Positions 1 to 64,000 of a stretch of 64,000 bases of DNA are shown here, piece after piece (position 1 is the stretch's first letter; every line of letters starts with the position of its first letter). The DNA is taken from the IMG/VR virus record IMGVR_UViG_3300005826_000294, positions 1 to 64,000 of that record; one strand, given 5' to 3'. The DNA is from a virus. A model generated the notes under the pieces. That model was given only the letters and a program-made list of their open reading frames with translations, ran no database searches and was not told the origin of the DNA. A program made the position numbers and the translations under genes.

Positions 1-63
1 GACCTAGACCAAGATTTACATAATTTTGGTTTCTTATATTTATTTTTCTTAAAAGGTTTTATT

Positions 64-240
64 TTAAAAATTCTTCGTTCCAAATTTAGATTTAGACCAA
101 GACCAAGGCCAAAATCCAGCCCAAGACCAAGACCAAGACCTAGACCAAGACCTAGACCTAGACCAAGACCAATACCAAGACCTAGACCAAGATTTACATC
201 TGTTTGGTTTCCTAAATTTATTTTTCCTAAAAGGTTTCAT
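64..240 (-). CDS. Possible small basic Trp/Ser/Arg-rich protein, array copy
   Basis: A 58-residue frame starts MKPFRKNKFRKP and turns into WSRS-type dipeptide repeats, ending FGTKNF. It shares this start and end with other array copies, and its stop lies 2 nt before the next copy's equivalent start position. There is no good Shine-Dalgarno (SD) sequence, and the opposite strand also stays open because of the hexamer repeats. It could be a real basic, aromatic small protein or a by-product of repeat expansion. I do not recognise a family. Confidence 0.25.
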   Translation of the reverse strand: MKPFRKNKFRKPNRCKSWSRSWYWSWSRSRSWSRSWSWSWAGFWPWSWSKSKFGTKNF

Positions 241-410
241 TTTAAAAATCCTTCGTTCCAAATTTAGATTTAGACCAAGACCTAGACTTAGACCAAGACC
301 AAGACCTAGACCAAGACCTAAACCAAAACCTAGACCAAGACCATGATTTACATGATCTTAGTTTCCTAATTTTACCTTTCTTAAAAGGTTTTATTTTAAA
401 AATTCTTCGT

Positions 411-551
411 TCAATATCGAGATTTAATCCAAGACTCAAACCAAAACCTAGGCCAAGACCCACAAAATCTAGACTTATACCAAGATCTAGATCCAAACCA
501 CGATTTAAATAATTTCAATTTTCTAATTTTACTTTTCTTAAAAGGTTTCAT
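411..551 (-). CDS. Possible small basic protein, array copy with shorter repeat
   Basis: A 46-residue frame starts MKPFKKSKIRKLKLFKSW and then continues into a Trp/Phe/Ser/Arg-rich tail that is less regular than in its neighbours. It ends at a TGA located in the conserved block of the next unit. The start is equivalent to that of the copies at 240 and 747. There is no convincing ribosome binding site. Conservation of the first dozen codons across copies is the only argument for coding. Confidence 0.22.
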   Translation of the reverse strand: MKPFKKSKIRKLKLFKSWFGSRSWYKSRFCGSWPRFWFESWIKSRY

Positions 552-552
552 T

Positions 553-747
553 TTAAAAATTATTCGTTCCAAATTGAGATTTAATCCAAGACCAAGACCT
601 AGACTTAGACCAAGAATTAGACCAAGAATTAAGCCAAGACTTAGACCAAGACCCAGACCTAGACCAAGACCTAGACCAAGACCAAGACCAAGACCAAGAT
701 TTACATCTTTTTGGTTTTCTAATTTTACTTTTCTTAAAAGGTTTCAT
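553..747 (-). CDS. Possible small basic Trp/Ser/Arg-rich protein, array copy
   Basis: This is the longest clean copy, at 64 residues. It has MKPFKKSKIRKPKRC, then WSWSRS-type repeats, then QFGTNNF and a stop. The basic N-terminus and Cys are shared with the copy at 240. The unit upstream of it (around 860) is too eroded to read. No SD is visible. Coding status is uncertain and function unknown. Confidence 0.25.
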   Translation of the reverse strand: MKPFKKSKIRKPKRCKSWSWSWSWSRSWSRSGSWSKSWLNSWSNSWSKSRSWSWIKSQFGTNNF

Positions 748-911
748 TTTAAAAATTATTCGTTTCACATTGAGATTTAATCCAAGACCAAGTTAAAGAC
801 CAAAACCAAAATTCAGACCTAGACTGACACCAAGATTTACATAATTTTGGTTTTCTATATTTATTTTTTTAAAAAGTTTAAAAATTTAATTATATAAAAA
901 TATTTAATATA

Positions 912-974
912 ATCTTAACTTTGATTTGAATAGAAAAAAATAATTTATTAAATTATTCAAATCAAAGTTAAGAT
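912..974. terminator. Long inverted repeat, 21-bp perfect stem
   Basis: Positions 912-932 are the exact reverse complement of 954-974, with a 21-nt AT-rich loop between them. It lies downstream of the minus-strand gene ending at 1013 and upstream of the repeat array, so a terminator or barrier role fits. It shares three bases with the palindrome at 972-1003, so the two hairpins could exclude one another. Confidence 0.75.
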
Positions 975-1003
975 CGGTATGGAATTTAAATTCCATACCG
1001 ATC
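972..1003. terminator. Perfect 32-bp palindrome
   Basis: Positions 972-1003 read identically on both strands (starts GATCGGTATGGAATTT, centred at 987/988). It begins 10 nt past the stop codon of the gene at 1013-1576, where a terminator or RNA 3'-end stabiliser is expected. No clear U-run follows on the minus strand, so an intrinsic terminator is not proven. It could also be a protein-binding palindrome. Confidence 0.7.
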
Positions 1004-1012
1004 ATTTTTACA

Positions 1013-1576
1013 CTACAAAACAGATTTATTCGATGCCCAAGTTGGAATACAAATCTGCTCTACTCCTTCAAAGCTTACAATCAAAGATCCTGGAATCTTT
1101 GATTCATGCTTTGTATTCTCAGATACAGCATCCCCTGTCTCATCAACTGCCCATACATCATGTAGAACCAATGATTGAACTCCTACTTTCTTTACTTTTC
1201 CACGATAAATCCAATTAAATCCCCAAACTGCTATATACCTGTCATCCCACTTTTCATCCTTTAAAACATCCTTCCATAGTCTTCCATTAATAGAACAATT
1301 TTCATTTGACTCATCCAATTTTGCATTGTTTGCAGCCCATGTTGGAATGCAAATTTGTTCAATAGAATCTAGATTTATAATTAGATCACTAGGAATCTTG
1401 GTCTCATGACTCACTTTTTGATCAGTTGCAAGACCTGTTTCTTCTACAGCATAAGGATCTCTTAAAGTAAGTGTTTGTGCATCTATATTACAAAGCTTTC
1501 CACGATAAACCCAATTCCAACTCCATACTGCAACATAACGACCCAAGAAATTTTCTTCACAAATAAACTCTTTCAT
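1013..1576 (-). CDS. Two-repeat protein of unknown function
   Basis: 187 residues. The start at 1576 is chosen because AAGGAG lies 7 nt upstream and the longer frame would overlap the preceding gene. The protein is an internal duplication: residues 10-81 and 110-181 align, each containing (G/D)RY(V/I)AVW, NW(V/I)YRGK, an AV(E/D)ETG segment and ending EQICIPTWA. The strict repeat of Trp, Tyr and IPTW residues suggests two copies of a small beta-rich fold. It is the last gene of the MoxR/VWA cluster (12 nt after the preceding stop) and may be a substrate or adaptor of it. No family recognised. Confidence 0.8.
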   Translation of the reverse strand: MKEFICEENFLGRYVAVWSWNWVYRGKLCNIDAQTLTLRDPYAVEETGLATDQKVSHETKIPSDLIINLDSIEQICIPTWAANNAKLDESNENCSINGRLWKDVLKDEKWDDRYIAVWGFNWIYRGKVKKVGVQSLVLHDVWAVDETGDAVSENTKHESKIPGSLIVSFEGVEQICIPTWASNKSVL

Positions 1577-1587
1577 TTTCTTTCTCC

Positions 1588-2742
1588 TTAAAAAACTTTT
1601 ACTATTCTTCCCCAAGGTGGGGTTCCACTACGATCTCTTTCACTCATCCATACAACAGGATATTGAGGCTTCTCTCCAAATGTTGCATGACAATCACTAA
1701 TTGCTACACAAACATCAATAATTCCTTTAAATTTATTAAAACCATCTGTTAATATAGTTCCTCCTCCTCCTTTCACATTTCCATATTTATATATATCTCT
1801 TATATTTTTAACATGGAAAAATGTTTGAACTTCTGTGTCAATTGATAAAAACCAAACATCTTTAAAATATTTACTAATATGTTTTACCTGAGATAAACAT
1901 TTATTTATTAATTCATTACTCATTGATCCTGATGTATCTAAAAGAATTCCAAGTCTTGACTCATATCCTTTAAGACCAGGATAAATTATATTACTTTGCC
2001 TCCTAGATAATTTAGCATATGAATAATCATCTTTACCTCTTGAACTATTGATGGAATTTTTTATTTTTAATCTAAAAATTTTCCTCCAATCTGCTTCTGG
2101 TTTAGAAAAGAACTCCTTTAGTTCAATTAATAAATTATTAGGAACATTTCCATGTTTTTCAGAATACTCCTTTATTAAAATTGCAGTTGTTCTTATAATG
2201 ATTTCTAAATCTTCTGGTGTAATTCCCTCTCCTGGTGTAATTCCCTCTCCTGGTATAGTTCCCTCTCCTTTATATTCTTCTACAAAAACATCCTGAATAA
2301 AAGATTTAAAATTTTCTTCAATATTATTTTTTAATTTTTCATAATAAAAATCTGCTGATTTAGATCTAGGAAAATTATAAGTTCTTGGATATAAAATTGG
2401 AAGACTACATGTAAATCCATATTGCTCCAAAATATCATTGTTATAAATATCAGAAGCCATATTAAATATTTTAGGAATTTTATTAGTTACTCTTTTAAAA
2501 TAATCTCCTAATAAATGAAGAATTTCATGTAATAATACAAACACCATATCTTCTTCATTTAATTTTAAACATTCTTCATTTATATGTAGAGTTCCTTTAT
2601 CTGAAATTGCCATATATGGAATTTTATTATTTATTACCGGCTTAATAATATAAAGTAAACTTGCCATATATGGTAATCTTTTTAAAGCTTTATATCTTAT
2701 TCTATATAAAAATTCATGACATTCTTTCTCCATTTTTGTCAT
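1588..2742 (-). CDS. VWA-like metallopeptidase-type protein (DUF2201-like)
   Basis: 384 residues; starts at ATG after GAGGAGAAAAAT. The N-terminal half has a zincin motif HEILH (72-76) followed by LLGDYFKR. The C-terminal half has a VWA MIDAS-like motif DTSGSMS (269-275). Between them is a short tandem repeat, GEGITP (about 160-176). This HExxH plus C-terminal VWA architecture is the DUF2201 type that pairs with MoxR AAA ATPases. The ATPase gene lies two genes upstream in the same operon and overlaps the gene between them. Inferred role: metal-dependent effector assembled or remodelled by the ATPase. The substrate is unknown. Confidence 0.82.
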   Translation of the reverse strand: MTKMEKECHEFLYRIRYKALKRLPYMASLLYIIKPVINNKIPYMAISDKGTLHINEECLKLNEEDMVFVLLHEILHLLGDYFKRVTNKIPKIFNMASDIYNNDILEQYGFTCSLPILYPRTYNFPRSKSADFYYEKLKNNIEENFKSFIQDVFVEEYKGEGTIPGEGITPGEGITPEDLEIIIRTTAILIKEYSEKHGNVPNNLLIELKEFFSKPEADWRKIFRLKIKNSINSSRGKDDYSYAKLSRRQSNIIYPGLKGYESRLGILLDTSGSMSNELINKCLSQVKHISKYFKDVWFLSIDTEVQTFFHVKNIRDIYKYGNVKGGGGTILTDGFNKFKGIIDVCVAISDCHATFGEKPQYPVVWMSERDRSGTPPWGRIVKVF

Positions 2743-3040
2743 ATTTTTCTCCTCGAATTAAATAATATCCATTTCCAAATTTAATTTTATTTATAGGAAT
2801 ATTTAATTTCTTAGAAATATTCTCCCTTTCATCAATAATCTTTGTTGCTGTTTTTTTATCTAAATATTTAATCATATCTTTGTTTTTTGCATCATCTAAA
2901 ACCTGTCCATATTTATTAACAATTAACTTATATAAAATTTTTTCTATATCATTGTTATACCAAGAAAATTCAAATATTTTTTTTAACCCATTCAAACCAC
3001 TAATCACGTCAATATTATTAATTATTTTTTCGTAATTCAT
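2714..3040 (-). CDS. Hypothetical protein between MoxR ATPase and VWA protein
   Basis: 108 residues, mostly charged and probably helical. Its start overlaps the ATPase stop as ATGA, and its last 29 nt overlap the start of the VWA gene, so the three are translationally coupled. No motif recognised. Its position inside a MoxR-VWA pair suggests an adaptor for that pair, by context only. Confidence 0.7.
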   Translation of the reverse strand: MNYEKIINNIDVISGLNGLKKIFEFSWYNNDIEKILYKLIVNKYGQVLDDAKNKDMIKYLDKKTATKIIDERENISKKLNIPINKIKFGNGYYLIRGEKYDKNGERMS

Positions 3041-4077
3041 AGTTCTAATCCCTCAACCAGATTAAGAAACTCTTTAGAATTTCCTAAGTTCTTATTTAAT
3101 AGTTCCGTAACAACTTGAACTTTAATATCATTTATACTTATAGAAGACATCACCTCACAAAATTTAGGAACATGTTCATTATATTTAAAAACAAAACTCA
3201 AAGTAGCCATAATAGATGTGTAAATTTTATCTATCCTGTTTGGCATAGCATTTTTATATAAAATGTCAGTTGGAAGTGGAAGATCTAATTTCGCCATGTA
3301 CTCGTAAACTTCCTTTGTAATTCCTTCTCCAACACATCCTTTAATATAATCAAAAGCAGAAATTCTCTTTGTCCTACATGTTGCCCAAAGCCTACACGTC
3401 ATTTCCCATGATCTTGGTGAAGCAAATGATCTATCTTCAACATTTCCTTGAATATTATCTCTATTTGTTTTAAGATAATTAGTAATAATAGAAGTAACAT
3501 AACTATAATTTTCGTCCCATAGTTTTTTATCTATAGGAGAATAATCAACAACTTTTTGTTTATTGAATTGAAGGTAATCTCCAAACATTTCAACATCAGG
3601 TTTAAGATCAAAATGACAAAAACGATTGGCTAGTGGTGGTTCTAAATCTCCAGAATTTGCCCCCTCTTCTGCAGGGTTACATGCAGCAATAATTAAAGTG
3701 TCCTTTGGAAGAACAACCTCTCCTACAACTTTTTCACAAACAATTCTCAAAGCCGCTGCTTGAACAGCAGGAGGAGCACAATTTAGTTCGTCAAAAAATA
3801 AAATCCCACCATTATGTTTAACTAAATTATTAGCCCATGATGGTGGAAAAAGTTCAATTCCATTTTCTGTCCTTACTGGAAGACCACCTACATCTGCCGG
3901 ATCTCTAATACTTAAAATTACAACCTCACAATGAAGTCCCATTTGTTTTGCTATGGAAGAAATAATAGCACTTTTACCAATTCCAGGGGAACCCCAAAAT
4001 AATAGAGGAATCCCTCTTCCACCATCACTTCGTTGTGTAGCCCAACTGACTTCTATTGCTTTGCTTAGAATTTCCAT
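3037..4077 (-). CDS. MoxR-type AAA+ ATPase
   Basis: 346 residues from the ATG at 4077, which has AAAGGTG just upstream; a longer frame to 4176 runs into a repeat-derived leader and a hairpin and is rejected. Walker A is GSPGIGKS (29-36). Walker B is the acidic stretch ILFFDELN, followed by sensor-1-like ACNPAEEG. MoxR/RavA-type ATPases act as chaperones for VWA-domain partners, and one is encoded two genes downstream. The 100 nt upstream contain a copy of the left-edge array core and a 22-bp palindrome, unusual for a leader and possibly regulatory. Confidence 0.88.
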   Translation of the reverse strand: MEILSKAIEVSWATQRSDGGRGIPLLFWGSPGIGKSAIISSIAKQMGLHCEVVILSIRDPADVGGLPVRTENGIELFPPSWANNLVKHNGGILFFDELNCAPPAVQAAALRIVCEKVVGEVVLPKDTLIIAACNPAEEGANSGDLEPPLANRFCHFDLKPDVEMFGDYLQFNKQKVVDYSPIDKKLWDENYSYVTSIITNYLKTNRDNIQGNVEDRSFASPRSWEMTCRLWATCRTKRISAFDYIKGCVGEGITKEVYEYMAKLDLPLPTDILYKNAMPNRIDKIYTSIMATLSFVFKYNEHVPKFCEVMSSISINDIKVQVVTELLNKNLGNSKEFLNLVEGLEL

Positions 4078-4106
4078 TACTTCACCTTTAAAATTTGTTT
4101 GTTTAA

Positions 4107-4137
4107 AAATTCTTCGTTCCAAATTGAGATTTATTAA
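4107..4137 (-). repeat. Solitary copy of the left-array core sequence
   Basis: The plus-strand stretch around AAAAATTCTTCGTTCC matches the conserved block of the 1-850 array almost base for base. It sits 30 nt upstream of the MoxR gene start. A shared regulatory element or a seed for array expansion are both possible. Confidence 0.7.
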
Positions 4138-4140
4138 ATA

Positions 4141-4218
4141 TAAGGTGTTTAGCTCAATTGAAAGAGCATCGGACAAAAAGATCCGGGAGATGTAGGTTCA
4201 ATTGAGCTGAACACCTTA
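4141..4218 (+). other. Palindromised tRNA-like element
   Basis: On the plus strand the first two thirds align without gaps to the tRNA-like gene at 12513-12586: acceptor AGGTGTT, D arm GCTC/GAGC, anticodon stem TCGGA/TCCGG with an 8-nt loop CAAAAAGA, and the T-arm 5' half with TTCAATT. Where the T-arm 3' strand should be, the sequence is instead the reverse complement of the D arm and acceptor. Positions 4141-4162 pair with 4197-4218 over 22 bp with one T-G wobble. It is oriented opposite to every other tRNA here. It is unlikely to fold as a normal tRNA and may act as a hairpin between two genes. Confidence 0.8.
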
Positions 4219-4234
4219 GGTAATCGGTAATCCT

Positions 4235-4399
4235 CTATTGATATTTTATTCTCCGCTGTTTCTTTCTTTGAATCGTCTTTTCTTTTTCCTTCTTCTTAAT
4301 ATATTTATGCTCATAATTCTTAGAAGATTTATTATCTCCTTCTTCATCAATTTCATCATAGTCAAACCAATTATCATATTCAGGCCATTCTTCATACAT
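4235..4399 (-). CDS. Small acidic-then-basic hypothetical protein
   Basis: 54 residues. The start at 4399 follows a strong GGAGG; an upstream in-frame ATG lacks one. The N-terminal half is acidic and aromatic (YEEWPEYDNWFDYDEIDEE) and the C-terminal half is Lys/Arg rich. No domain recognised. It is followed by the palindromised tRNA element. Confidence 0.6.
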   Translation of the reverse strand: MYEEWPEYDNWFDYDEIDEEGDNKSSKNYEHKYIKKKEKEKTIQRKKQRRIKYQ

Positions 4400-4418
4400 T
4401 TTTACTCCTCCAAAAATT

Positions 4419-4592
4419 TCAGAAAATAAATGATTTGAAATCTTTTGTGTGCTCATGAGAACATGAACTATTGTTAGAAATTACATCACTACCAAAAGAA
4501 TAATTTATCCAAAATTTATCAGGATATTCAACAACAGGTCCATCTTCTTGATGAAATTTTCCAATTAAACACTATTCTTTTTTAATATTCAT
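4419..4592 (-). pseudogene. Broken HREDGP-repeat (MORN-like) gene with in-frame amber
   Basis: Starting at ATG 4592 the frame reads six codons, then TAG, then continues in frame with FHQEDGPVVEYPDKFWINY, the same repeat as in the gene at 5101-5370. It ends at 4419. Either the gene is dead, cut down to one repeat, or the amber is read through. No supporting SD is seen. Confidence 0.6.
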
Positions 4593-4636
4593 GGTTTTTT
4601 TCCCAATTGATTTGTTGTTTATTAGATGTTCAATAG

Positions 4637-4709
4637 TAGGCCCGCAGGGATTTGAACCCTGAACCTTTTGGTTAAAAGCCAAATACTCTACCAGTTGAGT
4701 TACGGACCC
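4637..4709 (-). tRNA. tRNA-Lys (TTT)
   Basis: Good cloverleaf: acceptor GGGTCCG/CGGGCCT, D stem ACTC/GAGT, anticodon stem TTTGG/CCAAA with loop CTTTTAA, T arm CAGGG-TTCAAAT-CCCTG, discriminator A. CCA is not encoded. It starts 8 nt after the stop of the gene at 4717-5046. A degenerate copy with the same flank is at 5769-5841. Confidence 0.93.
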
Positions 4710-4716
4710 TAAAATT

Positions 4717-5046
4717 TTATCTATATATTCCCTTCTTTGAATTACACTTCATACAATAATGTCCTACTTCCTTTGATGAAGATATTTTCTTTTTTTGGAA
4801 TTTTGAAGAAAATTTTGTAAGAGTTATAGTAATAATATCTTTAACAACACATGGACATTCAACAATAAAAACTATAAATATAAAAACAATATATAATGGC
4901 CAAAAAATCCACCATACAATATCATTCTCAATTTCATATGGTTCGACCATTTTAAGTTTAATTTTATTACCAATTACTATAAAAATTAATGGTATGGTTA
5001 CATAACTAATTATACATATTAAAAAAATTATTGGATATAAAACCAT
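4717..5046 (-). CDS. Small membrane protein with a tail shared with a pentapeptide protein
   Basis: 109 residues. Two hydrophobic helices (about 2-26 and 45-63) flank a short charged segment, then a basic tail. The last 23 residues (KISSSKEVGHYCMKCN and onward) are nearly the same as the C-terminus of the unrelated protein at 5849-6394, and in both cases a tRNA-Lys gene follows immediately. The tail has a CxxC pair (CMKC). Probably an inner-membrane phage protein; function unknown. Confidence 0.65.
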   Translation of the reverse strand: MVLYPIIFLICIISYVTIPLIFIVIGNKIKLKMVEPYEIENDIVWWIFWPLYIVFIFIVFIVECPCVVKDIITITLTKFSSKFQKKKISSSKEVGHYCMKCNSKKGIYR

Positions 5047-5100
5047 AAGAACCTCTGACTTGTTTAATTCACTAATATTTATCTTACATCTCGACCAACT

Positions 5101-5370
5101 TTACTTCTTTCCGCCAACCTCGATGATTTTTCCATTGTACCTATTATTAAACTCTTCCTCGCTTAATTTTTTTCCGTTTAAAAACCAAAATTTCTCTCCA
5201 TTAACATACTCAACAGCTGGACCATTTTCTCGATGATGTTTTCCATTTAAATACCATACTTTATATCCATTATTATATTCAATAGCTGGTCCATCTTCTC
5301 GATGATGCTTTCCTTCTTTATTAAACCACTCTGTTCTGTCTTTATATACTCTTACAATATATTCTTTCAT
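5101..5370 (-). CDS. MORN-like HREDGPA repeat protein
   Basis: 89 residues with AGGAG upstream. Contains three repeats of the type W(F/Y)xxxGKHHRE(D/N)GPA(I/V)EY, the third degenerate (FWFLNGKKLSEEEF). Such repeats are known from giant viruses, large phages and some bacteria, and probably form a beta-sheet solenoid. A dead relative lies at 4419-4592. The exact role is unknown. Confidence 0.75.
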   Translation of the reverse strand: MKEYIVRVYKDRTEWFNKEGKHHREDGPAIEYNNGYKVWYLNGKHHRENGPAVEYVNGEKFWFLNGKKLSEEEFNNRYNGKIIEVGGKK

Positions 5371-5379
5371 CTTAAACTC

Positions 5380-5754
5380 CTACCGATTTACCTTATGTAA
5401 AAACACATCTTCACTATAATATCCGTTTGATATTCCAAACCACCGAAGTGTCACTGTTCCTTTAATTGTTGAAATATGATAAAAAGTCCATGTTTCTTCA
5501 TCATATTCTACATTATAATTAAGATCATAATTAGATGGAGATCTCCCCCTATTTGATCTTTCTAATGCATGTATAATTGGTGTTCCAATAAGATCTTCTA
5601 GATCTCCGCAAATATCTTCTAATCAAACCTCTTCACAACAATCTTAGTCATGAAACATTTTATAATGATCATCGCCTATGAAATGTAGAGTATCTCCGTC
5701 TTTGTAAATCTTATGAAATGTCTTATCAATCAAAGTTTCAAATGAAACTATCAT
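5380..5754 (-). pseudogene. DUF7448-like protein gene with two in-frame stops
   Basis: From ATG 5754 (preceded by AAAGGAG) the frame reads 36 codons to TAA at 5644, then DCCEEV, then TGA, then LEDICGDLEDLIGTP through WTFYHISTIKGTVTLRWFG to a TAG at 5380. Joined across the stops this is one colinear protein resembling the phage DUF7448 family (DCCE, EDICGDLxDLIG, TLRWFGxSNGYY), from memory. A CAA-to-TAA change explains the first stop. Most likely a decayed gene; readthrough of two different stops is less likely. Confidence 0.7.
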
Positions 5755-5768
5755 CGTTTTCTCCTTTA

Positions 5769-5841
5769 TAGGTGCGCAGGGACTTGAACCCTGAACCTTC
5801 TGGTTAAAAGCCGGATACTTTTCCAATTGAGTTACGAACCC
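5769..5841 (-). tRNA. Degenerate tRNA-Lys (TTT) copy
   Basis: A diverged duplicate of the tRNA at 4637-4709, including about 80 bp of its 5' flank. The anticodon loop CTTTTAA is intact, but there are mismatches in the acceptor (T5-C68), D stem (C13-A22) and anticodon stem. T arm is CAGGG-TTCAAGT-CCCTG. CCA is not encoded. Probably non-functional or weakly functional. Confidence 0.65.
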
Positions 5842-5848
5842 TAAAATT

Positions 5849-6394
5849 TTATCTATAAATCCCTTTTTTCGGATTACACTTCATACAATAATGTCTTACT
5901 TCCTTTGGTGAAGATATTTCCTTTACATGTGGGATACTGTTTCTCGGATCCAGACATGTCTCAGTCAGGGTTGCCCCTCGCAGATTCGCACTTATCAGAT
6001 TCGCGCCGTCCAGATCCGCGCCGGTCATATCCGCGCCTCGCAAATCCGCGGAGGTCAAGTCCGCGCCGGTCAGATCCGCGCCGGACAGATACGCCCATTG
6101 CAGATTCGCCCATCGCAGACACGCACCTCGCAGATCCGCGCCGGACAGATCCGCGCGAGCCAGATCCGCGCCGGACAGTTTCGCGCCGAACAGATCCGCG
6201 CCGGACAGTTTCGCGTTGGCCAGAACCGCGTCTCGCAGTTTCGCGTTGGCCAGAACCGCGTCTCGCAGATCCGCGCCGGACAGTTTCGCGCCTTGCAGAT
6301 TCGCGTTGGCCAGATCCGCGCCTTGCAGATTCGCGCCTCGCAGATCCGAGCCTGGCCTGATATTGTACTCGCGACCATTTATCGTCCTCTTCAC
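5849..6394 (-). CDS. Pentapeptide-repeat protein with swapped C-terminus
   Basis: 181 residues, GTG start overlapping the upstream stop (GTGA), with GGAGGTG placed in the end of the preceding gene. After MKRTINGREYNI come about 24 A(D/N)Lxx pentapeptides, which form a right-handed beta-helix. Its start and the segment TCLDPxNSIP match the neighbour at 6391-7113. Where that neighbour continues into a DUF5758-like domain, this protein switches to the 23-residue tail found on the membrane protein at 4717-5046. The junction marks a recombination. Much more GC-rich than surrounding genes. Confidence 0.85.
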   Translation of the reverse strand: MKRTINGREYNIRPGSDLRGANLQGADLANANLQGAKLSGADLRDAVLANAKLRDAVLANAKLSGADLFGAKLSGADLARADLSGADLRGACLRWANLQWAYLSGADLTGADLTSADLRGADMTGADLDGANLISANLRGATLTETCLDPRNSIPHVKEISSPKEVRHYCMKCNPKKGIYR

Positions 6395-7113
6395 CCTAGC
6401 ACCTCCAGTTTCCTACATCTCCACTTATTGCTTGTCCTGTGCAGATCTTCCCTCCTGCACCTGACACGTACGATACTTCGATCAGGGTATTTTTTTCCTA
6501 TCCATTCCCTACTCGCTAGGTAGATTCCGGGGTGACACTTTGTGTCAGACGTGGAGAAATAAGGGGCTGTGTATTCTCCAGGTGTGTAATGTGTGTCTCC
6601 AACCTCAGTAGACCTCTCGGTCCGCCAGCCGTAGATCCAGTCGTCACCCCCGATCTCGAGTCCTCCTCCGAGTATCTCTGCGTCTGTCACGCGTGGGATA
6701 CTGTTGCTCGGATCCAGACATGTCTTAGTCAGATCCGCGCCGGTCATATCCGCGCCTCGCAAATCCGCGGAGGTCAAGTCCGCGCCGGTCAGATCCGCGC
6801 CTCGCAGATCTGCGGAGGTCAGATCCGCGCCGGTCAGATCCGAGTCGGCCAGACCCGCGAAGGTCAAGTCCGCGCCGGTCAGATCCGCGCCTCGCAGATC
6901 CGCTCCGGTCATATCCGCGCCTCGCAGATTCGCGTGTCGCAGATCCGCGTTGGTCAGATACGCGCCTCGCAGATTTGCGTCTCGTAGATCCGCGCCGGCC
7001 AGATACGCTTGTCGCAGATCCCTCCATTGCAGATTCGCCCGTCGCAGATCCGCGCATCGTAGATTTGCGCCTGGCTTGATATTGTACTCGCGACCATTTA
7101 TCGTCCTCTTCAC
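6391..7113 (-). CDS. Pentapeptide-repeat protein with DUF5758-like C-terminal domain
   Basis: 240 residues, GTG start overlapping the upstream stop, SD GGAGGTG. Residues 1-12 MKRTINGREYNI, then about 23 pentapeptides (ADLRG, ADLTG), then a C-terminal domain with WIYGWRTE, TAPYFSTSDTK, GIYLASREW and IVRVRCRRE. The same C-terminal domain is on the next protein. Pentapeptide helices often mimic DNA or act as scaffolds; here the role is unknown. GC content is far above the local average, indicating recent transfer or repeat expansion. Confidence 0.85.
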   Translation of the reverse strand: MKRTINGREYNIKPGANLRCADLRRANLQWRDLRQAYLAGADLRDANLRGAYLTNADLRHANLRGADMTGADLRGADLTGADLTFAGLADSDLTGADLTSADLRGADLTGADLTSADLRGADMTGADLTKTCLDPSNSIPRVTDAEILGGGLEIGGDDWIYGWRTERSTEVGDTHYTPGEYTAPYFSTSDTKCHPGIYLASREWIGKKYPDRSIVRVRCRREDLHRTSNKWRCRKLEVLG

Positions 7114-7547
7114 CCTAGCACCTCCAGTTTCCTACATCTCCACTTATCTCCTGCCTTGTGCAGATTTTTCCTTCTGCATCTCACACGCACGATACGTCGC
7201 CTGGGGTAGTTTTTTTCCAACCATTCCCTGCTAGAGAGGTAGAGACCAGGATTACGCTTTGTATTAGATGTAGAGAAATAAGGGGCTGTGTGTTTCCCTA
7301 AGATGTAATATGTTCTCCCGGATGTGACTGACTTCTCCACCCGCCATCCGTAGACCCAGCATGTGTCGCTGATGGACATTTCTGTCAGGTATGACTCGCG
7401 GAAGTTCGCCCAACGCAGATTCGCCCTAATGAGGTCTATCCCGCTGAAGTCTGACTCGCAGAGGTATGACTTGCGAAAATCCATACAACGCAGGTCCGCC
7501 CTCGGATAAATTTCGTACTCAACTCCGTTTTTATTTTTGATCTTCAT
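7110..7547 (-). CDS. DUF5758-like protein with short pentapeptide region
   Basis: 145 residues. Start MKIKNKNGVEYEI parallels the neighbours, followed by only 5-6 irregular pentapeptides, then the C-terminal domain with YGWRVEKS, TAPYFSTSNTKRNPG, LSSREW and IVRVRCRR. It is first of a tandem triplet of related genes joined by 4-nt overlaps and is probably closest to the ancestral form. Function unknown. Confidence 0.8.
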   Translation of the reverse strand: MKIKNKNGVEYEIYPRADLRCMDFRKSYLCESDFSGIDLIRANLRWANFRESYLTEMSISDTCWVYGWRVEKSVTSGRTYYILGKHTAPYFSTSNTKRNPGLYLSSREWLEKNYPRRRIVRVRCRRKNLHKAGDKWRCRKLEVLG

Positions 7548-7657
7548 TCGTTCACATACCTTTGATGAAATGTTTTACCAACTAAAGTTTTAATAAAAAA
7601 TCATTTTCATGATTTTTTTTTGGTTGTTTTACTATATTATTTTTAAAATTTTAAAAC

Positions 7658-7768
7658 TTACTCATCTACTTTTAAATTTAATTTGATATATTTCTGTGTA
7701 TCAATAATAAATATATGTTCACTATAATACACCAATCTATATTCATTGTTTTTTCTTATTAAATATAA
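7658..7768 (-). pseudogene. Coding remnant abutting a tRNA 3' end
   Basis: A frame of about 36 codons without a start runs from the 3' end of the tRNA-Met-like gene to TAA at 7658 (includes NNEYRLVYYSEHIFIIDTQ). Composition looks protein-like. It seems to be the 3' end of a lost gene left after tRNA insertion or deletion. The rest of 7548-7657 is AT-rich with nothing recognisable. Confidence 0.35.
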
Positions 7769-7769
7769 A

Positions 7770-7842
7770 TTGGTTCAATAGGACTTGAACCTACAATTTT
7801 CCGATTATGAACTGGGAGCTCTACCAATTTAACTATGAACCA
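7770..7842 (-). tRNA. tRNA-Met-like (CAT), weak anticodon stem
   Basis: Acceptor TGGTTCA/TGAACCA pairs fully, T arm GTAGG-TTCAAGT-CCTAT is good, anticodon loop is TTCATAA. The anticodon stem CCCAG/TCGGA has two mismatches and the D stem one. CCA is not encoded. It could be Met or Ile2-type (CAT). Probably decaying. Confidence 0.6.
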
Positions 7843-7864
7843 TAAACCTATTAAATTATGAATT

Positions 7865-8314
7865 CTACAACAACTTCAATTCTACAGATATTTTCAAATC
7901 TTTGTTGTTCTCCAGTTCTTTCACCATTTCTCGAATATCTTCGGGAAGAGCTTTTCCGCAATATGTATTATTCTGTTTTTGTAACTCCTTTACTAGTGCT
8001 ACGGTTTCTTTCAAACCTTTTTTAGTATAGTTTCTTATTATTTTTACTGTTTCAGAAAAAATGACTTCACCTACAAAAGTCATATAGAATGCAACCTTAT
8101 TTTTGTCCAATTTTTCTTTCTGAACCGAAACTTTGTCTTGAAAACGATTTATTTGATACTCATCTGCAGCCGACAATCCAACGACCTCAGTGACCTTTTT
8201 CTGAATCAATTCCAAAAACTTCTTGGCTTCCTAATTCTCAACCAACTTACCATTGATCTCCCAAAACTTCATGGAATTCAACATCACAGAAATGGATACC
8301 AACAAATCATACAT
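7865..8314 (-). pseudogene. bL12 C-terminal-domain-like protein with in-frame amber
   Basis: ATG 8314 follows AAGGAG and reads 27 codons (MYDLLVSISVML..., LVEN), then TAG at 8231-8233, then EAKKFLELIQKK in the same frame to 7865. The C-terminal 75 residues (KIIRNYTKKGLKETVALVK, then PEDIREMVKELE and ISVEL) resemble the C-terminal domain of ribosomal protein bL12, which binds translation factors. The amber could be a null mutation, since an internal ATG would still give the domain, or suppressed. Assignment rests on pattern resemblance only. Confidence 0.5.
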
Positions 8315-8332
8315 TTTTTCTCTCCTTGATTT

Positions 8333-8400
8333 AGTACCACAGTAGAATTCGGACCTACATGCCCTTTAATTCCGTCACTAGCCATTAGGCTACCGTGACT
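8333..8400 (-). pseudogene. Leu-type tRNA pseudogene
   Basis: Minus-strand sequence aligns to the tRNA-derived gene at 9715-9773: same 3' end GTGGTACT, T-arm-like GTAGG-TCCGAAT-TCTAC, a TTAA at the anticodon position and GGTAGC near the 5' side. The anticodon stem does not pair and the acceptor has two mismatches. A fossil tRNA-Leu is the best reading. Confidence 0.45.
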
Positions 8401-8674
8401 AACTATTTATCAAAAAATATTCTATACTTCCTATTTAAATAACTGAATTACAAATCAGTTTAATATTGACGGAGAAGGAATCGAACATCATTTCCATCAA
8501 AAACCAGATCCAAGCTAAAACAAACCACACGACGTTTGATGATAAACGTTTTTCCTCTTCGTTTATAAACACTTACATGTATTAATTGATACCACTAAGT
8601 TATAAAAGTATACGAATATGAATTTATACGCCCTTTTGGAAAAAAATTTTCTATAACAAAATTGGGATTAGTGA
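8401..8674. other. Non-coding stretch with tRNA fragments
   Basis: No credible gene. Around 8468-8490 the minus strand carries TTCGATTCCTTCTCCGTCAA, the T-loop and acceptor 3' half of a tRNA like the one behind 10912-10953, but the 5' half is unrecognisable. Around 8440-8460 is a hairpin AACTGA/TCAGTT resembling an anticodon arm. Confidence 0.4.
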
Positions 8675-8736
8675 TGAAACCTGCTGGAGTCGAACCAGCT
8701 TCCGCCTTGGCGCTGTCCCATTGACAGATAGGTTTC
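8675..8736 (-). tRNA. tRNA-Gly-like gene lacking the anticodon loop
   Basis: Acceptor GAAACCT/AGGTTTC, D arm CTGT-CAATGGG-ACAG and T arm GCTGG-TTCGACT-CCAGC are perfect. The anticodon arm is only GCGCCAAGGCG. Inserting TTGCC would restore GCGCC-TTGCCAA-GGCGG, a Gly (GCC) arm, so a 5-nt slip between two GCC repeats explains it. All other arms are undamaged, so the loss is recent or the RNA has another use. It cannot decode. Confidence 0.75.
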
Positions 8737-8750
8737 GATTGAAATTATTT

Positions 8751-8782
8751 AATCAGTCAACTAATCAGTCAACTAATCAGTC
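8751..8782. repeat. 12-bp tandem repeat at a gene end
   Basis: AATCAGTCAACT is present 2.7 times in tandem, starting just after the degenerate tRNA-Gly and ending across the stop codon (8777) of the next gene. A simple slippage product. Confidence 0.85.
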
Positions 8783-9331
8783 GGTATAACTATCTGTTAA
8801 GATATAAGTTCCGCAGTCCATTACACCCCAAGGTGGAAGACCAAAATATTGAAGAATAATGCGACGCTCCTCTTTCGAAAAAGGCGCATTACTTCTCTTC
8901 TTAATTTTAGAAGAATACTGATGAGTATATTTTCTGGTTTCGAGCATCAGAAGACTATCAACAATCAACTTCCGTTCAGCTTGCTCAACTTTCCAGACTT
9001 CCGCCTTTTTATGATGTTCTTCATTCGCAGCATCCCATTTGGCTTTGATGATTTTTGATGCCCTGTGAACAGCATCTTCATCCATGAAGTCTGTGTCAAT
9101 TGGCAACCAAGCACCTCTACCATCAATCCATACACCCGTTTCCACATGGCCAAATGAACAGGTTTCGATCTCTTTGTCGATTAAAACAGGCACAGTCATT
9201 CCAACTTCCATTTTATGACGATTAGAATTAATAAGGATAACCTTACCCTCAGAGAAAGCAACCCACCTATCTCCTCGCCTGGAGATATATTTGATGACTA
9301 CAACTACTGACCACATTGGACGAAGATTCAT
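8777..9331 (-). CDS. Hypothetical protein
   Basis: 184 residues; ATG follows AGGAGTAAAAG. N-terminal 75 residues look beta-rich (WSVVVVIKYISRRGDRWVAF, then a GMTVPVLIDKE turn). A charged helix (about 95-125) and a C-terminal segment ending PPWGVMDCGTYILTD follow. Base composition is richer in GC than the operons to the right, as in its neighbours up to 12 kb. No family recognised. Confidence 0.7.
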   Translation of the reverse strand: MNLRPMWSVVVVIKYISRRGDRWVAFSEGKVILINSNRHKMEVGMTVPVLIDKEIETCSFGHVETGVWIDGRGAWLPIDTDFMDEDAVHRASKIIKAKWDAANEEHHKKAEVWKVEQAERKLIVDSLLMLETRKYTHQYSSKIKKRSNAPFSKEERRIILQYFGLPPWGVMDCGTYILTDSYTD

Positions 9332-9378
9332 CTTTTACTCCTCTTGCTGTTGATATGGTTCTATTATGTTATATATTA

Positions 9379-9489
9379 TTATGGTGTTGTTATCTTATAG
9401 AGACATGTACACATATATATGTATACTTATCTATATATCTTTGGTTATACGAAATTTTCCAAAAAACTAACTCTACTACGTAAGTACCC
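9379..9489 (-). promoter_or_regulatory. Conserved non-coding block, copy A (pairs with 12261-12367)
   Basis: About 110 bp aligns to 12261-12367 with shared cores GAGACATGTACACAT and GTTATACG and a common layout. Both lie upstream of minus-strand genes after a tRNA or hairpin. Promoter or operator function is the natural guess. The rest of 9332-9625 has no gene. Confidence 0.5.
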
Positions 9490-9587
9490 CATGGGTCCCC
9501 TATTTCCCCAAACGATTTTACGGGTTCCCCGGAACTTTCTTCACTTGGCTTATAAGATTTGTTTTTGTAAGTAAATAAAGGATCATG

Positions 9588-9616
9588 ACCAAAAAAACCA
9601 TGATCCGGAGTCATAA
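9588..9616. terminator. Hairpin GGATCATG/CATGATCC
   Basis: An 8-bp perfect inverted repeat with an A-rich loop, located just downstream of tRNA-Lys 9626-9701 on the minus strand. It probably ends or processes the tRNA transcript. No U-run is evident. Confidence 0.5.
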
Positions 9617-9625
9617 AAATTATAT

Positions 9626-9701
9626 TGGTGAGAGCGGAGGGGTTCGAACCCTCGACCTACAGATTAAAAGTCTGTTGCTCTTCCAGCTGAGCTACACTCC
9701 C
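9626..9701 (-). tRNA. tRNA-Lys (TTT) with encoded CCA
   Basis: Complete cloverleaf: acceptor GGGAGTG/CGCTCTC, D arm GCTC/GAGC, anticodon stem ACAGA/TCTGT with loop CTTTTAA, T arm GAGGG-TTCGAAC-CCCTC, discriminator A and encoded CCA. It is the only clearly CCA-encoding tRNA in the window. Close relative at 13208-13280. Confidence 0.95.
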
Positions 9702-9714
9702 ATAAAAATCTTAG

Positions 9715-9773
9715 TACCACGGGTGGGATTCGAACCCACACTGAACGGATTTTAAGTCCGTTGCTACCGTGGT
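9715..9773 (-). tRNA. tRNA-Leu-like (TAA) lacking the D arm
   Basis: Acceptor ACCACGG/CCGTGGT pairs perfectly, anticodon stem ACGGA/TCCGT has loop CTTAAAA, T arm GTGGG-TTCGAAT-CCCAC is perfect. Only five bases (TAGCA) link acceptor and anticodon arm, so there is no D arm, and no long variable arm as class II Leu tRNAs have. The 5' end lies 8 nt after the stop of the gene at 9781. It may be a deletion remnant or a minimal tRNA. Confidence 0.65.
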
Positions 9774-9780
9774 TAAACTT

Positions 9781-10251
9781 CTACACTATTATCTCCCAAC
9801 CCTTCATTCTCATTTTTTCCTCCCTCTTGTCAGTACACCTAATAAGTTTACGGGCTTTACCATTCCTTATGTTTTCAAGTATCTTTGGAACACTTAAATA
9901 ATCTAGAAAAGAGTTTAATCCATATCTGTTTAGTCGCAATGTATTAATATCGAAATCCGGAGAGAACACCAGATTTGACACTACATCAATTTGCATCTGT
10001 TCATCTCCGTGAACAACAAACCTTTCAAGATGAATACTATTATCATAATTACTACAATAATATTCAAGTGCCAAAACTCCAAATGACCCAAAATGACGTA
10101 GCAAAAACTTCTTAAAACTAAATCGATATTTTGGATCGATACAACAATCGATGTCATTTGTTGACTTACCGGCAATTGTGTCTCGTACATAACCTCCAAA
10201 CACAAAACCAAAGTTGTTAGCAATTTCATTTACGAGTTCTTTTTTATCCAT
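9781..10251 (-). CDS. Small nucleotidyltransferase of the CCA-adding/poly(A) polymerase superfamily
   Basis: 156 residues. ATG 10251 follows GGAGG; an in-frame GTG upstream is rejected. The N-terminus has FVFGGYVRDTIAGKSTNDID, matching the class II nucleotidyltransferase signature GGxVRDxxxG...DxD, with DID as metal ligands. A later D in MQIDVVS fits the third carboxylate. At 156 residues it lacks the body and tail of real tRNA nucleotidyltransferases, so it is either minimal or uses another substrate. It is flanked directly by tRNA genes (8 and 21 nt away), most of which lack encoded CCA, which suggests tRNA end repair. Inference only. Confidence 0.72.
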   Translation of the reverse strand: MDKKELVNEIANNFGFVFGGYVRDTIAGKSTNDIDCCIDPKYRFSFKKFLLRHFGSFGVLALEYYCSNYDNSIHLERFVVHGDEQMQIDVVSNLVFSPDFDINTLRLNRYGLNSFLDYLSVPKILENIRNGKARKLIRCTDKREEKMRMKGWEIIV

Positions 10252-10272
10252 GATGGCCTCCACATATGGTGA

Positions 10273-10344
10273 TACTCCGGGTGGGACTTGAACCCACGCT
10301 CTGTCGCTTATAAGGCGACTGCTTTACCACTAAGCTACCGGAGT
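10273..10344 (-). tRNA. tRNA-Ile (TAT)
   Basis: Acceptor ACTCCGG/CCGGAGT, D arm GCTT/AAGC, anticodon stem GTCGC/GCGAC with loop CTTATAA, T arm GTGGG-TTCAAGT-CCCAC, discriminator A. CCA is not encoded. It reads ATA codons, which are common in this AT-rich genome. Confidence 0.92.
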
Positions 10345-10352
10345 TCTTTAAC

Positions 10353-10655
10353 TTAAAGTTCAGGAAGAAGATCTTTCAATACTTCCCAATTCTTATTCCT
10401 TGGCATACTCTTTCCCGTTTCCCAAAGGGAAATCGTTACATTAGAAACTCCCACTAACTCTGCAAATTCTGCCTGAGAAAACTTGTGGTGTTTCCTTAAC
10501 TTCCTAAGCCGTGAAGAAAAGTCGTTTGTGCAAAGTTTTCTAGAAATAACTTCACACTTTCTTTCCTTTAAAAGACGATTCATTTTCTCGGCCGCGGCAA
10601 TACGAACCTCAATTGGTAAGTTCATATCATTTTGAGCCTTTAATAACTCTTCCAT
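10353..10655 (-). CDS. XRE-family helix-turn-helix protein
   Basis: 100 residues; ATG follows AAGGAGG. The C-terminal 50 residues form a Cro/CI-type HTH (LRKHHKFSQAEFAELVGVS, then ISLWETGKSMPRN). The N-terminal 45 residues are a charged helix, possibly for dimerisation. Likely a DNA-binding regulator, perhaps of the nearby tRNA/accessory genes. The bent HTH fold can also be an antitoxin; no toxin partner is recognisable. Confidence 0.85.
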   Translation of the reverse strand: MEELLKAQNDMNLPIEVRIAAAEKMNRLLKERKCEVISRKLCTNDFSSRLRKLRKHHKFSQAEFAELVGVSNVTISLWETGKSMPRNKNWEVLKDLLPEL

Positions 10656-10665
10656 TGTGGCCTCC

Positions 10666-10851
10666 TTAACACATTCCTGTACATGCCCGGTGATACTCTT
10701 CCTCGATCTTACTCATTATTTTTGTTGCCTCCCTTACTCCACTACACTTCCTCTCTTCCAAAATGTTATTACCCTGAATAACTTTAACGGTTTTGCCGTT
10801 GTAAATAAAATTCAAATTAAACAATGCAACTTCTCTCTTGATGATTTCCAT
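10666..10851 (-). CDS. Small hypothetical protein
   Basis: 61 residues. ATG 10851 is preceded by GGAGGAGA; the upstream ATG lacks a site. Begins MEIIKREVALFNLNFIYNGK and has a central KVIQGNN turn and a C-terminal charged helix with two Cys. Directly upstream of the HTH gene (10 nt). No family recognised. Confidence 0.65.
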   Translation of the reverse strand: MEIIKREVALFNLNFIYNGKTVKVIQGNNILEERKCSGVREATKIMSKIEEEYHRACTGMC

Positions 10852-10911
10852 TGTCTCCTCCATTTTGTGGTTCCTTAATGAACAAATAAAATATTCATCA
10901 TATTTTTAATA

Positions 10912-10953
10912 TTGACGAAGAAGGAATCGAACCTTCATAAACCATTTCGTCAA
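10912..10953 (-). other. tRNA acceptor/T-arm minihelix
   Basis: The minus strand has TTGACGAA at the 5' side and TTCGTCAA at the 3' side (8-bp stem) enclosing a nine-base linker and a canonical T arm GAAGG-TTCGATT-CCTTC. D and anticodon arms are absent. It starts 8 nt after the stop of the gene at 10962. A tRNA deletion remnant or a terminator-like hairpin. Confidence 0.7.
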
Positions 10954-10961
10954 CCTTTTAA

Positions 10962-11798
10962 TTAAATAGACTTAAACAATAATCTATTCAAATCTTCCAT
11001 CGAAAGTCTCTCCTTCGTTTTTGCGATAAATCCGCCCGGATGGGCGAATAATACTTCCTCTTCATTAACAATCTTAGAAAAGTCTACCTTAGGGTGATCG
11101 TTAAATCTATATAGTGACCATCCTTCCCCCCTATTGTCATAGGAAACCATTGCTCCAGCATTAGGATATTGAGTCTTTTGAATATATGAAACTACACCCA
11201 TATCTGAATTAGAAAGTCCTTTTTCTACAATCAAAACATCCACTCCATTAAGCCAAATAAAATTAATTTCTTCCTTCAAACTTTCCATCCCCTTATACCA
11301 TTCCTCCGCGTTCTTTACCAGTTGCTCTCCAATCATGGAAAGCATAGTATAAAGATCACTTCCTACCTCAATATTTCTCTTTTTTGAAACCATATTCATA
11401 ATTGCTTCATCGACCGGAGACCAAAGACTATCAGTCCAATCATTTGGAAGACCAAGTCTCTTGGCGACCTGGAATGGACCTTTGCTATCCATTTCCATGG
11501 ATGTATCCCACCACATCAAAGAACTAAAACACTTATAAAGACTTGGAAATACTCCTAAGAGAAAATACCCAAACCCCCACGCCGGGTCATCGTCCCTTTT
11601 AAGTTGATGATGATCATAATTATTCAATTTAGGTTCGTGCTGATTCCCAACATCGACTACTAATACCTCAGGATCATTCAACTCTTCCTCTGTAGGATCC
11701 CTACGGAAAATGGAAATCGCCATCTTGAAGGCCACAATGGCCATTGTAAGAAAATCATCTCGATGTGTTGGACCTGAATGTACAATCAACTTTTTCAT
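10962..11798 (-). CDS. MYG1/UPF0160-family phosphoesterase-like protein
   Basis: 278 residues from ATG 11798 (AAAGGAAAGAC upstream). The N-terminus has HSGPTHRDDFLTMAIV, then VVDVGNQHEPKLNNYDHHQ, matching the MYG1 pattern HNGxFHxDE...DVGxxYDxxxxxYDHHQ of DHH-related metal-dependent hydrolases. The C-terminus has FAHPGGFIAKTK, also typical. The eukaryotic member is reported to be a 3'-5' RNA exonuclease. Among so many defective tRNAs an RNA-processing role would fit, but this is inference. The loss of DE in favour of DD is conservative. Confidence 0.78.
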   Translation of the reverse strand: MKKLIVHSGPTHRDDFLTMAIVAFKMAISIFRRDPTEEELNDPEVLVVDVGNQHEPKLNNYDHHQLKRDDDPAWGFGYFLLGVFPSLYKCFSSLMWWDTSMEMDSKGPFQVAKRLGLPNDWTDSLWSPVDEAIMNMVSKKRNIEVGSDLYTMLSMIGEQLVKNAEEWYKGMESLKEEINFIWLNGVDVLIVEKGLSNSDMGVVSYIQKTQYPNAGAMVSYDNRGEGWSLYRFNDHPKVDFSKIVNEEEVLFAHPGGFIAKTKERLSMEDLNRLLFKSI

Positions 11799-11835
11799 TG
11801 TCTTTCCTTTCGCGTTGTTGTGTTGATTTAAAAAT

Positions 11836-11955
11836 CTATCCGCAACGATCCCATCCGGATCCACATGGACATTCATAGTGCCCGTTTTGTCTATTGTTGT
11901 CTAGATAATTAAAATAATAATCATACAACAAATCTTTCACTTCCTTCTCAGACAT
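11836..11955 (-). CDS. Possible SEC-C-like mini protein
   Basis: 39 residues MSEKEVKDLLYDYYFNYLDNN ending in ECPCGSGWDRCG, which resembles the zinc-binding SEC-C motif CPCGSGxxxxxCC. No SD. The frame continues upstream without a start, so it may be the end of a decayed gene. Confidence 0.35.
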   Translation of the reverse strand: MSEKEVKDLLYDYYFNYLDNNRQNGHYECPCGSGWDRCG

Positions 11956-11986
11956 GCTTTTAAGAAGCGAAAGACTTATAACTTCT

Positions 11987-12100
11987 CTATTTTGCAAACT
12001 TCACAAACCCAAGTTTTTCAAGAATCTTTGAAGCTTTGGTTATTCCAACCGTCCCACAAACTTTGTTACAAATCTTGATTGCCTTTTCTGCGTTAATTTT
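11987..12100 (-). pseudogene. Coding remnant
   Basis: A 37-codon frame (KINAEKAIKICNKVCGTVGI and onward, ending FVKFAK) with protein-like composition begins after an in-frame TAA and has no start. Probably the end of a dead gene. The surrounding 12101-12512 holds no gene, only the hairpin and conserved block listed below. Confidence 0.3.
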
Positions 12101-12188
12101 TCTTTACTTTTTCTACTGATTTACACGCAGTTTTGAAAAAAAATTTTTTTATATAAAAATCAGTATTTTGATTTTAATGAGATCTTAT

Positions 12189-12245
12189 TCTATTATCTCT
12201 AATATAGTGAAATCTATAAGACTTGAACATATTAGAGATAATAGA
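12189..12245. terminator. 17-bp inverted repeat hairpin
   Basis: 12189-12205 is the reverse complement of 12229-12245, with a 23-nt loop. AT-rich, between the conserved block at 12261 and the remnant at 12100. Terminator or regulatory hairpin. Confidence 0.6.
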
Positions 12246-12260
12246 TTAGAATAACATATT

Positions 12261-12367
12261 TCTGTTATTATAGTGTTATTGTCTCGTAGAGACATGTACA
12301 CATACACATATCTATATGCCTTTAGTTATACGGCATTTGGCAAAAAATTAATTCTACTATGTGACCA
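12261..12367 (-). promoter_or_regulatory. Conserved non-coding block, copy B (pairs with 9379-9489)
   Basis: Shares GAGACATGTACACAT, GTTATACG and the run toward a C-rich end with copy A. It is also followed (toward higher coordinates) by a hairpin built on ATGATC and then a tRNA. Likely a duplicated regulatory unit. Confidence 0.5.
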
Positions 12368-12437
12368 CCCCCGCCCCTCGTATATACACCTGATATTGCT
12401 CAGGTTTCTTGGGCCCACCCTCGTTTGAAAATAATGA

Positions 12438-12481
12438 TCTTTTCGTGTAAGGTCCTAAAATTACAAAAGATCATTGTCCAA
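12438..12481. terminator. Hairpin AATGATCTTTT/AAAAGATCATT
   Basis: An 11-bp inverted repeat downstream of the tRNA-like gene 12513-12586 on the minus strand, with T-rich edges. Equivalent in position to the hairpin at 9588-9616. Probable tRNA transcript end. Confidence 0.55.
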
Positions 12482-12512
12482 AGGACAAATGATCCAGCGC
12501 CATGATCTTTTA

Positions 12513-12586
12513 ACGGTGTTGTGGGAATCGAACCCACGTCTTTCGAGTCTTTCTGCTCGACGCTCTTCCAGTTGAGCTAAACACCT
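12513..12586 (-). tRNA. tRNA-like gene with 8-nt anticodon loop (Phe-like GAA?)
   Basis: Acceptor AGGTGTT/AACACCG pairs except position 1-72, D arm GCTC/GAGC, T arm GTGGG-TTCGATT-CCCAC. The anticodon stem TCGAG/CTCGA encloses CAGAAAGA, eight bases, with A instead of T at position 33. If the extra base is ignored the anticodon is GAA (Phe). The same eight-base pattern is in the element at 4141, so it predates their duplication. Function uncertain; an 8-nt loop is what +1 frameshift suppressor tRNAs have. Confidence 0.6.
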
Positions 12587-12629
12587 TACATTTTTCTACT
12601 CCTGAACAATATTGAAATTATATGGTGGT

Positions 12630-13001
12630 TTAAACATCATCGGTGAAACTAAACCTGCATTTTTTACAGGTAATTGTTTCTATGTGTCTATTTTTACCAA
12701 GGGATAAAATAAGTATCCCAAGGCCAACACAACCAAGAGGTAAGGTAAGTGTCCCAACCCCATTACCACCAAGAAACAGAACAAGTGCCCCAAGCCTATC
12801 AAGGGACAAGATAGTCCCTAGCCTAGTGCTCCCAATGGATAGACCAACCGAGAATAAGGCCCAAAGTAACCCCATGATTATCAAAACACAAGAAATGAAT
12901 AGTGATCCCGTTGGAACCACATTACGTCGACGTCGATGTAAATCTACATCTACTCCTGCTTCCGAACATTTAGGACAATTTCTGATGTCTGATATATCCA
13001 T
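12630..13001 (-). CDS. Zinc-ribbon membrane protein
   Basis: 123 residues; ATG follows AAAGAGAGAAG. An N-terminal CPKC and C-terminal CKKC could form one zinc ribbon brought together across a membrane hairpin. Residues about 33-103 are hydrophobic, with Gly/Leu-rich degenerate repeats (LSLDRLGALVL, LTLPLGCVGLG). Likely an integral membrane protein; function unknown. Confidence 0.65.
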   Translation of the reverse strand: MDISDIRNCPKCSEAGVDVDLHRRRRNVVPTGSLFISCVLIIMGLLWALFSVGLSIGSTRLGTILSLDRLGALVLFLGGNGVGTLTLPLGCVGLGILILSLGKNRHIETITCKKCRFSFTDDV

Positions 13002-13049
13002 AAACTTCTCTCTTTCAAGTTGAGATTGTTTTCCATGTAATCCTTTATG

Positions 13050-13169
13050 TTATTTCATCAATCCCCTTTCTTTTGCTATGTAATTAGCCCCCTTACACCC
13101 TTTTGAAAACTTAGGTTTCTGGATACTGCTTCCCGCCATACGACGACTTGGTCGGCAAATAGTAACCAT
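13050..13169 (-). CDS. Possible small basic protein
   Basis: 39 residues (MVTICRPSRRMAGSSIQKPK, ending KERGLMK) from ATG 13169 with AGGA 4 nt upstream. The frame is open further upstream without another start. Basic and glycine-rich; no homology known. Could be a remnant. Confidence 0.35.
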   Translation of the reverse strand: MVTICRPSRRMAGSSIQKPKFSKGCKGANYIAKERGLMK

Positions 13170-13207
13170 GACTTCCTGACCATTGATAATCGTCTTCCCT
13201 TTCTATA

Positions 13208-13280
13208 TGAGAGCGGTGGGGCTCGAACCCACGACCTACAGATTAAAAGTCTGTTGCTCTTCCAACTGAGCTACGCTCCC
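13208..13280 (-). tRNA. tRNA-Lys (TTT)
   Basis: Acceptor GGGAGCG/CGCTCTC, D arm GCTC/GAGC, anticodon stem ACAGA/TCTGT with loop CTTTTAA, T arm GTGGG-TTCGAGC-CCCAC, discriminator A. CCA is not encoded. Close paralogue of 9626-9701. Confidence 0.94.
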
Positions 13281-13309
13281 GAAGTAATCTCTATGATCTT
13301 TTGGAAAAC

Positions 13310-13524
13310 TTAATTCCCCTAGGGGAAAATGCTTCTTTTCCCAAAATGCTATCACTATGCTTGCTACTTGATAGTAGGTTGCTATACACTTACTATAATA
13401 CTGCTGTATTCTTCACAAGCATTTTACTGGGGGGTTTTAAAACTTTCCCATACAGCAAAATGCTAAGTGCTTGTAATCATTAGGGGCAGGTTCAAAGAGC
13501 CAAAACCCCCTAGAGAAATTAAAC
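13310..13524 (+). ncRNA. Candidate structured RNA element, copy 1
   Basis: 215 bp, about 94% identical to 13936-14150. Ends form an imperfect closing stem (TTAATTCCCCTAGGGG with CCCCTAGAGAAATTAA). Inside are GGGAAAA/TTTTCCC, GGTTC-AAA-GAGCC and a helix between GGGGGTTTT (about 13430) and AAAACCCCC (about 13503-13511). Differences from copy 2 preserve pairing, in two cases only as G-U on the plus strand, so the plus strand is the probable RNA. It lies between tRNA-Lys and tRNA-Asp, antisense to them. No promoter identified. Confidence 0.6.
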
Positions 13525-13528
13525 TTAG

Positions 13529-13600
13529 CGGGACTGACGGGGATCGAACCCGCCTCGCCGGATCGACAGTCCGGAGGCCTCACCAGATGCCTACAGTCCC
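13529..13600 (-). tRNA. tRNA-Asp (GTC)
   Basis: Acceptor GGGACTG/CAGTCCC, anticodon stem CCGGA/TCCGG with loop CTGTCGA, T arm GCGGG-TTCGATC-CCCGT, discriminator G as in bacterial tRNA-Asp. CCA is not encoded. Confidence 0.93.
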
Positions 13601-13610
13601 AATAAAATAA

Positions 13611-13694
13611 TGCCTGAGGTGGGACTCGAACCCACATGCTCATAAGAACGGCAGATTTTAAGTCTGCTGTGTATGCCAATTCCACCACTCAGGC
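13611..13694 (-). tRNA. tRNA-Leu (TAA)
   Basis: Class II tRNA: acceptor GCCTGAG/CTCAGGC, anticodon stem GCAGA/TCTGC with loop CTTAAAA, long variable arm CGTTCTTATGAGCAT, T arm GTGGG-TTCGAGT-CCCAC, discriminator A. CCA is not encoded. The intact counterpart of the defective Leu-like genes at 8333 and 9715. Confidence 0.95.
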
Positions 13695-13727
13695 ATAGCA
13701 GTTTATACTTATGCTGAGGAGTTATAA

Positions 13728-13850
13728 CTAAAACTTAATGTGCTTAAAACACAGTATCTTTCCGTCCAACTTCATTGTGTTCCTTTTCTCCACCATTTCC
13801 CCACACACCGTACATTTTACCAAACGGATATCACAAAGATTCTTGTACAT
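13728..13850 (-). CDS. Small zinc-finger-like protein
   Basis: 40 residues from ATG 13850 with AAGGAG 7 nt upstream. MYKNLCDIRLVKCTVCGEMV then a basic middle and LCFKH: C-x2-C and C-x2-H spacing suits a single zinc finger. Located between two tRNA/ncRNA units. Possibly nucleic-acid binding. Confidence 0.6.
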   Translation of the reverse strand: MYKNLCDIRLVKCTVCGEMVEKRNTMKLDGKILCFKHIKF

Positions 13851-13935
13851 TGTCTTTCTCCTTGGTTGAAAAGTTCTACGACCGTTAGCATTACCCAGAC
13901 AATACCACGTGGAGGTGGTCGCTTATTGTCCATCT

Positions 13936-14150
13936 TTAATTCCCCTAGGGGAAAATGCTTCTTTTCCTAAAATGCTATCACTATGCTTGCTACTTAATAG
14001 AACAATGCTATACACTTACTATAATACTGCTGTATTCTTCACAAGCATTTTACTGGGGGTTTTTAAAACTTTCCCATACAGCAAAATGCTAAGTGCTTGT
14101 AATCATTAAGGGCAGGCTCAAAGAGCCAAAAACCCCTAGAGAAATTAAAC
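13936..14150 (+). ncRNA. Candidate structured RNA element, copy 2
   Basis: Second 215-bp copy. Relative to copy 1 the central helix has GGGGTTTTT paired with AAAAACCCC, a compensatory change at one base pair; the apical hairpin is GGCTC-AAA-GAGCC; the first hairpin closes with G-U. The variable part is around 13995-14010. No gene fits inside it on either strand. Confidence 0.6.
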
Positions 14151-14385
14151 AACAGAGATTTTTCGCAGACAAGATGACCATAAGAGTCGAACCTCATAGG
14201 ATCACTCCCAAGAATAACCCTTGTGTAAAGAAATATGTCTAGTCAGACATAGACACATGTAAGTATTTACACATGATGTGATCTCGGTTGGTTATCCAGT
14301 GGCACCACGAGGAGGTGATCACATGCCACCATACTCCCCCCCCTTTGACGAGGGGGGGAGTAAAAGCCGAAATAATTACGGGAGC
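14151..14385. other. Non-coding stretch with strong hairpin
   Basis: No credible gene. Minus-strand TTCGACT with partial flanking pairing near 14170-14200 may be a tRNA scrap. At about 14331-14361 is a GC-rich hairpin (CTCCCCCCC/GGGGGGGAG) 25 nt past the end of the next gene, plausibly its terminator, though without a U-run. Confidence 0.5.
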
Positions 14386-14772
14386 TTAGCTCCCAACAAC
14401 CTCATCCTTAAAAGACTTGGTGGCCTTATCGGCAACCTCCGCTTCGGAAGTTGCTGAACTCAAATCAAGCTTGCTTGTATCAACCCAACCCGTAGCCCAG
14501 AGATAGACATTACCCCTGGAGTTCTTCTTGGCGACACAGCTGATATGCAAGGCCCCGAGGGCCTCTTGAGGCACGCTTAACTTCACTCTCTTCCCAACGA
14601 GATCCTGATGGGTTCCTTTTTGAAACACGAGGTTAGTGCTGATAACCAAAGCATCCGAAGGACGCCTTCCATGGGCCTCACGCAACTTGGCATTCTCACT
14701 CTGGAGAGCCGCGAGCTGAGCTTCAAGGGCGGCCTGGGTCTCAAGCAAAGTCTTCTTGCTAGGAACGTTCAT
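14386..14772 (-). CDS. Hypothetical protein with N-terminal coiled coil
   Basis: 128 residues; GAAGAGGAATA precedes ATG. Residues 5-36 form a heptad-like helix (TLLETQAALEAQLAALQSEN). The rest looks beta-rich and includes a VGKRVKLSVP segment and YLWATGWVD. It is far more GC-rich and alanine-rich than neighbours to the right, suggesting separate origin or high expression. No family recognised. Confidence 0.72.
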   Translation of the reverse strand: MNVPSKKTLLETQAALEAQLAALQSENAKLREAHGRRPSDALVISTNLVFQKGTHQDLVGKRVKLSVPQEALGALHISCVAKKNSRGNVYLWATGWVDTSKLDLSSATSEAEVADKATKSFKDEVVGS

Positions 14773-15769
14773 TATTCCTCTTCCTTTACGCCGACTTACA
14801 AATCCCCCTATTGAGGATAGCCTCAGTCGTTTGGCTTGTATAGTTTTACAACTATACTTCTATTAAGTTATCTAAGCATGACAGCCGGTAGGGTCTTCCC
14901 ACTTGTCGCTTAGTTTTGAAACACCGAAAGCTAAAATCACCTCAGCACCACCGCCAAAGTAATTTTTTTGCTTTCAGCCCCTAAGAGCGAAAAAGTTGTG
15001 GTTTCAAAAAAACCTAATCATTTCGCTAAGTTTTCCTATGTGATTTTTAATCACATTGAATGCCTTGTGAATACCACGCCCAACAGGAAAAGCTGTGAGC
15101 CGGAGGCTCAGGCTCGCGCCCCCCCGATAGATTTTTGTAAAGAAAAACATATATAGAGTATAATATAGAAGTTTCTTGGTATAGTAATAACACAGATCCA
15201 GCAAATAGAGTATAATAATTTTATAGAACATAGAATAATGTATAATAGTTTATAGGATAAAAGATTTTTTAGATAGTAGAGTAATAAATTAAAGTATAAT
15301 AACAGATATAGAATAATGTATAATGGTTTCTTAATTAAGGAAGTATGGGGTAATAATTTATAATATAATGGTTTTTATAGATTATAGAAGAATAATAGAT
15401 TATATAATAGGTAGTTTTATAGTTTATAAGTTTCTTGTTGTTTATTCAGATAAAATTATTGATTATTCTTTGCCGTTTTACTTATTGATTATTCTTTTAT
15501 TGCCGTTTTACTTTATATTCAGATAAAATTATTGATTATTCTTTGCCGTTTTACTTTATATTCAGATAAAATTATTGATTACCGCCATTTTTATTTTACT
15601 TTTATTGATTATTACCGTTTATTGTTTATCTCCTCGCCGTTTTTTACTGAATAAAATGATGGGAAAATTTATTCAGGTGATGTATAAAATTATTGGATTA
15701 ATAAGACGAATAATTACGGGCAGTTATGGGGGCGAAAATAGTATAAAAAAGACGAATAATAATAACACA
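14773..15769. other. About 1-kb intergenic, AT-rich, repeat-bearing region
   Basis: No credible gene. 14780-15130 has short hairpins (for example GAGCC-GGAG-GCTC near 15100) and an anticodon-arm-like hairpin near 14840. 15155-15415 has about eight plus-strand TATAAT hexamers in very AT-rich DNA. 15444-15600 has tandem repeats. It separates the accessory region from the next operon and is a candidate for control or replication functions. Confidence 0.5.
15444..15600. repeat. Tandem repeat ATTCAGATAAAATTATTGAT
   Basis: The unit starts at 15444, 15517 and 15560 (spacings 73 and 43 bp), each followed by TATTCTTTGCCGTTTTACTT or a variant. The first unit carries an extra partial copy. Repeats in AT-rich intergenic DNA may be iterons. 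Confidence 0.8.
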
Positions 15770-16906
15770 TTAGGCGGGCACAATTTTTCTCACGATGGGA
15801 TGATTTTTCAATTGATTCACGACATACAGGTCATCTGTTTGAATAATAACATCAGAGGTAGAGATCAGATTTCTTTCTAATTTATAATTAAAGTCATCTT
15901 CAACAATAGAGAAGTCATATTTTTCTTGAAGGTTTTTAATTTCATTTAGGGCATATTCAAAGGCATCCATAACGCCGAGGCGATAATTTAGTTCTTGATC
16001 TCTATTCATATTCAGAAGGTTTGGTGGATTATCAAACCCCTGATATTTCAAACCTTGTTCAGTAATAAAGAACTGCAATTGGGAATCGGTAGGTTTTATT
16101 GAAAGAATGTATTGTTTCAATTCTTTTTCTGCTCTTTTTGCTATACGCATAGAAGCCTCCTTAACGGATTTATATAATTCTTTCACAGCTTTCTGCCATT
16201 TTTTTGGTTCTTGTTTTAATTCTTCAAAGAACATTCTTGGAGCTGATTTCATATTTGATGGCAAGAACCAAGTCAATTTATCAGAAGGTGGAAACCCCAA
16301 GAACCATCTAAAAATCTCATCTTTCATATCGGGCCATTTTTGTAAATATCTTTTTAGTTCTATTTTAGCATCATTAAGAATAGGATAGAACTCAATATCT
16401 CTTAGGTTATAGTTTTTTTCTTCGAATGTTTTTTTATGTTGACCTTCTGGTGAATAATCAGTATTTGATATATTTTTAGATGGCAGTCCAAAATTTTTAA
16501 ACAAGAATTGTCCTAAATGAGCGACTTCATGTTCGATATTTCTATGAATTGAAGCTTTAATTCTTTCATATTGATGAATAGTAGAAGGATCAAGCCAATT
16601 ATTATCAAATATAATTTCAATAGTATTAGTTTTATAATTATAAAGTCCGAAGTATTCTGGATCTTGTTCAGCAAAGATAAGTACATTAACATTCAAATAA
16701 TCCCATTCTTTTACATACCAATTTTCCAGATCCAAAGGAATAGTAGTTATAAAATCATATTTTGGGGAAACGAAATCTTTTTTTGAAAGTTCTTTAATTT
16801 CAGGATTATTTGTATTTAAATACACTTGAGATGCATATCTTGTAAGCACCCAGTCCCATATTTTTTTTACCATTTCTGGTGGGGGTTTAAATCCTTTTTT
16901 TAACAT
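15770..16906 (-). CDS. HExxH zincin-like protein
   Basis: 378 residues. A zinc-protease motif HEVAH lies in IEHEVAHLGQFLF at about residue 125; the third ligand is not obvious. The remainder is charged and helical, with no membrane segment. No SD upstream of the chosen ATG; a candidate promoter motif CTGCTAATAT lies just 14 nt upstream, so the message may be nearly leaderless or start later. Could be a virion or host-attacking protease. Family unrecognised beyond the motif. Confidence 0.65.
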   Translation of the reverse strand: MLKKGFKPPPEMVKKIWDWVLTRYASQVYLNTNNPEIKELSKKDFVSPKYDFITTIPLDLENWYVKEWDYLNVNVLIFAEQDPEYFGLYNYKTNTIEIIFDNNWLDPSTIHQYERIKASIHRNIEHEVAHLGQFLFKNFGLPSKNISNTDYSPEGQHKKTFEEKNYNLRDIEFYPILNDAKIELKRYLQKWPDMKDEIFRWFLGFPPSDKLTWFLPSNMKSAPRMFFEELKQEPKKWQKAVKELYKSVKEASMRIAKRAEKELKQYILSIKPTDSQLQFFITEQGLKYQGFDNPPNLLNMNRDQELNYRLGVMDAFEYALNEIKNLQEKYDFSIVEDDFNYKLERNLISTSDVIIQTDDLYVVNQLKNHPIVRKIVPA

Positions 16907-16918
16907 ATTTTTATGCTT

Positions 16919-17086
16919 TCATATTAGCAGATTAACCCGCATTTTTGGAATAGAATTTGAGCAACCGCAAAGGGGACAGGTCATTTTATTTGACACTTTT
17001 ATAATAAACAAATAGCATTTACAATATTTACAATTCATTTCCAATTCAGTTTTTTCTTTTGGTTTTGTTATTGAAATTGATTTCAT
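16919..17086 (-). CDS. Small zinc-ribbon protein
   Basis: 55 residues from ATG 17086 with AAAGGAG upstream. Two knuckles, CKYC and CPLCGC, spaced as in zinc ribbons. The stop overlaps the candidate promoter of the next gene. Possibly nucleic-acid binding. Confidence 0.75.
   Translation of the reverse strand: MKSISITKPKEKTELEMNCKYCKCYLFIIKVSNKMTCPLCGCSNSIPKMRVNLLI
16921..16930 (-). promoter_or_regulatory. Candidate phage promoter motif CTGCTAATAT
   Basis: One of three identical 10-mers upstream of minus-strand genes (others 33742, 38112). Resembles an extended -10 element. Confidence 0.4.
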
Positions 17087-17306
17087 TATACTCCTTTTAA
17101 TAATGATTTTATGGATTTATGGTTTTAATTTTTTTCTATATTCTTGGAATTATTGAATTTTTATTATTTAGAAATAAATATAATAATTTCGAGAACTTGG
17201 CAACAAATTTTTTTCCAAATTAAACATCTACGGAACACCCTTTGTATGTTTTTCTCAAAAAAACCTTTCAATGGCATAGAATTTAACATAAACCATTTTC
17301 AAACAT

Positions 17307-17429
17307 TTATTTTTTAATTTCTTTTGGCAAATTAGGATCTGGGAACCCTATAAACTCTAATTCAGATATTCTCGAATTAATATATTTTACTATCTTCTTC
17401 CATTTTACATTTGAATTTATTAATTTCAT
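17307..17429 (-). CDS. Small hypothetical protein
   Basis: 40 residues, MKLINSNVKWKKIVKYINSR to PKEIKK. The ATG overlaps the preceding stop (ATGA), implying translational coupling. Helical and basic. No family. Confidence 0.6.
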   Translation of the reverse strand: MKLINSNVKWKKIVKYINSRISELEFIGFPDPNLPKEIKK

Positions 17430-17725
17430 GCTACACCTTTTGGAATTTTTCTTCCTTTTTTAATATCTTGAGCTATAAAATATGGTTCTTCAATATTGGC
17501 GAAATAATTTTTAATTTCTTCTACATATTTTTCTTGATTATTTTCAGGTCTTAGAGCCCATAATATAGCATCCATTTGAATTGTAAGCATTTTAAACTCT
17601 ATTAACTCGGAATCATTTAATTTATCGGTTTTACCAAGAACCATAAATTCTTGTCCGCCAATTGCTTTCAATTCTGCTAATCTTCTTCCTTTGGTGTCGA
17701 AGAATTCTTTAATTTTTGGATGCAT
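17426..17725 (-). CDS. Hypothetical protein
   Basis: 99 residues from ATG 17725, preceded by GAAGGAGAAAG; an ATG five codons upstream lacks a site. Predicted mostly helical, with EFKMLTIQMDAILWAL in the middle. It overlaps the previous gene by 49 nt. No family recognised. Confidence 0.65.
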   Translation of the reverse strand: MHPKIKEFFDTKGRRLAELKAIGGQEFMVLGKTDKLNDSELIEFKMLTIQMDAILWALRPENNQEKYVEEIKNYFANIEEPYFIAQDIKKGRKIPKGVA

Positions 17726-18600
17726 ACTTTCTCCTTCCATGTTTTATCCATTAACTTACTTCTTTCATAAATCCATTTAGAGTTTTTTTGTAATTCTTTA
17801 TTTTCTCCAAGAAGTTCATTAACTTTATTCATAAAAACCATTCTAAATTCAGCCTTTCCTTTAAAAGGTTCTGTAGAATTAATCATTTCTTTTGCAATTT
17901 TTTCTATACACATTAGTCCATTTTCATATAATTCTTTATTTAAATAATTTTCATATAATTCCTTATTTAAATAATTTCCTATATTTACTATGTTAATTAT
18001 ATTTTTTGGTTCTCTAAAAACACAACTATCAAAGGATGGTTTTTGATTTTTCAAATCATTTCTAACCATAATTCCATTCTTGATATAATATTTTCTTTTT
18101 CTACCAGAAACATAGTTAGGATCTATCCAAGTAGAATGTGTATCCAAAATACCTAATTTAACAACAGACATATAGTTATATAAATCTTTTTTATGTTTTA
18201 ATAGATATTTATATGCAGTTGCTAATTCTTTATATTGCTTTCTAATAAAAGATTTCTTATTTTTCTCCATACGTTTAAAGAAAAACAATATACGATTTTT
18301 TAATAATTGTTTTCTAGAGGATTTAATCATAAATAAAATTTCTTCAAACAATGAATCTTCTATTTTTTTATTAGATTTTTTTTTATAAACTGGTATTTCT
18401 ACAATTTTTAAACTTATTCCAGAAAGAAATACACCTAATGCTTGTCTTAATTTTTCTACCCATTTTTCTTTACCCATTTTTTTCTCCCGAGGCGTTGAAA
18501 TTATTAATATTTTCTTTTCATACTTTTTACATATTTCAAATATTTTATTCCAATTAAATTCATTCATCATAGTTATTTTATGTTTTTTAATTAACTTCAT
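17677..18600 (-). CDS. Hypothetical lysine-rich protein
   Basis: 307 residues, start overlapping the upstream stop (ATGA). Very rich in Lys and helical, with no clear motif. It contains an exact 9-residue tandem duplication YLNKELYEN near residue 215, from a 27-bp DNA repeat. No family recognised; a structural or host-interaction role is possible. Confidence 0.65.
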   Translation of the reverse strand: MKLIKKHKITMMNEFNWNKIFEICKKYEKKILIISTPREKKMGKEKWVEKLRQALGVFLSGISLKIVEIPVYKKKSNKKIEDSLFEEILFMIKSSRKQLLKNRILFFFKRMEKNKKSFIRKQYKELATAYKYLLKHKKDLYNYMSVVKLGILDTHSTWIDPNYVSGRKRKYYIKNGIMVRNDLKNQKPSFDSCVFREPKNIINIVNIGNYLNKELYENYLNKELYENGLMCIEKIAKEMINSTEPFKGKAEFRMVFMNKVNELLGENKELQKNSKWIYERSKLMDKTWKEKVCIQKLKNSSTPKEED

Positions 18601-18998
18601 TTAATAACTCTCCAGATTGATTCAATAATTGCATATTTCATCATTTCTTTTTTATTTACCACTCCATGAAGGGGGTCTAAAAACTGCTTTCTTTTACTAT
18701 CCCAAACAACATAATGTCCGGTCATATTTTCTTCTTTCCATTGGATTGTAACCAGAGCTTTTCCATTTTTTGGTAGATTTTTCACTTCTTTACAATCATA
18801 CCCAAATTCATCAAGCAATTCGAACATATGATTTAGATACATTCCTTTACTCGTACTTATTTTTAAAGCTCGTATTACGGCTACAACTTCTCCATATAGT
18901 TTATTGGCCAACATAGCTGCACAGGCTATTCCGCAGTCTGTTTTCTTCCTCTGCTCTATAAACTCAATCTGCTTGGGCCTATGAGAAGGAAAATTCAA
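18597..18998 (-). CDS. C39-like cysteine peptidase
   Basis: 133 residues, TTG start with AAGGGG upstream. KTDCGIACAAMLANKLYG carries the putative catalytic Cys, GHYVVWD the His and FLDP the Asp, the order of papain-like C39 peptidases (bacteriocin-leader processing type). It is a bare domain without transporter. Perhaps cleaves a phage or host protein with a double-glycine-like site. Confidence 0.75.
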   Translation of the reverse strand: MNFPSHRPKQIEFIEQRKKTDCGIACAAMLANKLYGEVVAVIRALKISTSKGMYLNHMFELLDEFGYDCKEVKNLPKNGKALVTIQWKEENMTGHYVVWDSKRKQFLDPLHGVVNKKEMMKYAIIESIWRVIK

Positions 18999-19001
18999 AT
19001 T

Positions 19002-19238
19002 TTACCCCTTTTGGCTTTTAATATCACCTAATTTAAACATAATTTTTTTAAGTTCCGATATTGTAGCCATTTGCTCTACAGTAGTTCCTGTTTTTTGAGA
19101 AAGATTGTCAAATTCTTTTATGACCATCAAAATCTTATTCAGGGTTCTTTCTCTTGCTTTTTGTCTATCAGTTGTTTCTGTTTCAAATTTTTTCTCTAAT
19201 TTTTCTTTTAATAATTTTAATTGTTCTTTAATATCCAT
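19002..19238 (-). CDS. Small coiled-coil protein
   Basis: 78 residues, AAAAGG upstream, overlapping the previous gene by 11 nt. Strong heptad pattern (EQLKLLKEKLEKKFETE, then LNKILMVIKEFDNL). No family recognised. Confidence 0.65.
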   Translation of the reverse strand: MDIKEQLKLLKEKLEKKFETETTDRQKARERTLNKILMVIKEFDNLSQKTGTTVEQMATISELKKIMFKLGDIKSQKG

Positions 19239-19515
19239 TTAATTCCTTTTCAAGAGAATTTAGATCTTGAGATTTAAATAAATTCATAAAACAAATTATT
19301 CTTTCCATTTCTAAATCAATTGTATTTAATTTCTTTATAGGGTGGGAATAAACTTCTTTAGCGTCAATCAAGAAAACCATATCTCCTCGATCTCTATCAA
19401 TTTTAATCTCCCAACAAGGAAATCTTTGTTCCTCATTTTCAAAGAAATCATAACTTTCTGGTTCTGAATTCTCCAAGATTTTTGTTATAACTTTTCTACT
19501 ATTAATCAATTTCAT
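19228..19515 (-). CDS. Hypothetical protein
   Basis: 95 residues with GGCGGAG upstream. Acidic and aromatic N-terminal half (ESYDFFENEEQRFPCWEIK), then DRGDMVFLIDAKEVY, likely beta strands, and a helix. No family recognised. Confidence 0.6.
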   Translation of the reverse strand: MKLINSRKVITKILENSEPESYDFFENEEQRFPCWEIKIDRDRGDMVFLIDAKEVYSHPIKKLNTIDLEMERIICFMNLFKSQDLNSLEKELNGY

Positions 19516-19524
19516 AACTCCGCC

Positions 19525-19722
19525 TTATTCTTCGTTTAATTGTAAATCTTTAAAACAATATTCACAAACATTCCAATTAACCTCTGGATCAACTGGATCA
19601 ATATATTCCATCAATAAAGCTGGTTTTTCGCAACTATTACACTTTCCAAATTGCCGTTTTTTTCTATATTTGGCAATAAAACTTTGATGTCCTCTTTTAA
19701 CAAGTTTTGTAAAATCAACCAT
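19525..19722 (-). CDS. Small zinc-finger protein
   Basis: 65 residues. ATG 19722 follows AAAAGG; a longer frame overlaps the upstream gene by 95 nt and is rejected. CNSCEKPALLMEY and NVCEYC form a CxxC...CxxC zinc knuckle; the N-terminus is basic (KRGHQSFIAKYRKKRQ). Possibly RNA or DNA binding. Confidence 0.72.
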   Translation of the reverse strand: MVDFTKLVKRGHQSFIAKYRKKRQFGKCNSCEKPALLMEYIDPVDPEVNWNVCEYCFKDLQLNEE

Positions 19723-19726
19723 TTTA

Positions 19727-20329
19727 TTAATCCTTTTGGATTTTAACGCCAGAATGTCTTTTAACCCAAGCAGCATAAGCTTTTCTCTGCTTAGAATTTT
19801 TATCAACTGAATGAGGACCAATTGCCTCTTTTATACCAAGAGTTTCAGCTGCCTTTCCTGTAACGCTACGATAATAAACTTCGTCATCATCCTTTTCGAC
19901 CTTATCTTCTGTTATAATAGAATTTTTACCATTAATATTCTCTCCGACCATAACTGTTGATGGTGTCTTCACTTCTAATTCAACTGGTATTTCTACTCCG
20001 TTATGAACCAAAGATGGAGGTTCGCCTGTTCCATTTGGACCTGGAACCACTACCATTACTACTCTAGGTGGATTATCTTCAAAACGAATATCATTTACAT
20101 TATTTAATTGTTTATGTAAATCCCACGCATTTTTTTGTAAATAATCAAGAACAAATTTTCTATTTAATGAATTAGATTTCTCATTTTTCTTTGATTTTCC
20201 AGATTGTTTCGCTTCTTTCATTGCTTTCTCAGCGACCGCTCTTGCTTCAATTGCTTCTTTCTCTAATCTCTCCGCATTACGAAGTGCTTCTTCTGCTTTT
20301 CTTGCCGCCTCTACCGATTTCTTAGACAT
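19727..20329 (-). CDS. Hypothetical protein with N-terminal coiled coil
   Basis: 200 residues; AAAGGAG upstream. Residues 3-45 are an Ala/Glu/Lys helix (coiled coil). The middle, with PPRVVMVVVPGPNGTG, is beta-rich, and the C-terminus is basic. May be a structural or scaffolding protein. No family recognised. Confidence 0.68.
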   Translation of the reverse strand: MSKKSVEAARKAEEALRNAERLEKEAIEARAVAEKAMKEAKQSGKSKKNEKSNSLNRKFVLDYLQKNAWDLHKQLNNVNDIRFEDNPPRVVMVVVPGPNGTGEPPSLVHNGVEIPVELEVKTPSTVMVGENINGKNSIITEDKVEKDDDEVYYRSVTGKAAETLGIKEAIGPHSVDKNSKQRKAYAAWVKRHSGVKIQKD

Positions 20330-20332
20330 TAT

Positions 20333-21466
20333 TTACTCCTTTAATATATTTCGTGCTGCCACAATACCAGAAGCCATTGCTCCTATTAAAGAAACAACTC
20401 TGATAGTACATTCTCCTGCTCCATATAAACCATCTATTTCTGTTCTCATTTTAGCATTTACTGGTAAAACTCCACGTAATCTCACTTCTGGAGAATACAT
20501 AACAGCATAGGTAGTAATTGAAGGAAAAAATGTTTCTAAATATTTAAATGATTGTTTTAATTTATTAAATGTTTTTAAATGTTCTAAGGCTGATTTCCCC
20601 TCCACATAATCTTTAACTCTTTCTGGTCTAATTTTATCATTTTGTAAAACATTAGCAATCTTCACCTCTCTTAAAGCATTTTCAGACTCTTTTTCTGTTT
20701 TAGGTTTAGTTCCAACCATAAAATTTGTTCGCTCGGAATTTTTATTTGGTAAACAATGCCCAAAAGCCGATAGTATATCTGAATCTTCCCATTCTCCAAC
20801 AAATGAATTAATTCTAGCATCTTCTGTAAAAACATTATCATTACATTCTATTTTAATATCTCCGGTATCTTTTAAGACCTCATTTATGCGAAATGTTGGA
20901 ACTTCTATACGAACTCCAACTCTTATTCCATTTGTTGCTGGAATAATATTAAACATTTTACAAATTTTCTTTATCCATTCTAATGAATTTTTTCCTGTTG
21001 TTATAAGGCATCTTTTAGAACAATATTCTTTTCTTAGTGTTTTAATATGAAATAAATCTCCATCTTTATTAATTGATTCAACTTCCGTATTAAATACTAT
21101 ATCCGCACTTTTTGAAATAGAATTAAAATAATATTCTGCTAGTTCTTTTCCAATTGAGTCAGATAATCTACAATATTGAGGTTTATCATTAGGTTTTATA
21201 ATTTGAGGAATTTCCGTAGAAACCTGTTGAACAACCTTAAATGCTTCTTTTATTGCTCTTTTATTTTTAAATACTGGGTCTTCGAGTTCCAATCTATTCA
21301 TAGCATATAATCCATGACCAAACCATCCAGAAGTTAAATCTCTTCGTCTATTTATATCTTTTCCTCGTTCTATTAAAAGACAAGACATTCCTTTTGAGGA
21401 GACAACCTTAGTAGCAGAAACCCCAGCAGGCCCAGAACCTATTACAATTAAATCGTATATCTTCAT
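20333..21466 (-). CDS. FAD-dependent oxidoreductase (COG2509-like)
   Basis: 377 residues, ATGA overlap with the upstream gene. N-terminal dinucleotide fold IVIGSGPAGVSATKV with the following acidic LLIERG, and a C-terminal GLYGAGECTIRVVSLIGAMASG that matches the second FAD-binding stretch of FAD-dependent dehydrogenases such as COG2509. Length is somewhat short for that family. Substrate unknown. An unusual enzyme for a phage; coupling to a membrane peptidase suggests an envelope or redox task. Confidence 0.78.
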   Translation of the reverse strand: MKIYDLIVIGSGPAGVSATKVVSSKGMSCLLIERGKDINRRRDLTSGWFGHGLYAMNRLELEDPVFKNKRAIKEAFKVVQQVSTEIPQIIKPNDKPQYCRLSDSIGKELAEYYFNSISKSADIVFNTEVESINKDGDLFHIKTLRKEYCSKRCLITTGKNSLEWIKKICKMFNIIPATNGIRVGVRIEVPTFRINEVLKDTGDIKIECNDNVFTEDARINSFVGEWEDSDILSAFGHCLPNKNSERTNFMVGTKPKTEKESENALREVKIANVLQNDKIRPERVKDYVEGKSALEHLKTFNKLKQSFKYLETFFPSITTYAVMYSPEVRLRGVLPVNAKMRTEIDGLYGAGECTIRVVSLIGAMASGIVAARNILKE

Positions 21467-22101
21467 GATTTTATAATTTCATACACATCTCTATAAGCTG
21501 GATTTGGGTCATTTAAACAGTTAAGATCTTGACTTGACCATTCTTTTAGCTCTTTCTTTATACTTTTAAAAGGCCACATATAATAATATGCTGAAGATGT
21601 GAATTTATCAACATATAAATCTTCATTGATATTCCATCCCAACCAATTACGAACCTTTAAACTCATTCCATATCCTCTTAATTCCGCCTTTTTTCGAAAT
21701 GGAGCTGGAAGAGGAGATAATGTAAGAAGAAATAAAAGAAATAAAAGAAACCAAGGAGAAATAAATGCTAAAACAGAAAATAGAGAAAAAATTGCTAAAA
21801 CCTGAGGAAATAAATAACCTAAAATAAATTTAGAAGGATTTTCCTTATAATCCATAATATGAACATATTCATGAGCTAATGTTAAAAAAGACCCTAATGG
21901 ATATTGATCAAATTTTTCTTTACTAGGCCAATATACTTTTGTTCCAATAGTAGTAATATAATCATTCATAAAACCTTTATTAAAGAAAAGCAATTTCCCG
22001 AGACATTTCATAAATAAACTTTTATCTTTAAATTTAATATCAAAACTAGGAACTCTTTCTTTTATTTTTGTTTGTAAGACATCTAATCGTTGATCATTCA
22101 T
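21463..22101 (-). CDS. Membrane metallopeptidase-like protein
   Basis: 212 residues. Zinc motif HEYVH in FLTLAHEYVHIMDY (about 75-88), then two hydrophobic helices (about 98-130). The start overlaps the previous stop by 8 nt and its end overlaps the oxidoreductase gene. Probably an inner-membrane zincin; third ligand not identified. Confidence 0.72.
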   Translation of the reverse strand: MNDQRLDVLQTKIKERVPSFDIKFKDKSLFMKCLGKLLFFNKGFMNDYITTIGTKVYWPSKEKFDQYPLGSFLTLAHEYVHIMDYKENPSKFILGYLFPQVLAIFSLFSVLAFISPWFLLFLLFLLTLSPLPAPFRKKAELRGYGMSLKVRNWLGWNINEDLYVDKFTSSAYYYMWPFKSIKKELKEWSSQDLNCLNDPNPAYRDVYEIIKS

Positions 22102-22309
22102 TCGAAAACTCCTTTACCAATTCATCTCCAATCCAATTAACAAGATCAATGGTTTCATCTGATGTTAATTCTACACTAGTTGAAGTATATTTTATTTCTT
22201 CTCCAAGATGACGAGCCTGCAATATTAATGTTATTTTCCCGCCATTTAAAAGAATTACTTTTAACATACTACCATCTTCAAATTTTAAGACTTTTTCTCT
22301 CTGTGCCAA
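22094..22309 (-). CDS. Hypothetical protein
   Basis: 71 residues, TTG start with AAGGAT upstream, overlapping the previous gene by 25 nt. Alternating hydrophobic pattern (GSMLKVILLNGGKITLILQA) suggests a small beta fold; C-terminal helix acidic. No family recognised. Confidence 0.55.
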   Translation of the reverse strand: MAQREKVLKFEDGSMLKVILLNGGKITLILQARHLGEEIKYTSTSVELTSDETIDLVNWIGDELVKEFSNE

Positions 22310-22563
22310 TGTAATATCCTTGTTTTTATAACTAATGGAACAATTTGATCATATTCAAGTATTCCAGGAACTTCTTCAACTGTCACCATAGCAGTTTTAT
22401 CTAATTTTTGAATAGATTCAATTGTAAATTTATTTCTTTTTCTTCTGGACCATTCTATAAAATTTTTAGGAACCTGTCGAGATCCAAACATTAAATAAAG
22501 AGGTCTAATCTTAATTTTTCCCCCCACTTTAATATTTTTAAAATAGTCTACAAACTCAAACAT
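22285..22563 (-). CDS. Hypothetical protein
   Basis: 92 residues from ATG 22563 (GAGGTGAAG upstream); the longer frame lacks a site. Contains KVGGKIKIRPLYLMFGSRQVPKNF, then basic and beta-like segments. It follows folA in the same operon. No family recognised. Confidence 0.6.
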   Translation of the reverse strand: MFEFVDYFKNIKVGGKIKIRPLYLMFGSRQVPKNFIEWSRRKRNKFTIESIQKLDKTAMVTVEEVPGILEYDQIVPLVIKTRILHWHREKKS

Positions 22564-22604
22564 CTTCACCTCTATATTATAACCATAACGACATAAAGTC
22601 GACA

Positions 22605-23063
22605 TTATTTTTTCAAATAATTAATAAATTCGTACTTTATTCCACTTTTACTTGTTCCAGAAAACTCTTTTTCTTCATAAAACTCATTAATATTAAAATT
22701 TGGAAAAAACGTATCTCCTTCTACATTTAAATAAACTTTTGTTAAATATATTTTATCTGCTTTATTTATATAATGTTTATAAATATATGATCCTCCAATT
22801 ATAAATATATCTTCTTCAACTATTTGATTTGGGTCTGAAACAACATAAGCATCTTTAATATTAATATTACTTCTGCTAAGAACTATATTTTTTCTATCCG
22901 GTAGAGCTTTTCCTATAGACTCATATGTTTTTCTGCCCATTACAATAACTTTACCTGTTGTTAATTTTTTAAACCTTCTTAAATCTCTCGATAAATACCA
23001 TGGAATTTTTCCATTAATCCCAATTACATTATTTAAACTTACAGCCACAATTATAGAAATCAT
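22605..23063 (-). CDS. folA: Dihydrofolate reductase
   Basis: 152 residues, normal bacterial/phage length. ISIIVAVSLNNVIGINGKIPW, GKVIVMGRKTYESIG and IFIIGGSYIY are the diagnostic DHFR segments for folate and NADPH binding. ATGA overlap with thyA, so dTMP synthesis and folate recycling are co-translated. The catalytic acidic residue is not at the usual position (LSRDLRRFKK has D26-like), consistent with bacterial enzymes. Confidence 0.95.
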   Translation of the reverse strand: MISIIVAVSLNNVIGINGKIPWYLSRDLRRFKKLTTGKVIVMGRKTYESIGKALPDRKNIVLSRSNINIKDAYVVSDPNQIVEEDIFIIGGSYIYKHYINKADKIYLTKVYLNVEGDTFFPNFNINEFYEEKEFSGTSKSGIKYEFINYLKK

Positions 23064-23869
23064 ACTATCATTTCCGCCTTTATAGTTCCTTGATGTTTAT
23101 AATCAAAAAGTTTTATATCTTTCATTGTAAAATCATTTATGTCATTTATTTCTTTATTTAACCAAAGTTTGGGAAGAATTTCATAAGGAGTCCGTGATAA
23201 TTGTTCTTTTATAGCAGAAAAGTGATCATGATAAATATGAACATCTCCTAGAATATGAACAAACTCATATGGTTGTTTTCCTGTAATTTGAGAAACCATG
23301 CTTAAAAGAAGAGAATAACTGGCAATATTAAAAGGGACACCTAAAAACATATCACAGGATCTTTGATACATTGATAAAGACAACCCCTTAGATGAATTAT
23401 AAAATTGAAAAAACATATGACAAGGAGGTAAACACATATTATCAAAGTCGCTAGGGTTCCAAGCACTTACAAGAATTCTCCTATCATTTGGAGTATTCTT
23501 AATTTTGTCAATAGCAATTTGTAATTGATCTATTTTATTATCCCAATTTCTCCATTGAGTTCCATAAATCCTTCCAACATCTCCTTTAAACTCTGCTTTA
23601 TCTAACCAATAATCTGAATAAGCATTTGCATCCCAAATTTTTGATCCTAATTTATTTAATTCCCTTACATCTCTCGATCCAGAAATTAACCATAATAGTT
23701 CAGCTTTAACAGATTTAAAATATAATTTTTTAGTTGTTAAAGCAGGAAAACCATTTTGAAGATTATACCTCATTGTTAATCCAAATTTTGATCTTGTTTT
23801 ACCATTTCTACACTCTTTATCTTCTCCGTTTTGATATATATCATTTAAAACTTTCAAATATTGTTTCAT
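23060..23869 (-). CDS. thyA: Thymidylate synthase
   Basis: 269 residues, typical of ThyA. Catalytic Cys150 in CLPPCHMFFQF, phosphate-binding RRILVSAWNPSD and QRSCDMFLGVPFNIASY, and HILGDVHIYHDH near the end. Methylates dUMP to dTMP using methylene-tetrahydrofolate; the partner folA is immediately downstream with a 4-nt overlap. The upstream amidase overlaps by 4 nt. Confidence 0.96.
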   Translation of the reverse strand: MKQYLKVLNDIYQNGEDKECRNGKTRSKFGLTMRYNLQNGFPALTTKKLYFKSVKAELLWLISGSRDVRELNKLGSKIWDANAYSDYWLDKAEFKGDVGRIYGTQWRNWDNKIDQLQIAIDKIKNTPNDRRILVSAWNPSDFDNMCLPPCHMFFQFYNSSKGLSLSMYQRSCDMFLGVPFNIASYSLLLSMVSQITGKQPYEFVHILGDVHIYHDHFSAIKEQLSRTPYEILPKLWLNKEINDINDFTMKDIKLFDYKHQGTIKAEMIV

Positions 23870-24864
23870 CTTAATCCATTTTCCTTAGTAATTAAATCCA
23901 TCATGTATTCTGTTTTCTTACCCCAAATTCCATCAACAGCAAGACCAACTTTAGCTTGAAAATATTTAATAGCATTTTTAGTTTTTAATCCATATTCACC
24001 ATCAATGGGCCCTGGACTGTAACCTAATTTTTTTAACCATTCTTGCCTTTCTTCCCAAGAATCAAGTTTTAACCAAGTTGGCCCCTGATTTGGATTTTTT
24101 TCTTTTATTCCTCGAAGTAATCTATAATGATCAAATGAGATAGGATCATTTTTTGCTGTACTATTATTATAATGACAAATCAAACCACAATGGGTTTGTG
24201 GGTTGTTCATCGAGAATTTAATAATTCTTTTATTATTTGTAGGAAAATTCATATCTCCCATTTTTGGAAAAATATATTTAAGAGCTATTGCTAATCTTAT
24301 AAGAGTTTTATATTGATTATCATTATACTCATATCCTTCTGTCCAACCTTTTTGAACAAGATCAATTCTTTTTCTACGAGGAATAACTTTATATTTCTTA
24401 CAATGAACCTCATCATAGGCATCAGGAAATCTACCAGCATGGGCCCTTGAATCAATTTCAATTCCAACAGACATAGTGTTATTACTTCCTCCATGCCAAC
24501 CCTTTTCTCTAAGATCTAGGGTTTGATATAAAGTTCCATCATCATCAAGAATAAAATGAACCGACAATCTACGCTGATTATGAAGAACATTAAAAGTATC
24601 TTTTGATCTATATAATCCAGAATGATGTAAAAAAAACTGGGTCACTATTTCTTTTAATTGTTCTAAATTTGGTGTTTTCCAACTTCTTTTACTATATCTT
24701 ACTCCTTGTATAGTAGTTTTGATTTGCTTACCAGTTTTTCTATCTGTATCTATAATTACATTTTTTGATGTATCATAAGCATTAAATCCATTATCTTCAT
24801 TCCATAATATAACTCTGGTTCCAATATCATATTTTTCACCACATACAATTATTGAATTATTCAT
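23866..24864 (-). CDS. N-acetylmuramoyl-L-alanine amidase with peptidoglycan-binding domain
   Basis: 332 residues. Amidase_2-type zinc site: FFLHHSG (about 80), IEIDSRAH and THCGLICHY. The C-terminus (about 270-325) is a PG_binding_1 repeat with GYSPGPIDGEYGLKTKNAIKYFQ and VDGIWGKKTE. No signal peptide; needs a holin, not recognised here. Cleaves the amide between MurNAc and the stem peptide for lysis. Gene is coupled at both ends by ATGA overlaps. Confidence 0.88.
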   Translation of the reverse strand: MNNSIIVCGEKYDIGTRVILWNEDNGFNAYDTSKNVIIDTDRKTGKQIKTTIQGVRYSKRSWKTPNLEQLKEIVTQFFLHHSGLYRSKDTFNVLHNQRRLSVHFILDDDGTLYQTLDLREKGWHGGSNNTMSVGIEIDSRAHAGRFPDAYDEVHCKKYKVIPRRKRIDLVQKGWTEGYEYNDNQYKTLIRLAIALKYIFPKMGDMNFPTNNKRIIKFSMNNPQTHCGLICHYNNSTAKNDPISFDHYRLLRGIKEKNPNQGPTWLKLDSWEERQEWLKKLGYSPGPIDGEYGLKTKNAIKYFQAKVGLAVDGIWGKKTEYMMDLITKENGLR

Positions 24865-25901
24865 ATTTTTCTCCTACATAATTTTATCCATTCATCTTCC
24901 CATATATCAATTATATTATAATTTTCTTTTAAATTATTCTTTTTTTCAAGAGTATTTCTATATAATTCTCCAAAAGTAGTTTTTGTTATTGGGTTTATTT
25001 CATCCAAATTATATATTCTAGGGTTCCCGTGCCAAAAGTCTCCGTTAAACTCATAAACAGTGTTTGTTTTATTATCATAAGCATCAACTAAATATTGTTT
25101 ATCATTATATTTTACTAAAACTTCTCTATATTTTTTAGGTATATTCAAATAATCTAACCATTGCTGAGATATTTTAGAAACATTTGAACAACATTTGGGG
25201 CATCCACATCCTTTTAAATGATGATTAGGAGCCTGTAAAAATTCTCCATGTTTTTCACAAATAATAATAATTTTTGTATGAGAGTTTTTATAATTAACTT
25301 TTGAATAATCATATTTATGGATTTTTTTAGCTTCTTTGATAAATGATTTAGAAGTTTTCTTTTTATTATTTGAGCATTTAGAACAACCAAAACCTTTTAA
25401 ATGACTTAATGGAAGTTGGGAAAATTTACCATGTATGGGACAGATAATAGTTATTTTTGTTTTATTGTTTTTATATTCTATTTTTGAATAATCATATTTA
25501 TTCTTATGTATTATATTTGATTTAGATATAAAAACATTATCTATTACACATTTATTACATCCATATCCATTTAAATGATGTTTTGGTGTTTGTAAAAACT
25601 CTCCATGCTTTTCACAAATTATAATAACTTTTGTATAAGAATTTTTATAATTAACTTTTGAGTAATTATATTTATGTATTTTTTTAGCTTTAATAATAAA
25701 ATCTTTTGCTCTGAGTTTATCAATACCACATTTATTACATCCATGCCCATTTAAATGATGATATGGTAATTGTTCAAAATCTCCATGAATTGGGCAACCT
25801 ATTATTATTTTTGTATGAGAATTTTTATAATTAACTTTTGAGTAATCATATTTATTATGTATTTGACTTGCTTTAATAATAAAATCTTTAGTTGATCTCA
25901 T
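24861..25901 (-). CDS. Zinc-repeat homing endonuclease with Vsr-like nuclease domain
   Basis: 346 residues. Four repeats of about 60 residues, each KIHxYDYSKVNYKNSxTKI, a C-x2-H half and a GCxKC half, followed by a nuclease domain with VYEFNGDFWHGNP and IDIWEDEW. The same nuclease signature ends the proteins at 48836 and 51865, and fits the EDxHD (Vsr-like) homing endonucleases. Sits between tmk and the amidase with short overlaps at both ends, so it invaded without harming either gene. Confidence 0.8.
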   Translation of the reverse strand: MRSTKDFIIKASQIHNKYDYSKVNYKNSHTKIIIGCPIHGDFEQLPYHHLNGHGCNKCGIDKLRAKDFIIKAKKIHKYNYSKVNYKNSYTKVIIICEKHGEFLQTPKHHLNGYGCNKCVIDNVFISKSNIIHKNKYDYSKIEYKNNKTKITIICPIHGKFSQLPLSHLKGFGCSKCSNNKKKTSKSFIKEAKKIHKYDYSKVNYKNSHTKIIIICEKHGEFLQAPNHHLKGCGCPKCCSNVSKISQQWLDYLNIPKKYREVLVKYNDKQYLVDAYDNKTNTVYEFNGDFWHGNPRIYNLDEINPITKTTFGELYRNTLEKKNNLKENYNIIDIWEDEWIKLCRRKI

Positions 25902-26559
25902 CCATTAACCCATTGACCCAAATCTTTTTAGAAATAATATTAACTACTTCTTCATGAATTTGTTCAATTGTTTTTGGAGGAGAAGCATTTATAACAACAA
26001 ATCTATGCTGTTCTGCTATACTTTCCGCCAATTTTAGAAATCCATATCTCACATCTTCATGGAATTTAAACCCAGCATTTTCTATTCTGTCCCCTTCTTT
26101 ATAGATACTTTTTGCTTTTGCTCTATTAAGGCCAGTATTCACAGGAACATCAAGAATAAACGTAATATCAGGCATTACACCGTCAGTTGAGAATTCTAAA
26201 AGTAAATCTATTTTATCTCTACTAAATCCACGAATATTTTGATATACCAAAGTAGAATCCGAAAATCTATCACATATAATATGTTTATTCTCTTCAAGAG
26301 AAGGCTTTATTAAATTATTTACATGTTGGGCTCTATCGGCAAGAAATAGTAATAATTCTGATTTAGAACATATATTATTTTTTGGATTTAACAATAACTC
26401 CCTAATTTTTTTACATTCTTCAATATGTGGAGTTCCAGGTTCTTTTGTTAAGATATGTGGAATTCCTCTTTCTTTCATCCATTTAGATAAAAGTTCTGCC
26501 TGAGTAGTTTTTCCTCCTCCCTCTCCTCCCTCAAAAGAAATAAATAATCCTTTACTCAT
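25888..26559 (-). CDS. tmk: Thymidylate kinase
   Basis: 223 residues from ATG 26559 (AAGGAGTGATA upstream). P-loop GGEGGGKT (10-17), DR(F)SDSTLVYQ base/acceptor site (CDRFSDSTLVYQ) and a lid with GLNRAKAK. Phosphorylates dTMP to dTDP, downstream of ThyA. Overlaps the map gene by 8 nt and the endonuclease by 14 nt. Confidence 0.94.
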   Translation of the reverse strand: MSKGLFISFEGGEGGGKTTQAELLSKWMKERGIPHILTKEPGTPHIEECKKIRELLLNPKNNICSKSELLLFLADRAQHVNNLIKPSLEENKHIICDRFSDSTLVYQNIRGFSRDKIDLLLEFSTDGVMPDITFILDVPVNTGLNRAKAKSIYKEGDRIENAGFKFHEDVRYGFLKLAESIAEQHRFVVINASPPKTIEQIHEEVVNIISKKIWVNGLMDEIN

Positions 26560-27292
26560 TATCACTCCTTGTTAAAATCAATGGCTCATCTTCAGTAATC
26601 AAAATTGTATGCTCAAAATGAGCTGTAATATTTTCAGCTATAATATCCCATTTATTATCTGCTATTCTTAAATTCGAGCTTCCATTAATGAGCATGGGTT
26701 CTATGGCGAAAATCATATCAGGTCTTAATTTTAGATCATAATAATAATCAGGAATATTTGGAACAAAAGGTTCAGAATGAAGATTATATCTATCTATTCC
26801 ATGTCCACCATATTCTTCTGGAATAGAATATGACTTTTTACATTTATAAACTTCCTTACTAATTATACTTAATTTATTTCCAGATCTAGCTTTTTTAATT
26901 GCTGAGTATAAAGAGTTTCTACAAGCATCTATTATGTCATTATGAATATTACTAACAGATTTAGTATAAGCAGTATCACCTATAAATCCATCCAGAGTGA
27001 CCCCCAAATCAATTGAAATAATATCTTTTGGTTTTAATGGAATATCTGTTGGAATACCATGAACTAATGTATTATTTACTGAAGCACATATTGCGGCTGG
27101 AAACCCCCTATAATTTAAAAATGTAGGAACAACATTATTTTTCTTACACTCCTCTCTAGCAATTTCATCAAGTTCTTTTGTAGTTATTCCAACATCAACA
27201 TTATCAAGAAGTTTTTTTAAAATTAAACCGGCTATTTTGCCGGCTTCTTTAAATCCTTCAATTTCTTCCTTAGTTTTTAAATATACTATCAT
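26552..27292 (-). CDS. map: Type I methionine aminopeptidase
   Basis: 246 residues, GAGGAAGA upstream. Metal ligands in order: D and D in IDLGVTLDGFIGDTAYTKS, H in GGHGIDRY, E in MIFAIEPML and E in HFEHTILIT. GAGxGI-type region and HGIP substrate loop present. Removes N-terminal Met from new proteins. Its presence in a nucleotide operon of a phage is known for some large phages. Confidence 0.94.
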   Translation of the reverse strand: MIVYLKTKEEIEGFKEAGKIAGLILKKLLDNVDVGITTKELDEIAREECKKNNVVPTFLNYRGFPAAICASVNNTLVHGIPTDIPLKPKDIISIDLGVTLDGFIGDTAYTKSVSNIHNDIIDACRNSLYSAIKKARSGNKLSIISKEVYKCKKSYSIPEEYGGHGIDRYNLHSEPFVPNIPDYYYDLKLRPDMIFAIEPMLINGSSNLRIADNKWDIIAENITAHFEHTILITEDEPLILTRSDNE

Positions 27293-27298
27293 TCTTCC

Positions 27299-27535
27299 TC
27301 ATTTTTGTGTATAAATTTCCCTTAATTCAAAATTATTATCTTCAAACATTTGGGAATTATCTTCCATTAATCTATTTATTAATTCTTCATCAATTTCTTT
27401 TAAACGAATGCGAACTTTTGATATTTGTTCTCTTGTTGGTTTAGCAAATAAAAAACTATCTGTTGAATTCATTACAGCAACTAACCATATTCTTGATTGT
27501 AAAAGTTCTAACAATGAAAAATTCTTCACTTCCAT
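27299..27535 (-). CDS. Hypothetical protein, first gene of the nucleotide operon
   Basis: 78 residues from ATG 27535 with GGGAGG upstream; longer frame rejected. Helical, with LLELLQSRIWLVAVMNSTDSF and acidic C-terminal segment. Immediately downstream of a conserved 15-bp motif, so it may be a lead gene of the unit that runs through map, tmk, amidase and thyA. No family recognised. Confidence 0.6.
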   Translation of the reverse strand: MEVKNFSLLELLQSRIWLVAVMNSTDSFLFAKPTREQISKVRIRLKEIDEELINRLMEDNSQMFEDNNFELREIYTQK

Positions 27536-27561
27536 CTTACCTCCCTTTAAGTACATCAACA

Positions 27562-27576
27562 CGCAAATTGTCGACA
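27562..27576 (-). promoter_or_regulatory. Shared operon-leader motif CGCAAATTGTCGACA, copy 1
   Basis: This plus-strand 15-mer recurs at 56563-56577, both just upstream of the first gene of a long minus-strand unit. Contains the palindrome TTGTCGACAA in this copy. Operator or promoter element. Confidence 0.5.
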
Positions 27577-27623
27577 AGAATGTTATAACTACCGAAAATC
27601 ATTATTAAATTAAACTAAAATCA

Positions 27624-28541
27624 CTATTCATTTTTAATATCTCTTATTTCATTTGAAGGAATAAATCCAGACTCTTCAGTCATAAAAATAATTGCTCTAT
27701 TTCCTCCTATAGATATTTGTGTTAAACCACCATTTCCATATCCATCCGAGGTAGCTACAAATATAATACCATTTTCTTCATCTGTAGATATATCTGATAT
27801 ATTTTTAACCGACCCTCCTATACACTCATTAGGTGCTCCCCCTCCAATAATACTACAAAATGTTGAAGTTCCAGAACTATCTAATCCAGCACTATATCCA
27901 TCGGAAACTTCTTGATCAAATGCGTCAATAATAGTCATACCTATAGATTGACCTACATATATTCTTGTACCACCAGTTAAAGCTTCAGATTCTCCGCTTA
28001 CTACATGAATTGTTTTAATAATTCCCGTATCATATCCATCAGCAAATAATGGTGGAGTTGAATATCCATCATAAATGTAATCTGGAGATCTTAAATATCC
28101 ATCCCTAAAATCAGCTCCATAATATGCTTCTATTCTATTAAAAGTTCTATTAATAAGATATAAAATACCATTATCCGTTATACTTGCTTTTTCACATAAA
28201 TAACCATCAGCATATGTATTAATATCTATTTCATCTTTTATTACTTCAACACCAAATCCACCAGCTAAACCTCCCCAATACCAAAGACCCCATGGTAAAA
28301 CTCCCCAAGGAATTTCTTCCCAAGTATCATAACCACGAAGAGCATTTAATCCCATAGATGCTATTAAAAAATCATATCCATCTATATGCTTTGACATTAA
28401 ATGAGTAACACGGTTATCAGGAATTGAAGGAACACTTCCAGTATGAAAAAGTCTTTGAGAGACGGTTTGACTTTCTCCAACAGCATCTTCAATATTTATT
28501 TTAAAAATACCATAAGCATCAGAATAGTAAAGTGTATTCAT
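27624..28541 (-). CDS. Fibre/receptor-associated protein, beta-propeller-like
   Basis: 305 residues starting inside the TAATG overlap with the larger fibre gene. Repeated short blades (LYYSDAYGIFKINIED, ILYLINRTFNRIEAYYG, IIFVATSDGYGNGGLTQISIGG) suggest a six- or seven-bladed propeller. Uses the same DGYDxG/SDGY turns as its neighbours. Likely a virion surface protein. No enzyme motif. Confidence 0.65.
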   Translation of the reverse strand: MNTLYYSDAYGIFKINIEDAVGESQTVSQRLFHTGSVPSIPDNRVTHLMSKHIDGYDFLIASMGLNALRGYDTWEEIPWGVLPWGLWYWGGLAGGFGVEVIKDEIDINTYADGYLCEKASITDNGILYLINRTFNRIEAYYGADFRDGYLRSPDYIYDGYSTPPLFADGYDTGIIKTIHVVSGESEALTGGTRIYVGQSIGMTIIDAFDQEVSDGYSAGLDSSGTSTFCSIIGGGAPNECIGGSVKNISDISTDEENGIIFVATSDGYGNGGLTQISIGGNRAIIFMTEESGFIPSNEIRDIKNE

Positions 28542-31500
28542 TAAACACCTCCAAATGGAAATCCGCCAAATGGAGATCCTCCAAAACCATCAATAGAAAC
28601 AATTATATTAAAATTAAAACTCGTATCGAGTTCATTTTCCATTAGATCTTGAGCAACCACCCTAACTGTTACTATAGATGCCAAATCAAACAAGGAATCC
28701 TGCCATATTTCAATAGAAAGTTGGTGATGCTCAACATCAATTGATCCTGACCAATAATTCTGCCAACCACCATATCCTCCACTAAAAACTAAATTTCCTT
28801 CTACATATATTCTTAAACTTGTAATTTCTACAGCAGTTTCTAAATCCCTAACCTTAAAAGAAATATGTGTATTTGCTGTAGCAAAATAAGATGGAACTGG
28901 AAAAACATCTACCAATATTGGAGGGGTTGTATCCGTTATTTCTATATCTGTTGGATAATTGTAAACAGTCATAGCATCTATTCCATATTCATCAAAAATT
29001 TGTCCCCATCTATAGAAAATTGTAGAAGTATGTTTTCTAAATATATCTATACCTTTTGTTCCCCCAAGATATATTCTTTGTGAATCACTATCTATTATAT
29101 AACTATCATGCCAAGTTCTAACCATAGCATTATAATTTGTAAAAGTAGCATCTGATTTAAATGGAGCAATATTATAAGCATCCATACTAGTATTAAAACT
29201 AAATCCGTCAATATTTTTAACTTTTTGATTTATAGATAGTAGAGCAAAATCATCTCTTCCATAAAAAAGTTCCACCCATAACCTAATACTTGTATTACTT
29301 AAAACATCTACTTTTCTAGCATACATTCCATTATTAAAAACATAATTTGCTGGATTTCTTAATTCATTATTATCCAGCATATCTACATTAAAATCAACAT
29401 CAAGTGTAATTTCATATAATGAGGATTTGATACTCAAAACTTCTGGAATAATTGTTATGTTAAAAGAAAAACTTTCATCAAAATCATTACCATAAGCATC
29501 TCTACCGGTTATTCTTAATGTATGAGAACTTCCAGAAATATATTCATTTGTATTATCAATTACTAGATTATATCCATCAAATCCACCATACGTTGTTGAA
29601 CTAATTATAGAAGATAATCCATCATACGGAGAAATAAAAATATCTGGACCAGAGAAAATTAAAACTCCATCCATATAAGCATCTAAAGATGATTGTAAAA
29701 CTCCAGAAGCATCATCAAGAATATCTGTAGAAACTAAAGTATTTATTGATGCTCCTGATGTTGGACTATTATTTTCTAACCAAGGAGCTACGTAATCTAA
29801 TACTTGAAATTGCCATGTATAATCTATATAATTGTTATGTAAATCATAAGCAATTATCCTAATATTATAAATGCCATATGAATCTAAATCTGTAGAACTA
29901 TCAAGAGAAAGAAAATATCCATCATAACCATCTACTACAACATCTGTAATAGTAGAACTAATATCAAATGGAGAATAAAAAGTGTTTGGACCTGAAAAAA
30001 CTAGTGTTCCATTAACATAGGCATCTATTTTATTTATATCTACACCACTATAATCATCTAGAATATTTGCTGATATTATAGTGTCTTTCGAAGCATATTG
30101 TCCAATAGGAAATTCATCTTGTATCCAAGGAGCATTATAATCAATAACTCTAAACTGCCAATTATCATCTAATAAATTTTCGTCAAGATCACTGGCTACT
30201 ATTCTTACTGTATAAAGTTCTCCTGAATCAAAATTAGAAACATTATCTAATAAAAGATAATATCCATCATATCCATCTATGAAAGTAGGAGTGATTGTTG
30301 AAAATGTTCCATCATATGGAGATATAAAGGTGTTCGGGCCTTCAAATGCTTTTATTCCATTTACATAAGCATCAATAGAATTTATATCTACTCCGCTATA
30401 ATCATCTAAAATATCTACAGATATAATAGATCCTGGAGCAACTCCTGAACCAGTGGGAGATTGGTTTTTTAGCCAAGGTGGAGTTCCATCACCACTAATC
30501 TTAAAACTCCAATCTGTATCAACAAAATTACCATAATTGTCATATGCTACTATTCTTACAAGAACATCATCTCCAATTCCAAAATCTGATGTTTTTTCTA
30601 TAGTTAAATGATAACCGTCATATCCATCAACAATTGTTCCTAATATTGTTGATGATGTTCCATCATATGGAGATATAAAGGTGTTCGGGCCTTCAAATGC
30701 TTTTATTCCATTTACATAAGCATCAATAGAATTTATATCTACTCCGCTATAATCATCTAAAATATCTACGTCTATTAAAGTATTTGAATTTACATTAATT
30801 CCTGTTGGAGATTCATTTTCAATCCATGGGATAACATAATCTGCTACTTCAAATGACCACTCTAAACTTGATAATGGTAAAGATGGTGAATATTCTATAT
30901 AACGTAGAATTAAACCTAAAGCAGATGAGGTTTCATCCCATATATCATTATTTGAGCCTGAATATGAATATGTATTATCCCAATCACTACCATCATATTT
31001 TCTATATCTTCCATTAGCAATAAGTGCTATAGCACTACTTGGAACATCATCTCTTTGAGTAATATCAGAAGTAGAAGTTCCATATTGAACTCCTTGGTCT
31101 ACTGACCATGTGCTTCCATTATAATATAAATAATAATCACTTTCTGAACTGGGTCCAGTTACTTGGAAAAGAGCCCAACCTTCTGACCCATCTTTTGCCA
31201 TCCAAAGACCAACAATTCCATTTGATCTAATGTCTGTATCTTCATATTCTACTGAAAGTGAAGAACCATTCCATTTCCAAATCCTACCAACTAAATCTGA
31301 TCCCCCAACAAAATATCCACCAGTAATCCAAACTTCATTTTCACTAATAACTCTAACCTGTTGCCATCTCCAAGAATTACCGTCTGTAATAGAGGCAACT
31401 GAACTCCATGTTCCATTAGAATTCCTTTTTAATAATTCAACATCATCATTCCCAGAGCCAAGATATGAACGTATAGCAAAAACTGCAGAACCATCTGGTG

Positions 31501-31918
31501 TTCCATGAATATCATTAAAATATCCATTACCCGCACCGTCATCAAATTCTGTAACCCACGACGTTCCAGGAAGTCCAGGTCTTGTTCGTATCACATTATT
31601 GTATGAACTACTCCATCCAGCAGCACATACAATTGAATCATCATCTGAACACCAAATAGTTTGACTCTCTGGTCTTGATTGTGTAGCATACCACCATGGT
31701 CCGTTCGCATCTTCTAAATGCCAAGTTCCATCATAATAGTATGTTCCATCATCTGCTACTCCAACATAAATCTTCCAAACACTTGTTGGCCCCCATAGAC
31801 CATTTAACCAATTAGAGAGACTAGAAACATCTACTTCTGACCAAGTGGTTCCTTGATCAAAACTATACCAGAGTTCTTTGTTTGCTCCAAGAGCCCAGAG
31901 GGTATTGTCATTAACCAT
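28541..31918 (-). CDS. Large tail fibre/adhesin-like protein with Ig-like repeats
   Basis: 1125 residues. About 1-345 carries sequential W-rich blades (ELWYSFDQGTTWSEV, WKIYVGVADDGTYYYDG), probably a propeller. About 355-790 has four Ig-like repeats with DDYSGVDINSIDAYVNG, FISPYDG and DGYDGYxLxI. A less regular C-terminal part ends SPFGGFPFGGV. Repeats 1 and 2 share an exact 115-bp DNA segment (30304-30418, 30655-30769), so copy number can change by recombination. A receptor-binding role is inferred. Confidence 0.75.
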   Translation of the reverse strand: MVNDNTLWALGANKELWYSFDQGTTWSEVDVSSLSNWLNGLWGPTSVWKIYVGVADDGTYYYDGTWHLEDANGPWWYATQSRPESQTIWCSDDDSIVCAAGWSSSYNNVIRTRPGLPGTSWVTEFDDGAGNGYFNDIHGTPDGSAVFAIRSYLGSGNDDVELLKRNSNGTWSSVASITDGNSWRWQQVRVISENEVWITGGYFVGGSDLVGRIWKWNGSSLSVEYEDTDIRSNGIVGLWMAKDGSEGWALFQVTGPSSESDYYLYYNGSTWSVDQGVQYGTSTSDITQRDDVPSSAIALIANGRYRKYDGSDWDNTYSYSGSNNDIWDETSSALGLILRYIEYSPSLPLSSLEWSFEVADYVIPWIENESPTGINVNSNTLIDVDILDDYSGVDINSIDAYVNGIKAFEGPNTFISPYDGTSSTILGTIVDGYDGYHLTIEKTSDFGIGDDVLVRIVAYDNYGNFVDTDWSFKISGDGTPPWLKNQSPTGSGVAPGSIISVDILDDYSGVDINSIDAYVNGIKAFEGPNTFISPYDGTFSTITPTFIDGYDGYYLLLDNVSNFDSGELYTVRIVASDLDENLLDDNWQFRVIDYNAPWIQDEFPIGQYASKDTIISANILDDYSGVDINKIDAYVNGTLVFSGPNTFYSPFDISSTITDVVVDGYDGYFLSLDSSTDLDSYGIYNIRIIAYDLHNNYIDYTWQFQVLDYVAPWLENNSPTSGASINTLVSTDILDDASGVLQSSLDAYMDGVLIFSGPDIFISPYDGLSSIISSTTYGGFDGYNLVIDNTNEYISGSSHTLRITGRDAYGNDFDESFSFNITIIPEVLSIKSSLYEITLDVDFNVDMLDNNELRNPANYVFNNGMYARKVDVLSNTSIRLWVELFYGRDDFALLSINQKVKNIDGFSFNTSMDAYNIAPFKSDATFTNYNAMVRTWHDSYIIDSDSQRIYLGGTKGIDIFRKHTSTIFYRWGQIFDEYGIDAMTVYNYPTDIEITDTTPPILVDVFPVPSYFATANTHISFKVRDLETAVEITSLRIYVEGNLVFSGGYGGWQNYWSGSIDVEHHQLSIEIWQDSLFDLASIVTVRVVAQDLMENELDTSFNFNIIVSIDGFGGSPFGGFPFGGV
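30304..30769. repeat. Exact 115-bp direct repeat inside fibre gene
   Basis: 30304-30418 and 30655-30769 are identical, while the surrounding repeat-domain DNA differs. Indicates recent gene conversion between adjacent Ig-like repeats, about 351 bp apart (117 codons, in frame). Confidence 0.92.
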
Positions 31919-31946
31919 TGATTATATACCTCAATATAAACATTTT

Positions 31947-33692
31947 TTAATTACCCTCTCTATCAAGAGCAGTTATTCTTACAGAAATATTCTCTCCTGA
32001 CTTAAATGTTCCAACTTTATCTATTATTAATTTATATCCATCATATCCATCAACTACTATTGGTATAAGATCAGAGTGGGGACCATCATATTCTGAAATA
32101 AATGCTCCATTATAAATATGCTGACCACCAATATATGCGTCTATAGAATTAACATCAACTCCTGAACCTTTATCATATACTTCAGCCCATATTAATGTAT
32201 TTGGACCAGGATAGGATTTTTCAGCCGATGGGTAATAATCCCCGAAAACTGGACCTTCAATATCTTTAATTCTAAATTGCCATGTATCTGACCCAATACT
32301 TAACTCATCTTCAGCATATGCATCAATGATGATTGTTTGATATGAATTCCAAGGAATATTTATATAATCTAAAATCACTTTATAACCATCATATCCTTCA
32401 ATTGTAGTAATGTGTCCAAAATATGAATCAATTCCATTGAAAGGAGCAATAAAAGTTTCATCAAAGACAGCTAAAACTCCATCTACATATACATCTATTG
32501 ATGACCCTTCTACATATGAATCATAAGATATAACATCAAATTCAATTGTGTCTTGATTTACAGGAATTTGGATTTCATAAGGATAAGGATCTTTATTAAT
32601 AAAATCTATTCCAGCTCCCATCCATCCATATAATGTGACTGATTGTAATCCACTTGTTGATGACCATGGTAAAGACATATCCTCAAATGAGTCAAAATTA
32701 TCATATGAAATAAAAACATGAGATAATATGCTACTATCTGTAACAATAATCGTATGTGGATTATCTTCTGTGATTCCAATTATATTTCTTCCAAGTGGAG
32801 TTCTTAAACCACTTACAAGTAATTCAGTTGTTGATTCATATGTTGGATGAGGTATTGTCCTCCATCCTTCAAAAGATAACCCTGCATCTAAAGCACCCAT
32901 ATAATGATTTGTTCCATCAGACCACATTCCCGGAGTTCCACCAAGTCTGGCTGAGGGGCCATCACCAATTCCACCATAATTTCTAATAAATAATTGATAA
33001 CCTACTCTCTGAGACACTTCATTCCAATAAATTCCATCATATTTTATAACTGATGCGAAAGTATACGTTAAAAAAGGTGTATATTTTAATGATATTGAGC
33101 AATACACTTCATTTGAGGACAATCCCCAAATAGCCCCTGTATAATAAGAATGTGTATTTATATCTCCAAAAGGAATATCCCACCAAGGAGTTCTCCAAGT
33201 AGTATTAAGATCAGAAAGAATTTGAGACCAAATATCATTCCAAGTAGCACCATAATCATCAGAATAATAAATCGCATTACCACCTGTGGATGCCCAAACA
33301 TATCGTCCAGTATTATTACACCAAATAGTATTTACAGAAAATCCTGTTGTTGAAACTGACCAAGAAACTCCATCCCATTTATGAATGTAATTACTACCAC
33401 CAGAATAAACTATATCACCATTATCTGAGCCATGAAAAGCACGTGGAGGATTTCCTGAGGGAATTGTGGGAGATGTATATTCAGACCAGACTGATCCATT
33501 AAAAAATAAATATTTTGGAATTCCTATAGTGGATTTTCCATTATGTGTCCATATTGTATTTTTTGGACCACCCCAAATACCAGTAGTAACCCCATCACTA
33601 GGTTGAACCGAAAACTCAGACCACTGAAGGGGGTTTCCAGAAAGTTCATAGATTTTTCCATCAGTAGGTCTTGTACCAATAATTATAGTCAT
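31947..33692 (-). CDS. Fibre-like protein with propeller and Ig-like domains
   Basis: 581 residues, GGTGA upstream and a candidate promoter at 33742. N-terminal propeller-like W-repeats (IYELSGNPLQWSEF, HGSDNGDIVYSGG, IYYSDDYGATW), then two Ig-like repeats ending at VRITALDREGN, where the homologous repeats next door continue for one more strand (WQFRV). So its C-terminus is truncated within a domain. Paralogue of 28541-31918, 28 nt away. Confidence 0.72.
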   Translation of the reverse strand: MTIIIGTRPTDGKIYELSGNPLQWSEFSVQPSDGVTTGIWGGPKNTIWTHNGKSTIGIPKYLFFNGSVWSEYTSPTIPSGNPPRAFHGSDNGDIVYSGGSNYIHKWDGVSWSVSTTGFSVNTIWCNNTGRYVWASTGGNAIYYSDDYGATWNDIWSQILSDLNTTWRTPWWDIPFGDINTHSYYTGAIWGLSSNEVYCSISLKYTPFLTYTFASVIKYDGIYWNEVSQRVGYQLFIRNYGGIGDGPSARLGGTPGMWSDGTNHYMGALDAGLSFEGWRTIPHPTYESTTELLVSGLRTPLGRNIIGITEDNPHTIIVTDSSILSHVFISYDNFDSFEDMSLPWSSTSGLQSVTLYGWMGAGIDFINKDPYPYEIQIPVNQDTIEFDVISYDSYVEGSSIDVYVDGVLAVFDETFIAPFNGIDSYFGHITTIEGYDGYKVILDYINIPWNSYQTIIIDAYAEDELSIGSDTWQFRIKDIEGPVFGDYYPSAEKSYPGPNTLIWAEVYDKGSGVDVNSIDAYIGGQHIYNGAFISEYDGPHSDLIPIVVDGYDGYKLIIDKVGTFKSGENISVRITALDREGN

Positions 33693-33741
33693 ATATTCAC
33701 CAATTTACATTAGGCATTCGCATAAATATAAGATTATTGAT

Positions 33742-33751
33742 ATATTAGCAG
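33742..33751 (-). promoter_or_regulatory. Candidate phage promoter motif CTGCTAATAT
   Basis: Second of three copies, 49 nt upstream of the fibre-like gene starting at 33692, at the head of the fibre operon. Confidence 0.4.
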
Positions 33752-33762
33752 GTTAAGGTGTT

Positions 33763-34512
33763 TTATCTATATTTCTTTAGATATTCTATAAATAATCCCT
33801 TATCATATGTATCCTTTTTAGATAAATTCTCTTTATCCAAAAGCCATTGATGATTTTCCGGGGCAAAAGCTGCAATAATATGATTTTCCTTTGTTAAATC
33901 AAAAGCTTTTAAGGGAAATATATGATCTATATGATAATCATTTCCTGGAGGAGGACCTAAATATTTAATAATTTTTCCATAATCTATTAAATATTTCAAC
34001 GATTTGCGAAAACATAATGATCTTATACTTTTAGAAACTCTTTTCCTTAATTTTGTTCTTATGTGAAAATTAACATCTTTCTCGCATCTTTCTTTAGTAC
34101 GGCAAGACATACATAGTTCTTTTGTTGCTAATTTTCTAATTTTTCCACAAGATAAACATTTCTTTTTATTAGGGTTATATAGTTTAGAATAACATTTTCC
34201 ACATATTGGACCATTTTTAGCATTTTTATGGATGCATCTTTTTTCTCCACACATCACACATATTTTTTTAATAGCATTATATTCTTTTATATAACATTTT
34301 CTACATAATAATGGTTCTCTTTTATAAACATTGGTTATATCACCACATTGAGAACATTTTTCAATAGGAGTTTTATATGTTTTTAAATAACAATTTTTAC
34401 ATATTGGTTTCCCATTTTCTTTATAATATGATTTATTTTTTCTACCACATTTAGAGCAAACTATTTGCGGAATATTTCTTTTACCGCAAATAGTTTTTTT
34501 TACATATTTCAT
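33763..34512 (-). CDS. HNH homing endonuclease with zinc-knuckle repeats
   Basis: 249 residues. About six CxxC pairs (CSKCGRK, CSQCGD, CVMCGEK, CLSCGK, CMSC) in the first 130 residues, then an HNH core YHIDHIFPLKAF and FAPENHQWLLDKENLSKKD. Start overlaps the end of the phoH fragment (ATGA), i.e. downstream of an intein-bearing gene. A paralogue follows the tubulin gene at 59020. Confidence 0.85.
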   Translation of the reverse strand: MKYVKKTICGKRNIPQIVCSKCGRKNKSYYKENGKPICKNCYLKTYKTPIEKCSQCGDITNVYKREPLLCRKCYIKEYNAIKKICVMCGEKRCIHKNAKNGPICGKCYSKLYNPNKKKCLSCGKIRKLATKELCMSCRTKERCEKDVNFHIRTKLRKRVSKSIRSLCFRKSLKYLIDYGKIIKYLGPPPGNDYHIDHIFPLKAFDLTKENHIIAAFAPENHQWLLDKENLSKKDTYDKGLFIEYLKKYR

Positions 34513-35318
34513 AATATTTTAGAAGCTAATGTTGCTAATTCAGATCTTTCTCCCTTTTTTAGAGTAATATGTCCTGCTATTTTTTGATCTTTAAATTTCT
34601 CTACAACATGAGTTAAACCATTATCAGCAAAATCAAGATAAGGAACATCTATCTGATTTATATCGCCAGTTATTACTATCTTACTACCTTCTCCAATTCT
34701 TGTAATAATTGTTTTAATTTCATGAATAGAATTATTTTGAGCTTCATCAAGTATCATAAATGACTTTGGAACAGATCTTCCTCTAATATATGTTAATGGC
34801 TCTATTTGTAACAGCCCACTAAACTTATATTCTTCAATCATTTGTTTATCGCCACCTAATAAAAACTCCAAATTATCATAGAGAGGTTGCATCCAAGGTT
34901 GAAGTTTTTCATCGATAGTATTATGAGTGACTATAAAATCATCAGTTATATATAAATGTTCAGGGTTTTCTATTAGTATACACTGAACTTCTTTTTCCCC
35001 AACTAATTCAACTGATGATATTTTATCTACAGAATTTGTGTGTTTGAAATATTTAGATTTTCTACTTAAATAAAATGGATTTACTTCATTTCCAAATCTA
35101 ATCGAAACATCATACCCAATATGCTTAGATATTATCTTTGATCTATTAATTATGTTTATTCTTCCCAATCTATTTCTTTCTCTAATTCTTGCTCTCCCGC
35201 CCAATGATTTTACTAATTCAACAATATCTAAACTTAATTGTTTTGAGGTAGTTGAAAAGGTCGCTTCTCCAGTCTTTTTCTTTACACATCCATCAGTATC
35301 CATCAACCGTTCCCTCAA
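34509..35318 (-). pseudogene. phoH: PhoH C-terminal fragment preceded by intein C-terminal half
   Basis: Residues 1-133 (35318-34920) are the end of an intein: a DOD endonuclease motif ERLMDTDGCV, then HLYITDDFIVTHN with the terminal Asn. After it, TIDEKLQPWMQPLYDNLEFL, ILDEAQN and VITGDINQID are PhoH ATPase segments (Walker B and sensor). The Walker A part and the intein N-half are missing. A TTG could start translation, but splicing cannot occur. The upstream PIN domain survives at 38163-38366, beyond an inserted unit. Confidence 0.82.
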
Positions 35319-36418
35319 ACTTGGACATTTTTACCAAGTTCTTTAGGTTTGTACGAGGCACCGTAGGGACCTCGAAGAAGCCGCTGAAGTATATTGATGG
35401 CAGCATTTATATCCGCATTTCCGCTGTGATCACATTTTAAACATCTAAATACTTCACCTTTGCGATTTCTCCTCTCTGTATGACCACAATTAGAACATTG
35501 CTGACTGGTATAATAAGACGGCACACTACGAAAGCAAACACGGTTTTCTTCCGTTGCCTGTTGAAGTCTAGTTAACCAATAGCGATAATTCCAACTACCG
35601 AGAGAACGACGCATATTTTTACTCAAGCGTCGTTTGAGTTTTGTTTTATAATTTAAATTGCTTAACTTCTCTACCACAATTAATTGCGGATTTTCATTTA
35701 TAATTTCTTTTACTGTTTCGTTGATATATTGCTTTAAAGCATTTCTTCTTTTCTTTTGATTCTTCGAGCCATATTTACATCGTTTAATTTTTTCAATATA
35801 TTTCTCAATATCTTTACCGAATTGTTTTCCATCAGAAGTAGATGCCAATGCTTTAATGCCTGTATCCACTCCAATAAGTTTTCCAGATGTTTTCTTGGAT
35901 TCGGTTTCTATTTTAAACACAAATTGAACATAGTCATTTGTAATAGTATAAGCATTTAACCTTCTACCTTTTTCATTCCACTTATTAAATTGCCTATGAT
36001 GTTTAATTGGAATGTCTAAAATAGTTTTGCCTCCAATTGAAGCAAGGTGTAACCAAGCATCAAATGTGCTATTTTTACTGGGTTGTAATTCGGCAATAGT
36101 AGAAGAAACACACATTCTCTTACCTTTATGTAGAGGCATTTTTATTTTGCTTGGCTTATTCTTCCATCGTTGCTTCACTGTTAAAATCATATCTATTGCT
36201 TCTCTAGCAGCAACTTTTCTCAATCTTGCGGATAACCAAGTTTCTGGTAGATTAACTATGTCTTTTAACAATTTGGATTTACTTGGAATTTTTTCCCAGA
36301 ACTTTTGGATAAAGAAATTACACACTCTGCCATATTCTTGAAGAGTATTTTCTAATTGCTGTTTCTTGTGTTTGGTAGCAAACTTGGTGCTACATTTAAC
36401 AGAGCGTTTGAATTTCAT
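35315..36418 (-). CDS. tnpB: TnpB-type RNA-guided nuclease (IS607/IS605 OrfB)
   Basis: 367 residues. RuvC-like catalytic residues are all present: D in GVDTGIKALAS, E in VVEKLSNLNYK, D in HSGNADINAAINIL. Zinc finger CSNC...CLKC (SQQCSNCGHTER, FRCLKCDHSG). N-terminal helix-turn-helix region intact. ATG overlaps tnpA stop (4 nt). TnpB proteins cut DNA under guidance of an RNA made from the element's end, helping the element persist. Appears functional. Confidence 0.92.
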   Translation of the reverse strand: MKFKRSVKCSTKFATKHKKQQLENTLQEYGRVCNFFIQKFWEKIPSKSKLLKDIVNLPETWLSARLRKVAAREAIDMILTVKQRWKNKPSKIKMPLHKGKRMCVSSTIAELQPSKNSTFDAWLHLASIGGKTILDIPIKHHRQFNKWNEKGRRLNAYTITNDYVQFVFKIETESKKTSGKLIGVDTGIKALASTSDGKQFGKDIEKYIEKIKRCKYGSKNQKKRRNALKQYINETVKEIINENPQLIVVEKLSNLNYKTKLKRRLSKNMRRSLGSWNYRYWLTRLQQATEENRVCFRSVPSYYTSQQCSNCGHTERRNRKGEVFRCLKCDHSGNADINAAINILQRLLRGPYGASYKPKELGKNVQV

Positions 36419-37032
36419 TTTACCTTTGCTTGTTTCAATTTCTTTCTATTCTCAGCAGATCGTTTCCCATAGATTCTTGCGGAAAAAGACGACATTAAAG
36501 ACAATATGTCTTCCACTAATTCTGACTCATATGACTTCGGTAAAGTATCTTCTATTACTTCTACCTCAACACCAAAACTTTCAAAATATTTTTTCAACAG
36601 GTTGAAATTAAATCTAACAAGTCTGTCTTTGTGCTCAACTACAAGTCGTGATATTTTGCCATCTGCCGCCATGTCCATAAGTTTTAACAGTTTGCGGCGA
36701 TTGTCTGACATACCAGAACCAACTTCATCACAGATGTATTTAACTTTGTAATCTTTCTCGGCACAGTATTTGACTAATCTCGCTTGTTGCCTATCTAAAT
36801 CACCTTTTTGTTTTTGTTCGTGGCTAGACACTCTACAATAGATTGCTATGTCGTCTGTTTGCTCTTCGTCTTCAAATCCCTGCATCGCTTCTATTTCAGA
36901 AAGTAAATATCTGCGATGCCCGCCAATTGTTTTTTGAGGAGAGATCTTATCATCGGATTCCCATCTGCGAAGCGTTTTTGGATCTACACCCAATAGTTCT
37001 GCGGCCTCTTTTATGGCGATGAGTTTATTCAT
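36415..37032 (-). CDS. tnpA: IS607-family serine recombinase
   Basis: 205 residues. N-terminal MerR-like HTH (IKEAAELLGVDPKTLRRWESD, then GGHRRYLLSEI), then a resolvase domain with catalytic Ser in IYCRVSSHEQKQKGDLDRQ and the arginines in VVEHKDRLVRFNF. This order (HTH first) is typical of IS607 TnpA. Start overlaps the preceding gene by 8 nt. Looks intact. Confidence 0.92.
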   Translation of the reverse strand: MNKLIAIKEAAELLGVDPKTLRRWESDDKISPQKTIGGHRRYLLSEIEAMQGFEDEEQTDDIAIYCRVSSHEQKQKGDLDRQQARLVKYCAEKDYKVKYICDEVGSGMSDNRRKLLKLMDMAADGKISRLVVEHKDRLVRFNFNLLKKYFESFGVEVEVIEDTLPKSYESELVEDILSLMSSFSARIYGKRSAENRKKLKQAKVK

Positions 37033-37213
37033 ATACTTCGATCTCTAAATAATAATCTTCGGTACTTAATGGAGATTTTATTACATGACCAAAAGGTTTT
37101 TGATTATCATTAACAGGTTTGGTTGTGAACTGATGGTCTTTGATATAAATAAGTGAATTTATTGGATATAAATATCTAGCATCATAACTCTTCGTTTTAA
37201 CATAAATCATCAT
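37025..37213 (-). CDS. Small hypothetical protein upstream of tnpA
   Basis: 62 residues, MMIYVKTKSYDARYLYPINS through YYLEIEVYE. Coupled to the previous gene (its ATG shares bases with the stop) and overlapping tnpA. Either cargo of the element or a phage gene trapped by it. No family recognised. Confidence 0.6.
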   Translation of the reverse strand: MMIYVKTKSYDARYLYPINSLIYIKDHQFTTKPVNDNQKPFGHVIKSPLSTEDYYLEIEVYE

Positions 37214-37830
37214 TAATCTCTTTCTTTATTTTTGATTAACTTTCCACCCAACTTTCTTTCCAAATCTTTAATTTTTTTGTTGAGTAAATATTCTTTTGAA
37301 CTTATACTATTATACAAATCATTAAATTCTTTTTTATCTTTTAAAAAAATGTCCCATTCTTTTTTAATCCATTTTAAAGCATTCATTAAAGCATTAATGC
37401 CAATAACAAACTCCTTACTTGTGGGTTCGTTTTTGATATAATTTAGATATGTCAAATTCCCTGTTTTGCGTCTTAATCCATCTCTCCAATGCCAATATTT
37501 AGACAACAATTCTTTGTTGTTTGTAACACCCGCTTCCTTGGCTACAATATTATCCAATTTTATAACTATGTCTTTTAAATCTTCAGCAATAGATTGTATA
37601 GACACATTATCTTCATAGATCTTTTTAATAAGAGCAGCAAGCCCAACAATTCCAGCCAATCCTACGGTAATGGCAGATTTTGGATAAGAATAAAAATAAT
37701 TAAGTCCAACTTTAGGGGCAACTTCAATATATTCTCTAGCACGAAGTAAAACCGCCCCAGCATAACTGGTTTCTACTGTTCCAGCACCTTTATACAATTG
37801 CCTTTTAGACAAGATAAATTTTTTTTTCAC
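37213..37830 (-). CDS. Hypothetical protein with central hydrophobic helix
   Basis: 205 residues. Hydrophobic segment about 52-70 (SAITVGLAGIVGLAALIKK), long charged helices afterwards and a Lys-rich end. Could be a membrane-anchored or virion-internal protein. Located inside the inverted-repeat unit. No family recognised. Confidence 0.62.
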   Translation of the reverse strand: MKKKFILSKRQLYKGAGTVETSYAGAVLLRAREYIEVAPKVGLNYFYSYPKSAITVGLAGIVGLAALIKKIYEDNVSIQSIAEDLKDIVIKLDNIVAKEAGVTNNKELLSKYWHWRDGLRRKTGNLTYLNYIKNEPTSKEFVIGINALMNALKWIKKEWDIFLKDKKEFNDLYNSISSKEYLLNKKIKDLERKLGGKLIKNKERD

Positions 37831-37872
37831 AATTGTTCACCTACAAAATAAAATTACTACCACAATGTATCT

Positions 37873-38091
37873 TTAATCCCTATTCTGCCCTAACTCGGAA
37901 TGTAAGTCGTGACCTCCATCCCGTTGGAGAGGTAACTCCCGACCCATTGATCCTAGAAGTTTATAACAATATTCATAGATTTTTTGAAACTCTTCTACAG
38001 TTGGCACCTCTTCCAACTCTACCATATGAGGATATATGGTGCCGTCGTCAAGTTCAAATTCTTCGGAATCTACTCTTACTACTTTTCTCAT
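37873..38091 (-). CDS. Small acidic hypothetical protein
   Basis: 72 residues; AGAGGTG upstream of ATG. MRKVVRVDSEEFELDDGTIY, then PTVEEFQKIYEYCYKLL helix. A candidate promoter motif lies 20 nt upstream. First gene inside the inverted-repeat unit. No family recognised. Confidence 0.62.
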   Translation of the reverse strand: MRKVVRVDSEEFELDDGTIYPHMVELEEVPTVEEFQKIYEYCYKLLGSMGRELPLQRDGGHDLHSELGQNRD

Positions 38092-38111
38092 TTCTACACC
38101 TCTATGTTAAA

Positions 38112-38121
38112 ATATTAGCAG
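38112..38121 (-). promoter_or_regulatory. Candidate phage promoter motif CTGCTAATAT
   Basis: Third copy. It lies within the inserted unit upstream of its first gene, which hints that the three small genes are phage genes rather than insertion-sequence cargo. Confidence 0.4.
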
Positions 38122-38162
38122 ATTTTTGTCCAAGTTTCTTCAAAAATGTCCAAGTTTATTGA

Positions 38163-38366
38163 CTACTGTTGGTAACCCTTTTCCCTTAACTCATCCAACA
38201 TTCTAATTGCACTTCTAATATTACGACCAAGTTCATCTGGACGAGCTTTCATATTATCTAATTCATCCAATACTGAAATGGGAATAATGACTTCATTGTC
38301 GTCAAAAATCTTAAGAGCGGAAGGGTCATACATTAGCACATTAGTATCAAGAATAAATTTTTTCAA
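38163..38366 (-). pseudogene. phoH: PhoH N-terminal PIN-domain fragment
   Basis: 67 residues from a TTG at 38366, with AGGAGG 9 nt upstream. KFILDTNVLMYDPSALKIFDD, IPISVLDELDNMK and GRNIRSAIRMLDELREKG are the first half of the PIN ribonuclease domain of PIN-PhoH proteins. The frame ends in TAG exactly at the edge of the inserted unit. The catalytic D after this point is lost, so probably inactive. Confidence 0.8.
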
Positions 38367-38421
38367 GTATGCTAACCTCCTATGGCAGGACTTCATTATA
38401 ATATTGAATTATTGATATAAA

Positions 38422-38883
38422 CTACCTACTCCTTCTTGCTCTCCTATTAGATATACGCTGTTTGATTTCATTCACTTCCCTATATTCATTAACACTTATA
38501 TCTGTTGGTAAAAACACAACTTTTTTTGTAATTCCTCTTAATTGTTCTTTCGCCATTTTTTGTAATGCTCCAAGATTTGATAAATCGTCTGCTCCTGTTA
38601 CTCTCACAACTATATGTTTTTCCCCAACTTCTTTTAAAGTTCCTACAATTTCAAAACTAAAATTATATACGGATGTTAAAAAACTAATATTTTCCCACAT
38701 TTCCAAAGCATCATCATCTCTTAAACATTCCATTGTTTCTTCAATCTCATGTTCATCTGCTGGATTTTCATCACTACCAATCCTAACAGCAATTAATTTA
38801 TTTTCCCAATCTTTAGTTATAATTTCTGTAAAAGTTATTGGAATGTAATTTCCATCTTTAGTTTTTTTATAAAATGTCGTCAT
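38422..38883 (-). CDS. Hypothetical protein
   Basis: 153 residues, AAGGAG upstream. Acidic middle (ENPADEHEIEETMECLRDDD), beta-like segment EIVGTLKEVGEKHIVVRVTG and very basic C-terminus (RISNRRARRSR). No family recognised. Follows the small-gene group after RNR. Confidence 0.65.
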   Translation of the reverse strand: MTTFYKKTKDGNYIPITFTEIITKDWENKLIAVRIGSDENPADEHEIEETMECLRDDDALEMWENISFLTSVYNFSFEIVGTLKEVGEKHIVVRVTGADDLSNLGALQKMAKEQLRGITKKVVFLPTDISVNEYREVNEIKQRISNRRARRSR

Positions 38884-38892
38884 TATTTCTCC

Positions 38893-39405
38893 TTAAAATC
38901 TAATACAACCTTTAAAAAACTCTAAAGGTATTTCTCTATATCCAGTTATTGCTTCTGAAAATTCATCAGTTTTTTCAAGTTCTTCTCTATGAATATTTCT
39001 GTATTCTAAATATTCAGTTTCAATTAAATCATTTACATATTCATCAAACCATTTTATCATATCTTCTTTTAATATATTTAATTTTCCTTGTCGCCCTATA
39101 CTACAATCACTTACATCACAATCAAACCAAAAGAAATAATAATGTTTTCCTGTCTCTCCTAAAATAAGAACATCATCATCAAGATCACTAAGTTTAGTAT
39201 GAAACTTAAATTCCATATTATTCCATTTTTCTTCAAACTTGGGACCTTGGGTTCTATATCTTTCTAATAAATATGCTTTGATAGGCTTAATATGATTAAT
39301 ATAACCTTCAAGAAATGATGATCCAATATAACTATATAAAACTCCGCTTCTAAAATTTGATACTAAATCTTCAGTATTGTATTCAACAATTTCAGGAAAT
39401 ATCAT
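38893..39405 (-). CDS. Hypothetical protein
   Basis: 170 residues, TTGGAG upstream. Aromatic-rich core YYFFWFDCDVSDCSIGRQGK with two Cys, flanked by helices. No family recognised. Compact operon spacing with neighbours (1-9 nt). Confidence 0.65.
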   Translation of the reverse strand: MIFPEIVEYNTEDLVSNFRSGVLYSYIGSSFLEGYINHIKPIKAYLLERYRTQGPKFEEKWNNMEFKFHTKLSDLDDDVLILGETGKHYYFFWFDCDVSDCSIGRQGKLNILKEDMIKWFDEYVNDLIETEYLEYRNIHREELEKTDEFSEAITGYREIPLEFFKGCIRF

Positions 39406-39726
39406 TTATTTCTCCAATTTTTGTAAATGTTTTGCCCAAGAGTCAATATGGATTTCATAATACCAATTAGGCTTATCTTTTATTAATATAAGTCTAGGAA
39501 CTTTCCATTGAGCTACAATCTCATCATTCTTATAAACATCTAAAGCTCCATCATAATTGTTCCAAACTTCTATGTTTGAAGATGAAAGATGCTCTTTCAT
39601 ATCTTCCATGTCCAATTCAAATAATTGTTCAGAAATTCCCAAAGCTAAAAGAACTTCAACTAACCAATCATGCTTTTCTTCCTCTATAACTTTCTGTTCA
39701 TCTCCCCTATCTGCTAAAACCAACAT
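39406..39726 (-). CDS. Hypothetical acidic protein
   Basis: 106 residues; ATG 39726 shares TAATG with the RNR stop, so it is translationally coupled to RNR. Acidic (LFELDMEDMKEHL) with W-rich beta segments later. No family recognised; could be an RNR accessory by position only. Confidence 0.62.
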   Translation of the reverse strand: MLVLADRGDEQKVIEEEKHDWLVEVLLALGISEQLFELDMEDMKEHLSSSNIEVWNNYDGALDVYKNDEIVAQWKVPRLILIKDKPNWYYEIHIDSWAKHLQKLEK

Positions 39727-42700
39727 TATCCACACCTACTCTCACCACAATCTAAACAACTCATACATCCTTCTTCCATTCTTATATTTGAACTTCCACA
39801 CTTTTCACATAATACTTTCCTCATATCTAAACTTTCAGATAAAATATTACAAAGTCGTGCGGATAAACTTCCAGCATAAGAATTAGAATCTAATATGTCA
39901 ACCGCTTTATCTAAATTATTGGTTTTCATAGATAATGATAAAAATCTTGTTAATCTTGTTAAAGAATTATTGCTTCTATCAATATATTTTTGTATTCTAT
40001 CTTCCGCAACTCCCTGATTTGAAAGCATTTTTATTAGAGCATTACTAGTTTTAATAAATGAATCACTTTCTTTCTTTTTATAATTAAGAACAAAAACTTG
40101 ATAAGGATGCTTTATATTTTTATCCTTATAAGAAATCATTATGTAAAACTTATCTCCTCCTTCGGCTCTAACACATCTTGTAATAGTATCCATATTTGGA
40201 GTTTTTTTCTTCGCAAATTTCTCTGTAACCAAAACTCCTTCTCTTGATCCTTCTCTATAAACAGTAATTCCTTTTAATCCTTCTCGCCAAGCATCCATAT
40301 AAATTTGACTAACAACTTCTGGAGAAACATCTGCTGGTAAATTTATTGTACTAGAAATACTAGCATCAATGTGTTTTTGAAGAACCCCTTGAAGTTTAAC
40401 ACGATGTTGATAATCTATATCATGAGCGGTCACCCAATATTCTGGTAAATCTTGTTTCCCAACAATGTTAAAAAACCTAGAAATTCCCTGATGATATACT
40501 GAAAATTCCTTTTTCTCTTCTTTGCCCAACATTACATTTCTAGTATATGAAAAAGCAAAAATTGGTTCTGCACCTCCAGAACATTGAGCTATAATTGAAA
40601 GTGATCCGTTTGGAGCAATTGTTGAAATTGCGACATTTCTTAAACCATTTTCTTTAGCCTTTTGTTTTAATTCCTCTGGTAATGTAGCACAAAAACCACG
40701 AGAAAAATGAATATTTGGATCATATAAAGGAAATGGTCCACGAAGTTTTGCTAATTCAATAGAAGCATCATATTCATGTAATTTTTTAAACTCCATTAAT
40801 TTATCCGCAAACTGAATTGCTTCATCAGAATCATATTTTATTTTGAGAGAAACAAACATATCCGCAAGACCAGTAAGGCCTAACCCTATTCTACGACCAG
40901 ACACCGATGCTTCTTCCTGCTCAGCAAGAGCATGCTTTCCTATGTTTAATTGTACTACATTATCCAAATGTCTAACACCACGAGAAATCATCTCACCAAA
41001 TAATTCAAAATCAAATTCTGCTTGATCAGTAAAAGGATTTTTAACAAATTTATGTAATAATAGAGAAGATAATACGCAAGTTCCACCATTTTCTAATATT
41101 TGCTCACCACAATTTAAATTATTGAAATAAAACCATTTTCTTTTTCCAAAAGGAGTTGTACTTTCAAAAGCTCCTGTAAAAAAATTATGGAATTCATCTA
41201 CAGTACCATTGTAAACATTTTCATATCCACAAAACTCTACACTAACTACTCTATGATTATAATCTAAAGCAGATTCTTTTAATTGTTTGAAATTGAATTT
41301 TAATGTTTGGATAACATTGTTTTCGTTACAATATTGTTCCCATTCTTTTTTTCTAGGTTCTCTACTTAATTTAAATTTTAAATCTGTATATGCTTTAAGT
41401 TGATTTTCTTTATCTGTATATTCTTTAGATTTATATCCAGAATTTATATTACCCATATAAACAGAACGGCATTTTCTAGAACAAATTCCTGATTCTCTTC
41501 TACTATGATGAATTTCATATTCTTTACCACAAATTTCACAATTTTTAATAATAAAAATTTTCTTGTCCCTAATAATACAATTATATCCTTGTTCTAATAA
41601 TTCTAGATAGTATTTTTTATTTATAGGATCAAGATCAATATTATTTAAACCACATTTGTTAAATGCCCATTTTGATAATCCTAAAATCCCTCCAAGATGG
41701 TCATTACGCCATTTTGGAAATTGCTCCGTAATTTTATTATTTCTAGCATATTTAATCCAATCTTCATTAGAAAACATACATCCCAATTCTTTTGTAAGTA
41801 AAACTGCATGTTGCTTTAATTCTTCATTAGAAACATTACTAATGAATTTTGAATCATTTTCAAATCTAGTTATAATTCTTAGACTATCTCCTTTTTTTAA
41901 TTCATCAGTTCTTCTATAAGAACCATTTTTTAGTCTAAATTTATGATTATTAGTCACTTTAAGATGATTGCCATCATCAAATGTAATTTTATAAACTGGT
42001 TGATTATATCCAGTAATTCTAGGATTACGCATATTCCTTATAGATATTTTTTCATCATTGTCAAAACAAAATACAGGAACATCTTTACCTTCTTCAGCTA
42101 ATTGTTTAATCGAAACATTATTTCTTCCATCAGCAACATAAACCAAAGTATCACCAACAACACATGGATTTGTAGAATGAACTTTTAGTCTCTCATACGA
42201 ATCCGATGGAGACATTTCAACCATTTTTGTCCAAAATAAAAGACCAGGCTCTGCTGAATCACGAGCAGATAAGATAATTTTTTTCCATAAATCACGAGCC
42301 TTAATAGTTCTTTTTATTGTCTCGTGGTAAGTTTCAAAAGACAAAGTAAAATCATCATCATTTTCAACAGCCATCATAAAATCATCTGTTAATTTAATAC
42401 TTATATTAGCATATTTTACTTTATCTATATTATTATGCTTCATTTCAACAAACTTTTCAATATCTGGATGATTAACAGGAATTGTAATCATAAGAGCACC
42501 ACGACGCCCATGTTGTCCAACAAGCCCGGTAGTTAATGAATAAAGATCCATAAAACTTACAGCTCCTGTAGAAAATTTAGCACTATTAGACACCTTTGAA
42601 TCTTCTGGCCTAAGTTCTCCAATACATAGACCAATACCGCCACCGTATGAATATGTATGTGCTAATTTCTTTGCTGCATTGAAAATACCTTCTAAACTAT

Positions 42701-43103
42701 CATCTTCAATCTTTGTAACATAACAATTAGTGTAAGTTGCCTTATTAATATACTTATTTCCCAAAGCAAACATTTGCCTGCCTGCTGGTAAAAAATATTC
42801 ATATAATTCACGAAAATAACCTACTTTTTTTTTACCATTTGGAAACTCATTTTCTGCGGAAACTATACATTCTGCCCATCTGTCTTTTGCTTCTTCCAAA
42901 GTAAATTCAATTATCTTATTATCACCATCTCGAAGAGCATATTTTTTATAGAAAACAGATGTAGCAATTTCATCACCGCCAAAAGACTTTAAGGTTTTCA
43001 ATACATTTTCTCTATTTAGACCGCAATTATTTAATTCTGTATCAGATAAAATCCTATCTATTGTGGAACCAATATCATCATTTAAATAAATTAAGTTATT
43101 CAT
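39726..43103 (-). CDS. nrdJ: Adenosylcobalamin-dependent (class II) ribonucleotide reductase with intein
   Basis: 1125 residues, of which 314-664 are an intein, giving a 774-residue mature enzyme. Exteins: TNCYVTKIEDDSLEGIF (substrate Cys region), YSYGGGIGLCIGELRP, then after the intein CGEQIL, and the catalytic loop FSYTRNV. The C-terminus has the NrdJ tail CEKCGSSNIRMEEGC with redox Cys. Makes dNTPs from NTPs without oxygen and without a small subunit; needs B12 from the host. Coupled to sigma factor upstream (1 nt). Confidence 0.9.
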   Translation of the reverse strand: MNNLIYLNDDIGSTIDRILSDTELNNCGLNRENVLKTLKSFGGDEIATSVFYKKYALRDGDNKIIEFTLEEAKDRWAECIVSAENEFPNGKKKVGYFRELYEYFLPAGRQMFALGNKYINKATYTNCYVTKIEDDSLEGIFNAAKKLAHTYSYGGGIGLCIGELRPEDSKVSNSAKFSTGAVSFMDLYSLTTGLVGQHGRRGALMITIPVNHPDIEKFVEMKHNNIDKVKYANISIKLTDDFMMAVENDDDFTLSFETYHETIKRTIKARDLWKKIILSARDSAEPGLLFWTKMVEMSPSDSYERLKVHSTNPCVVGDTLVYVADGRNNVSIKQLAEEGKDVPVFCFDNDEKISIRNMRNPRITGYNQPVYKITFDDGNHLKVTNNHKFRLKNGSYRRTDELKKGDSLRIITRFENDSKFISNVSNEELKQHAVLLTKELGCMFSNEDWIKYARNNKITEQFPKWRNDHLGGILGLSKWAFNKCGLNNIDLDPINKKYYLELLEQGYNCIIRDKKIFIIKNCEICGKEYEIHHSRRESGICSRKCRSVYMGNINSGYKSKEYTDKENQLKAYTDLKFKLSREPRKKEWEQYCNENNVIQTLKFNFKQLKESALDYNHRVVSVEFCGYENVYNGTVDEFHNFFTGAFESTTPFGKRKWFYFNNLNCGEQILENGGTCVLSSLLLHKFVKNPFTDQAEFDFELFGEMISRGVRHLDNVVQLNIGKHALAEQEEASVSGRRIGLGLTGLADMFVSLKIKYDSDEAIQFADKLMEFKKLHEYDASIELAKLRGPFPLYDPNIHFSRGFCATLPEELKQKAKENGLRNVAISTIAPNGSLSIIAQCSGGAEPIFAFSYTRNVMLGKEEKKEFSVYHQGISRFFNIVGKQDLPEYWVTAHDIDYQHRVKLQGVLQKHIDASISSTINLPADVSPEVVSQIYMDAWREGLKGITVYREGSREGVLVTEKFAKKKTPNMDTITRCVRAEGGDKFYIMISYKDKNIKHPYQVFVLNYKKKESDSFIKTSNALIKMLSNQGVAEDRIQKYIDRSNNSLTRLTRFLSLSMKTNNLDKAVDILDSNSYAGSLSARLCNILSESLDMRKVLCEKCGSSNIRMEEGCMSCLDCGESRCG
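41112..42164 (-). mobile_element. Intein in the RNR active-site region
   Basis: 351 residues inserted at NP/CGEQ. N-terminal Cys in CVVGDTLVY, block B VTNNHKFRL, block F GTVDEFHNFFTG, terminal NNLN followed by Cys. The penultimate residue is Leu rather than His. The central part has CEICGKEYEIHHSRRESG with CSRKC, a zinc-bound nuclease-like insert rather than LAGLIDADG. Confidence 0.88.
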
Positions 43104-43738
43104 TATTTTACCTCAAAAAATTTTCTCAATTCTATATTTTTACGTAATTTTAAAACGGCACCAGAACTTATTTGTTCTATTCGTTGTTTTGTTAAAGAAA
43201 ATACATCACCGATCTGTTGATAAGTTTGACCTTCATTATGCCCATCTAATCCAAATCTCATCTTAATTACTTTCTTGTCCATATCAGGAAGTTCGTTTAT
43301 AGCTAAAAGCAACATCTTTTTTGCTTCTTTTTGTTCAAGAGTAGTTGCTGGTGTTGATTCATCAATATAATCTATAACATAATCAACAAGAACTTCCTTT
43401 TTTCTTCTCTTATGTTTTTTTAAATATATTCTAATTTTATTTTTGATATGCCAAATACAATAATGAAAAAAGTTCGGACATCTCGATGGGTCAAACTTAT
43501 CCATAGCCATCATAATTCCGAGACACGCTTCCTGCATTAAATCTTCATATATATTAGTATTCTTATAAAATGCTATTCTTTTTCCAATCATAAAACTCAT
43601 ACGAGATATTATACGACCTTGAATAAAAGATTTTTTATTTTTTGGAGCCTCTTTCCAAGCTTGTATAAGACCTAATATTTCATCATTATAGACATAGTAG
43701 GTCTTATCCCACTCTGTCTTTACCTCATTGTTTTCCAT
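43103..43738 (-). CDS. Sigma-70-family factor
   Basis: 211 residues. Region 2: YEDLMQEACLGIMMAMDKFDPSR and HIKNKIRIYLKK. Region 4: LPDMDKKVIKMRFGL then QTYQQIGDVFSLTKQRIEQI, a good HTH. No region 1.1 or 3 of note. Directs host RNA polymerase, most likely to phage middle or late promoters; candidate target motifs are listed separately. First in line ahead of RNR. Confidence 0.9.
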   Translation of the reverse strand: MENNEVKTEWDKTYYVYNDEILGLIQAWKEAPKNKKSFIQGRIISRMSFMIGKRIAFYKNTNIYEDLMQEACLGIMMAMDKFDPSRCPNFFHYCIWHIKNKIRIYLKKHKRRKKEVLVDYVIDYIDESTPATTLEQKEAKKMLLLAINELPDMDKKVIKMRFGLDGHNEGQTYQQIGDVFSLTKQRIEQISSGAVLKLRKNIELRKFFEVK

Positions 43739-44289
43739 TATTTACCTACTGTGGGTGGAGTCCACCCATTATTAAGGTCTTCTTTAAAAACAGGACGAAG
43801 ATCATTAAGAGCATTGAATACAAATTTAGAATTTTTAAGTGCTGATTTCATAGCATCATATGTTCCACCACGTTTTTTTCCTACCCAAAATGCTATTACA
43901 AAACTAGCTTCCTCTATCATTTTACTATTTCTTTCAAAATATTTAGAAACATCGTATTCAATATTAGGATCAGGTTCCATAATATTTATTCCAATTGCTT
44001 TCTGTAATTGTCTATCTAACTCTTTTCTTTGTTCGTACGTCCAATAGGACGCTTGAACTTTTGGATGAAATGGTAAATATAATCTAAATTTTACATTATT
44101 TTCTATACAGGCAGAACCTACCCATAAATCAGCACCTAAGGCTCCACCCAAATTAAAACATAAATTTTCACCATATTCTTTTTTAAGCTTCCATACAACA
44201 TCATCAGCTATTCTTTGTATTGTTGATGGGTTATAATGAGATATTAAAAAAGAATCGGGGCGATGCCCCGTTATAGCAATATGAATCAT
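43738..44289 (-). CDS. SLOG-family protein (YpsA/DprA-like Rossmann fold)
   Basis: 183 residues, AAGGAG upstream. AITGHRPDSF and LGGALGADLWVG form the nucleotide-binding turns of SLOG proteins; SYWTYEQRKELDRQLQKA and WVGKKRGGTYDAM follow as in YpsA. SLOG domains bind nucleotides or derivatives and occur in stress and defence signalling. Role here unknown. Between SpoVR and the sigma factor. Confidence 0.82.
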   Translation of the reverse strand: MIHIAITGHRPDSFLISHYNPSTIQRIADDVVWKLKKEYGENLCFNLGGALGADLWVGSACIENNVKFRLYLPFHPKVQASYWTYEQRKELDRQLQKAIGINIMEPDPNIEYDVSKYFERNSKMIEEASFVIAFWVGKKRGGTYDAMKSALKNSKFVFNALNDLRPVFKEDLNNGWTPPTVGK

Positions 44290-44298
44290 ATTTTCTCC

Positions 44299-45738
44299 TT
44301 ATGGTAAAATAATTCGACCACGATAGGGTTGATCTTCTTCAACTTCTTCAAAACTTAATCCTTCATCTAAATTCTTCTCATAATATCCACCCTCATCAAA
44401 ACAAAGAATAATTTCCTCATCTTCCTCATTTTTAGTATAAAGTTCAATACGAGCTGCCCATAAATCCCAAATATATTCAAGTGTTTTGGAAGCAAATTTA
44501 TGATCAAGAGTCCCAGATTCAGAACTATTATGTTTCAAAATAAGAGTACCATCAGGACCAATTTCAGTAATCACAATCTTAGGAACTCCTCCATTATATA
44601 AAGAAGAAATTAGAGTTTCTACAACACAATCTCTAATTCTCTCTTTAACTTCAATAAACTTATCTCCCTTATGATCCTTTGGATAATCATCAACATATCC
44701 AAAAGTAAATAATTTCATTTCTTCAACCAAATCAGCAGTTAAATAATTTCTAATAAAAGATATATCATTTTCGTTTTTAATTACATCAAATACTTTTTTT
44801 CTCCCTTCACCTTTCCCATATTTTTCATCCCATCTTTTTTCGATGTCTTTAAAAATCTTAAACCCAAGATAATATGGGTTTATTCTAAAGGGATTCCCGC
44901 CAGGTTGAACAACTTTTTCATGAGTTCTTAGAAAATCTACATATTCTGAAGAACTTAAATTATAATTATACATAACTTCCGCATGCCAATAACTAGCTGC
45001 CCCCTCATGAACTATCTTTGTTTGCATCTGTGGATAAAAATAAAACTGCTCTTCTCTTATAATATCAAGAACATCCTTCTCCCATTCTTCCAATGGAGCA
45101 TAATTTATAAAAAACCATAATAAATCTTTTTCTGGATGTGGAGGAATTTTATTACAAGAAACATTAGGTTTTGGTTTCTTTTTTATTAACAAATCATCAA
45201 ACTCATTTGGTTTTCTTCTATTACATTTTACAGGTTTAACTCCATATGGTTTTCTATAAAGTCCCTTATGCCAATCAATATGATGACTCAAAGCCATACC
45301 AATATCCATTAAATGCTCAACTTTTTCAAACCCATATTTTTCAATATAATCTTCAATTCTTCCTGCATGCTCGGCAGCATGTTTAATCATATTTCTATTA
45401 GTATTTTCAAACATATAATTGTTTTTAAACACAGCACTATGCCCTTGACAATGCGCTACTATAAACAAATTTTGAACTTCTGTGTTCGTATCTAAAAGAA
45501 AAGCATAAGAAGGATTGTTGTTTAATATTACTTCATAAATTTTGGAATATCCCATCTCGCCTGTTGCTTTTTGAAAATCATATGAACGACCATAACTCCA
45601 ATGCCTAGCTCTAGTAGGAAGACCATAAGCACATATATTAAACATCGTAGATCGTTCAATTATCTCATGAACAACAGGAAAAGCATCAATCCCAAGTTCT
45701 AATCCAACTTCTATTACTTCTTCAAATCGTTTATTCAT
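44299..45738 (-). CDS. spoVR: SpoVR-family protein
   Basis: 479 residues, full length for the family. Signature AYGLPTRARHWSYGRSYD, KIYEVILNNNPSYAFLLDTN, LFIVAHCQGHSAVFKNN and SHHIDWH with conserved His residues. In bacteria spoVR follows prkA and yeaH; the same order is found here, with ATGA overlap to yeaH. Bacterial function is sporulation cortex (Bacillus) or stress/stationary response (enterics). In a phage it may redirect that pathway. Confidence 0.92.
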   Translation of the reverse strand: MNKRFEEVIEVGLELGIDAFPVVHEIIERSTMFNICAYGLPTRARHWSYGRSYDFQKATGEMGYSKIYEVILNNNPSYAFLLDTNTEVQNLFIVAHCQGHSAVFKNNYMFENTNRNMIKHAAEHAGRIEDYIEKYGFEKVEHLMDIGMALSHHIDWHKGLYRKPYGVKPVKCNRRKPNEFDDLLIKKKPKPNVSCNKIPPHPEKDLLWFFINYAPLEEWEKDVLDIIREEQFYFYPQMQTKIVHEGAASYWHAEVMYNYNLSSSEYVDFLRTHEKVVQPGGNPFRINPYYLGFKIFKDIEKRWDEKYGKGEGRKKVFDVIKNENDISFIRNYLTADLVEEMKLFTFGYVDDYPKDHKGDKFIEVKERIRDCVVETLISSLYNGGVPKIVITEIGPDGTLILKHNSSESGTLDHKFASKTLEYIWDLWAARIELYTKNEEDEEIILCFDEGGYYEKNLDEGLSFEEVEEDQPYRGRIILP

Positions 45739-46901
45739 CTTCCACCTACATTTGGTAAAAATTCTTTAAGGGTTTGGTAAATATCTTCACGCTTCTCTAT
45801 TGTGGCAACTACGAACCTCTCATTATCAGCAAGTTCTCCGTCTTTTTCAAAAATATCAGCTAAATTAGACCACAATGATGTTCCTCCAGACCATCCCCAA
45901 AAATTAGAAGATACTTGAACTTCACCATATCCTACAGATTGACATAATGGAAGAATGTCTTTTACAGATTTTAAACACCTACTATTATCTTCCGGCCAAT
46001 TATCTCCATCGGAAAAAGCAAATACATAATTATTCCAAATATTTGTTGGAAACCTATCTTCTATTATTTTTCTCGCTAAAATAAATCCCGAACTAACCAT
46101 TGTCCCACCAGATTGAGAAATCTTGAAAAAATTCTCCTCTTCAACTTCCTTTGCCTCTGTATCATGAGCAATAAATACTAATTCCACATTATCATACTTT
46201 TTCTCAAGAAACCTAACCATCCACCAAAAAAATGATTTAACAATATATTTCTTTTCAGAAGTCATGCTTCCTGATCTATCCATAATAAGAATAACTGTAG
46301 CATTAGAATGCCGCTCAATAACTTCTTCATATACTTTATATCTTAAATCAGATGGATCAAAACCTCCGATTTTCATTTTCCCCTTCATAGCATTCTTTCT
46401 CATATTTCTTAATACAGTCCTTCTCTTATCTATATTAGAAGCTAATCCTTTCTCTGCTATATCTTGAAAAACAACATCTTCGGTTTCTATCTCTATAGAT
46501 TTTTCTTTTTGCTCCATCCAAGGTAGATCAAGATCTTCAAGCATCATTTCTACAATTTCTTCAATATCTACCTCTTCCTCATAAACATCTTCACCAGATT
46601 CTTGACCGGCCTTTCCTTTTCCCTGACCAGGATTTTCTTTAGCAATTATATCACCAGGATCACCATCCCCTTGCCCCACACCCTTTTGCTTATTGTTCTT
46701 GCCAAATTTAAATCTCCACATATCCAAAAACTTAATGGGAACTTTTACTTTCTTTCCACCCTTTGAAGAAATTATATTTTCTTCAGATATTAAATCATGT
46801 AGATTCTTTTTAATTGCTTCCCTTATTCTCTGTTTATGTCTTTCCGAGTCAATAGCCCCCGGTTTTCTTAAACTCCAAATATCTTTAAAACTATCGGACA
46901 T
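45735..46901 (-). CDS. yeaH: YeaH/YhbH (DUF444) VWA protein
   Basis: 388 residues. Typical DUF444 N-terminus (RHKQRIREAIKKNL), a Gly/Asp/Lys linker about 70-105, then a VWA domain with MIDAS DRSGSM (208-213), SQSGGTMVSSGF and AFSDGDNW. 8 nt after prkA, 4-nt overlap with spoVR. In bacteria it works with the PrkA/YeaG kinase in a stress module. Confidence 0.93.
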   Translation of the reverse strand: MSDSFKDIWSLRKPGAIDSERHKQRIREAIKKNLHDLISEENIISSKGGKKVKVPIKFLDMWRFKFGKNNKQKGVGQGDGDPGDIIAKENPGQGKGKAGQESGEDVYEEEVDIEEIVEMMLEDLDLPWMEQKEKSIEIETEDVVFQDIAEKGLASNIDKRRTVLRNMRKNAMKGKMKIGGFDPSDLRYKVYEEVIERHSNATVILIMDRSGSMTSEKKYIVKSFFWWMVRFLEKKYDNVELVFIAHDTEAKEVEEENFFKISQSGGTMVSSGFILARKIIEDRFPTNIWNNYVFAFSDGDNWPEDNSRCLKSVKDILPLCQSVGYGEVQVSSNFWGWSGGTSLWSNLADIFEKDGELADNERFVVATIEKREDIYQTLKEFLPNVGGR

Positions 46902-46909
46902 TTTTCACC

Positions 46910-48835
46910 TTATCTCGTTCTAGACATAATGTTATTTACATAACGAAGTAATTCATTAGCACTCTCTGCAGTATATCCATGATAATCAACTAAAGAACTA
47001 ATAACAGAATTTAATTTCTTTAACGCTTCAGGTTCAGGATTTCTTGTAGAAACTGTTAATCTAATAGTGTCAGCTCTTTCCTCAAAAAGTTGCTTCTGTA
47101 AAGCTTCCTTTAATTTTGGGTGGCTTTGCCACTTATATTCTCCATCTTCATTCTTAGTCTTTAACATTTTTCTATAAACTTCAGATCTAAATGAATCCTT
47201 TCCTGTGCTTGTAATCTCTACCTTTTCTTCAACACTTCTCATTAATTCTTCATCTGGATCAACTAACTCATCCCACTCATTTTTACACTTACTATCATCT
47301 AAATATGCAGCAACATTATCAAGATAATTTTCAAGCAAATTGTTAATTTCATATTCAAAATTAACAAAAAAAGCCTTTTGAACCTCATTCATCGCAATCT
47401 TATTATATTCTTCAACACATAAAGAAACAAGATTTTCTAGTTTTTCTACTGCTTCATCATCAAGTTTAGCATTTGTTGGAAGACCTTCCTTAATACTTCT
47501 AAGAGCACTAATAGGAGTAATATATGTTGCTCCATGCTTTGCTAAACACGCAGAAAGTCTATTAATAATATATCTTGGAGAAACTCCATCTAATCCTTCC
47601 CTTTCAGCCGATTTTTGAAGTTCCTTAATATCCTCTTTCGTAAATCCATCAACATCCTTACCATTATATAAATGCATCTTTTGTAGAATTGTTATGCTCT
47701 TATCTTTTGGTTCTTCCAATCTGGACAAAATAGCAAACATCGCGGCAATTTTAAGAGTATGAGGAGCAATATGAATATTCTTAAATCCATCCGCTTCTTT
47801 CATTAATTTCTCATAAATCCTAACCTCATTATCTACCCCTAGATTATATGGAAACGGAATTAACCAAAGTCTATCATGTAGAGCTTCTTCAGTCTTATCT
47901 CCTCGGAACTTTAAAAATTCTGTTTCATTAGAATGACCTACAGGAACTAAATCAGCATAAATTAACGGAAACCTTTCAGTTTTAATTCTCTTTTCTTGAA
48001 CCAATGTTAAAAGGATATATCTGAATTTTGGATCTACCTTCAAAAGCTCAATAAATTCCATAACTCCTCTATTAGAAATATTAAGCTCTCCATCAAAGTT
48101 ATAAGCTAAAGGATGAGACTCTACTCCAAACTCTTCCAATTTGGCAAAATTAACAGACCCTGTAAGTTCTGATTGTGATTGACTCTTTTTATCAGCTGGT
48201 TGAAATGTTCCAATACCAATTCTATTCATCTCCGATAAAAATATTCTCTTTACAGGAATTTTCCAGAAATCTTCTCCAAATTCATTTTGTAATCTATAAG
48301 CACATTTTGGACAAAGATCTCCTTCAATAGAAATTCCGTACTCTTCCTTTAATCCTTTTCGTGCGGAATGAGGTATAGCATTAAGAGGATTTTCAAACAT
48401 TGGACAACCATCAATCGCAAAAAGCCTTCCACTCTCTGTCCTAGAAAAAAGTTCTAAACCCTTTTTAAGAGTTGTAACAAATTGACTCTTACCAGAGCTA
48501 GTGGGTCCCCATAATAATAAAAGTCTTTTCTTCGCATCAGATCCATTCCCCGCAGCTCTAAAAAACTCCATAACTTGAGCTAAAACATGATCGATTCCAA
48601 ACAACTCATCTTCAAAAAATTTATATTTTGGTGTCTTATCAATAAAATCAACTCCCTGTTCTTCAATCATTCTACAAACTCTAGAATGTGATGTTTCATT
48701 ATAAGAAGGATTTTCCAAAACCATAGGAAGATAGTCTTTTAGTGTTCCAGACCATTTAGTAAGATCCAAATTACTTGTAGATTCTTCTACTAAATTTAAA
48801 ATACTTTTCTTCTTACTGTTTGTTACTTTGATCAT
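46910..48835 (-). CDS. prkA: PrkA/YeaG-type serine protein kinase (AAA+)
   Basis: 641 residues, matching bacterial PrkA length. AAA+ part: Walker A GPTSSGKS (110-117), the family's cysteine pair in GDLCPKCAYRLQNEF, FLSEMNRIGIGTFQPAD and VPVGHSNETEFLKFRGD. The C-terminal PrkA domain is present (RYIINRLSACLAKHG). It starts right at the stop of the endonuclease at 48836, so it is coupled to a homing gene. Bacterial PrkA phosphorylates proteins or acts as an ATP-dependent protease-like regulator under stress. Confidence 0.93.
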   Translation of the reverse strand: MIKVTNSKKKSILNLVEESTSNLDLTKWSGTLKDYLPMVLENPSYNETSHSRVCRMIEEQGVDFIDKTPKYKFFEDELFGIDHVLAQVMEFFRAAGNGSDAKKRLLLLWGPTSSGKSQFVTTLKKGLELFSRTESGRLFAIDGCPMFENPLNAIPHSARKGLKEEYGISIEGDLCPKCAYRLQNEFGEDFWKIPVKRIFLSEMNRIGIGTFQPADKKSQSQSELTGSVNFAKLEEFGVESHPLAYNFDGELNISNRGVMEFIELLKVDPKFRYILLTLVQEKRIKTERFPLIYADLVPVGHSNETEFLKFRGDKTEEALHDRLWLIPFPYNLGVDNEVRIYEKLMKEADGFKNIHIAPHTLKIAAMFAILSRLEEPKDKSITILQKMHLYNGKDVDGFTKEDIKELQKSAEREGLDGVSPRYIINRLSACLAKHGATYITPISALRSIKEGLPTNAKLDDEAVEKLENLVSLCVEEYNKIAMNEVQKAFFVNFEYEINNLLENYLDNVAAYLDDSKCKNEWDELVDPDEELMRSVEEKVEITSTGKDSFRSEVYRKMLKTKNEDGEYKWQSHPKLKEALQKQLFEERADTIRLTVSTRNPEPEALKKLNSVISSLVDYHGYTAESANELLRYVNNIMSRTR

Positions 48836-50446
48836 TTAATCTCCTTTACATAATTTCTTTAAAATATCTACTTTCTTTTTAGATTGGTAGATCTCAACTG
48901 CAGTTTTTATAATTTCTGATTTTGATGCTAAAATAGGTTCATAAACACAATCTTTTTTAAATCCCTCCCATCTATAAATAACTTTATAACCATTTTCACA
49001 AAGAGTATTTAATTTATTTATTGTTTTATATAATAAAGTATAAAACATCTTTCCAACTTTTTTATTTACTTTATTTGGATTAAAGACTGCTGGATTTCCG
49101 TGCCAAAAATCTCCTAAAAATTCATATACAACATTATCTTTAAATCCGTCAGCAAAAAACCTCTTCCCATTTATTTTTATTAATTTTTCCCTTTTCTTAA
49201 TATTTTTGTTGTTTAACCATTTAGTAGAAACCTTTGATATGTTTTTAGAACAATGAGGACATCCTCTTTCATATCTATTACAAATTGTAACATTCCATTC
49301 ATGATTATTTTTACAAATCCACCAAACCTTTTTATGAGATCTCGGTAGAACATCCTTTGGTGTTAAATCTCCATTTCTTTTATAATTCCACTCTTTAGCT
49401 AATTCGGGATTTATTTTATCTAAACAATTATCTTTACATACTTTTTTATTAGAACAATAGGGACATTTACTACCATTATTTCTACCGGCAACTCTAGCTT
49501 TCCATTCATGATTATTTTCACAAATCCACCATATTTTTTTATCAGAACCTGATGTTACATCATCTGGTGTTAAAACATTTTTAGAACTCCATTGCTTCGC
49601 TAATTCAGGATTTATTGTTGATAAACAATTATCTTCGCATACTTTATTTCCTGAGCAATAAGGACATGTGTTTTTATCTTTTCTATTTATTTGAGCTTTC
49701 CATTCATGATTATTTTTACAAATCCACCATACTTTCATATTTGAACCAGCCGTAACCTTATTTGGAGTTAAATTTCCATTTTTAGAACTCCATTCTTTTG
49801 ATAGTTCTGGGTGAGTTGTGGCCAAGCAATTATCTTCACATACTTTTTTACCAGCACAATAGGGACAACCTACTTTTTGCTTTCCACTTCTATGATAAAT
49901 TTTTGCTTTCCATTCGTGATTGTTTTCACAAATCCACCATACTTTTTTATTAGATCCTGATGTAAAATTTTTTGGTGTAAGATTACCATTTTTTGTAGGA
50001 TGCCACTGTTTCACTAATTCAGGATTTATTGTTGCTAAACAATTATCTTCGCATACTTTATTTCCCGAGCAATAAGGACAATTATTACCTTTATTTCTAT
50101 CTGCAATTCTAGCTTTCCATTCATGATTTTTCTCACAAATCCACCACACTTTTTTTTCTGATCCTTGGGTTACATCTTTGGGAGTTAAAATATTTTTAGA
50201 ACTCCATTGTTTTGCTAATTCAGGATTTATTGTTGCTAAGCAATTATCTTCGCATACTTTCTTATTAGAACAATAAGGACAATTTCTTCCATTATTTCTA
50301 TGACTTACACTCGCTTCCCATTCGTGATTTTTCTCACACAACCACCACACTTTTTTAGTAGAATTTACGGAAACATCATTAGGTGTTAAAGTATTTTTAG
50401 AACTCCATTGCTTCGCTAATTTAGGATTTTTTATGGAAAGGCTCAT
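48836..50446 (-). CDS. DUF4379 zinc-repeat homing endonuclease
   Basis: 536 residues from ATG 50446 with AGGAG upstream. Six repeats of about 65 residues: NPELAKQWSSKN, VWWICENNHEWKA and CPYCxxKKVCEDNC. Then the nuclease domain YEFLGDFWHGNP and IYRWEG, as in 51865 and 24861. DUF4379 arrays are thought to recognise DNA through zinc ribbons. Inserted head-to-tail against prkA without spacing. The repeat number differs between paralogues. Confidence 0.85.
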   Translation of the reverse strand: MSLSIKNPKLAKQWSSKNTLTPNDVSVNSTKKVWWLCEKNHEWEASVSHRNNGRNCPYCSNKKVCEDNCLATINPELAKQWSSKNILTPKDVTQGSEKKVWWICEKNHEWKARIADRNKGNNCPYCSGNKVCEDNCLATINPELVKQWHPTKNGNLTPKNFTSGSNKKVWWICENNHEWKAKIYHRSGKQKVGCPYCAGKKVCEDNCLATTHPELSKEWSSKNGNLTPNKVTAGSNMKVWWICKNNHEWKAQINRKDKNTCPYCSGNKVCEDNCLSTINPELAKQWSSKNVLTPDDVTSGSDKKIWWICENNHEWKARVAGRNNGSKCPYCSNKKVCKDNCLDKINPELAKEWNYKRNGDLTPKDVLPRSHKKVWWICKNNHEWNVTICNRYERGCPHCSKNISKVSTKWLNNKNIKKREKLIKINGKRFFADGFKDNVVYEFLGDFWHGNPAVFNPNKVNKKVGKMFYTLLYKTINKLNTLCENGYKVIYRWEGFKKDCVYEPILASKSEIIKTAVEIYQSKKKVDILKKLCKGD

Positions 50447-50511
50447 ATTTTTTCTCCTATATCCCATTATACGAAACTAGAATTCAAAATTCAACGCAAT
50501 TTTGGAAAAAA

Positions 50512-51397
50512 TTATTCAAGAACAATAATATTAAATTTGTTATTTGAGTTAGATAAAGCACAATATCTATGATAACCATCAATTATCCTATATTTTTTAT
50601 CATCTTTTATATAAACTCCAATTGGATATTTATAATCCTTATATTTTTCAACAATCTGTTTATCTAATTTTCTATAATGTTCTAGATTTGGAATTACTAA
50701 ATCATCTAAACCGACTGTTTTAATTGAACATTTTTTTTAATTTATTTATTTCTTTTAATAAATACCCATATTCATTTATTAAAACATATTTAATTATATT
50801 AATTGGGGTTAAAAACAATAATTTACTAATATTTATTTCTATTTCTTTTAAAGAATCTAGTTTTATTGATTTAATTTCTTCACCATAATAACTATGATGG
50901 CAATCAACATAATAATTATCTTTATTATTTAGATGATAAAATTGTAATATTCTTTCTATACCATATTCTAAAATTACATTATTATTATTATTATTATTAT
51001 TAATTAAAAACCTTTTATTTAAATTATTAGATATTTCTCCAATTATTACTTCTATAATACGAGATTCATCTACTTCATTTATCTTTAAATCTATTATTTT
51101 TCCACAACGACAGATTGAATCACAATTTTCTTCTATACAATTATAACTATAATCATAATCTACATCCATATAATGGTATAGATCTACATTTAAAGCGTCA
51201 TTTATTATATTTTCAACTGAAAAACTTTTATGAAGTCGTATTTTAGTTCCTTTTTCAGAAATAGTTTTTTTATAAATTTCTACTTTATCATTTTGTTTTA
51301 TTGTACTAAAAGGTATTTTATATTTTTTAAGTTCTACTCCTTTTAAATCTTTTTTTAGATATTTTTTACCAACACGCACATCATATATGTATTTCAT
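50512..51397 (-). pseudogene. ParB-like-domain protein split by a +1 shift at an A8 run
   Basis: The first frame gives 225 residues (51397-50720) with Cys-rich ENCDSICRCGK and a run of eight Asn, ending at TAA just after AAAAAAAA (about 50731-50738). In the +1 frame the sequence goes on as KTVGLDDLVIPNLEHYRKL, then PIGVYIKDD and YRIIDGYHRYCAL, a ParB/Srx-type nuclease fold, to TAA 50512. One extra A in the homopolymer explains it. Polymerase slippage at A8 could still yield the full protein. Confidence 0.7.
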
Positions 51398-51406
51398 TAT
51401 TTCTCC

Positions 51407-51688
51407 TTATTTATTACCATAATACTCTAATGCTCCTTTTTCTCCAAGATAGTCTGCGGCTTTTTCAATATCACCATTTCTGATATCTTCAATATCTTTT
51501 TTTGCTTCTTGTTTTATTTGTTCTCCTAATTCTTTAGCATCTCTAAATACTTGGGCATTTGTGTTAGAAATTAATCTTTTTATTAATTCTCCACATTCTG
51601 GACATTCTGTTAATGGTTCATCTGTAATTGGTTGAAATTCTTCAAAAAAATAATCACAAACATTACATTTATATTCATAAAACGGCAT
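51407..51688 (-). CDS. FmdB-family zinc-ribbon protein
   Basis: 93 residues. MPFYEYKCNVCDYFFEEFQP then LTECPECGELIKRLIS: the two CxxC of FmdB-type regulators in the first 40 residues, helical tail after. Such proteins are small zinc-ribbon regulators. In the phage it may bind nucleic acid or RNA polymerase. Confidence 0.85.
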   Translation of the reverse strand: MPFYEYKCNVCDYFFEEFQPITDEPLTECPECGELIKRLISNTNAQVFRDAKELGEQIKQEAKKDIEDIRNGDIEKAADYLGEKGALEYYGNK

Positions 51689-51709
51689 TGTTTAACTCCA
51701 TTAAAAATT

Positions 51710-51877
51710 TTAACCTTGTTTTTTATCATCAATAACTAATTTTACATCCATATTTTGCCACTCTCTTATAATTCTCTGTCTCCACGTTGGATCTGTAACT
51801 TCCATTTCCAAATAAACTTGACCTGTATCCGTATTTACCTTTACATTTAAAAGTCTAGCAATTTCTATTTCAACCAT
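51710..51877 (-). CDS. Small hypothetical protein
   Basis: 55 residues from ATG 51877; GGAGAGAAA upstream, inside the last codons of the endonuclease gene. MVEIEIARLLNVKVNTDTGQ then a helix with WRQRIIREWQNMD. Looks like a small beta-alpha fold. No family recognised. Confidence 0.68.
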   Translation of the reverse strand: MVEIEIARLLNVKVNTDTGQVYLEMEVTDPTWRQRIIREWQNMDVKLVIDDKKQG

Positions 51878-53454
51878 TTTCTCTCCATAAAAATATCTAC
51901 ATATTCATCCATTTTAAATATTCTCAAAGCATTCTTTTTTATATTTTTAACATTTACCGGAAAATATTGTCTTGATTTATCACTTTCCCATTTATAAATA
52001 ATTATAAATTTTTTATTTAAAATATTTAACCTTTTCGCCGTCTTAATCAAAATATCAAGATACAACATATTCTTTATTGGATGGATTTTTCTTGGGTCAA
52101 ATATATTGGGGTTTCCATGCCAAAAATCTCCAAGAAACTCATAAATAACATTATTTTTGATTCCATCAACAATATATTTTCTTCCTCTTATAATGATAGA
52201 TTTTTCTCTATTTGTAATTCCTATCTCATCCAACCATGCTTGAGATATTTTTGAAATACAATTCTTACTACATTTAGGGCATCTTGCCCCACTATTCCTT
52301 CTATTTATTTGAGCTTTCCATTCATGATTATTTTCACAAACCCACCATACTTTTTTATTTGATCCAAAAACTACATCATTGGGAGTTAAAATATTTTTAG
52401 AACTCCATTGTTTTGATAATTCAGGATTTATTGTTGCTAAACAATTATCTTCACAGACTTTCTTATTAGAGCAATAAGGACAGTTTCTTCCATTATTTCT
52501 ATGACTTACACTCGCTTTCCATTCATGATTGTTTTCACAAACCCACCATACTTTTTTATCAGATCCAGCTAACACATCATAAGGTGTTAAAGTATTTCTA
52601 GAACTCCATTGTTTTGCTAATTCGGGATTTGTTGTGGTCAAACAATTATCTTCACATGCTTTTTTATTGGAACAATATGGACAACCTAAATTTTTGTTTC
52701 TTTTATATATTAATGCTTTCCACTCATGATTATTTTCACACACCCACCACACTTTTTTATCAGACCCTGATGTAAAATTTTTTGGAGTAAGGTTTCCATT
52801 TTTCGTAGGATGCCATTGTTTTGATAATTCGGGATTTATTGTAGATAAAGAATTATCTTTACATACTTTCTTATTAGAACAATAAGGACAATTTCTACCA
52901 TTACTTCTATGACTTATACTTGCTTTCCATTTATGATGATTTTCACAAATCCACCATACTTTTTTACCAGATTTACATACCACATCATTTGGAGTAAGGT
53001 TTCCATTTTTATCAGGATGCCATTGTTTTGCTAATTCAGGATTTATTGTTGCTAAACAATTATCTTCACATACTTTCTTATTAGAACAATATGGACAATT
53101 ATTTCCACACATTCTATCATTTATTACTGCTTCCCATTCGTGATTATTTTTACAAATCCACCAAACTTTTTTATTTGAACCAGAAACTACATCATATGGA
53201 GTTAAAATATTTTTAGAATTCCACTCTCTTGCTAATTTTGGATGAGTAGTTGCTAAACAATTATCTTTACAAACTTTTTTATTAGAACAATAAGGGCACC
53301 CCGAAACATTTCTTGAATATATTATGGCTTTCCACTCATGATTATTTTTACAAATCCACCAAACTTTTTTAGTAGAATTCTTAGAAACATCTTTTGGTGC
53401 TAAATTACCATTTTTAGTTGGATGCCATTCCAAAATTAACTTCTTATTCAGCAT
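51865..53454 (-). CDS. DUF4379 zinc-repeat homing endonuclease
   Basis: 529 residues from ATG 53454, which overlaps the helicase stop (ATGCTGAATAA); an earlier in-frame ATG would start deep in helicase coding. Six to seven DUF4379 repeats (VWWICKNNHEWKA, CPYCSNKKVCEDNC), then YEFLGDFWHGNPNIFDP and YKWESD nuclease motifs. Paralogue of 48836-50446 with strong sequence similarity in repeats, so the pair can recombine. Placed directly behind the replicative helicase gene. Confidence 0.85.
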   Translation of the reverse strand: MLNKKLILEWHPTKNGNLAPKDVSKNSTKKVWWICKNNHEWKAIIYSRNVSGCPYCSNKKVCKDNCLATTHPKLAREWNSKNILTPYDVVSGSNKKVWWICKNNHEWEAVINDRMCGNNCPYCSNKKVCEDNCLATINPELAKQWHPDKNGNLTPNDVVCKSGKKVWWICENHHKWKASISHRSNGRNCPYCSNKKVCKDNSLSTINPELSKQWHPTKNGNLTPKNFTSGSDKKVWWVCENNHEWKALIYKRNKNLGCPYCSNKKACEDNCLTTTNPELAKQWSSRNTLTPYDVLAGSDKKVWWVCENNHEWKASVSHRNNGRNCPYCSNKKVCEDNCLATINPELSKQWSSKNILTPNDVVFGSNKKVWWVCENNHEWKAQINRRNSGARCPKCSKNCISKISQAWLDEIGITNREKSIIIRGRKYIVDGIKNNVIYEFLGDFWHGNPNIFDPRKIHPIKNMLYLDILIKTAKRLNILNKKFIIIYKWESDKSRQYFPVNVKNIKKNALRIFKMDEYVDIFMERKWLK

Positions 53455-54820
53455 TCTGTCCTTCAAACTCTGGACTCCAACTGTCAAGATCTTCATCATA
53501 TATTCTCATTAAATCAAATCTTTTTTGTAGCATAAAACATCCACCTTGTTCTCCATCTCTCATTTTTACAATATGTATCGGCATATCTAATCTTGTACTT
53601 TCATCCTCCCTTGTTTCAATATTTAACATTATATTACAATTCTGAGGTAGTAATATGCTTCTTCCAACTCTCTCTTGCCCAGGAGCCCTGTCCCCAGGCT
53701 TATTCCTTGTGAGCTGAACAGGAGAAATTAAAGGAATAGAAAAATTACGACAAAAATCATGTAAATATTCTGCTAATCGACCTAAATTTAACCAATCTTG
53801 TTCTAAATTATTATCCGCTTTTAAAAGACTAATATAATCTATAACCACAATTTCTGGAACAAAATCATATAATAATTCCAAATATTTAGCTTCTATTTGT
53901 GCAACTGTACAACCTCTTGGAATATCTACCACATAAAATTGTTTTGGATATATTTTTTGAAATGATAAAGCATTAAAGTATTTCTCTTCTTCACTATTAG
54001 TTAAAGTCCCGTCTCTAATTCCATACAAAGGAACCTCAGCTAAACACGCATCAAAACGTCTTCTAAATGGATCAAATGGCATTTCTAATGTAAAATATAC
54101 AACATTAGCTCCATCTGTGGAAAACTCTGGAACTGGACTACCAGGTGGAGGAACTGAATTACTACCCAACCAACAATTCATAGCCATATTCATTGATAGA
54201 GTGCTTTTACCAGATCCGCTTGTTCCTCCTATTAGAATTAATTCTGATTTTTGTAATCCATTTGTTATTCTATCTAACTCCCTATAACCTGTCAAAAGTC
54301 CTTTAGCAATTTCAGGATTTTCTTTTCTTTTGATATATTCTTCTTTGGCACTATCACTTGTTTCAGCAACAGTCCCTTCTTTATATGTTCTTCCAACTTC
54401 TAACTGATCAAGTTCCCCAACAACCTTTTTTAAAGATTTCGCTGCTTCCTGTAGATCATTAAAATCTTTGCCGTTCCAATTCTCTTTAAATATTTCTTTT
54501 CCTACTTTTAATATAGTAGTTTTCTTATATCTTTCTTTAAGATCTTCTAATTCAATAATAAAGTTTTCTGGTACGAAATCATCATCATTTTTAATATCTT
54601 TTGCTGTTTCAAATATATTTTTTAGGTCATCATCCCATTTTTCACATCTTTTCATCATTTCAATTGTTGGGACTTCATTATATTTCTTAACACATTCTGC
54701 TATGACTAATAACATAGGTCTAAACTCGGGCTTTAGGGTTTTTGGCATTACTTTATCAACAACCTTAATGGCTAGAGATTTATTAGTTATAGCATATGCT
54801 ATTATTCTTTCATCTAACAT
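53444..54820 (-). CDS. Replicative DNA helicase (DnaB/T4 gp41-like)
   Basis: 458 residues. N-terminal helical domain, then RecA fold: Walker A GGTSGSGKS (198-206), VVYFTLEMP, Walker B IVVIDYISLL, the QLTR sensor in PVQLTRNKPGDRAPGQE and a following RVGRSILLPQNC arginine-finger region. Hexameric 5'-3' helicase for fork unwinding. Overlaps the loader gene by 7 nt, so both are made together. Confidence 0.93.
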   Translation of the reverse strand: MLDERIIAYAITNKSLAIKVVDKVMPKTLKPEFRPMLLVIAECVKKYNEVPTIEMMKRCEKWDDDLKNIFETAKDIKNDDDFVPENFIIELEDLKERYKKTTILKVGKEIFKENWNGKDFNDLQEAAKSLKKVVGELDQLEVGRTYKEGTVAETSDSAKEEYIKRKENPEIAKGLLTGYRELDRITNGLQKSELILIGGTSGSGKSTLSMNMAMNCWLGSNSVPPPGSPVPEFSTDGANVVYFTLEMPFDPFRRRFDACLAEVPLYGIRDGTLTNSEEEKYFNALSFQKIYPKQFYVVDIPRGCTVAQIEAKYLELLYDFVPEIVVIDYISLLKADNNLEQDWLNLGRLAEYLHDFCRNFSIPLISPVQLTRNKPGDRAPGQERVGRSILLPQNCNIMLNIETREDESTRLDMPIHIVKMRDGEQGGCFMLQKRFDLMRIYDEDLDSWSPEFEGQNAE

Positions 54821-55491
54821 TTTTCTTCTCTCTTTCTAGCATCAGGACCTGCAGCGGTTAGAGTTTTAACAAATTGATTCCATAATGATTGAAATGATTC
54901 TTTAAATTGTCCTTTAAAAACAAGATCAATATCAAGGGCATTACTACACATAATTGTTGGCAATTTATTCTGCATTCTACTTCTCAATAAACTTTCTAAT
55001 TGAGCACCATATAATTCCATACTATTTTCTGTCGGGAAAAATCTATTATCAATTTCATCAATGGTAAGAAAATCAATGTTTTTTAAATTTAATTTAAGAG
55101 ATGGAGATATTGTTGTAATTCTTGTAATTAAATCTGATAAATTTATATAGAATGCTGAATATCCACTTAATAAAGATTTTTTAAGAACACTACAGGCCGA
55201 CATTGTTTTTCCTCTTCCTCTATTCCCAGCGATATAAAATGACTGTCCTGATTTATATATATCATCAATATTATTTGATATGTTTAAAATTTCATTTTTC
55301 AATTCCTTATAACCATAGAAGTTATTCATACTACGAAACCAATAATCAACTGGAATTTCTGCGTTTGCCATTTGATTAATAAAACCAAACCATCTTTTAC
55401 AATTATAACAAACTGTTGATCTATTTTTACATGTTTCACATTTATTTTTAATATCTTCTTTTGCTAATTCTATTTTCTTTATTGGAATCAT
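54814..55491 (-). CDS. DnaC-like AAA+ helicase loader with zinc motif
   Basis: 225 residues. N-terminal four-Cys motif (Cys18, 21, 28, 31), P-loop GNRGRGKT (89-96), LTIDEIDN Walker B and a C-terminal sensor region. Similar order to DnaC/IstB-type loaders. Neighbouring helicase makes that role likely. ATGA overlap upstream. Confidence 0.85.
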   Translation of the reverse strand: MIPIKKIELAKEDIKNKCETCKNRSTVCYNCKRWFGFINQMANAEIPVDYWFRSMNNFYGYKELKNEILNISNNIDDIYKSGQSFYIAGNRGRGKTMSACSVLKKSLLSGYSAFYINLSDLITRITTISPSLKLNLKNIDFLTIDEIDNRFFPTENSMELYGAQLESLLRSRMQNKLPTIMCSNALDIDLVFKGQFKESFQSLWNQFVKTLTAAGPDARKREEKC

Positions 55492-55814
55492 TTTTTACTC
55501 TTTACAAACTCTATTTGTCTCACATAAGGAGACTTATTTACGGGCATAGGCATTGTATATTCATTACTAGAACTAACATATTGGGGTTTTGGGGGTTCAT
55601 AATTTTCTTTTTCATCGTATTCATTATTTGTATATTCGTTTTTGTATTCAACTCCAATTCTGGCAAAACTAATATCTAATATTTTAACAATTACTTTTTT
55701 ATTATCATTTTCTATAAGTGTTAAATATATCTCTTCCATATTATCTACAAAACCTTCTAATACACTTCCATTACTCATACTTAAAACAACATGTTTTTTA
55801 AGAATTTCTTCCAT
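55488..55814 (-). CDS. Sm-like (LSm/Hfq-type) domain protein
   Basis: 108 residues. Residues 8-55 (VVLSMSNGSVLEGFVDNMEE, then YLTLIENDN and VIVKILDISFARIG) follow the Sm fold pattern with a G-x-L-x-G core and the second strand pair. The C-terminal half is Pro/Tyr/Asn rich and probably disordered. An Sm ring in a replication operon could chaperone RNA or tether proteins. Assignment by pattern only. Confidence 0.5.
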   Translation of the reverse strand: MEEILKKHVVLSMSNGSVLEGFVDNMEEIYLTLIENDNKKVIVKILDISFARIGVEYKNEYTNNEYDEKENYEPPKPQYVSSSNEYTMPMPVNKSPYVRQIEFVKSKK

Positions 55815-56503
55815 TATTCCTCCAATTGAGCATATCCAGTTTTTGGTAATATTCCCTTATTTCTTGCCTCTTCAACCACTTTTGCTTCATTAGAGATATT
55901 ATTTGAAGACGATAATGATATAAGAACATTAAGGTCATTAAATGATTTTAACTCATGATACTCAACCACCTCTGGATAATTTTCCTTACACCATTTTAAA
56001 AAACTTTCTGGTATTTTAGTACTTCTTTTAGGTTTAATATTTCTAGCTCTAGCACTTTTATAGTCATTTACAAATTTTGATGATGCTAAAAACCCAAGAC
56101 TATTTACAGGATATTTTCTTGATCTAACTCTTTTATTAAACACCCACTTAATATAGTTAGGTATTTGTAAATAATCATCTCCAAATAAAGTTAATATACG
56201 TCTAGCCATTGTAAATTCTTTATTTTTATATGGTATTGGGTTGCTATAATCCATCGTATATGAAAACCCATAAAACTTATTAAACTGATAACAAAAATAA
56301 CTAACAATACAAGAGGGTTGATCTTTTTTATTATTCCAATATTCCTTTTTTAACCCCCTATTAGAATATTTGTCCCACCACAATTGCCATTCATTTCTTT
56401 TATCTGGGCCATGCTCTAAACAAGAAAAAACGGGGTATTTTATCCCGTCTCCATCAAAAGAAATTTCCTTTTCTTTTCCACATATTACACATTTTGGTTT
56501 CAT
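55814..56503 (-). CDS. Zinc-binding hypothetical protein of the replication operon
   Basis: 229 residues from ATG 56503 (GAGAGGAAAA upstream). N-terminal CVICGKEKE with FSCLEHG forms a zinc knuckle. The rest is basic, with RRILTLFGDDYLQIPNYIKW and SARARNIKPKRS. First gene of the helicase/loader unit behind the 15-bp motif. Possibly a DNA-binding accessory, for example an origin-binding or primase-related factor; unproven. Confidence 0.65.
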   Translation of the reverse strand: MKPKCVICGKEKEISFDGDGIKYPVFSCLEHGPDKRNEWQLWWDKYSNRGLKKEYWNNKKDQPSCIVSYFCYQFNKFYGFSYTMDYSNPIPYKNKEFTMARRILTLFGDDYLQIPNYIKWVFNKRVRSRKYPVNSLGFLASSKFVNDYKSARARNIKPKRSTKIPESFLKWCKENYPEVVEYHELKSFNDLNVLISLSSSNNISNEAKVVEEARNKGILPKTGYAQLEE

Positions 56504-56562
56504 TTTTCCTCTCATTTTTCAAATTCGCTTCGACCTCTTACCTGAACATAATTACCACAAAC

Positions 56563-56577
56563 CGCAAATTGTCGACA
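56563..56577 (-). promoter_or_regulatory. Shared operon-leader motif CGCAAATTGTCGACA, copy 2
   Basis: Identical to 27562-27576; located 59 nt upstream of the first gene of the helicase operon, in a 110-nt gap after the UvsW-like gene. Confidence 0.5.
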
Positions 56578-56616
56578 TGATTTTTATAATTTGTTGAAAT
56601 TATTTAGAAAATTAGT

Positions 56617-58143
56617 TTATTTCGCTTTGCTGGAAATTTTATCTGGCGGTTTTAATGACAAACGATCAAAATTTTTAGGAAATTTAATTTTGAAAAGTGG
56701 TTCCGTTTCATATATTGCTATTCTTGTTGCTGTGTGTTTATCTAAATATCTAGCATTATCAATAAAATCAACAATGATAGCATTTTTCTTATTTTTAAAA
56801 GTTCTAATAACTCTTCCTACTCTCTGCAATGCTCTAACTGTAGATTTTCCTCCTCCAGCCATTATAAGACTATCTAAACAGGGAATATTTACTCCAATAT
56901 CAAAAACACTTGAAGCAATTAAACATTGTAATTCTCCATTCTCAAAATCTTTTTTTACTTTTTCTCTTGTTTCACTATCTACTTCACCATTAACAAAAAA
57001 CAATGGAATATCAGATAATTTTTCTGCTAATTCCTTTCCATGGTTAATATATCTTACTAATATAAGAAGTTTCCTTCCTTTTTTTATTAAAAGTCTGGCA
57101 GAATCTTCTATCATTCCGTTTCTAATATCATTATTAGATATATATTTATTATAAACAGAAGCATAATGTTTTGGTAATTTTTCTATATATGGAGGAACTT
57201 CTAACATTGTAATATGTGCTGGAACAAGAAATCCATCTTTTATTAATTTTGATGCTGGTAAGTTAAATATTCTTTCTCCGCATACAGATTCTAATAATAA
57301 ATCAGCACCATCTGTTCTCCAATCAGTTCCACTTAATCCAAATAAATATCTACAATTTTTACTTGCCTTAAATATTGATTGAATTGTATCTGTTGCTAAA
57401 AAATGTGCCTCATCATAAATTGCTAGGTTTGTATTTTTAATAGCTTCTCTAATCATTCCTTTTTGTTTTGTTCCTGCTGGCATTACCTCTGGGGCCCAAT
57501 CTTCGTCATCAAGGGAAATTGCTTGTTTAAGATCAAAAGAAGTTATTGCTGTCCATATAGAACATACATTTATCTTTTCAATTATACATTGTCCATCTCC
57601 TATAATACCAATTTCTATCCCCAAAGCTTTTTTCATTTCATCATGAAACTGATATAATAAATCTTTACCAATAACATAAATCATTGTTGGAATATTATAA
57701 TGGGCAGCAATCATAGCTGCAAGGATAGTTTTACCCGATCCTGTAGCCATCCTTATAATTCCTCTTTCATGTTTTATAGCAGATTTCAATGCTTCCTGTT
57801 GGTAATCTCTTGGGATATATTTTTTTATTTTTATTGGGGTTTTTGCTTTTGGAGTATATCTTTGATCAATTAATTCATATTGTATTTTTTGTTTATCTAA
57901 GAATTTTTTTACCCTTTCTAAAAGACCAGTAGGAAAAACTAACTTACTATTTAATAAATGCTTTTTTCCATCCCAATGAACAAACATTCCTCTTTTCTTA
58001 TCATAATAACCTTCTCTAAAAGCTTTTGTATACATGTATCCTTCTAAATAAAAACTGGTTTTCTTATCTAATGCATCTATGGTTTGAATATCTTTTAAAT
58101 TTCTTATTCTGGACCATACATTATTTATTATTATTTCAACCAT
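56617..58143 (-). CDS. DEAD/H-box helicase (UvsW-like)
   Basis: 508 residues. RDYQQEALKSAIKHERG (Q-like motif), Walker A ATGSGKT (133-139), DEAH box in AIYDEAHFLA, SGTDWR motif III, VFDIGVNIP and RALQRVGRVIR motifs V-VI. An N-terminal domain of about 105 residues precedes it, as in T4 UvsW. Probably unwinds branched DNA in recombination-dependent replication. Confidence 0.9.
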   Translation of the reverse strand: MVEIIINNVWSRIRNLKDIQTIDALDKKTSFYLEGYMYTKAFREGYYDKKRGMFVHWDGKKHLLNSKLVFPTGLLERVKKFLDKQKIQYELIDQRYTPKAKTPIKIKKYIPRDYQQEALKSAIKHERGIIRMATGSGKTILAAMIAAHYNIPTMIYVIGKDLLYQFHDEMKKALGIEIGIIGDGQCIIEKINVCSIWTAITSFDLKQAISLDDEDWAPEVMPAGTKQKGMIREAIKNTNLAIYDEAHFLATDTIQSIFKASKNCRYLFGLSGTDWRTDGADLLLESVCGERIFNLPASKLIKDGFLVPAHITMLEVPPYIEKLPKHYASVYNKYISNNDIRNGMIEDSARLLIKKGRKLLILVRYINHGKELAEKLSDIPLFFVNGEVDSETREKVKKDFENGELQCLIASSVFDIGVNIPCLDSLIMAGGGKSTVRALQRVGRVIRTFKNKKNAIIVDFIDNARYLDKHTATRIAIYETEPLFKIKFPKNFDRLSLKPPDKISSKAK

Positions 58144-58146
58144 TTT

Positions 58147-58641
58147 CTACTCCAAAAATACAAATATAAATTGAGAATCAAAAGAATTATTTTTAAACAT
58201 ATTATATATATTATCAACTTCTCTCTTAGATAAAATAGAAGAACAGTCTATAATAACTCCATCTATTTTTCGACCAAAGAATTTATTTTGATTATCATTT
58301 GCTAATCCTATCCAACTCCATTCTGGATATAGTTTTAAATTACAGGCAACTCTATAATTCGGCATAATGATTACTGGATTTTTAAATATATCTTTATTTG
58401 TGGTTCCATTTGGACCATACTCTCCAATAATCTTTTTTAAAAAACTAGTATGTCCAGATTGTCTTGAAACACAAAATTTAATTGTAGAAAACTCTTTTGC
58501 CCATATTAAAGGATGCTTATAATCATAATTTATTTTTTCTTTAAATTGCCTAGTCCATTTAATCATAGTTATTAAAGAATTAAACAAATCATCATGACTT
58601 ATTTTATTAGAACATTTTATCATTTTTATTAAATTTTTCAT
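58147..58641 (-). CDS. Hypothetical protein, possible degenerate P-loop NTPase
   Basis: 164 residues from ATG 58641 with AAGGAG upstream. CVSRQSGHTSFLKKI looks like a P-loop with His replacing the invariant Lys, followed by VIIMPNYRV, IDGVIIDCS (Walker-B-like) and FIFVFLE. If real, it is a non-hydrolysing relative. Family not recognised. Confidence 0.6.
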   Translation of the reverse strand: MKNLIKMIKCSNKISHDDLFNSLITMIKWTRQFKEKINYDYKHPLIWAKEFSTIKFCVSRQSGHTSFLKKIIGEYGPNGTTNKDIFKNPVIIMPNYRVACNLKLYPEWSWIGLANDNQNKFFGRKIDGVIIDCSSILSKREVDNIYNMFKNNSFDSQFIFVFLE

Positions 58642-58663
58642 TAGGAACATCTCCTTTTAAGAC

Positions 58664-59023
58664 TTACTTCGTCTCATCTATCCATTTTCCATTTTTAAAT
58701 ATCTCGGTTTTTATATTTTCTTCTTTCATTAAATCATTAACTTTCTCTTTTATTGATGAAAAACCTTGTAGTCTTACTGCTGACTCCATTTTAATCCATA
58801 TTTTAAACTCTTTTGTATTTACTAATCTATTAAAAGCTTCTTTTAAATTTTGATTTTGTGTTCTATGGGTATTTGATTTTCCAATAGCACCAGAGTCTTT
58901 ATGCTTTATTCTTACGGCTGTTGCTCTTTTATTAACATTTTGGCCACCCGGGCCTTTTGATGAAGCGTAGTATGTGATTTCTAAATCTTTTTTTGTTATT
59001 GAAAATAAAAGTTCTTTTTTCAT
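58664..59023 (-). CDS. Release-factor-like protein with GGQ motif (ArfB/RF-like)
   Basis: 119 residues. SSKGPGGQNVNKRATAVRI has the GGQ (26-28) catalytic motif of class I release factors, plus basic RIKHKDSG and THRTQNQNLKEAF. No stop-codon recognition domain, like ribosome-rescue hydrolases. It would free stalled peptidyl-tRNA, fitting a phage with defective tRNAs and broken genes. ATGA overlap with the endonuclease upstream. Confidence 0.88.
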   Translation of the reverse strand: MKKELLFSITKKDLEITYYASSKGPGGQNVNKRATAVRIKHKDSGAIGKSNTHRTQNQNLKEAFNRLVNTKEFKIWIKMESAVRLQGFSSIKEKVNDLMKEENIKTEIFKNGKWIDETK

Positions 59024-59796
59024 ATTTTCACCTTGTTCATAATTTTATTTTTAAATATTTTCAATTCTTCTAAATTATAATTACTACCTTTTAATAGATT
59101 ATCATTTGCCAATAACCATTGATGATTTTCTGGAGAAAAAGCAATATCAAATTCTTTTTGTAAATTGAAAGCTGATAATGGAAATATATGATCAATATGA
59201 TAATCTTCTATATTTCCAGGGCAAGGTCCTAAAAACTCTATAATTTCTCTATATTTTGTTTTAGGATGTTTTGATTTTATTGAATTTCTAATTCTTTTTC
59301 TAACCAATTCTTTAATCTTAAATTGTTCATCTGTTTCCATTCTACATTTCTTATAACAATTAAAACATAATTGTTTTGAATGTATAATAGACATTATCCC
59401 ACATTTTTTACATTCATGTTTTAAACGAGTTTTATTAGAGCATTTTGGACATATTGGGTTTCCATCAATTCTTTTTTCTACTCTTTTAACTTCTTTACAA
59501 CTAAAACATTTTTCTTGTTTTCCTTTTCTATAACAACTTTGACATTTTCCTTTTCTTAAATGTTGTAGTTTATTACATTTTATACATTTTTGTTTTGGTG
59601 TTGATTTTATATAACAATTAGGACATAAAGGATTTCCATCAATTCTTTTATCTACTCTTTTAATCTTATTACAAATAGAACATTTTTCTTGTTTTTCTTT
59701 TCTATAACAACTCTGGCAATATTTTAAATCATTTTTTCTATATTCAATTCTAACATCTTTTCTTTTACAAATATCACAGGCACCTTTTGCCCTCAC
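59020..59796 (-). CDS. HNH homing endonuclease with zinc-knuckle repeats
   Basis: 258 residues. Seven to eight CxxC knuckles (CDICKRKD, CSICNKIKRVDKRIDGNP, CFSCKEVK), then HNH core DYHIDHIFPLSAF and FSPENHQWLLANDN. Paralogue of 33763-34512. Its start overlaps the tubulin stop (ATGA), a site directly behind a conserved gene, as free-standing homing genes prefer. Confidence 0.88.
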   Translation of the reverse strand: MRAKGACDICKRKDVRIEYRKNDLKYCQSCYRKEKQEKCSICNKIKRVDKRIDGNPLCPNCYIKSTPKQKCIKCNKLQHLRKGKCQSCYRKGKQEKCFSCKEVKRVEKRIDGNPICPKCSNKTRLKHECKKCGIMSIIHSKQLCFNCYKKCRMETDEQFKIKELVRKRIRNSIKSKHPKTKYREIIEFLGPCPGNIEDYHIDHIFPLSAFNLQKEFDIAFSPENHQWLLANDNLLKGSNYNLEELKIFKNKIMNKVKI

Positions 59797-61193
59797 CTCT
59801 TTCTCCGATCCTTTACTTGTTTATTCATAGCATTTGATGTTAGTTTACCAAATCCAGATTTCTTTTGCTGAATAATTCTATGAACCTCTTGAGCTTTACT
59901 TTGAGATTCTGTTCCAGCTCCATAATCAATCATCATTTTTTCTGCTCTATTTGTTTCTTTCTCTTTTAAAATCGCCATACGTTGGGCAGCTTCATTTTTA
60001 AGACCTTCTATCCTAGCAGTAGGTAATCCTAAGCCACTAAACATCGTATAAACTCTCACAACATCTTTTTCAATTGGTTGTTCATAAACACCACTTACTA
60101 GGCTTGGAGAGTCGCACGTTTCGCTTAAAACATGATTAGCATAGTTGATATTAACTGCTGGCAAATTAGAAAGTACTTCCGAATTCCCAGTAATTATGAA
60201 TCCACCAAATCTTGTGTCTTTTAAATTAAAATCACTTGCTAATAATCCAGATTCTAAATTATCTATAATCGCCTCAGATATTGCTGTTGTTTCTCTATAA
60301 TTTTCAACTTCTAACATTCCATAAGTTAATAAATCTCCTGCTGTAAAAAGACGACCATAATCCATAGGATCTAAAGATCCATATTTAGAAGGCTGAGATG
60401 ATAAATGATTAAACAAATGTAATGGTTCAATAATTGCTTTATTAGCAGTTGTCCAAAACTCTGCTTTACTAAGACCAGGATAAAGAAGTTCAATTCTAGA
60501 ATTATCAACTACAATTAATGTAGTAATAACATCTGAACTAGCCATCTTTGCTAATTTTCCTAATGTTACAACAGAATTATGTTTACTTAAAGCATCTTCA
60601 GATTCCATTGGAAGAATATATATTACTCCTACAGGTTTTCCTAATGTTGACATTAAACCAAGCATTCCTTCAGCACCACCAGATCCAGTACCCCCACCCC
60701 CAGAAACAACAAGCATTAGCATTTCCTGATCATCACTAAATGTCTCATTAAGTTTATTAAGAATTAATTCTCCATTTTGTTCTATAGCCTGCCTTCCATT
60801 ATCAAGTTCTTTTCCAGCTCCTCCTAAACCAAAAGATAGAAATATTTTTCTATTATTTGGTAAATTAATATGTTCTAAATCTTGAGTTGCTGTGTTAAAA
60901 ATACATGTTTCATATCCTAATCCATAACATATTTCTCCAACATTTCCTCCAGCCTGTCCTAAACCAACAAACCCAAAATATAAACTTCTATCTCTTTTTG
61001 ATGTTGCCTTCACAGAACCCTCCTTCTTTTCTTTTAATTTCCTAAGAATTTCTGGGTCTAATTCATTTTCTTTTGGTTTTAAAGCATTTTCTAATTCTTT
61101 ATTTTCTTGAACAATTTCTTTTTCTGTTTTAATACGAGAAACTTCTCCAGTATCATCTATTACTACTACTCTATTTTTTTTCTCTTCAGTCAT
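59793..61193 (-). CDS. Phage tubulin/FtsZ-like GTPase
   Basis: 466 residues, GGAAGG upstream. N-terminal extension of about 70 charged residues, then GLGQAGGN (77-84), the tubulin signature SGGGGTGSGG (164-173) and a long basic C-terminal tail. Resembles large-phage tubulins (PhuZ/TubZ-like), which position DNA in the infected cell, or TubZ partition proteins. Which subgroup cannot be told by eye. The T7-like loop is not assigned. Confidence 0.85.
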   Translation of the reverse strand: MTEEKKNRVVVIDDTGEVSRIKTEKEIVQENKELENALKPKENELDPEILRKLKEKKEGSVKATSKRDRSLYFGFVGLGQAGGNVGEICYGLGYETCIFNTATQDLEHINLPNNRKIFLSFGLGGAGKELDNGRQAIEQNGELILNKLNETFSDDQEMLMLVVSGGGGTGSGGAEGMLGLMSTLGKPVGVIYILPMESEDALSKHNSVVTLGKLAKMASSDVITTLIVVDNSRIELLYPGLSKAEFWTTANKAIIEPLHLFNHLSSQPSKYGSLDPMDYGRLFTAGDLLTYGMLEVENYRETTAISEAIIDNLESGLLASDFNLKDTRFGGFIITGNSEVLSNLPAVNINYANHVLSETCDSPSLVSGVYEQPIEKDVVRVYTMFSGLGLPTARIEGLKNEAAQRMAILKEKETNRAEKMMIDYGAGTESQSKAQEVHRIIQQKKSGFGKLTSNAMNKQVKDRRKR

Positions 61194-61375
61194 TTTTACC
61201 TTCCTATTTTAAATTAAATGTTTTTTTCTATTATATTTTTCAAAATCAAACATTTTGGGCAAATTTTCAAGAATTTCAACCGTTTATAAAATCTTTCATT
61301 TTTTCTCAAAATTTTTCTTGACGATTTTTTATCAACAATTTAAGTTAGTAATTGAACGTCGCGAGGAAAATTCTA
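61194..61375. promoter_or_regulatory. Intergenic leader upstream of the tubulin gene
   Basis: 182 nt, AT-rich, no gene. On the minus strand it has TATAAT (in AAAAATATAATAG) about 30 nt before the tubulin ribosome site and several TTGA-type hexamers. Likely contains the promoter of the tubulin unit. Confidence 0.35.
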
Positions 61376-62206
61376 TTATATAAGAGACCACTTATTCGCT
61401 ACAACCCATTTAATCGTTTTCTCTAAAGATGATTCTAAATCTTTTGAATCAGGTACCCACCCTCCAATTTGATCAAACTCAAATGTTTTAATAACACCTA
61501 AATTTTCTCCAAAATTCGATTCCATAATCTTTATATCATTTTTTATTATTTGATTAATTTTTTGGACAATTTCAAATTCACTTATATATCCAAGAGGAGG
61601 CATTCTAACAAGTCCTGTTCTTTTATTTTCTATAAGAAACCATAATAATGATGCTACATCTTCAGCATATACCCAAGGTATTTTATTAGTAGTAGCAGAA
61701 ATTACTTTTTCTTTATATATATAAGAAATAAATAAAGAAAGATTACTTCCAAATGATTTTAATAAACTAACATTCTGTCTCATTCCAAATTTATTTGGTA
61801 GTTCAAGAGCTGTATTCCCACTTTTAATAATTATATTTTTTATTGGAATACACATTTTATCAGGATCATTATCAGGAGAAACAGGGAGTATCATAATGAA
61901 TGGTATTTTCATATTTGTTAAATTATTAGTTGTATTAAGTAGTTTATCATATTCAAATATTTCGTCACCACATATAATAAAGTCTGGTTTTTCAAGATAT
62001 ATAAGTTTTTTCATAAATTCTATATCTGAAGCATCTCCAATATAGAATTTATGATTTTTATTAAAATATATACGTTTTGTATCTTCTAATCGATTAATAT
62101 TGTCGATACTAATTATCTCAAAATTTTTAGACCTATATACAATATAACGAATGAAATTCGCCATTAAAAACCCTGTAGATCCACATACTAAAATTTTTTT
62201 TCTCAT
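61376..62206 (-). CDS. Extended SDR/NAD-dependent epimerase-like protein
   Basis: 276 residues. Nucleotide motif CGSTGFLMANFIRYIV (GxxGxxx), DNINRL acidic after strand 2, and YIGDASDIE. The usual catalytic YxxxK is not seen: the region reads LELPNKFGMRQ, with K but no Tyr. WVYAEDVASLLWFLIE is the typical downstream part. Perhaps a non-catalytic or altered sugar-nucleotide enzyme. Next to glycosyltransferases. Confidence 0.75.
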   Translation of the reverse strand: MRKKILVCGSTGFLMANFIRYIVYRSKNFEIISIDNINRLEDTKRIYFNKNHKFYIGDASDIEFMKKLIYLEKPDFIICGDEIFEYDKLLNTTNNLTNMKIPFIMILPVSPDNDPDKMCIPIKNIIIKSGNTALELPNKFGMRQNVSLLKSFGSNLSLFISYIYKEKVISATTNKIPWVYAEDVASLLWFLIENKRTGLVRMPPLGYISEFEIVQKINQIIKNDIKIMESNFGENLGVIKTFEFDQIGGWVPDSKDLESSLEKTIKWVVANKWSLI

Positions 62207-62236
62207 ATTAAAAAATTCCTTGGTTTTTTAGTACTT

Positions 62237-63019
62237 TTACTTTTTCCCCCATATAAAATGTTCTTCTTCTAATTTTTTTATTTTAAATGGAGGAGTGTTG
62301 TTTATTACAATTGAATTTAAATTTCTTCTTTCTAAAGCATTTTGTAATGCCTTTTTAGCATTTAAATCTTGTTCTGTTCTTGATTTTGTTGAGACTTGAT
62401 TACTATGTTGTCTATAATAATAAGTTATAGGATCTTTAATTCTATGTATTTTAAATTTTTCATCAATTTTAAGAGCCAAATCATAATCTACAGCAGAAGT
62501 TAATTCATTAGAGTATCCACCAACATTTTTTATAACTGATTTTCTATAAAATCTCATAGGAAATAAACACATATATTTAAGAAGAACATTTGAATCATAT
62601 TCTCCACTTTTTTCTACATGAGGCAAAACCCATTTTTTTTCATTATTAAAACATATAAAATTACCACAGCAGGCTCCTATATCAGGATGTTTGTCCATAT
62701 AATTAACAAAAATTTCTAAACAATTAGTAGGAATTAAATCATCACTTCCAACATGACAAATATATTTATGATCATCTAATTTTTCAATACATTCATTTTT
62801 AATTTGTCCTATTTTACCAGAATGTTTCTCTCTTCTATAAAAAGAAAACCTTGAATCTTTTATAGATTTAGTTTTTTCAAATGTTTTATCTTCTGAACAA
62901 TCATCTATTAAAATATATTGAAAATTACTATAAGTTTGATTAATAATACTATTAATTGATTCATTTATATATTTTTCAACATTATGTGCTGGAACATAAA
63001 TACCTACTGAATTTAACAT
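62237..63019 (-). CDS. Family 2 glycosyltransferase
   Basis: 260 residues; AAAGAGG upstream. VGIYVPAHNVEKYINESINS, YILIDDCSEDKTFEK, and HVGSDDLIP (DxD-type metal site) define GT-A fold family 2. VGGYSNELTSAVDYDLALK is the acceptor loop with catalytic D. Transfers a sugar from a nucleotide donor; may modify virion proteins, DNA bases or host glycan. Confidence 0.9.
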   Translation of the reverse strand: MLNSVGIYVPAHNVEKYINESINSIINQTYSNFQYILIDDCSEDKTFEKTKSIKDSRFSFYRREKHSGKIGQIKNECIEKLDDHKYICHVGSDDLIPTNCLEIFVNYMDKHPDIGACCGNFICFNNEKKWVLPHVEKSGEYDSNVLLKYMCLFPMRFYRKSVIKNVGGYSNELTSAVDYDLALKIDEKFKIHRIKDPITYYYRQHSNQVSTKSRTEQDLNAKKALQNALERRNLNSIVINNTPPFKIKKLEEEHFIWGKK

Positions 63020-63354
63020 TTTTTCCTCTTAAATAATGGATATTTACATAAATCTAAAGTTCCATTTATGTTTAGAAACCAAACATCAGCATTAAGTCGT
63101 TTATCAATTACACCACTATAACCTGTATAACCATCATCATGCTTTATTGAAACTTGAATATATTTTTTATTAGAATATTTATCTTTATATTCTATAAAAC
63201 TTGCAACAACAGGATTTTTATTATTTAATTGATCTATAGAATTCCATTTATTTCCATTAACCAAATTATTATTTATCCATTTAACTGCTACCTTATTATA
63301 CGAAAGTTTGTCTCCAATTTCAACAAAAAATCTGCTAGAATTGAGAATTTTCAT
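63013..63354 (-). CDS. Hypothetical protein of the glycan cluster
   Basis: 113 residues from ATG 63354 (shares TAATG with the upstream stop; AGAGG upstream). Beta-rich; contains VVASFIEYKDKYSNKKYIQVSI and YTGYSGVID. Overlaps the glycosyltransferase by 7 nt. No family recognised. Confidence 0.62.
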   Translation of the reverse strand: MKILNSSRFFVEIGDKLSYNKVAVKWINNNLVNGNKWNSIDQLNNKNPVVASFIEYKDKYSNKKYIQVSIKHDDGYTGYSGVIDKRLNADVWFLNINGTLDLCKYPLFKRKKC

Positions 63355-64000
63355 TAAAAAACCTCTTTGTATGCTTTTTTCATTATACTTTCCCATTTAA
63401 ACATATTAACAGATTTAAGACTATTCTTTATTATATTCTCTCTTTCAGTATCATGATTTAAATAATATTTAATTAAATCAACACAATCACATAAAGAATA
63501 AAACCATACAATATCTTTATGATTTGTAAAATAATTTTCAAGTTTAGGAATGTATTTTGTAATCATTAAATTTCCTGAAGCCATTCCTTCAATCATTCTA
63601 ATAGACCAATAATGTTCTATATTATTGAAATGATTAATATTTAATATTATTTTTGATTTATTATAAAAATCATTAATTTTAGGAAGACTAAAAAATCCTA
63701 AAATATTTTCTTTTGGGATGAATTTATCCCATCCATTTCCTAAAATCTTAATGTTAAAATGTTTTATTAAATAAGATATTATTCCAACTCTCTCAATTGT
63801 TCCGGGGAAACCACTATTTTTATAAACATTTCCAGCAAATACAATATCATATTCTTTATTAATGTTTTTTTTAAAAAATAATAAATCACTAAATCCTTCT
63901 TGTAATATTTTACAATTTAACCCATTTTTTTGATACTCATGTTTTCTTCCTTTTTGAAAGCAAACATCAACATATTTCCCAGCACTAATTGTATATTTAT
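63354..64000 (-). CDS. CgeB-like glycosyltransferase, 5' end outside window
   Basis: About 215 C-terminal residues, running off the right edge. DIVFAGNVYKNSGFPGTIERV, KILGNGWDKFI, LPKINDFYNKSKIILNI and HYWSIRMIEGMASGNLMIT match the C-terminal half of CgeB-like glycosyltransferases (DUF3880 / glycos_transf_1_2), including the ExxxSG donor site variant EGMASG. Third glycan-related gene of the group. Confidence 0.78.
   Translation of the reverse strand, partial: KYTISAGKYVDVCFQKGRKHEYQKNGLNCKILQEGFSDLLFFKKNINKEYDIVFAGNVYKNSGFPGTIERVGIISYLIKHFNIKILGNGWDKFIPKENILGFFSLPKINDFYNKSKIILNINHFNNIEHYWSIRMIEGMASGNLMITKYIPKLENYFTNHKDIVWFYSLCDCVDLIKYYLNHDTERENIIKNSLKSVNMFKWESIMKKAYKEVF

Follow-up and report, generated by a model that had tools for sequence, protein, structure and literature searches.

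Three adjacent minus-strand genes encoding PrkA-, DUF444- and SpoVR-family proteins lie in the window, a 64,000-nucleotide stretch (positions 1–64,000) of the viral IMG/VR record IMGVR_UViG_3300005826_000294. The record is 301,683 bp in length, and the window has 31% G+C content. The features of the locus are listed below in the direction of transcription.

51407–51688, minus strand: FmdB-type zinc-ribbon protein, 93 aa (Pfam Zn_ribbon_8, E 7e-15)
48836–50467, minus strand: DUF4379 treble-clef homing-endonuclease-like gene (six Pfam DUF4379 matches; phrog_559, HNH endonuclease)
46910–48835, minus strand: PrkA/YeaG-like AAA+ ATPase, 641 aa, with AAA_PrkA and PrkA C-terminal domains and Walker A GPTSSGKS
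45735–46901, minus strand: DUF444/YeaH/YhbH-like protein, 388 aa, with N-terminal helices, a Gly-rich linker and a C-terminal VWA domain
44299–45738, minus strand: SpoVR/YcgB-like protein, 479 aa, with H96xxGH100, E245-G246-x-A248, N287-x-Y289-xx-G292 and D325
43738–44289, minus strand: SLOG/YpsA-like nucleotide-binding protein, 183 aa (PF06908 at E 1.4e-4, below cut-off; phrog_289, E 4e-12)
43103–43738, minus strand: sigma-70-family factor, 211 aa, regions 2 and 4 (Pfam E 2e-11 and 2e-9)

The trio is transcribed in the order prkA, DUF444, spoVR, with a gap of 8 bp between the first two genes and an overlap of 4 bp between the last two. A ribosome-binding site, AAAGGAG, lies upstream of prkA, and the SLOG-like gene adjoins spoVR. 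A first-pass annotation made from the sequence alone had described three full-length proteins with intact motifs, in bacterial order and tightly coupled, beside a sigma factor and a SLOG protein; Pfam profiles, Walker A, MIDAS and SpoVR residues H96, H100 and E245, together with the spacing and neighbors given above, bear this out. The trio is confirmed as complete, intact and co-transcribable, and as residing in a real phage. An Rfam search around the trio gave no match, and promoter-like sites at the locus were no more frequent than in shuffled sequence.

Viral context of the locus

Phage genes near the trio encode a DnaB helicase, a helicase loader, a ribonucleotide reductase (RNR) and a PhuZ-like tubulin. 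A terminase match (phrog_2, E 1e-13) lies at 230678–231682 of the record; neither a T4-type capsid Gp23 nor Terminase_6N was found in the record.

An independent 318-kb viral relative, L092, matches the window gene for gene over a 17-kb backbone. Its gene order is helicase, loader, DnaB, FmdB, PrkA, DUF444, SpoVR, SLOG, sigma, RNR and PIN-PhoH, and backbone proteins are about 40–75% identical to those of the window. The SLOG-like protein is kept only in L092 (55% identity). The sigma factor is 44% identical in L092 and weakly conserved in L014. Because the backbone is common to both records, the trio is part of a stable viral backbone and not an assembly accident or a chimera. The first-pass concern that the contig might be a bacterial or prophage chimera is thus answered by the L092 backbone and the viral record.

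In L092, FmdB lies at 5710–6003 and PrkA starts at 6049, with no DUF4379 homolog in between. The DUF4379 gene of the window, being absent from L092, is apparently a later insertion between FmdB and PrkA. It is probably a mobile intruder outside the trio unit.

Protein families and conserved centers

PrkA matches AAA_PrkA over nearly the whole profile (E 2.5e-105, 352.9 bits against a cut-off of 25), followed by the whole PrkA C-terminal domain profile (E 3e-67, 227.4 bits against 25). With its Walker A motif, it belongs to the PrkA family. Walker A residues G110, P111, K116 and S117 are invariant across 159 viral copies and G115 is variable; R322, like the Walker A lysine and serine, is identical in all 159. 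The solved PrkA chain 9xip_A was matched at 442 bits. The PrkA profile also gave a weak match to RavA, a MoxR ATPase (E 9e-4), and an equal one to Lon. When purified, PrkA of Bacillus anthracis formed oligomers with ATP; kinase activity was not detectable and protease activity was negligible (PMC13001217). The kinase label is doubtful because the purified protein lacked that activity.

The second protein belongs to the DUF444/YhbH-YeaH family, with a Pfam match above cut-off (E 4e-100, 336 bits), a VWA fold and an intact MIDAS. Structural comparison of its AF2 model recovered VWA domains (best E 1e-8). The five MIDAS residues (D208, S210, S212, T267 and D298) are all present, and all five are identical in 162 of 162 viral DUF444 proteins. 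YhbH is the nearest family in the NCBIfam comparison.

The three window proteins all score below NCBIfam equivalog cut-offs, and are therefore diverged members of their families. PrkA reached 251.7 bits against 576 for PRK15455 (proteobacterial YeaG) and is not a YeaG equivalog; DUF444 reached 408.1 bits (E 3e-122) against 467.95 for the YhbH profile TIGR02877.

SpoVR matches its Pfam domain at E 2e-104 (350 bits against a cut-off of 27). SpoVR_C matches weakly over positions 10–54 of 55 and falls below the Pfam cut-off (20.3 against 27.6 bits). H96, H100, E245, G246, N287, Y289, G292 and D325 are identical in 157 of 157 viral and 65 of 65 bacterial SpoVR proteins. In an AF2 model (pLDDT 90.5), H96 and H100 lie one helical turn apart on helix 87–106, and E245 lies on a later helix, 241–258. 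Our guess from the model is that this His-His-Glu arrangement could bind a metal.

Comparison of SpoVR with the PDB gave nothing convincing by sequence and no significant match by fold; Foldseek hits, zincins included, all had E > 0.3. The zincin motif HExxH is absent, as SpoVR has HxxGH with a residue other than Glu at position 2 (Cys in the window). Weak zincin hits and a common EGWA-like motif prompted a comparison with the DUF885 and IrrE zincin families. The hhalign probability was 4–7%, and the metallopeptidase assignment was dropped.

Inteins favor active sites. In SpoVR they are found after VIN (L054, L074 and L124), directly after HxxGH-S (L170), and in the NEG-A motif (L010, L012, L101 and L170, and bacterial L186 and L251); those of L010 and L101 were called from sequence, without a Pfam intein match. 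These conserved sites include positions beside both putative active-site motifs, and the inteins lend independent support to an active center.

Spread, constraint and origin in viruses

A viral scan with the window PrkA sequence alone found no relative; a PrkA profile found at least 258 confirmed relatives in IMG/VR viral contigs, and a DUF444 profile found 209. Among the best 80 of the at least 258 PrkA loci, 76 have the full trio and four are cut off by a contig edge, so that no gene is missing in any of the 80, contig-edge cases apart. The co-occurrence search proposed in the first-pass annotation thus recovered the whole trio widely. The orders PrkA-DUF444-SpoVR (58 loci) and DUF444-SpoVR-PrkA (62 loci, one with a split DUF444) are about equally common in viruses, and both are present in bacteria. 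The AAA+ and VWA genes are adjacent or one or two genes apart at nearly all loci. Broken versions of a gene in relatives, a concern raised at first pass, did not appear beyond a few frameshift-like splits (L067/L068 and L130).

Many viral copies are only 20–35% identical to the window proteins, with catalytic and MIDAS positions essentially invariant. Median dN/dS for near pairs is 0.032 for PrkA, 0.058 for DUF444 and 0.050 for SpoVR. The distance matrices of the three proteins correlate at Mantel r 0.95–0.96 (permutation maximum 0.11). Invariant sites, low dN/dS and matching distance matrices indicate functioning, co-evolving genes that travel together. In many viruses the trio is an obligate, strongly constrained genetic unit.

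The trio is not unusual in phages, as the first-pass annotation had taken it to be. PrkA, SpoVR and DUF444/vWA are all present in Thermus phages phiYS40, YS40_Isch, TMA, phiLo, MN1 and Lalka8/27a/27b, where they are mostly annotated as serine kinase, SpoVR, and conserved or vWA protein. These isolated phages share the complete trio with the window, but have the order DUF444-SpoVR-(X)-PrkA, PrkA proteins 33–36% identical, and smaller genomes. The trio is also present in the huge uncultured phages LR745206, LR756502, LR756504 and LR756511. Ralstonia jumbo phage RsoM2USA has SpoVR (ORF28) and PrkA (ORF30) separated by one gene-sized gap (PMC8504454). It resembles the window in carrying both genes in a jumbo phage, and differs in its proteobacterial best matches and a middle gene left unnamed. 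The presence of the trio in phages is thus already known; its extent and integrity in viruses, and its chaperonin partner, seem undescribed. The literature search found no paper giving the trio a phage function and no experiment on any phage copy, in agreement with the first-pass statement that no such function had been described.

The window locus resembles the bacterial prkA-yhbH and yeaG-yeaH-ycgB(spoVR) stress operons in its families, its motifs and its gene order, which is that of most bacterial loci compared. It differs in its diverged PrkA and in FmdB, a gene added at viral loci and absent from the 80 bacterial loci compared. Among the matches listed, the best for the window PrkA are viral (53–70% identity), and the nearest bacterial ones are 45–48% identical. 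The viral matches include L013–L016 at 53–54%. In the PrkA tree, viral contig L012 is the partner of the window at full support (52% identity). Viral copies lie among bacterial copies in several places, with at least six label changes forced by well-supported branches, and there are all-viral clades with deep branches. A single viral clade was rejected (AU p 3.65e-5). The phylogeny against bacterial copies proposed at first pass shows that viruses acquired the trio several times, and the number of captures is approximate because some bacterial entries are MAG contigs that may themselves be phage.

Gene neighbors differ among viral loci. Of 127 viral loci, 23 have an FmdB zinc ribbon no more than about 1 kb upstream of prkA, against 0 of 80 bacterial loci; in L092 and other viral trio loci it directly precedes prkA. 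In one virus group, prkA is directly followed by a diverged GroEL-like gene, which lies within 300 bp of it at 28 of 39 loci. Its product is about 415 aa in length and was missed by Pfam; its profile matches the GroEL intermediate and apical domains (E 3e-31). Only that group has this neighbor, and the window record lacks it. Ordinary viral GroEL is encoded elsewhere in the record of 10 of 32 trio viruses tested, including L092, the nearest relative of the window. Some viral loci encode a ClpP/head-maturation-type protease behind spoVR, and Lalka8 of Thermus has its trio flanked by a minor head gene and TerL. Further recurrent neighbors fall outside proteostasis: PhoH, DNA polymerase III alpha and a PfkB-like gene, the last read from sequence. 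A proteostasis theme among the neighbors is suggestive and not uniform.

Possible roles of the trio in infection

With about even confidence, we propose that the trio is a virus-maintained protein-remodeling unit for productive infection, analogous to MoxR-VWA pairs. PrkA would be the AAA+ motor and DUF444 its VWA/MIDAS adaptor. SpoVR, with its conserved HxxGH...EGxA center, would be a third obligate member, either an enzyme or the complex being remodeled. Together they may fold, activate or process protein complexes during productive infection by large phages, the clients most likely being phage complexes in late assembly or maturation. We infer a single complex of the three proteins, with PrkA serving in some capacity other than that of a kinase; the role of SpoVR and the phage clients are proposed on the same footing.

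The comparison is with NorQ-NorD, an AAA+-VWA remodeling pair (PMC13036017), RavA-ViaA, p618-p892 of Acidianus two-tailed virus (ATV), and the MoxR-vWA-metallopeptidase sets of jumbo phages. In each, an AAA+ motor and a MIDAS VWA partner are encoded together, and the AAA+ and VWA genes of the trio are likewise linked. A metallopeptidase sometimes lies alongside these pairs, and SpoVR is only a putative enzyme. PrkA differs in forming an AAA+ family of its own, marked by the PrkA domain at its C-terminus. The MoxR-vWA pair of ATV is required for tail assembly, and MoxR-vWA(-metallopeptidase) pairs of jumbo phages were proposed to act in virion assembly (PMC7824862).

These viral precedents argue for remodeling, as do the whole trio at 76 of 80 loci, the invariant sites, low dN/dS and Mantel correlations. 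The DUF444 VWA model, the B. anthracis PrkA that forms oligomers with ATP and has negligible protease and no detectable kinase activity, and the weak RavA match of the PrkA profile point the same way. So do the chaperonin and protease genes near viral trios, the Lalka8 position between head gene and TerL, and the inteins at conserved SpoVR sites. Against it, the trio of the window and L092 lies among DnaB, RNR and PhoH genes, not head or tail genes, and the chaperonin neighbor is a feature of a single virus group that the window record does not share. SpoVR also lacks a significant PDB fold match, and its comparison with zincin profiles fails. No trio protein is among those named for the virion gel of RsoM2USA in the available part of that report (PMC8504454).

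A phage copy might instead supply or raise the PrkA-YeaH-YcgB stress response and sustain a starved or slow host through a long infection, which we consider a possible but clearly less probable role. Bacterial trio genes take part in stationary-phase, osmotic and sporulation responses (PMC13001217) and in Escherichia coli stress networks, and the RsoM2USA latent period is 270 min (PMC8504454). Several captures from bacteria would suit a useful host function. However, the viral partners include chaperonin, protease and zinc-ribbon genes and not host regulators, and deep all-viral clades indicate long evolution in viruses, which suits integration into viral biology. The host-directed role suggested at first pass, locking the host in a state that favors replication or blocking sporulation, here taken to act through phosphorylation of host targets by the phage PrkA, is poorly supported and unlikely. 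PrkA and SpoVR are Bacillus sporulation genes, the window DUF444 is nearest to YhbH, and 31% G+C would fit a putative Bacillota host. But carriers include phages of Thermus and Ralstonia, known host genera that to our knowledge do not sporulate, and many environmental contigs. PrkA kinase activity is also disputed, and a blocker would not require three intact proteins, catalytic or binding, at dN/dS near 0.05.

Dismantling or inactivation of a host anti-phage complex by an AAA+ machine appears improbable. AAA+ and VWA proteins are generally known from bacterial conflict systems, and SLOG proteins are nucleotide-sensor-like; yet PADLOC gave no convincing family match to the trio, only a marginal Csx3 match in the PrkA ATPase region. 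Counter-defense genes are usually variable and patchy, unlike the trio with its stable composition and invariant sites. Misassembly or misbinning of bacterial DNA as phage, refuted by the L092 synteny, retains next to no probability. The trio is a bacterial operon, and Enterobacter phage LAU1, a lambda-like record with yeaG-yeaH at its extreme end, may be an example of this kind. The window locus differs: the independent L092 has the same backbone, the best of the matches listed are viral over bacterial, and isolates with complete genomes carry the trio.

Beyond the remodeling unit itself, it is tentatively suggested that large phages of several lineages share a new assembly or proteostasis apparatus built on the captured trio, with SpoVR as a new kind of metalloenzyme and with a reduced GroEL-like partner in one virus group and an FmdB partner in others. 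If so, this phage apparatus would reveal the biochemical output of the bacterial trio. In SpoVR, intein sites and the invariant residues of HxxGH/EGxA indicate an active center, and Thermus phages MN1 and Lalka8, isolated and with small genomes, provide a tractable system for learning the role of the trio. Repeated viral capture, always as a complete unit, with strong purifying selection, indicates a joint function of the three proteins, one that can be needed outside sporulation.

GroEL-like gene beside prkA

A highly diverged GroEL-like gene was found next to the PrkA gene in viral trio loci, and the copy at locus L070 is listed here.

L070:6588–7874, GroEL-like gene, product of ~415 aa

The protein is encoded at 39 viral loci (L070 and 38 others), and at most of them its gene lies directly downstream of prkA. 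It was not recognized by Pfam or PHROGs. Profile comparison matched it to the intermediate and apical domains of GroEL (E 3e-31), and it seems to have a reduced equatorial domain. A normal GroEL is present as well in several of the viruses that carry it.

Irregular trio loci and other window genes

The lambda-like Enterobacter phage LAU1 record (L008, MN688132, 30.8 kb) carries yeaG-yeaH without SpoVR at its very start (1–3308); the pair may come from adjacent host sequence and not belong to the phage. Two overlapping frames split DUF444 at L067/L068 and L245 and PrkA at L130; the L130 split is likely a sequencing error because its counterpart, L131, is intact. Thermus phages phiYS40 (YS40_058, L002:5031–6881) and YS40_Isch encode a 616-aa protein of unknown function between SpoVR and PrkA that is absent in phiLo, MN1, and Lalka8.

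The window also encodes a protein with weak similarity to the phage tubulin PhuZ (59793–61193; phrog_4733, E 6e-5), kept in viral contigs L092, L012, L014, and L015, and a nine-gene tRNA cluster (4636–13695) including four tRNA-Lys(TTT).

Inteins and mobile elements

Window features are as follows.

34509–38366, split PIN-PhoH gene
36415–37032, resolvase of IS607-like element
35315–36418, TnpB-like gene of IS607-like element
39726–43103, ribonucleotide reductase large subunit with intein (Pfam Intein_splicing)
24861–25901, 48836–50467, and 51865–53499, DUF4379/HNH-type endonuclease genes

PIN-PhoH residues 1–64 (38366–38175) and 293–425 (34916–34512) are separated by a LAGLIDADG stretch and the IS607-like element; the middle portion of PhoH was not found. 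The ribonucleotide reductase homologue of L092, the window's 318-kb relative, aligns in two blocks flanking the intein.

SpoVR inteins occur in viral loci L010, L012, L054, L074, L101, L124, and L170 (those of L010 and L101 called without a Pfam intein match) and bacterial loci L186 and L251. They occupy several conserved sites, including ones adjoining the HxxGH and NEG-A motifs, and of the near-identical viruses L054 and L055, L054 has the intein and L055 lacks it. One of the three DUF4379/HNH-type endonuclease genes abuts prkA, and together the three suggest a heavy homing-endonuclease load.
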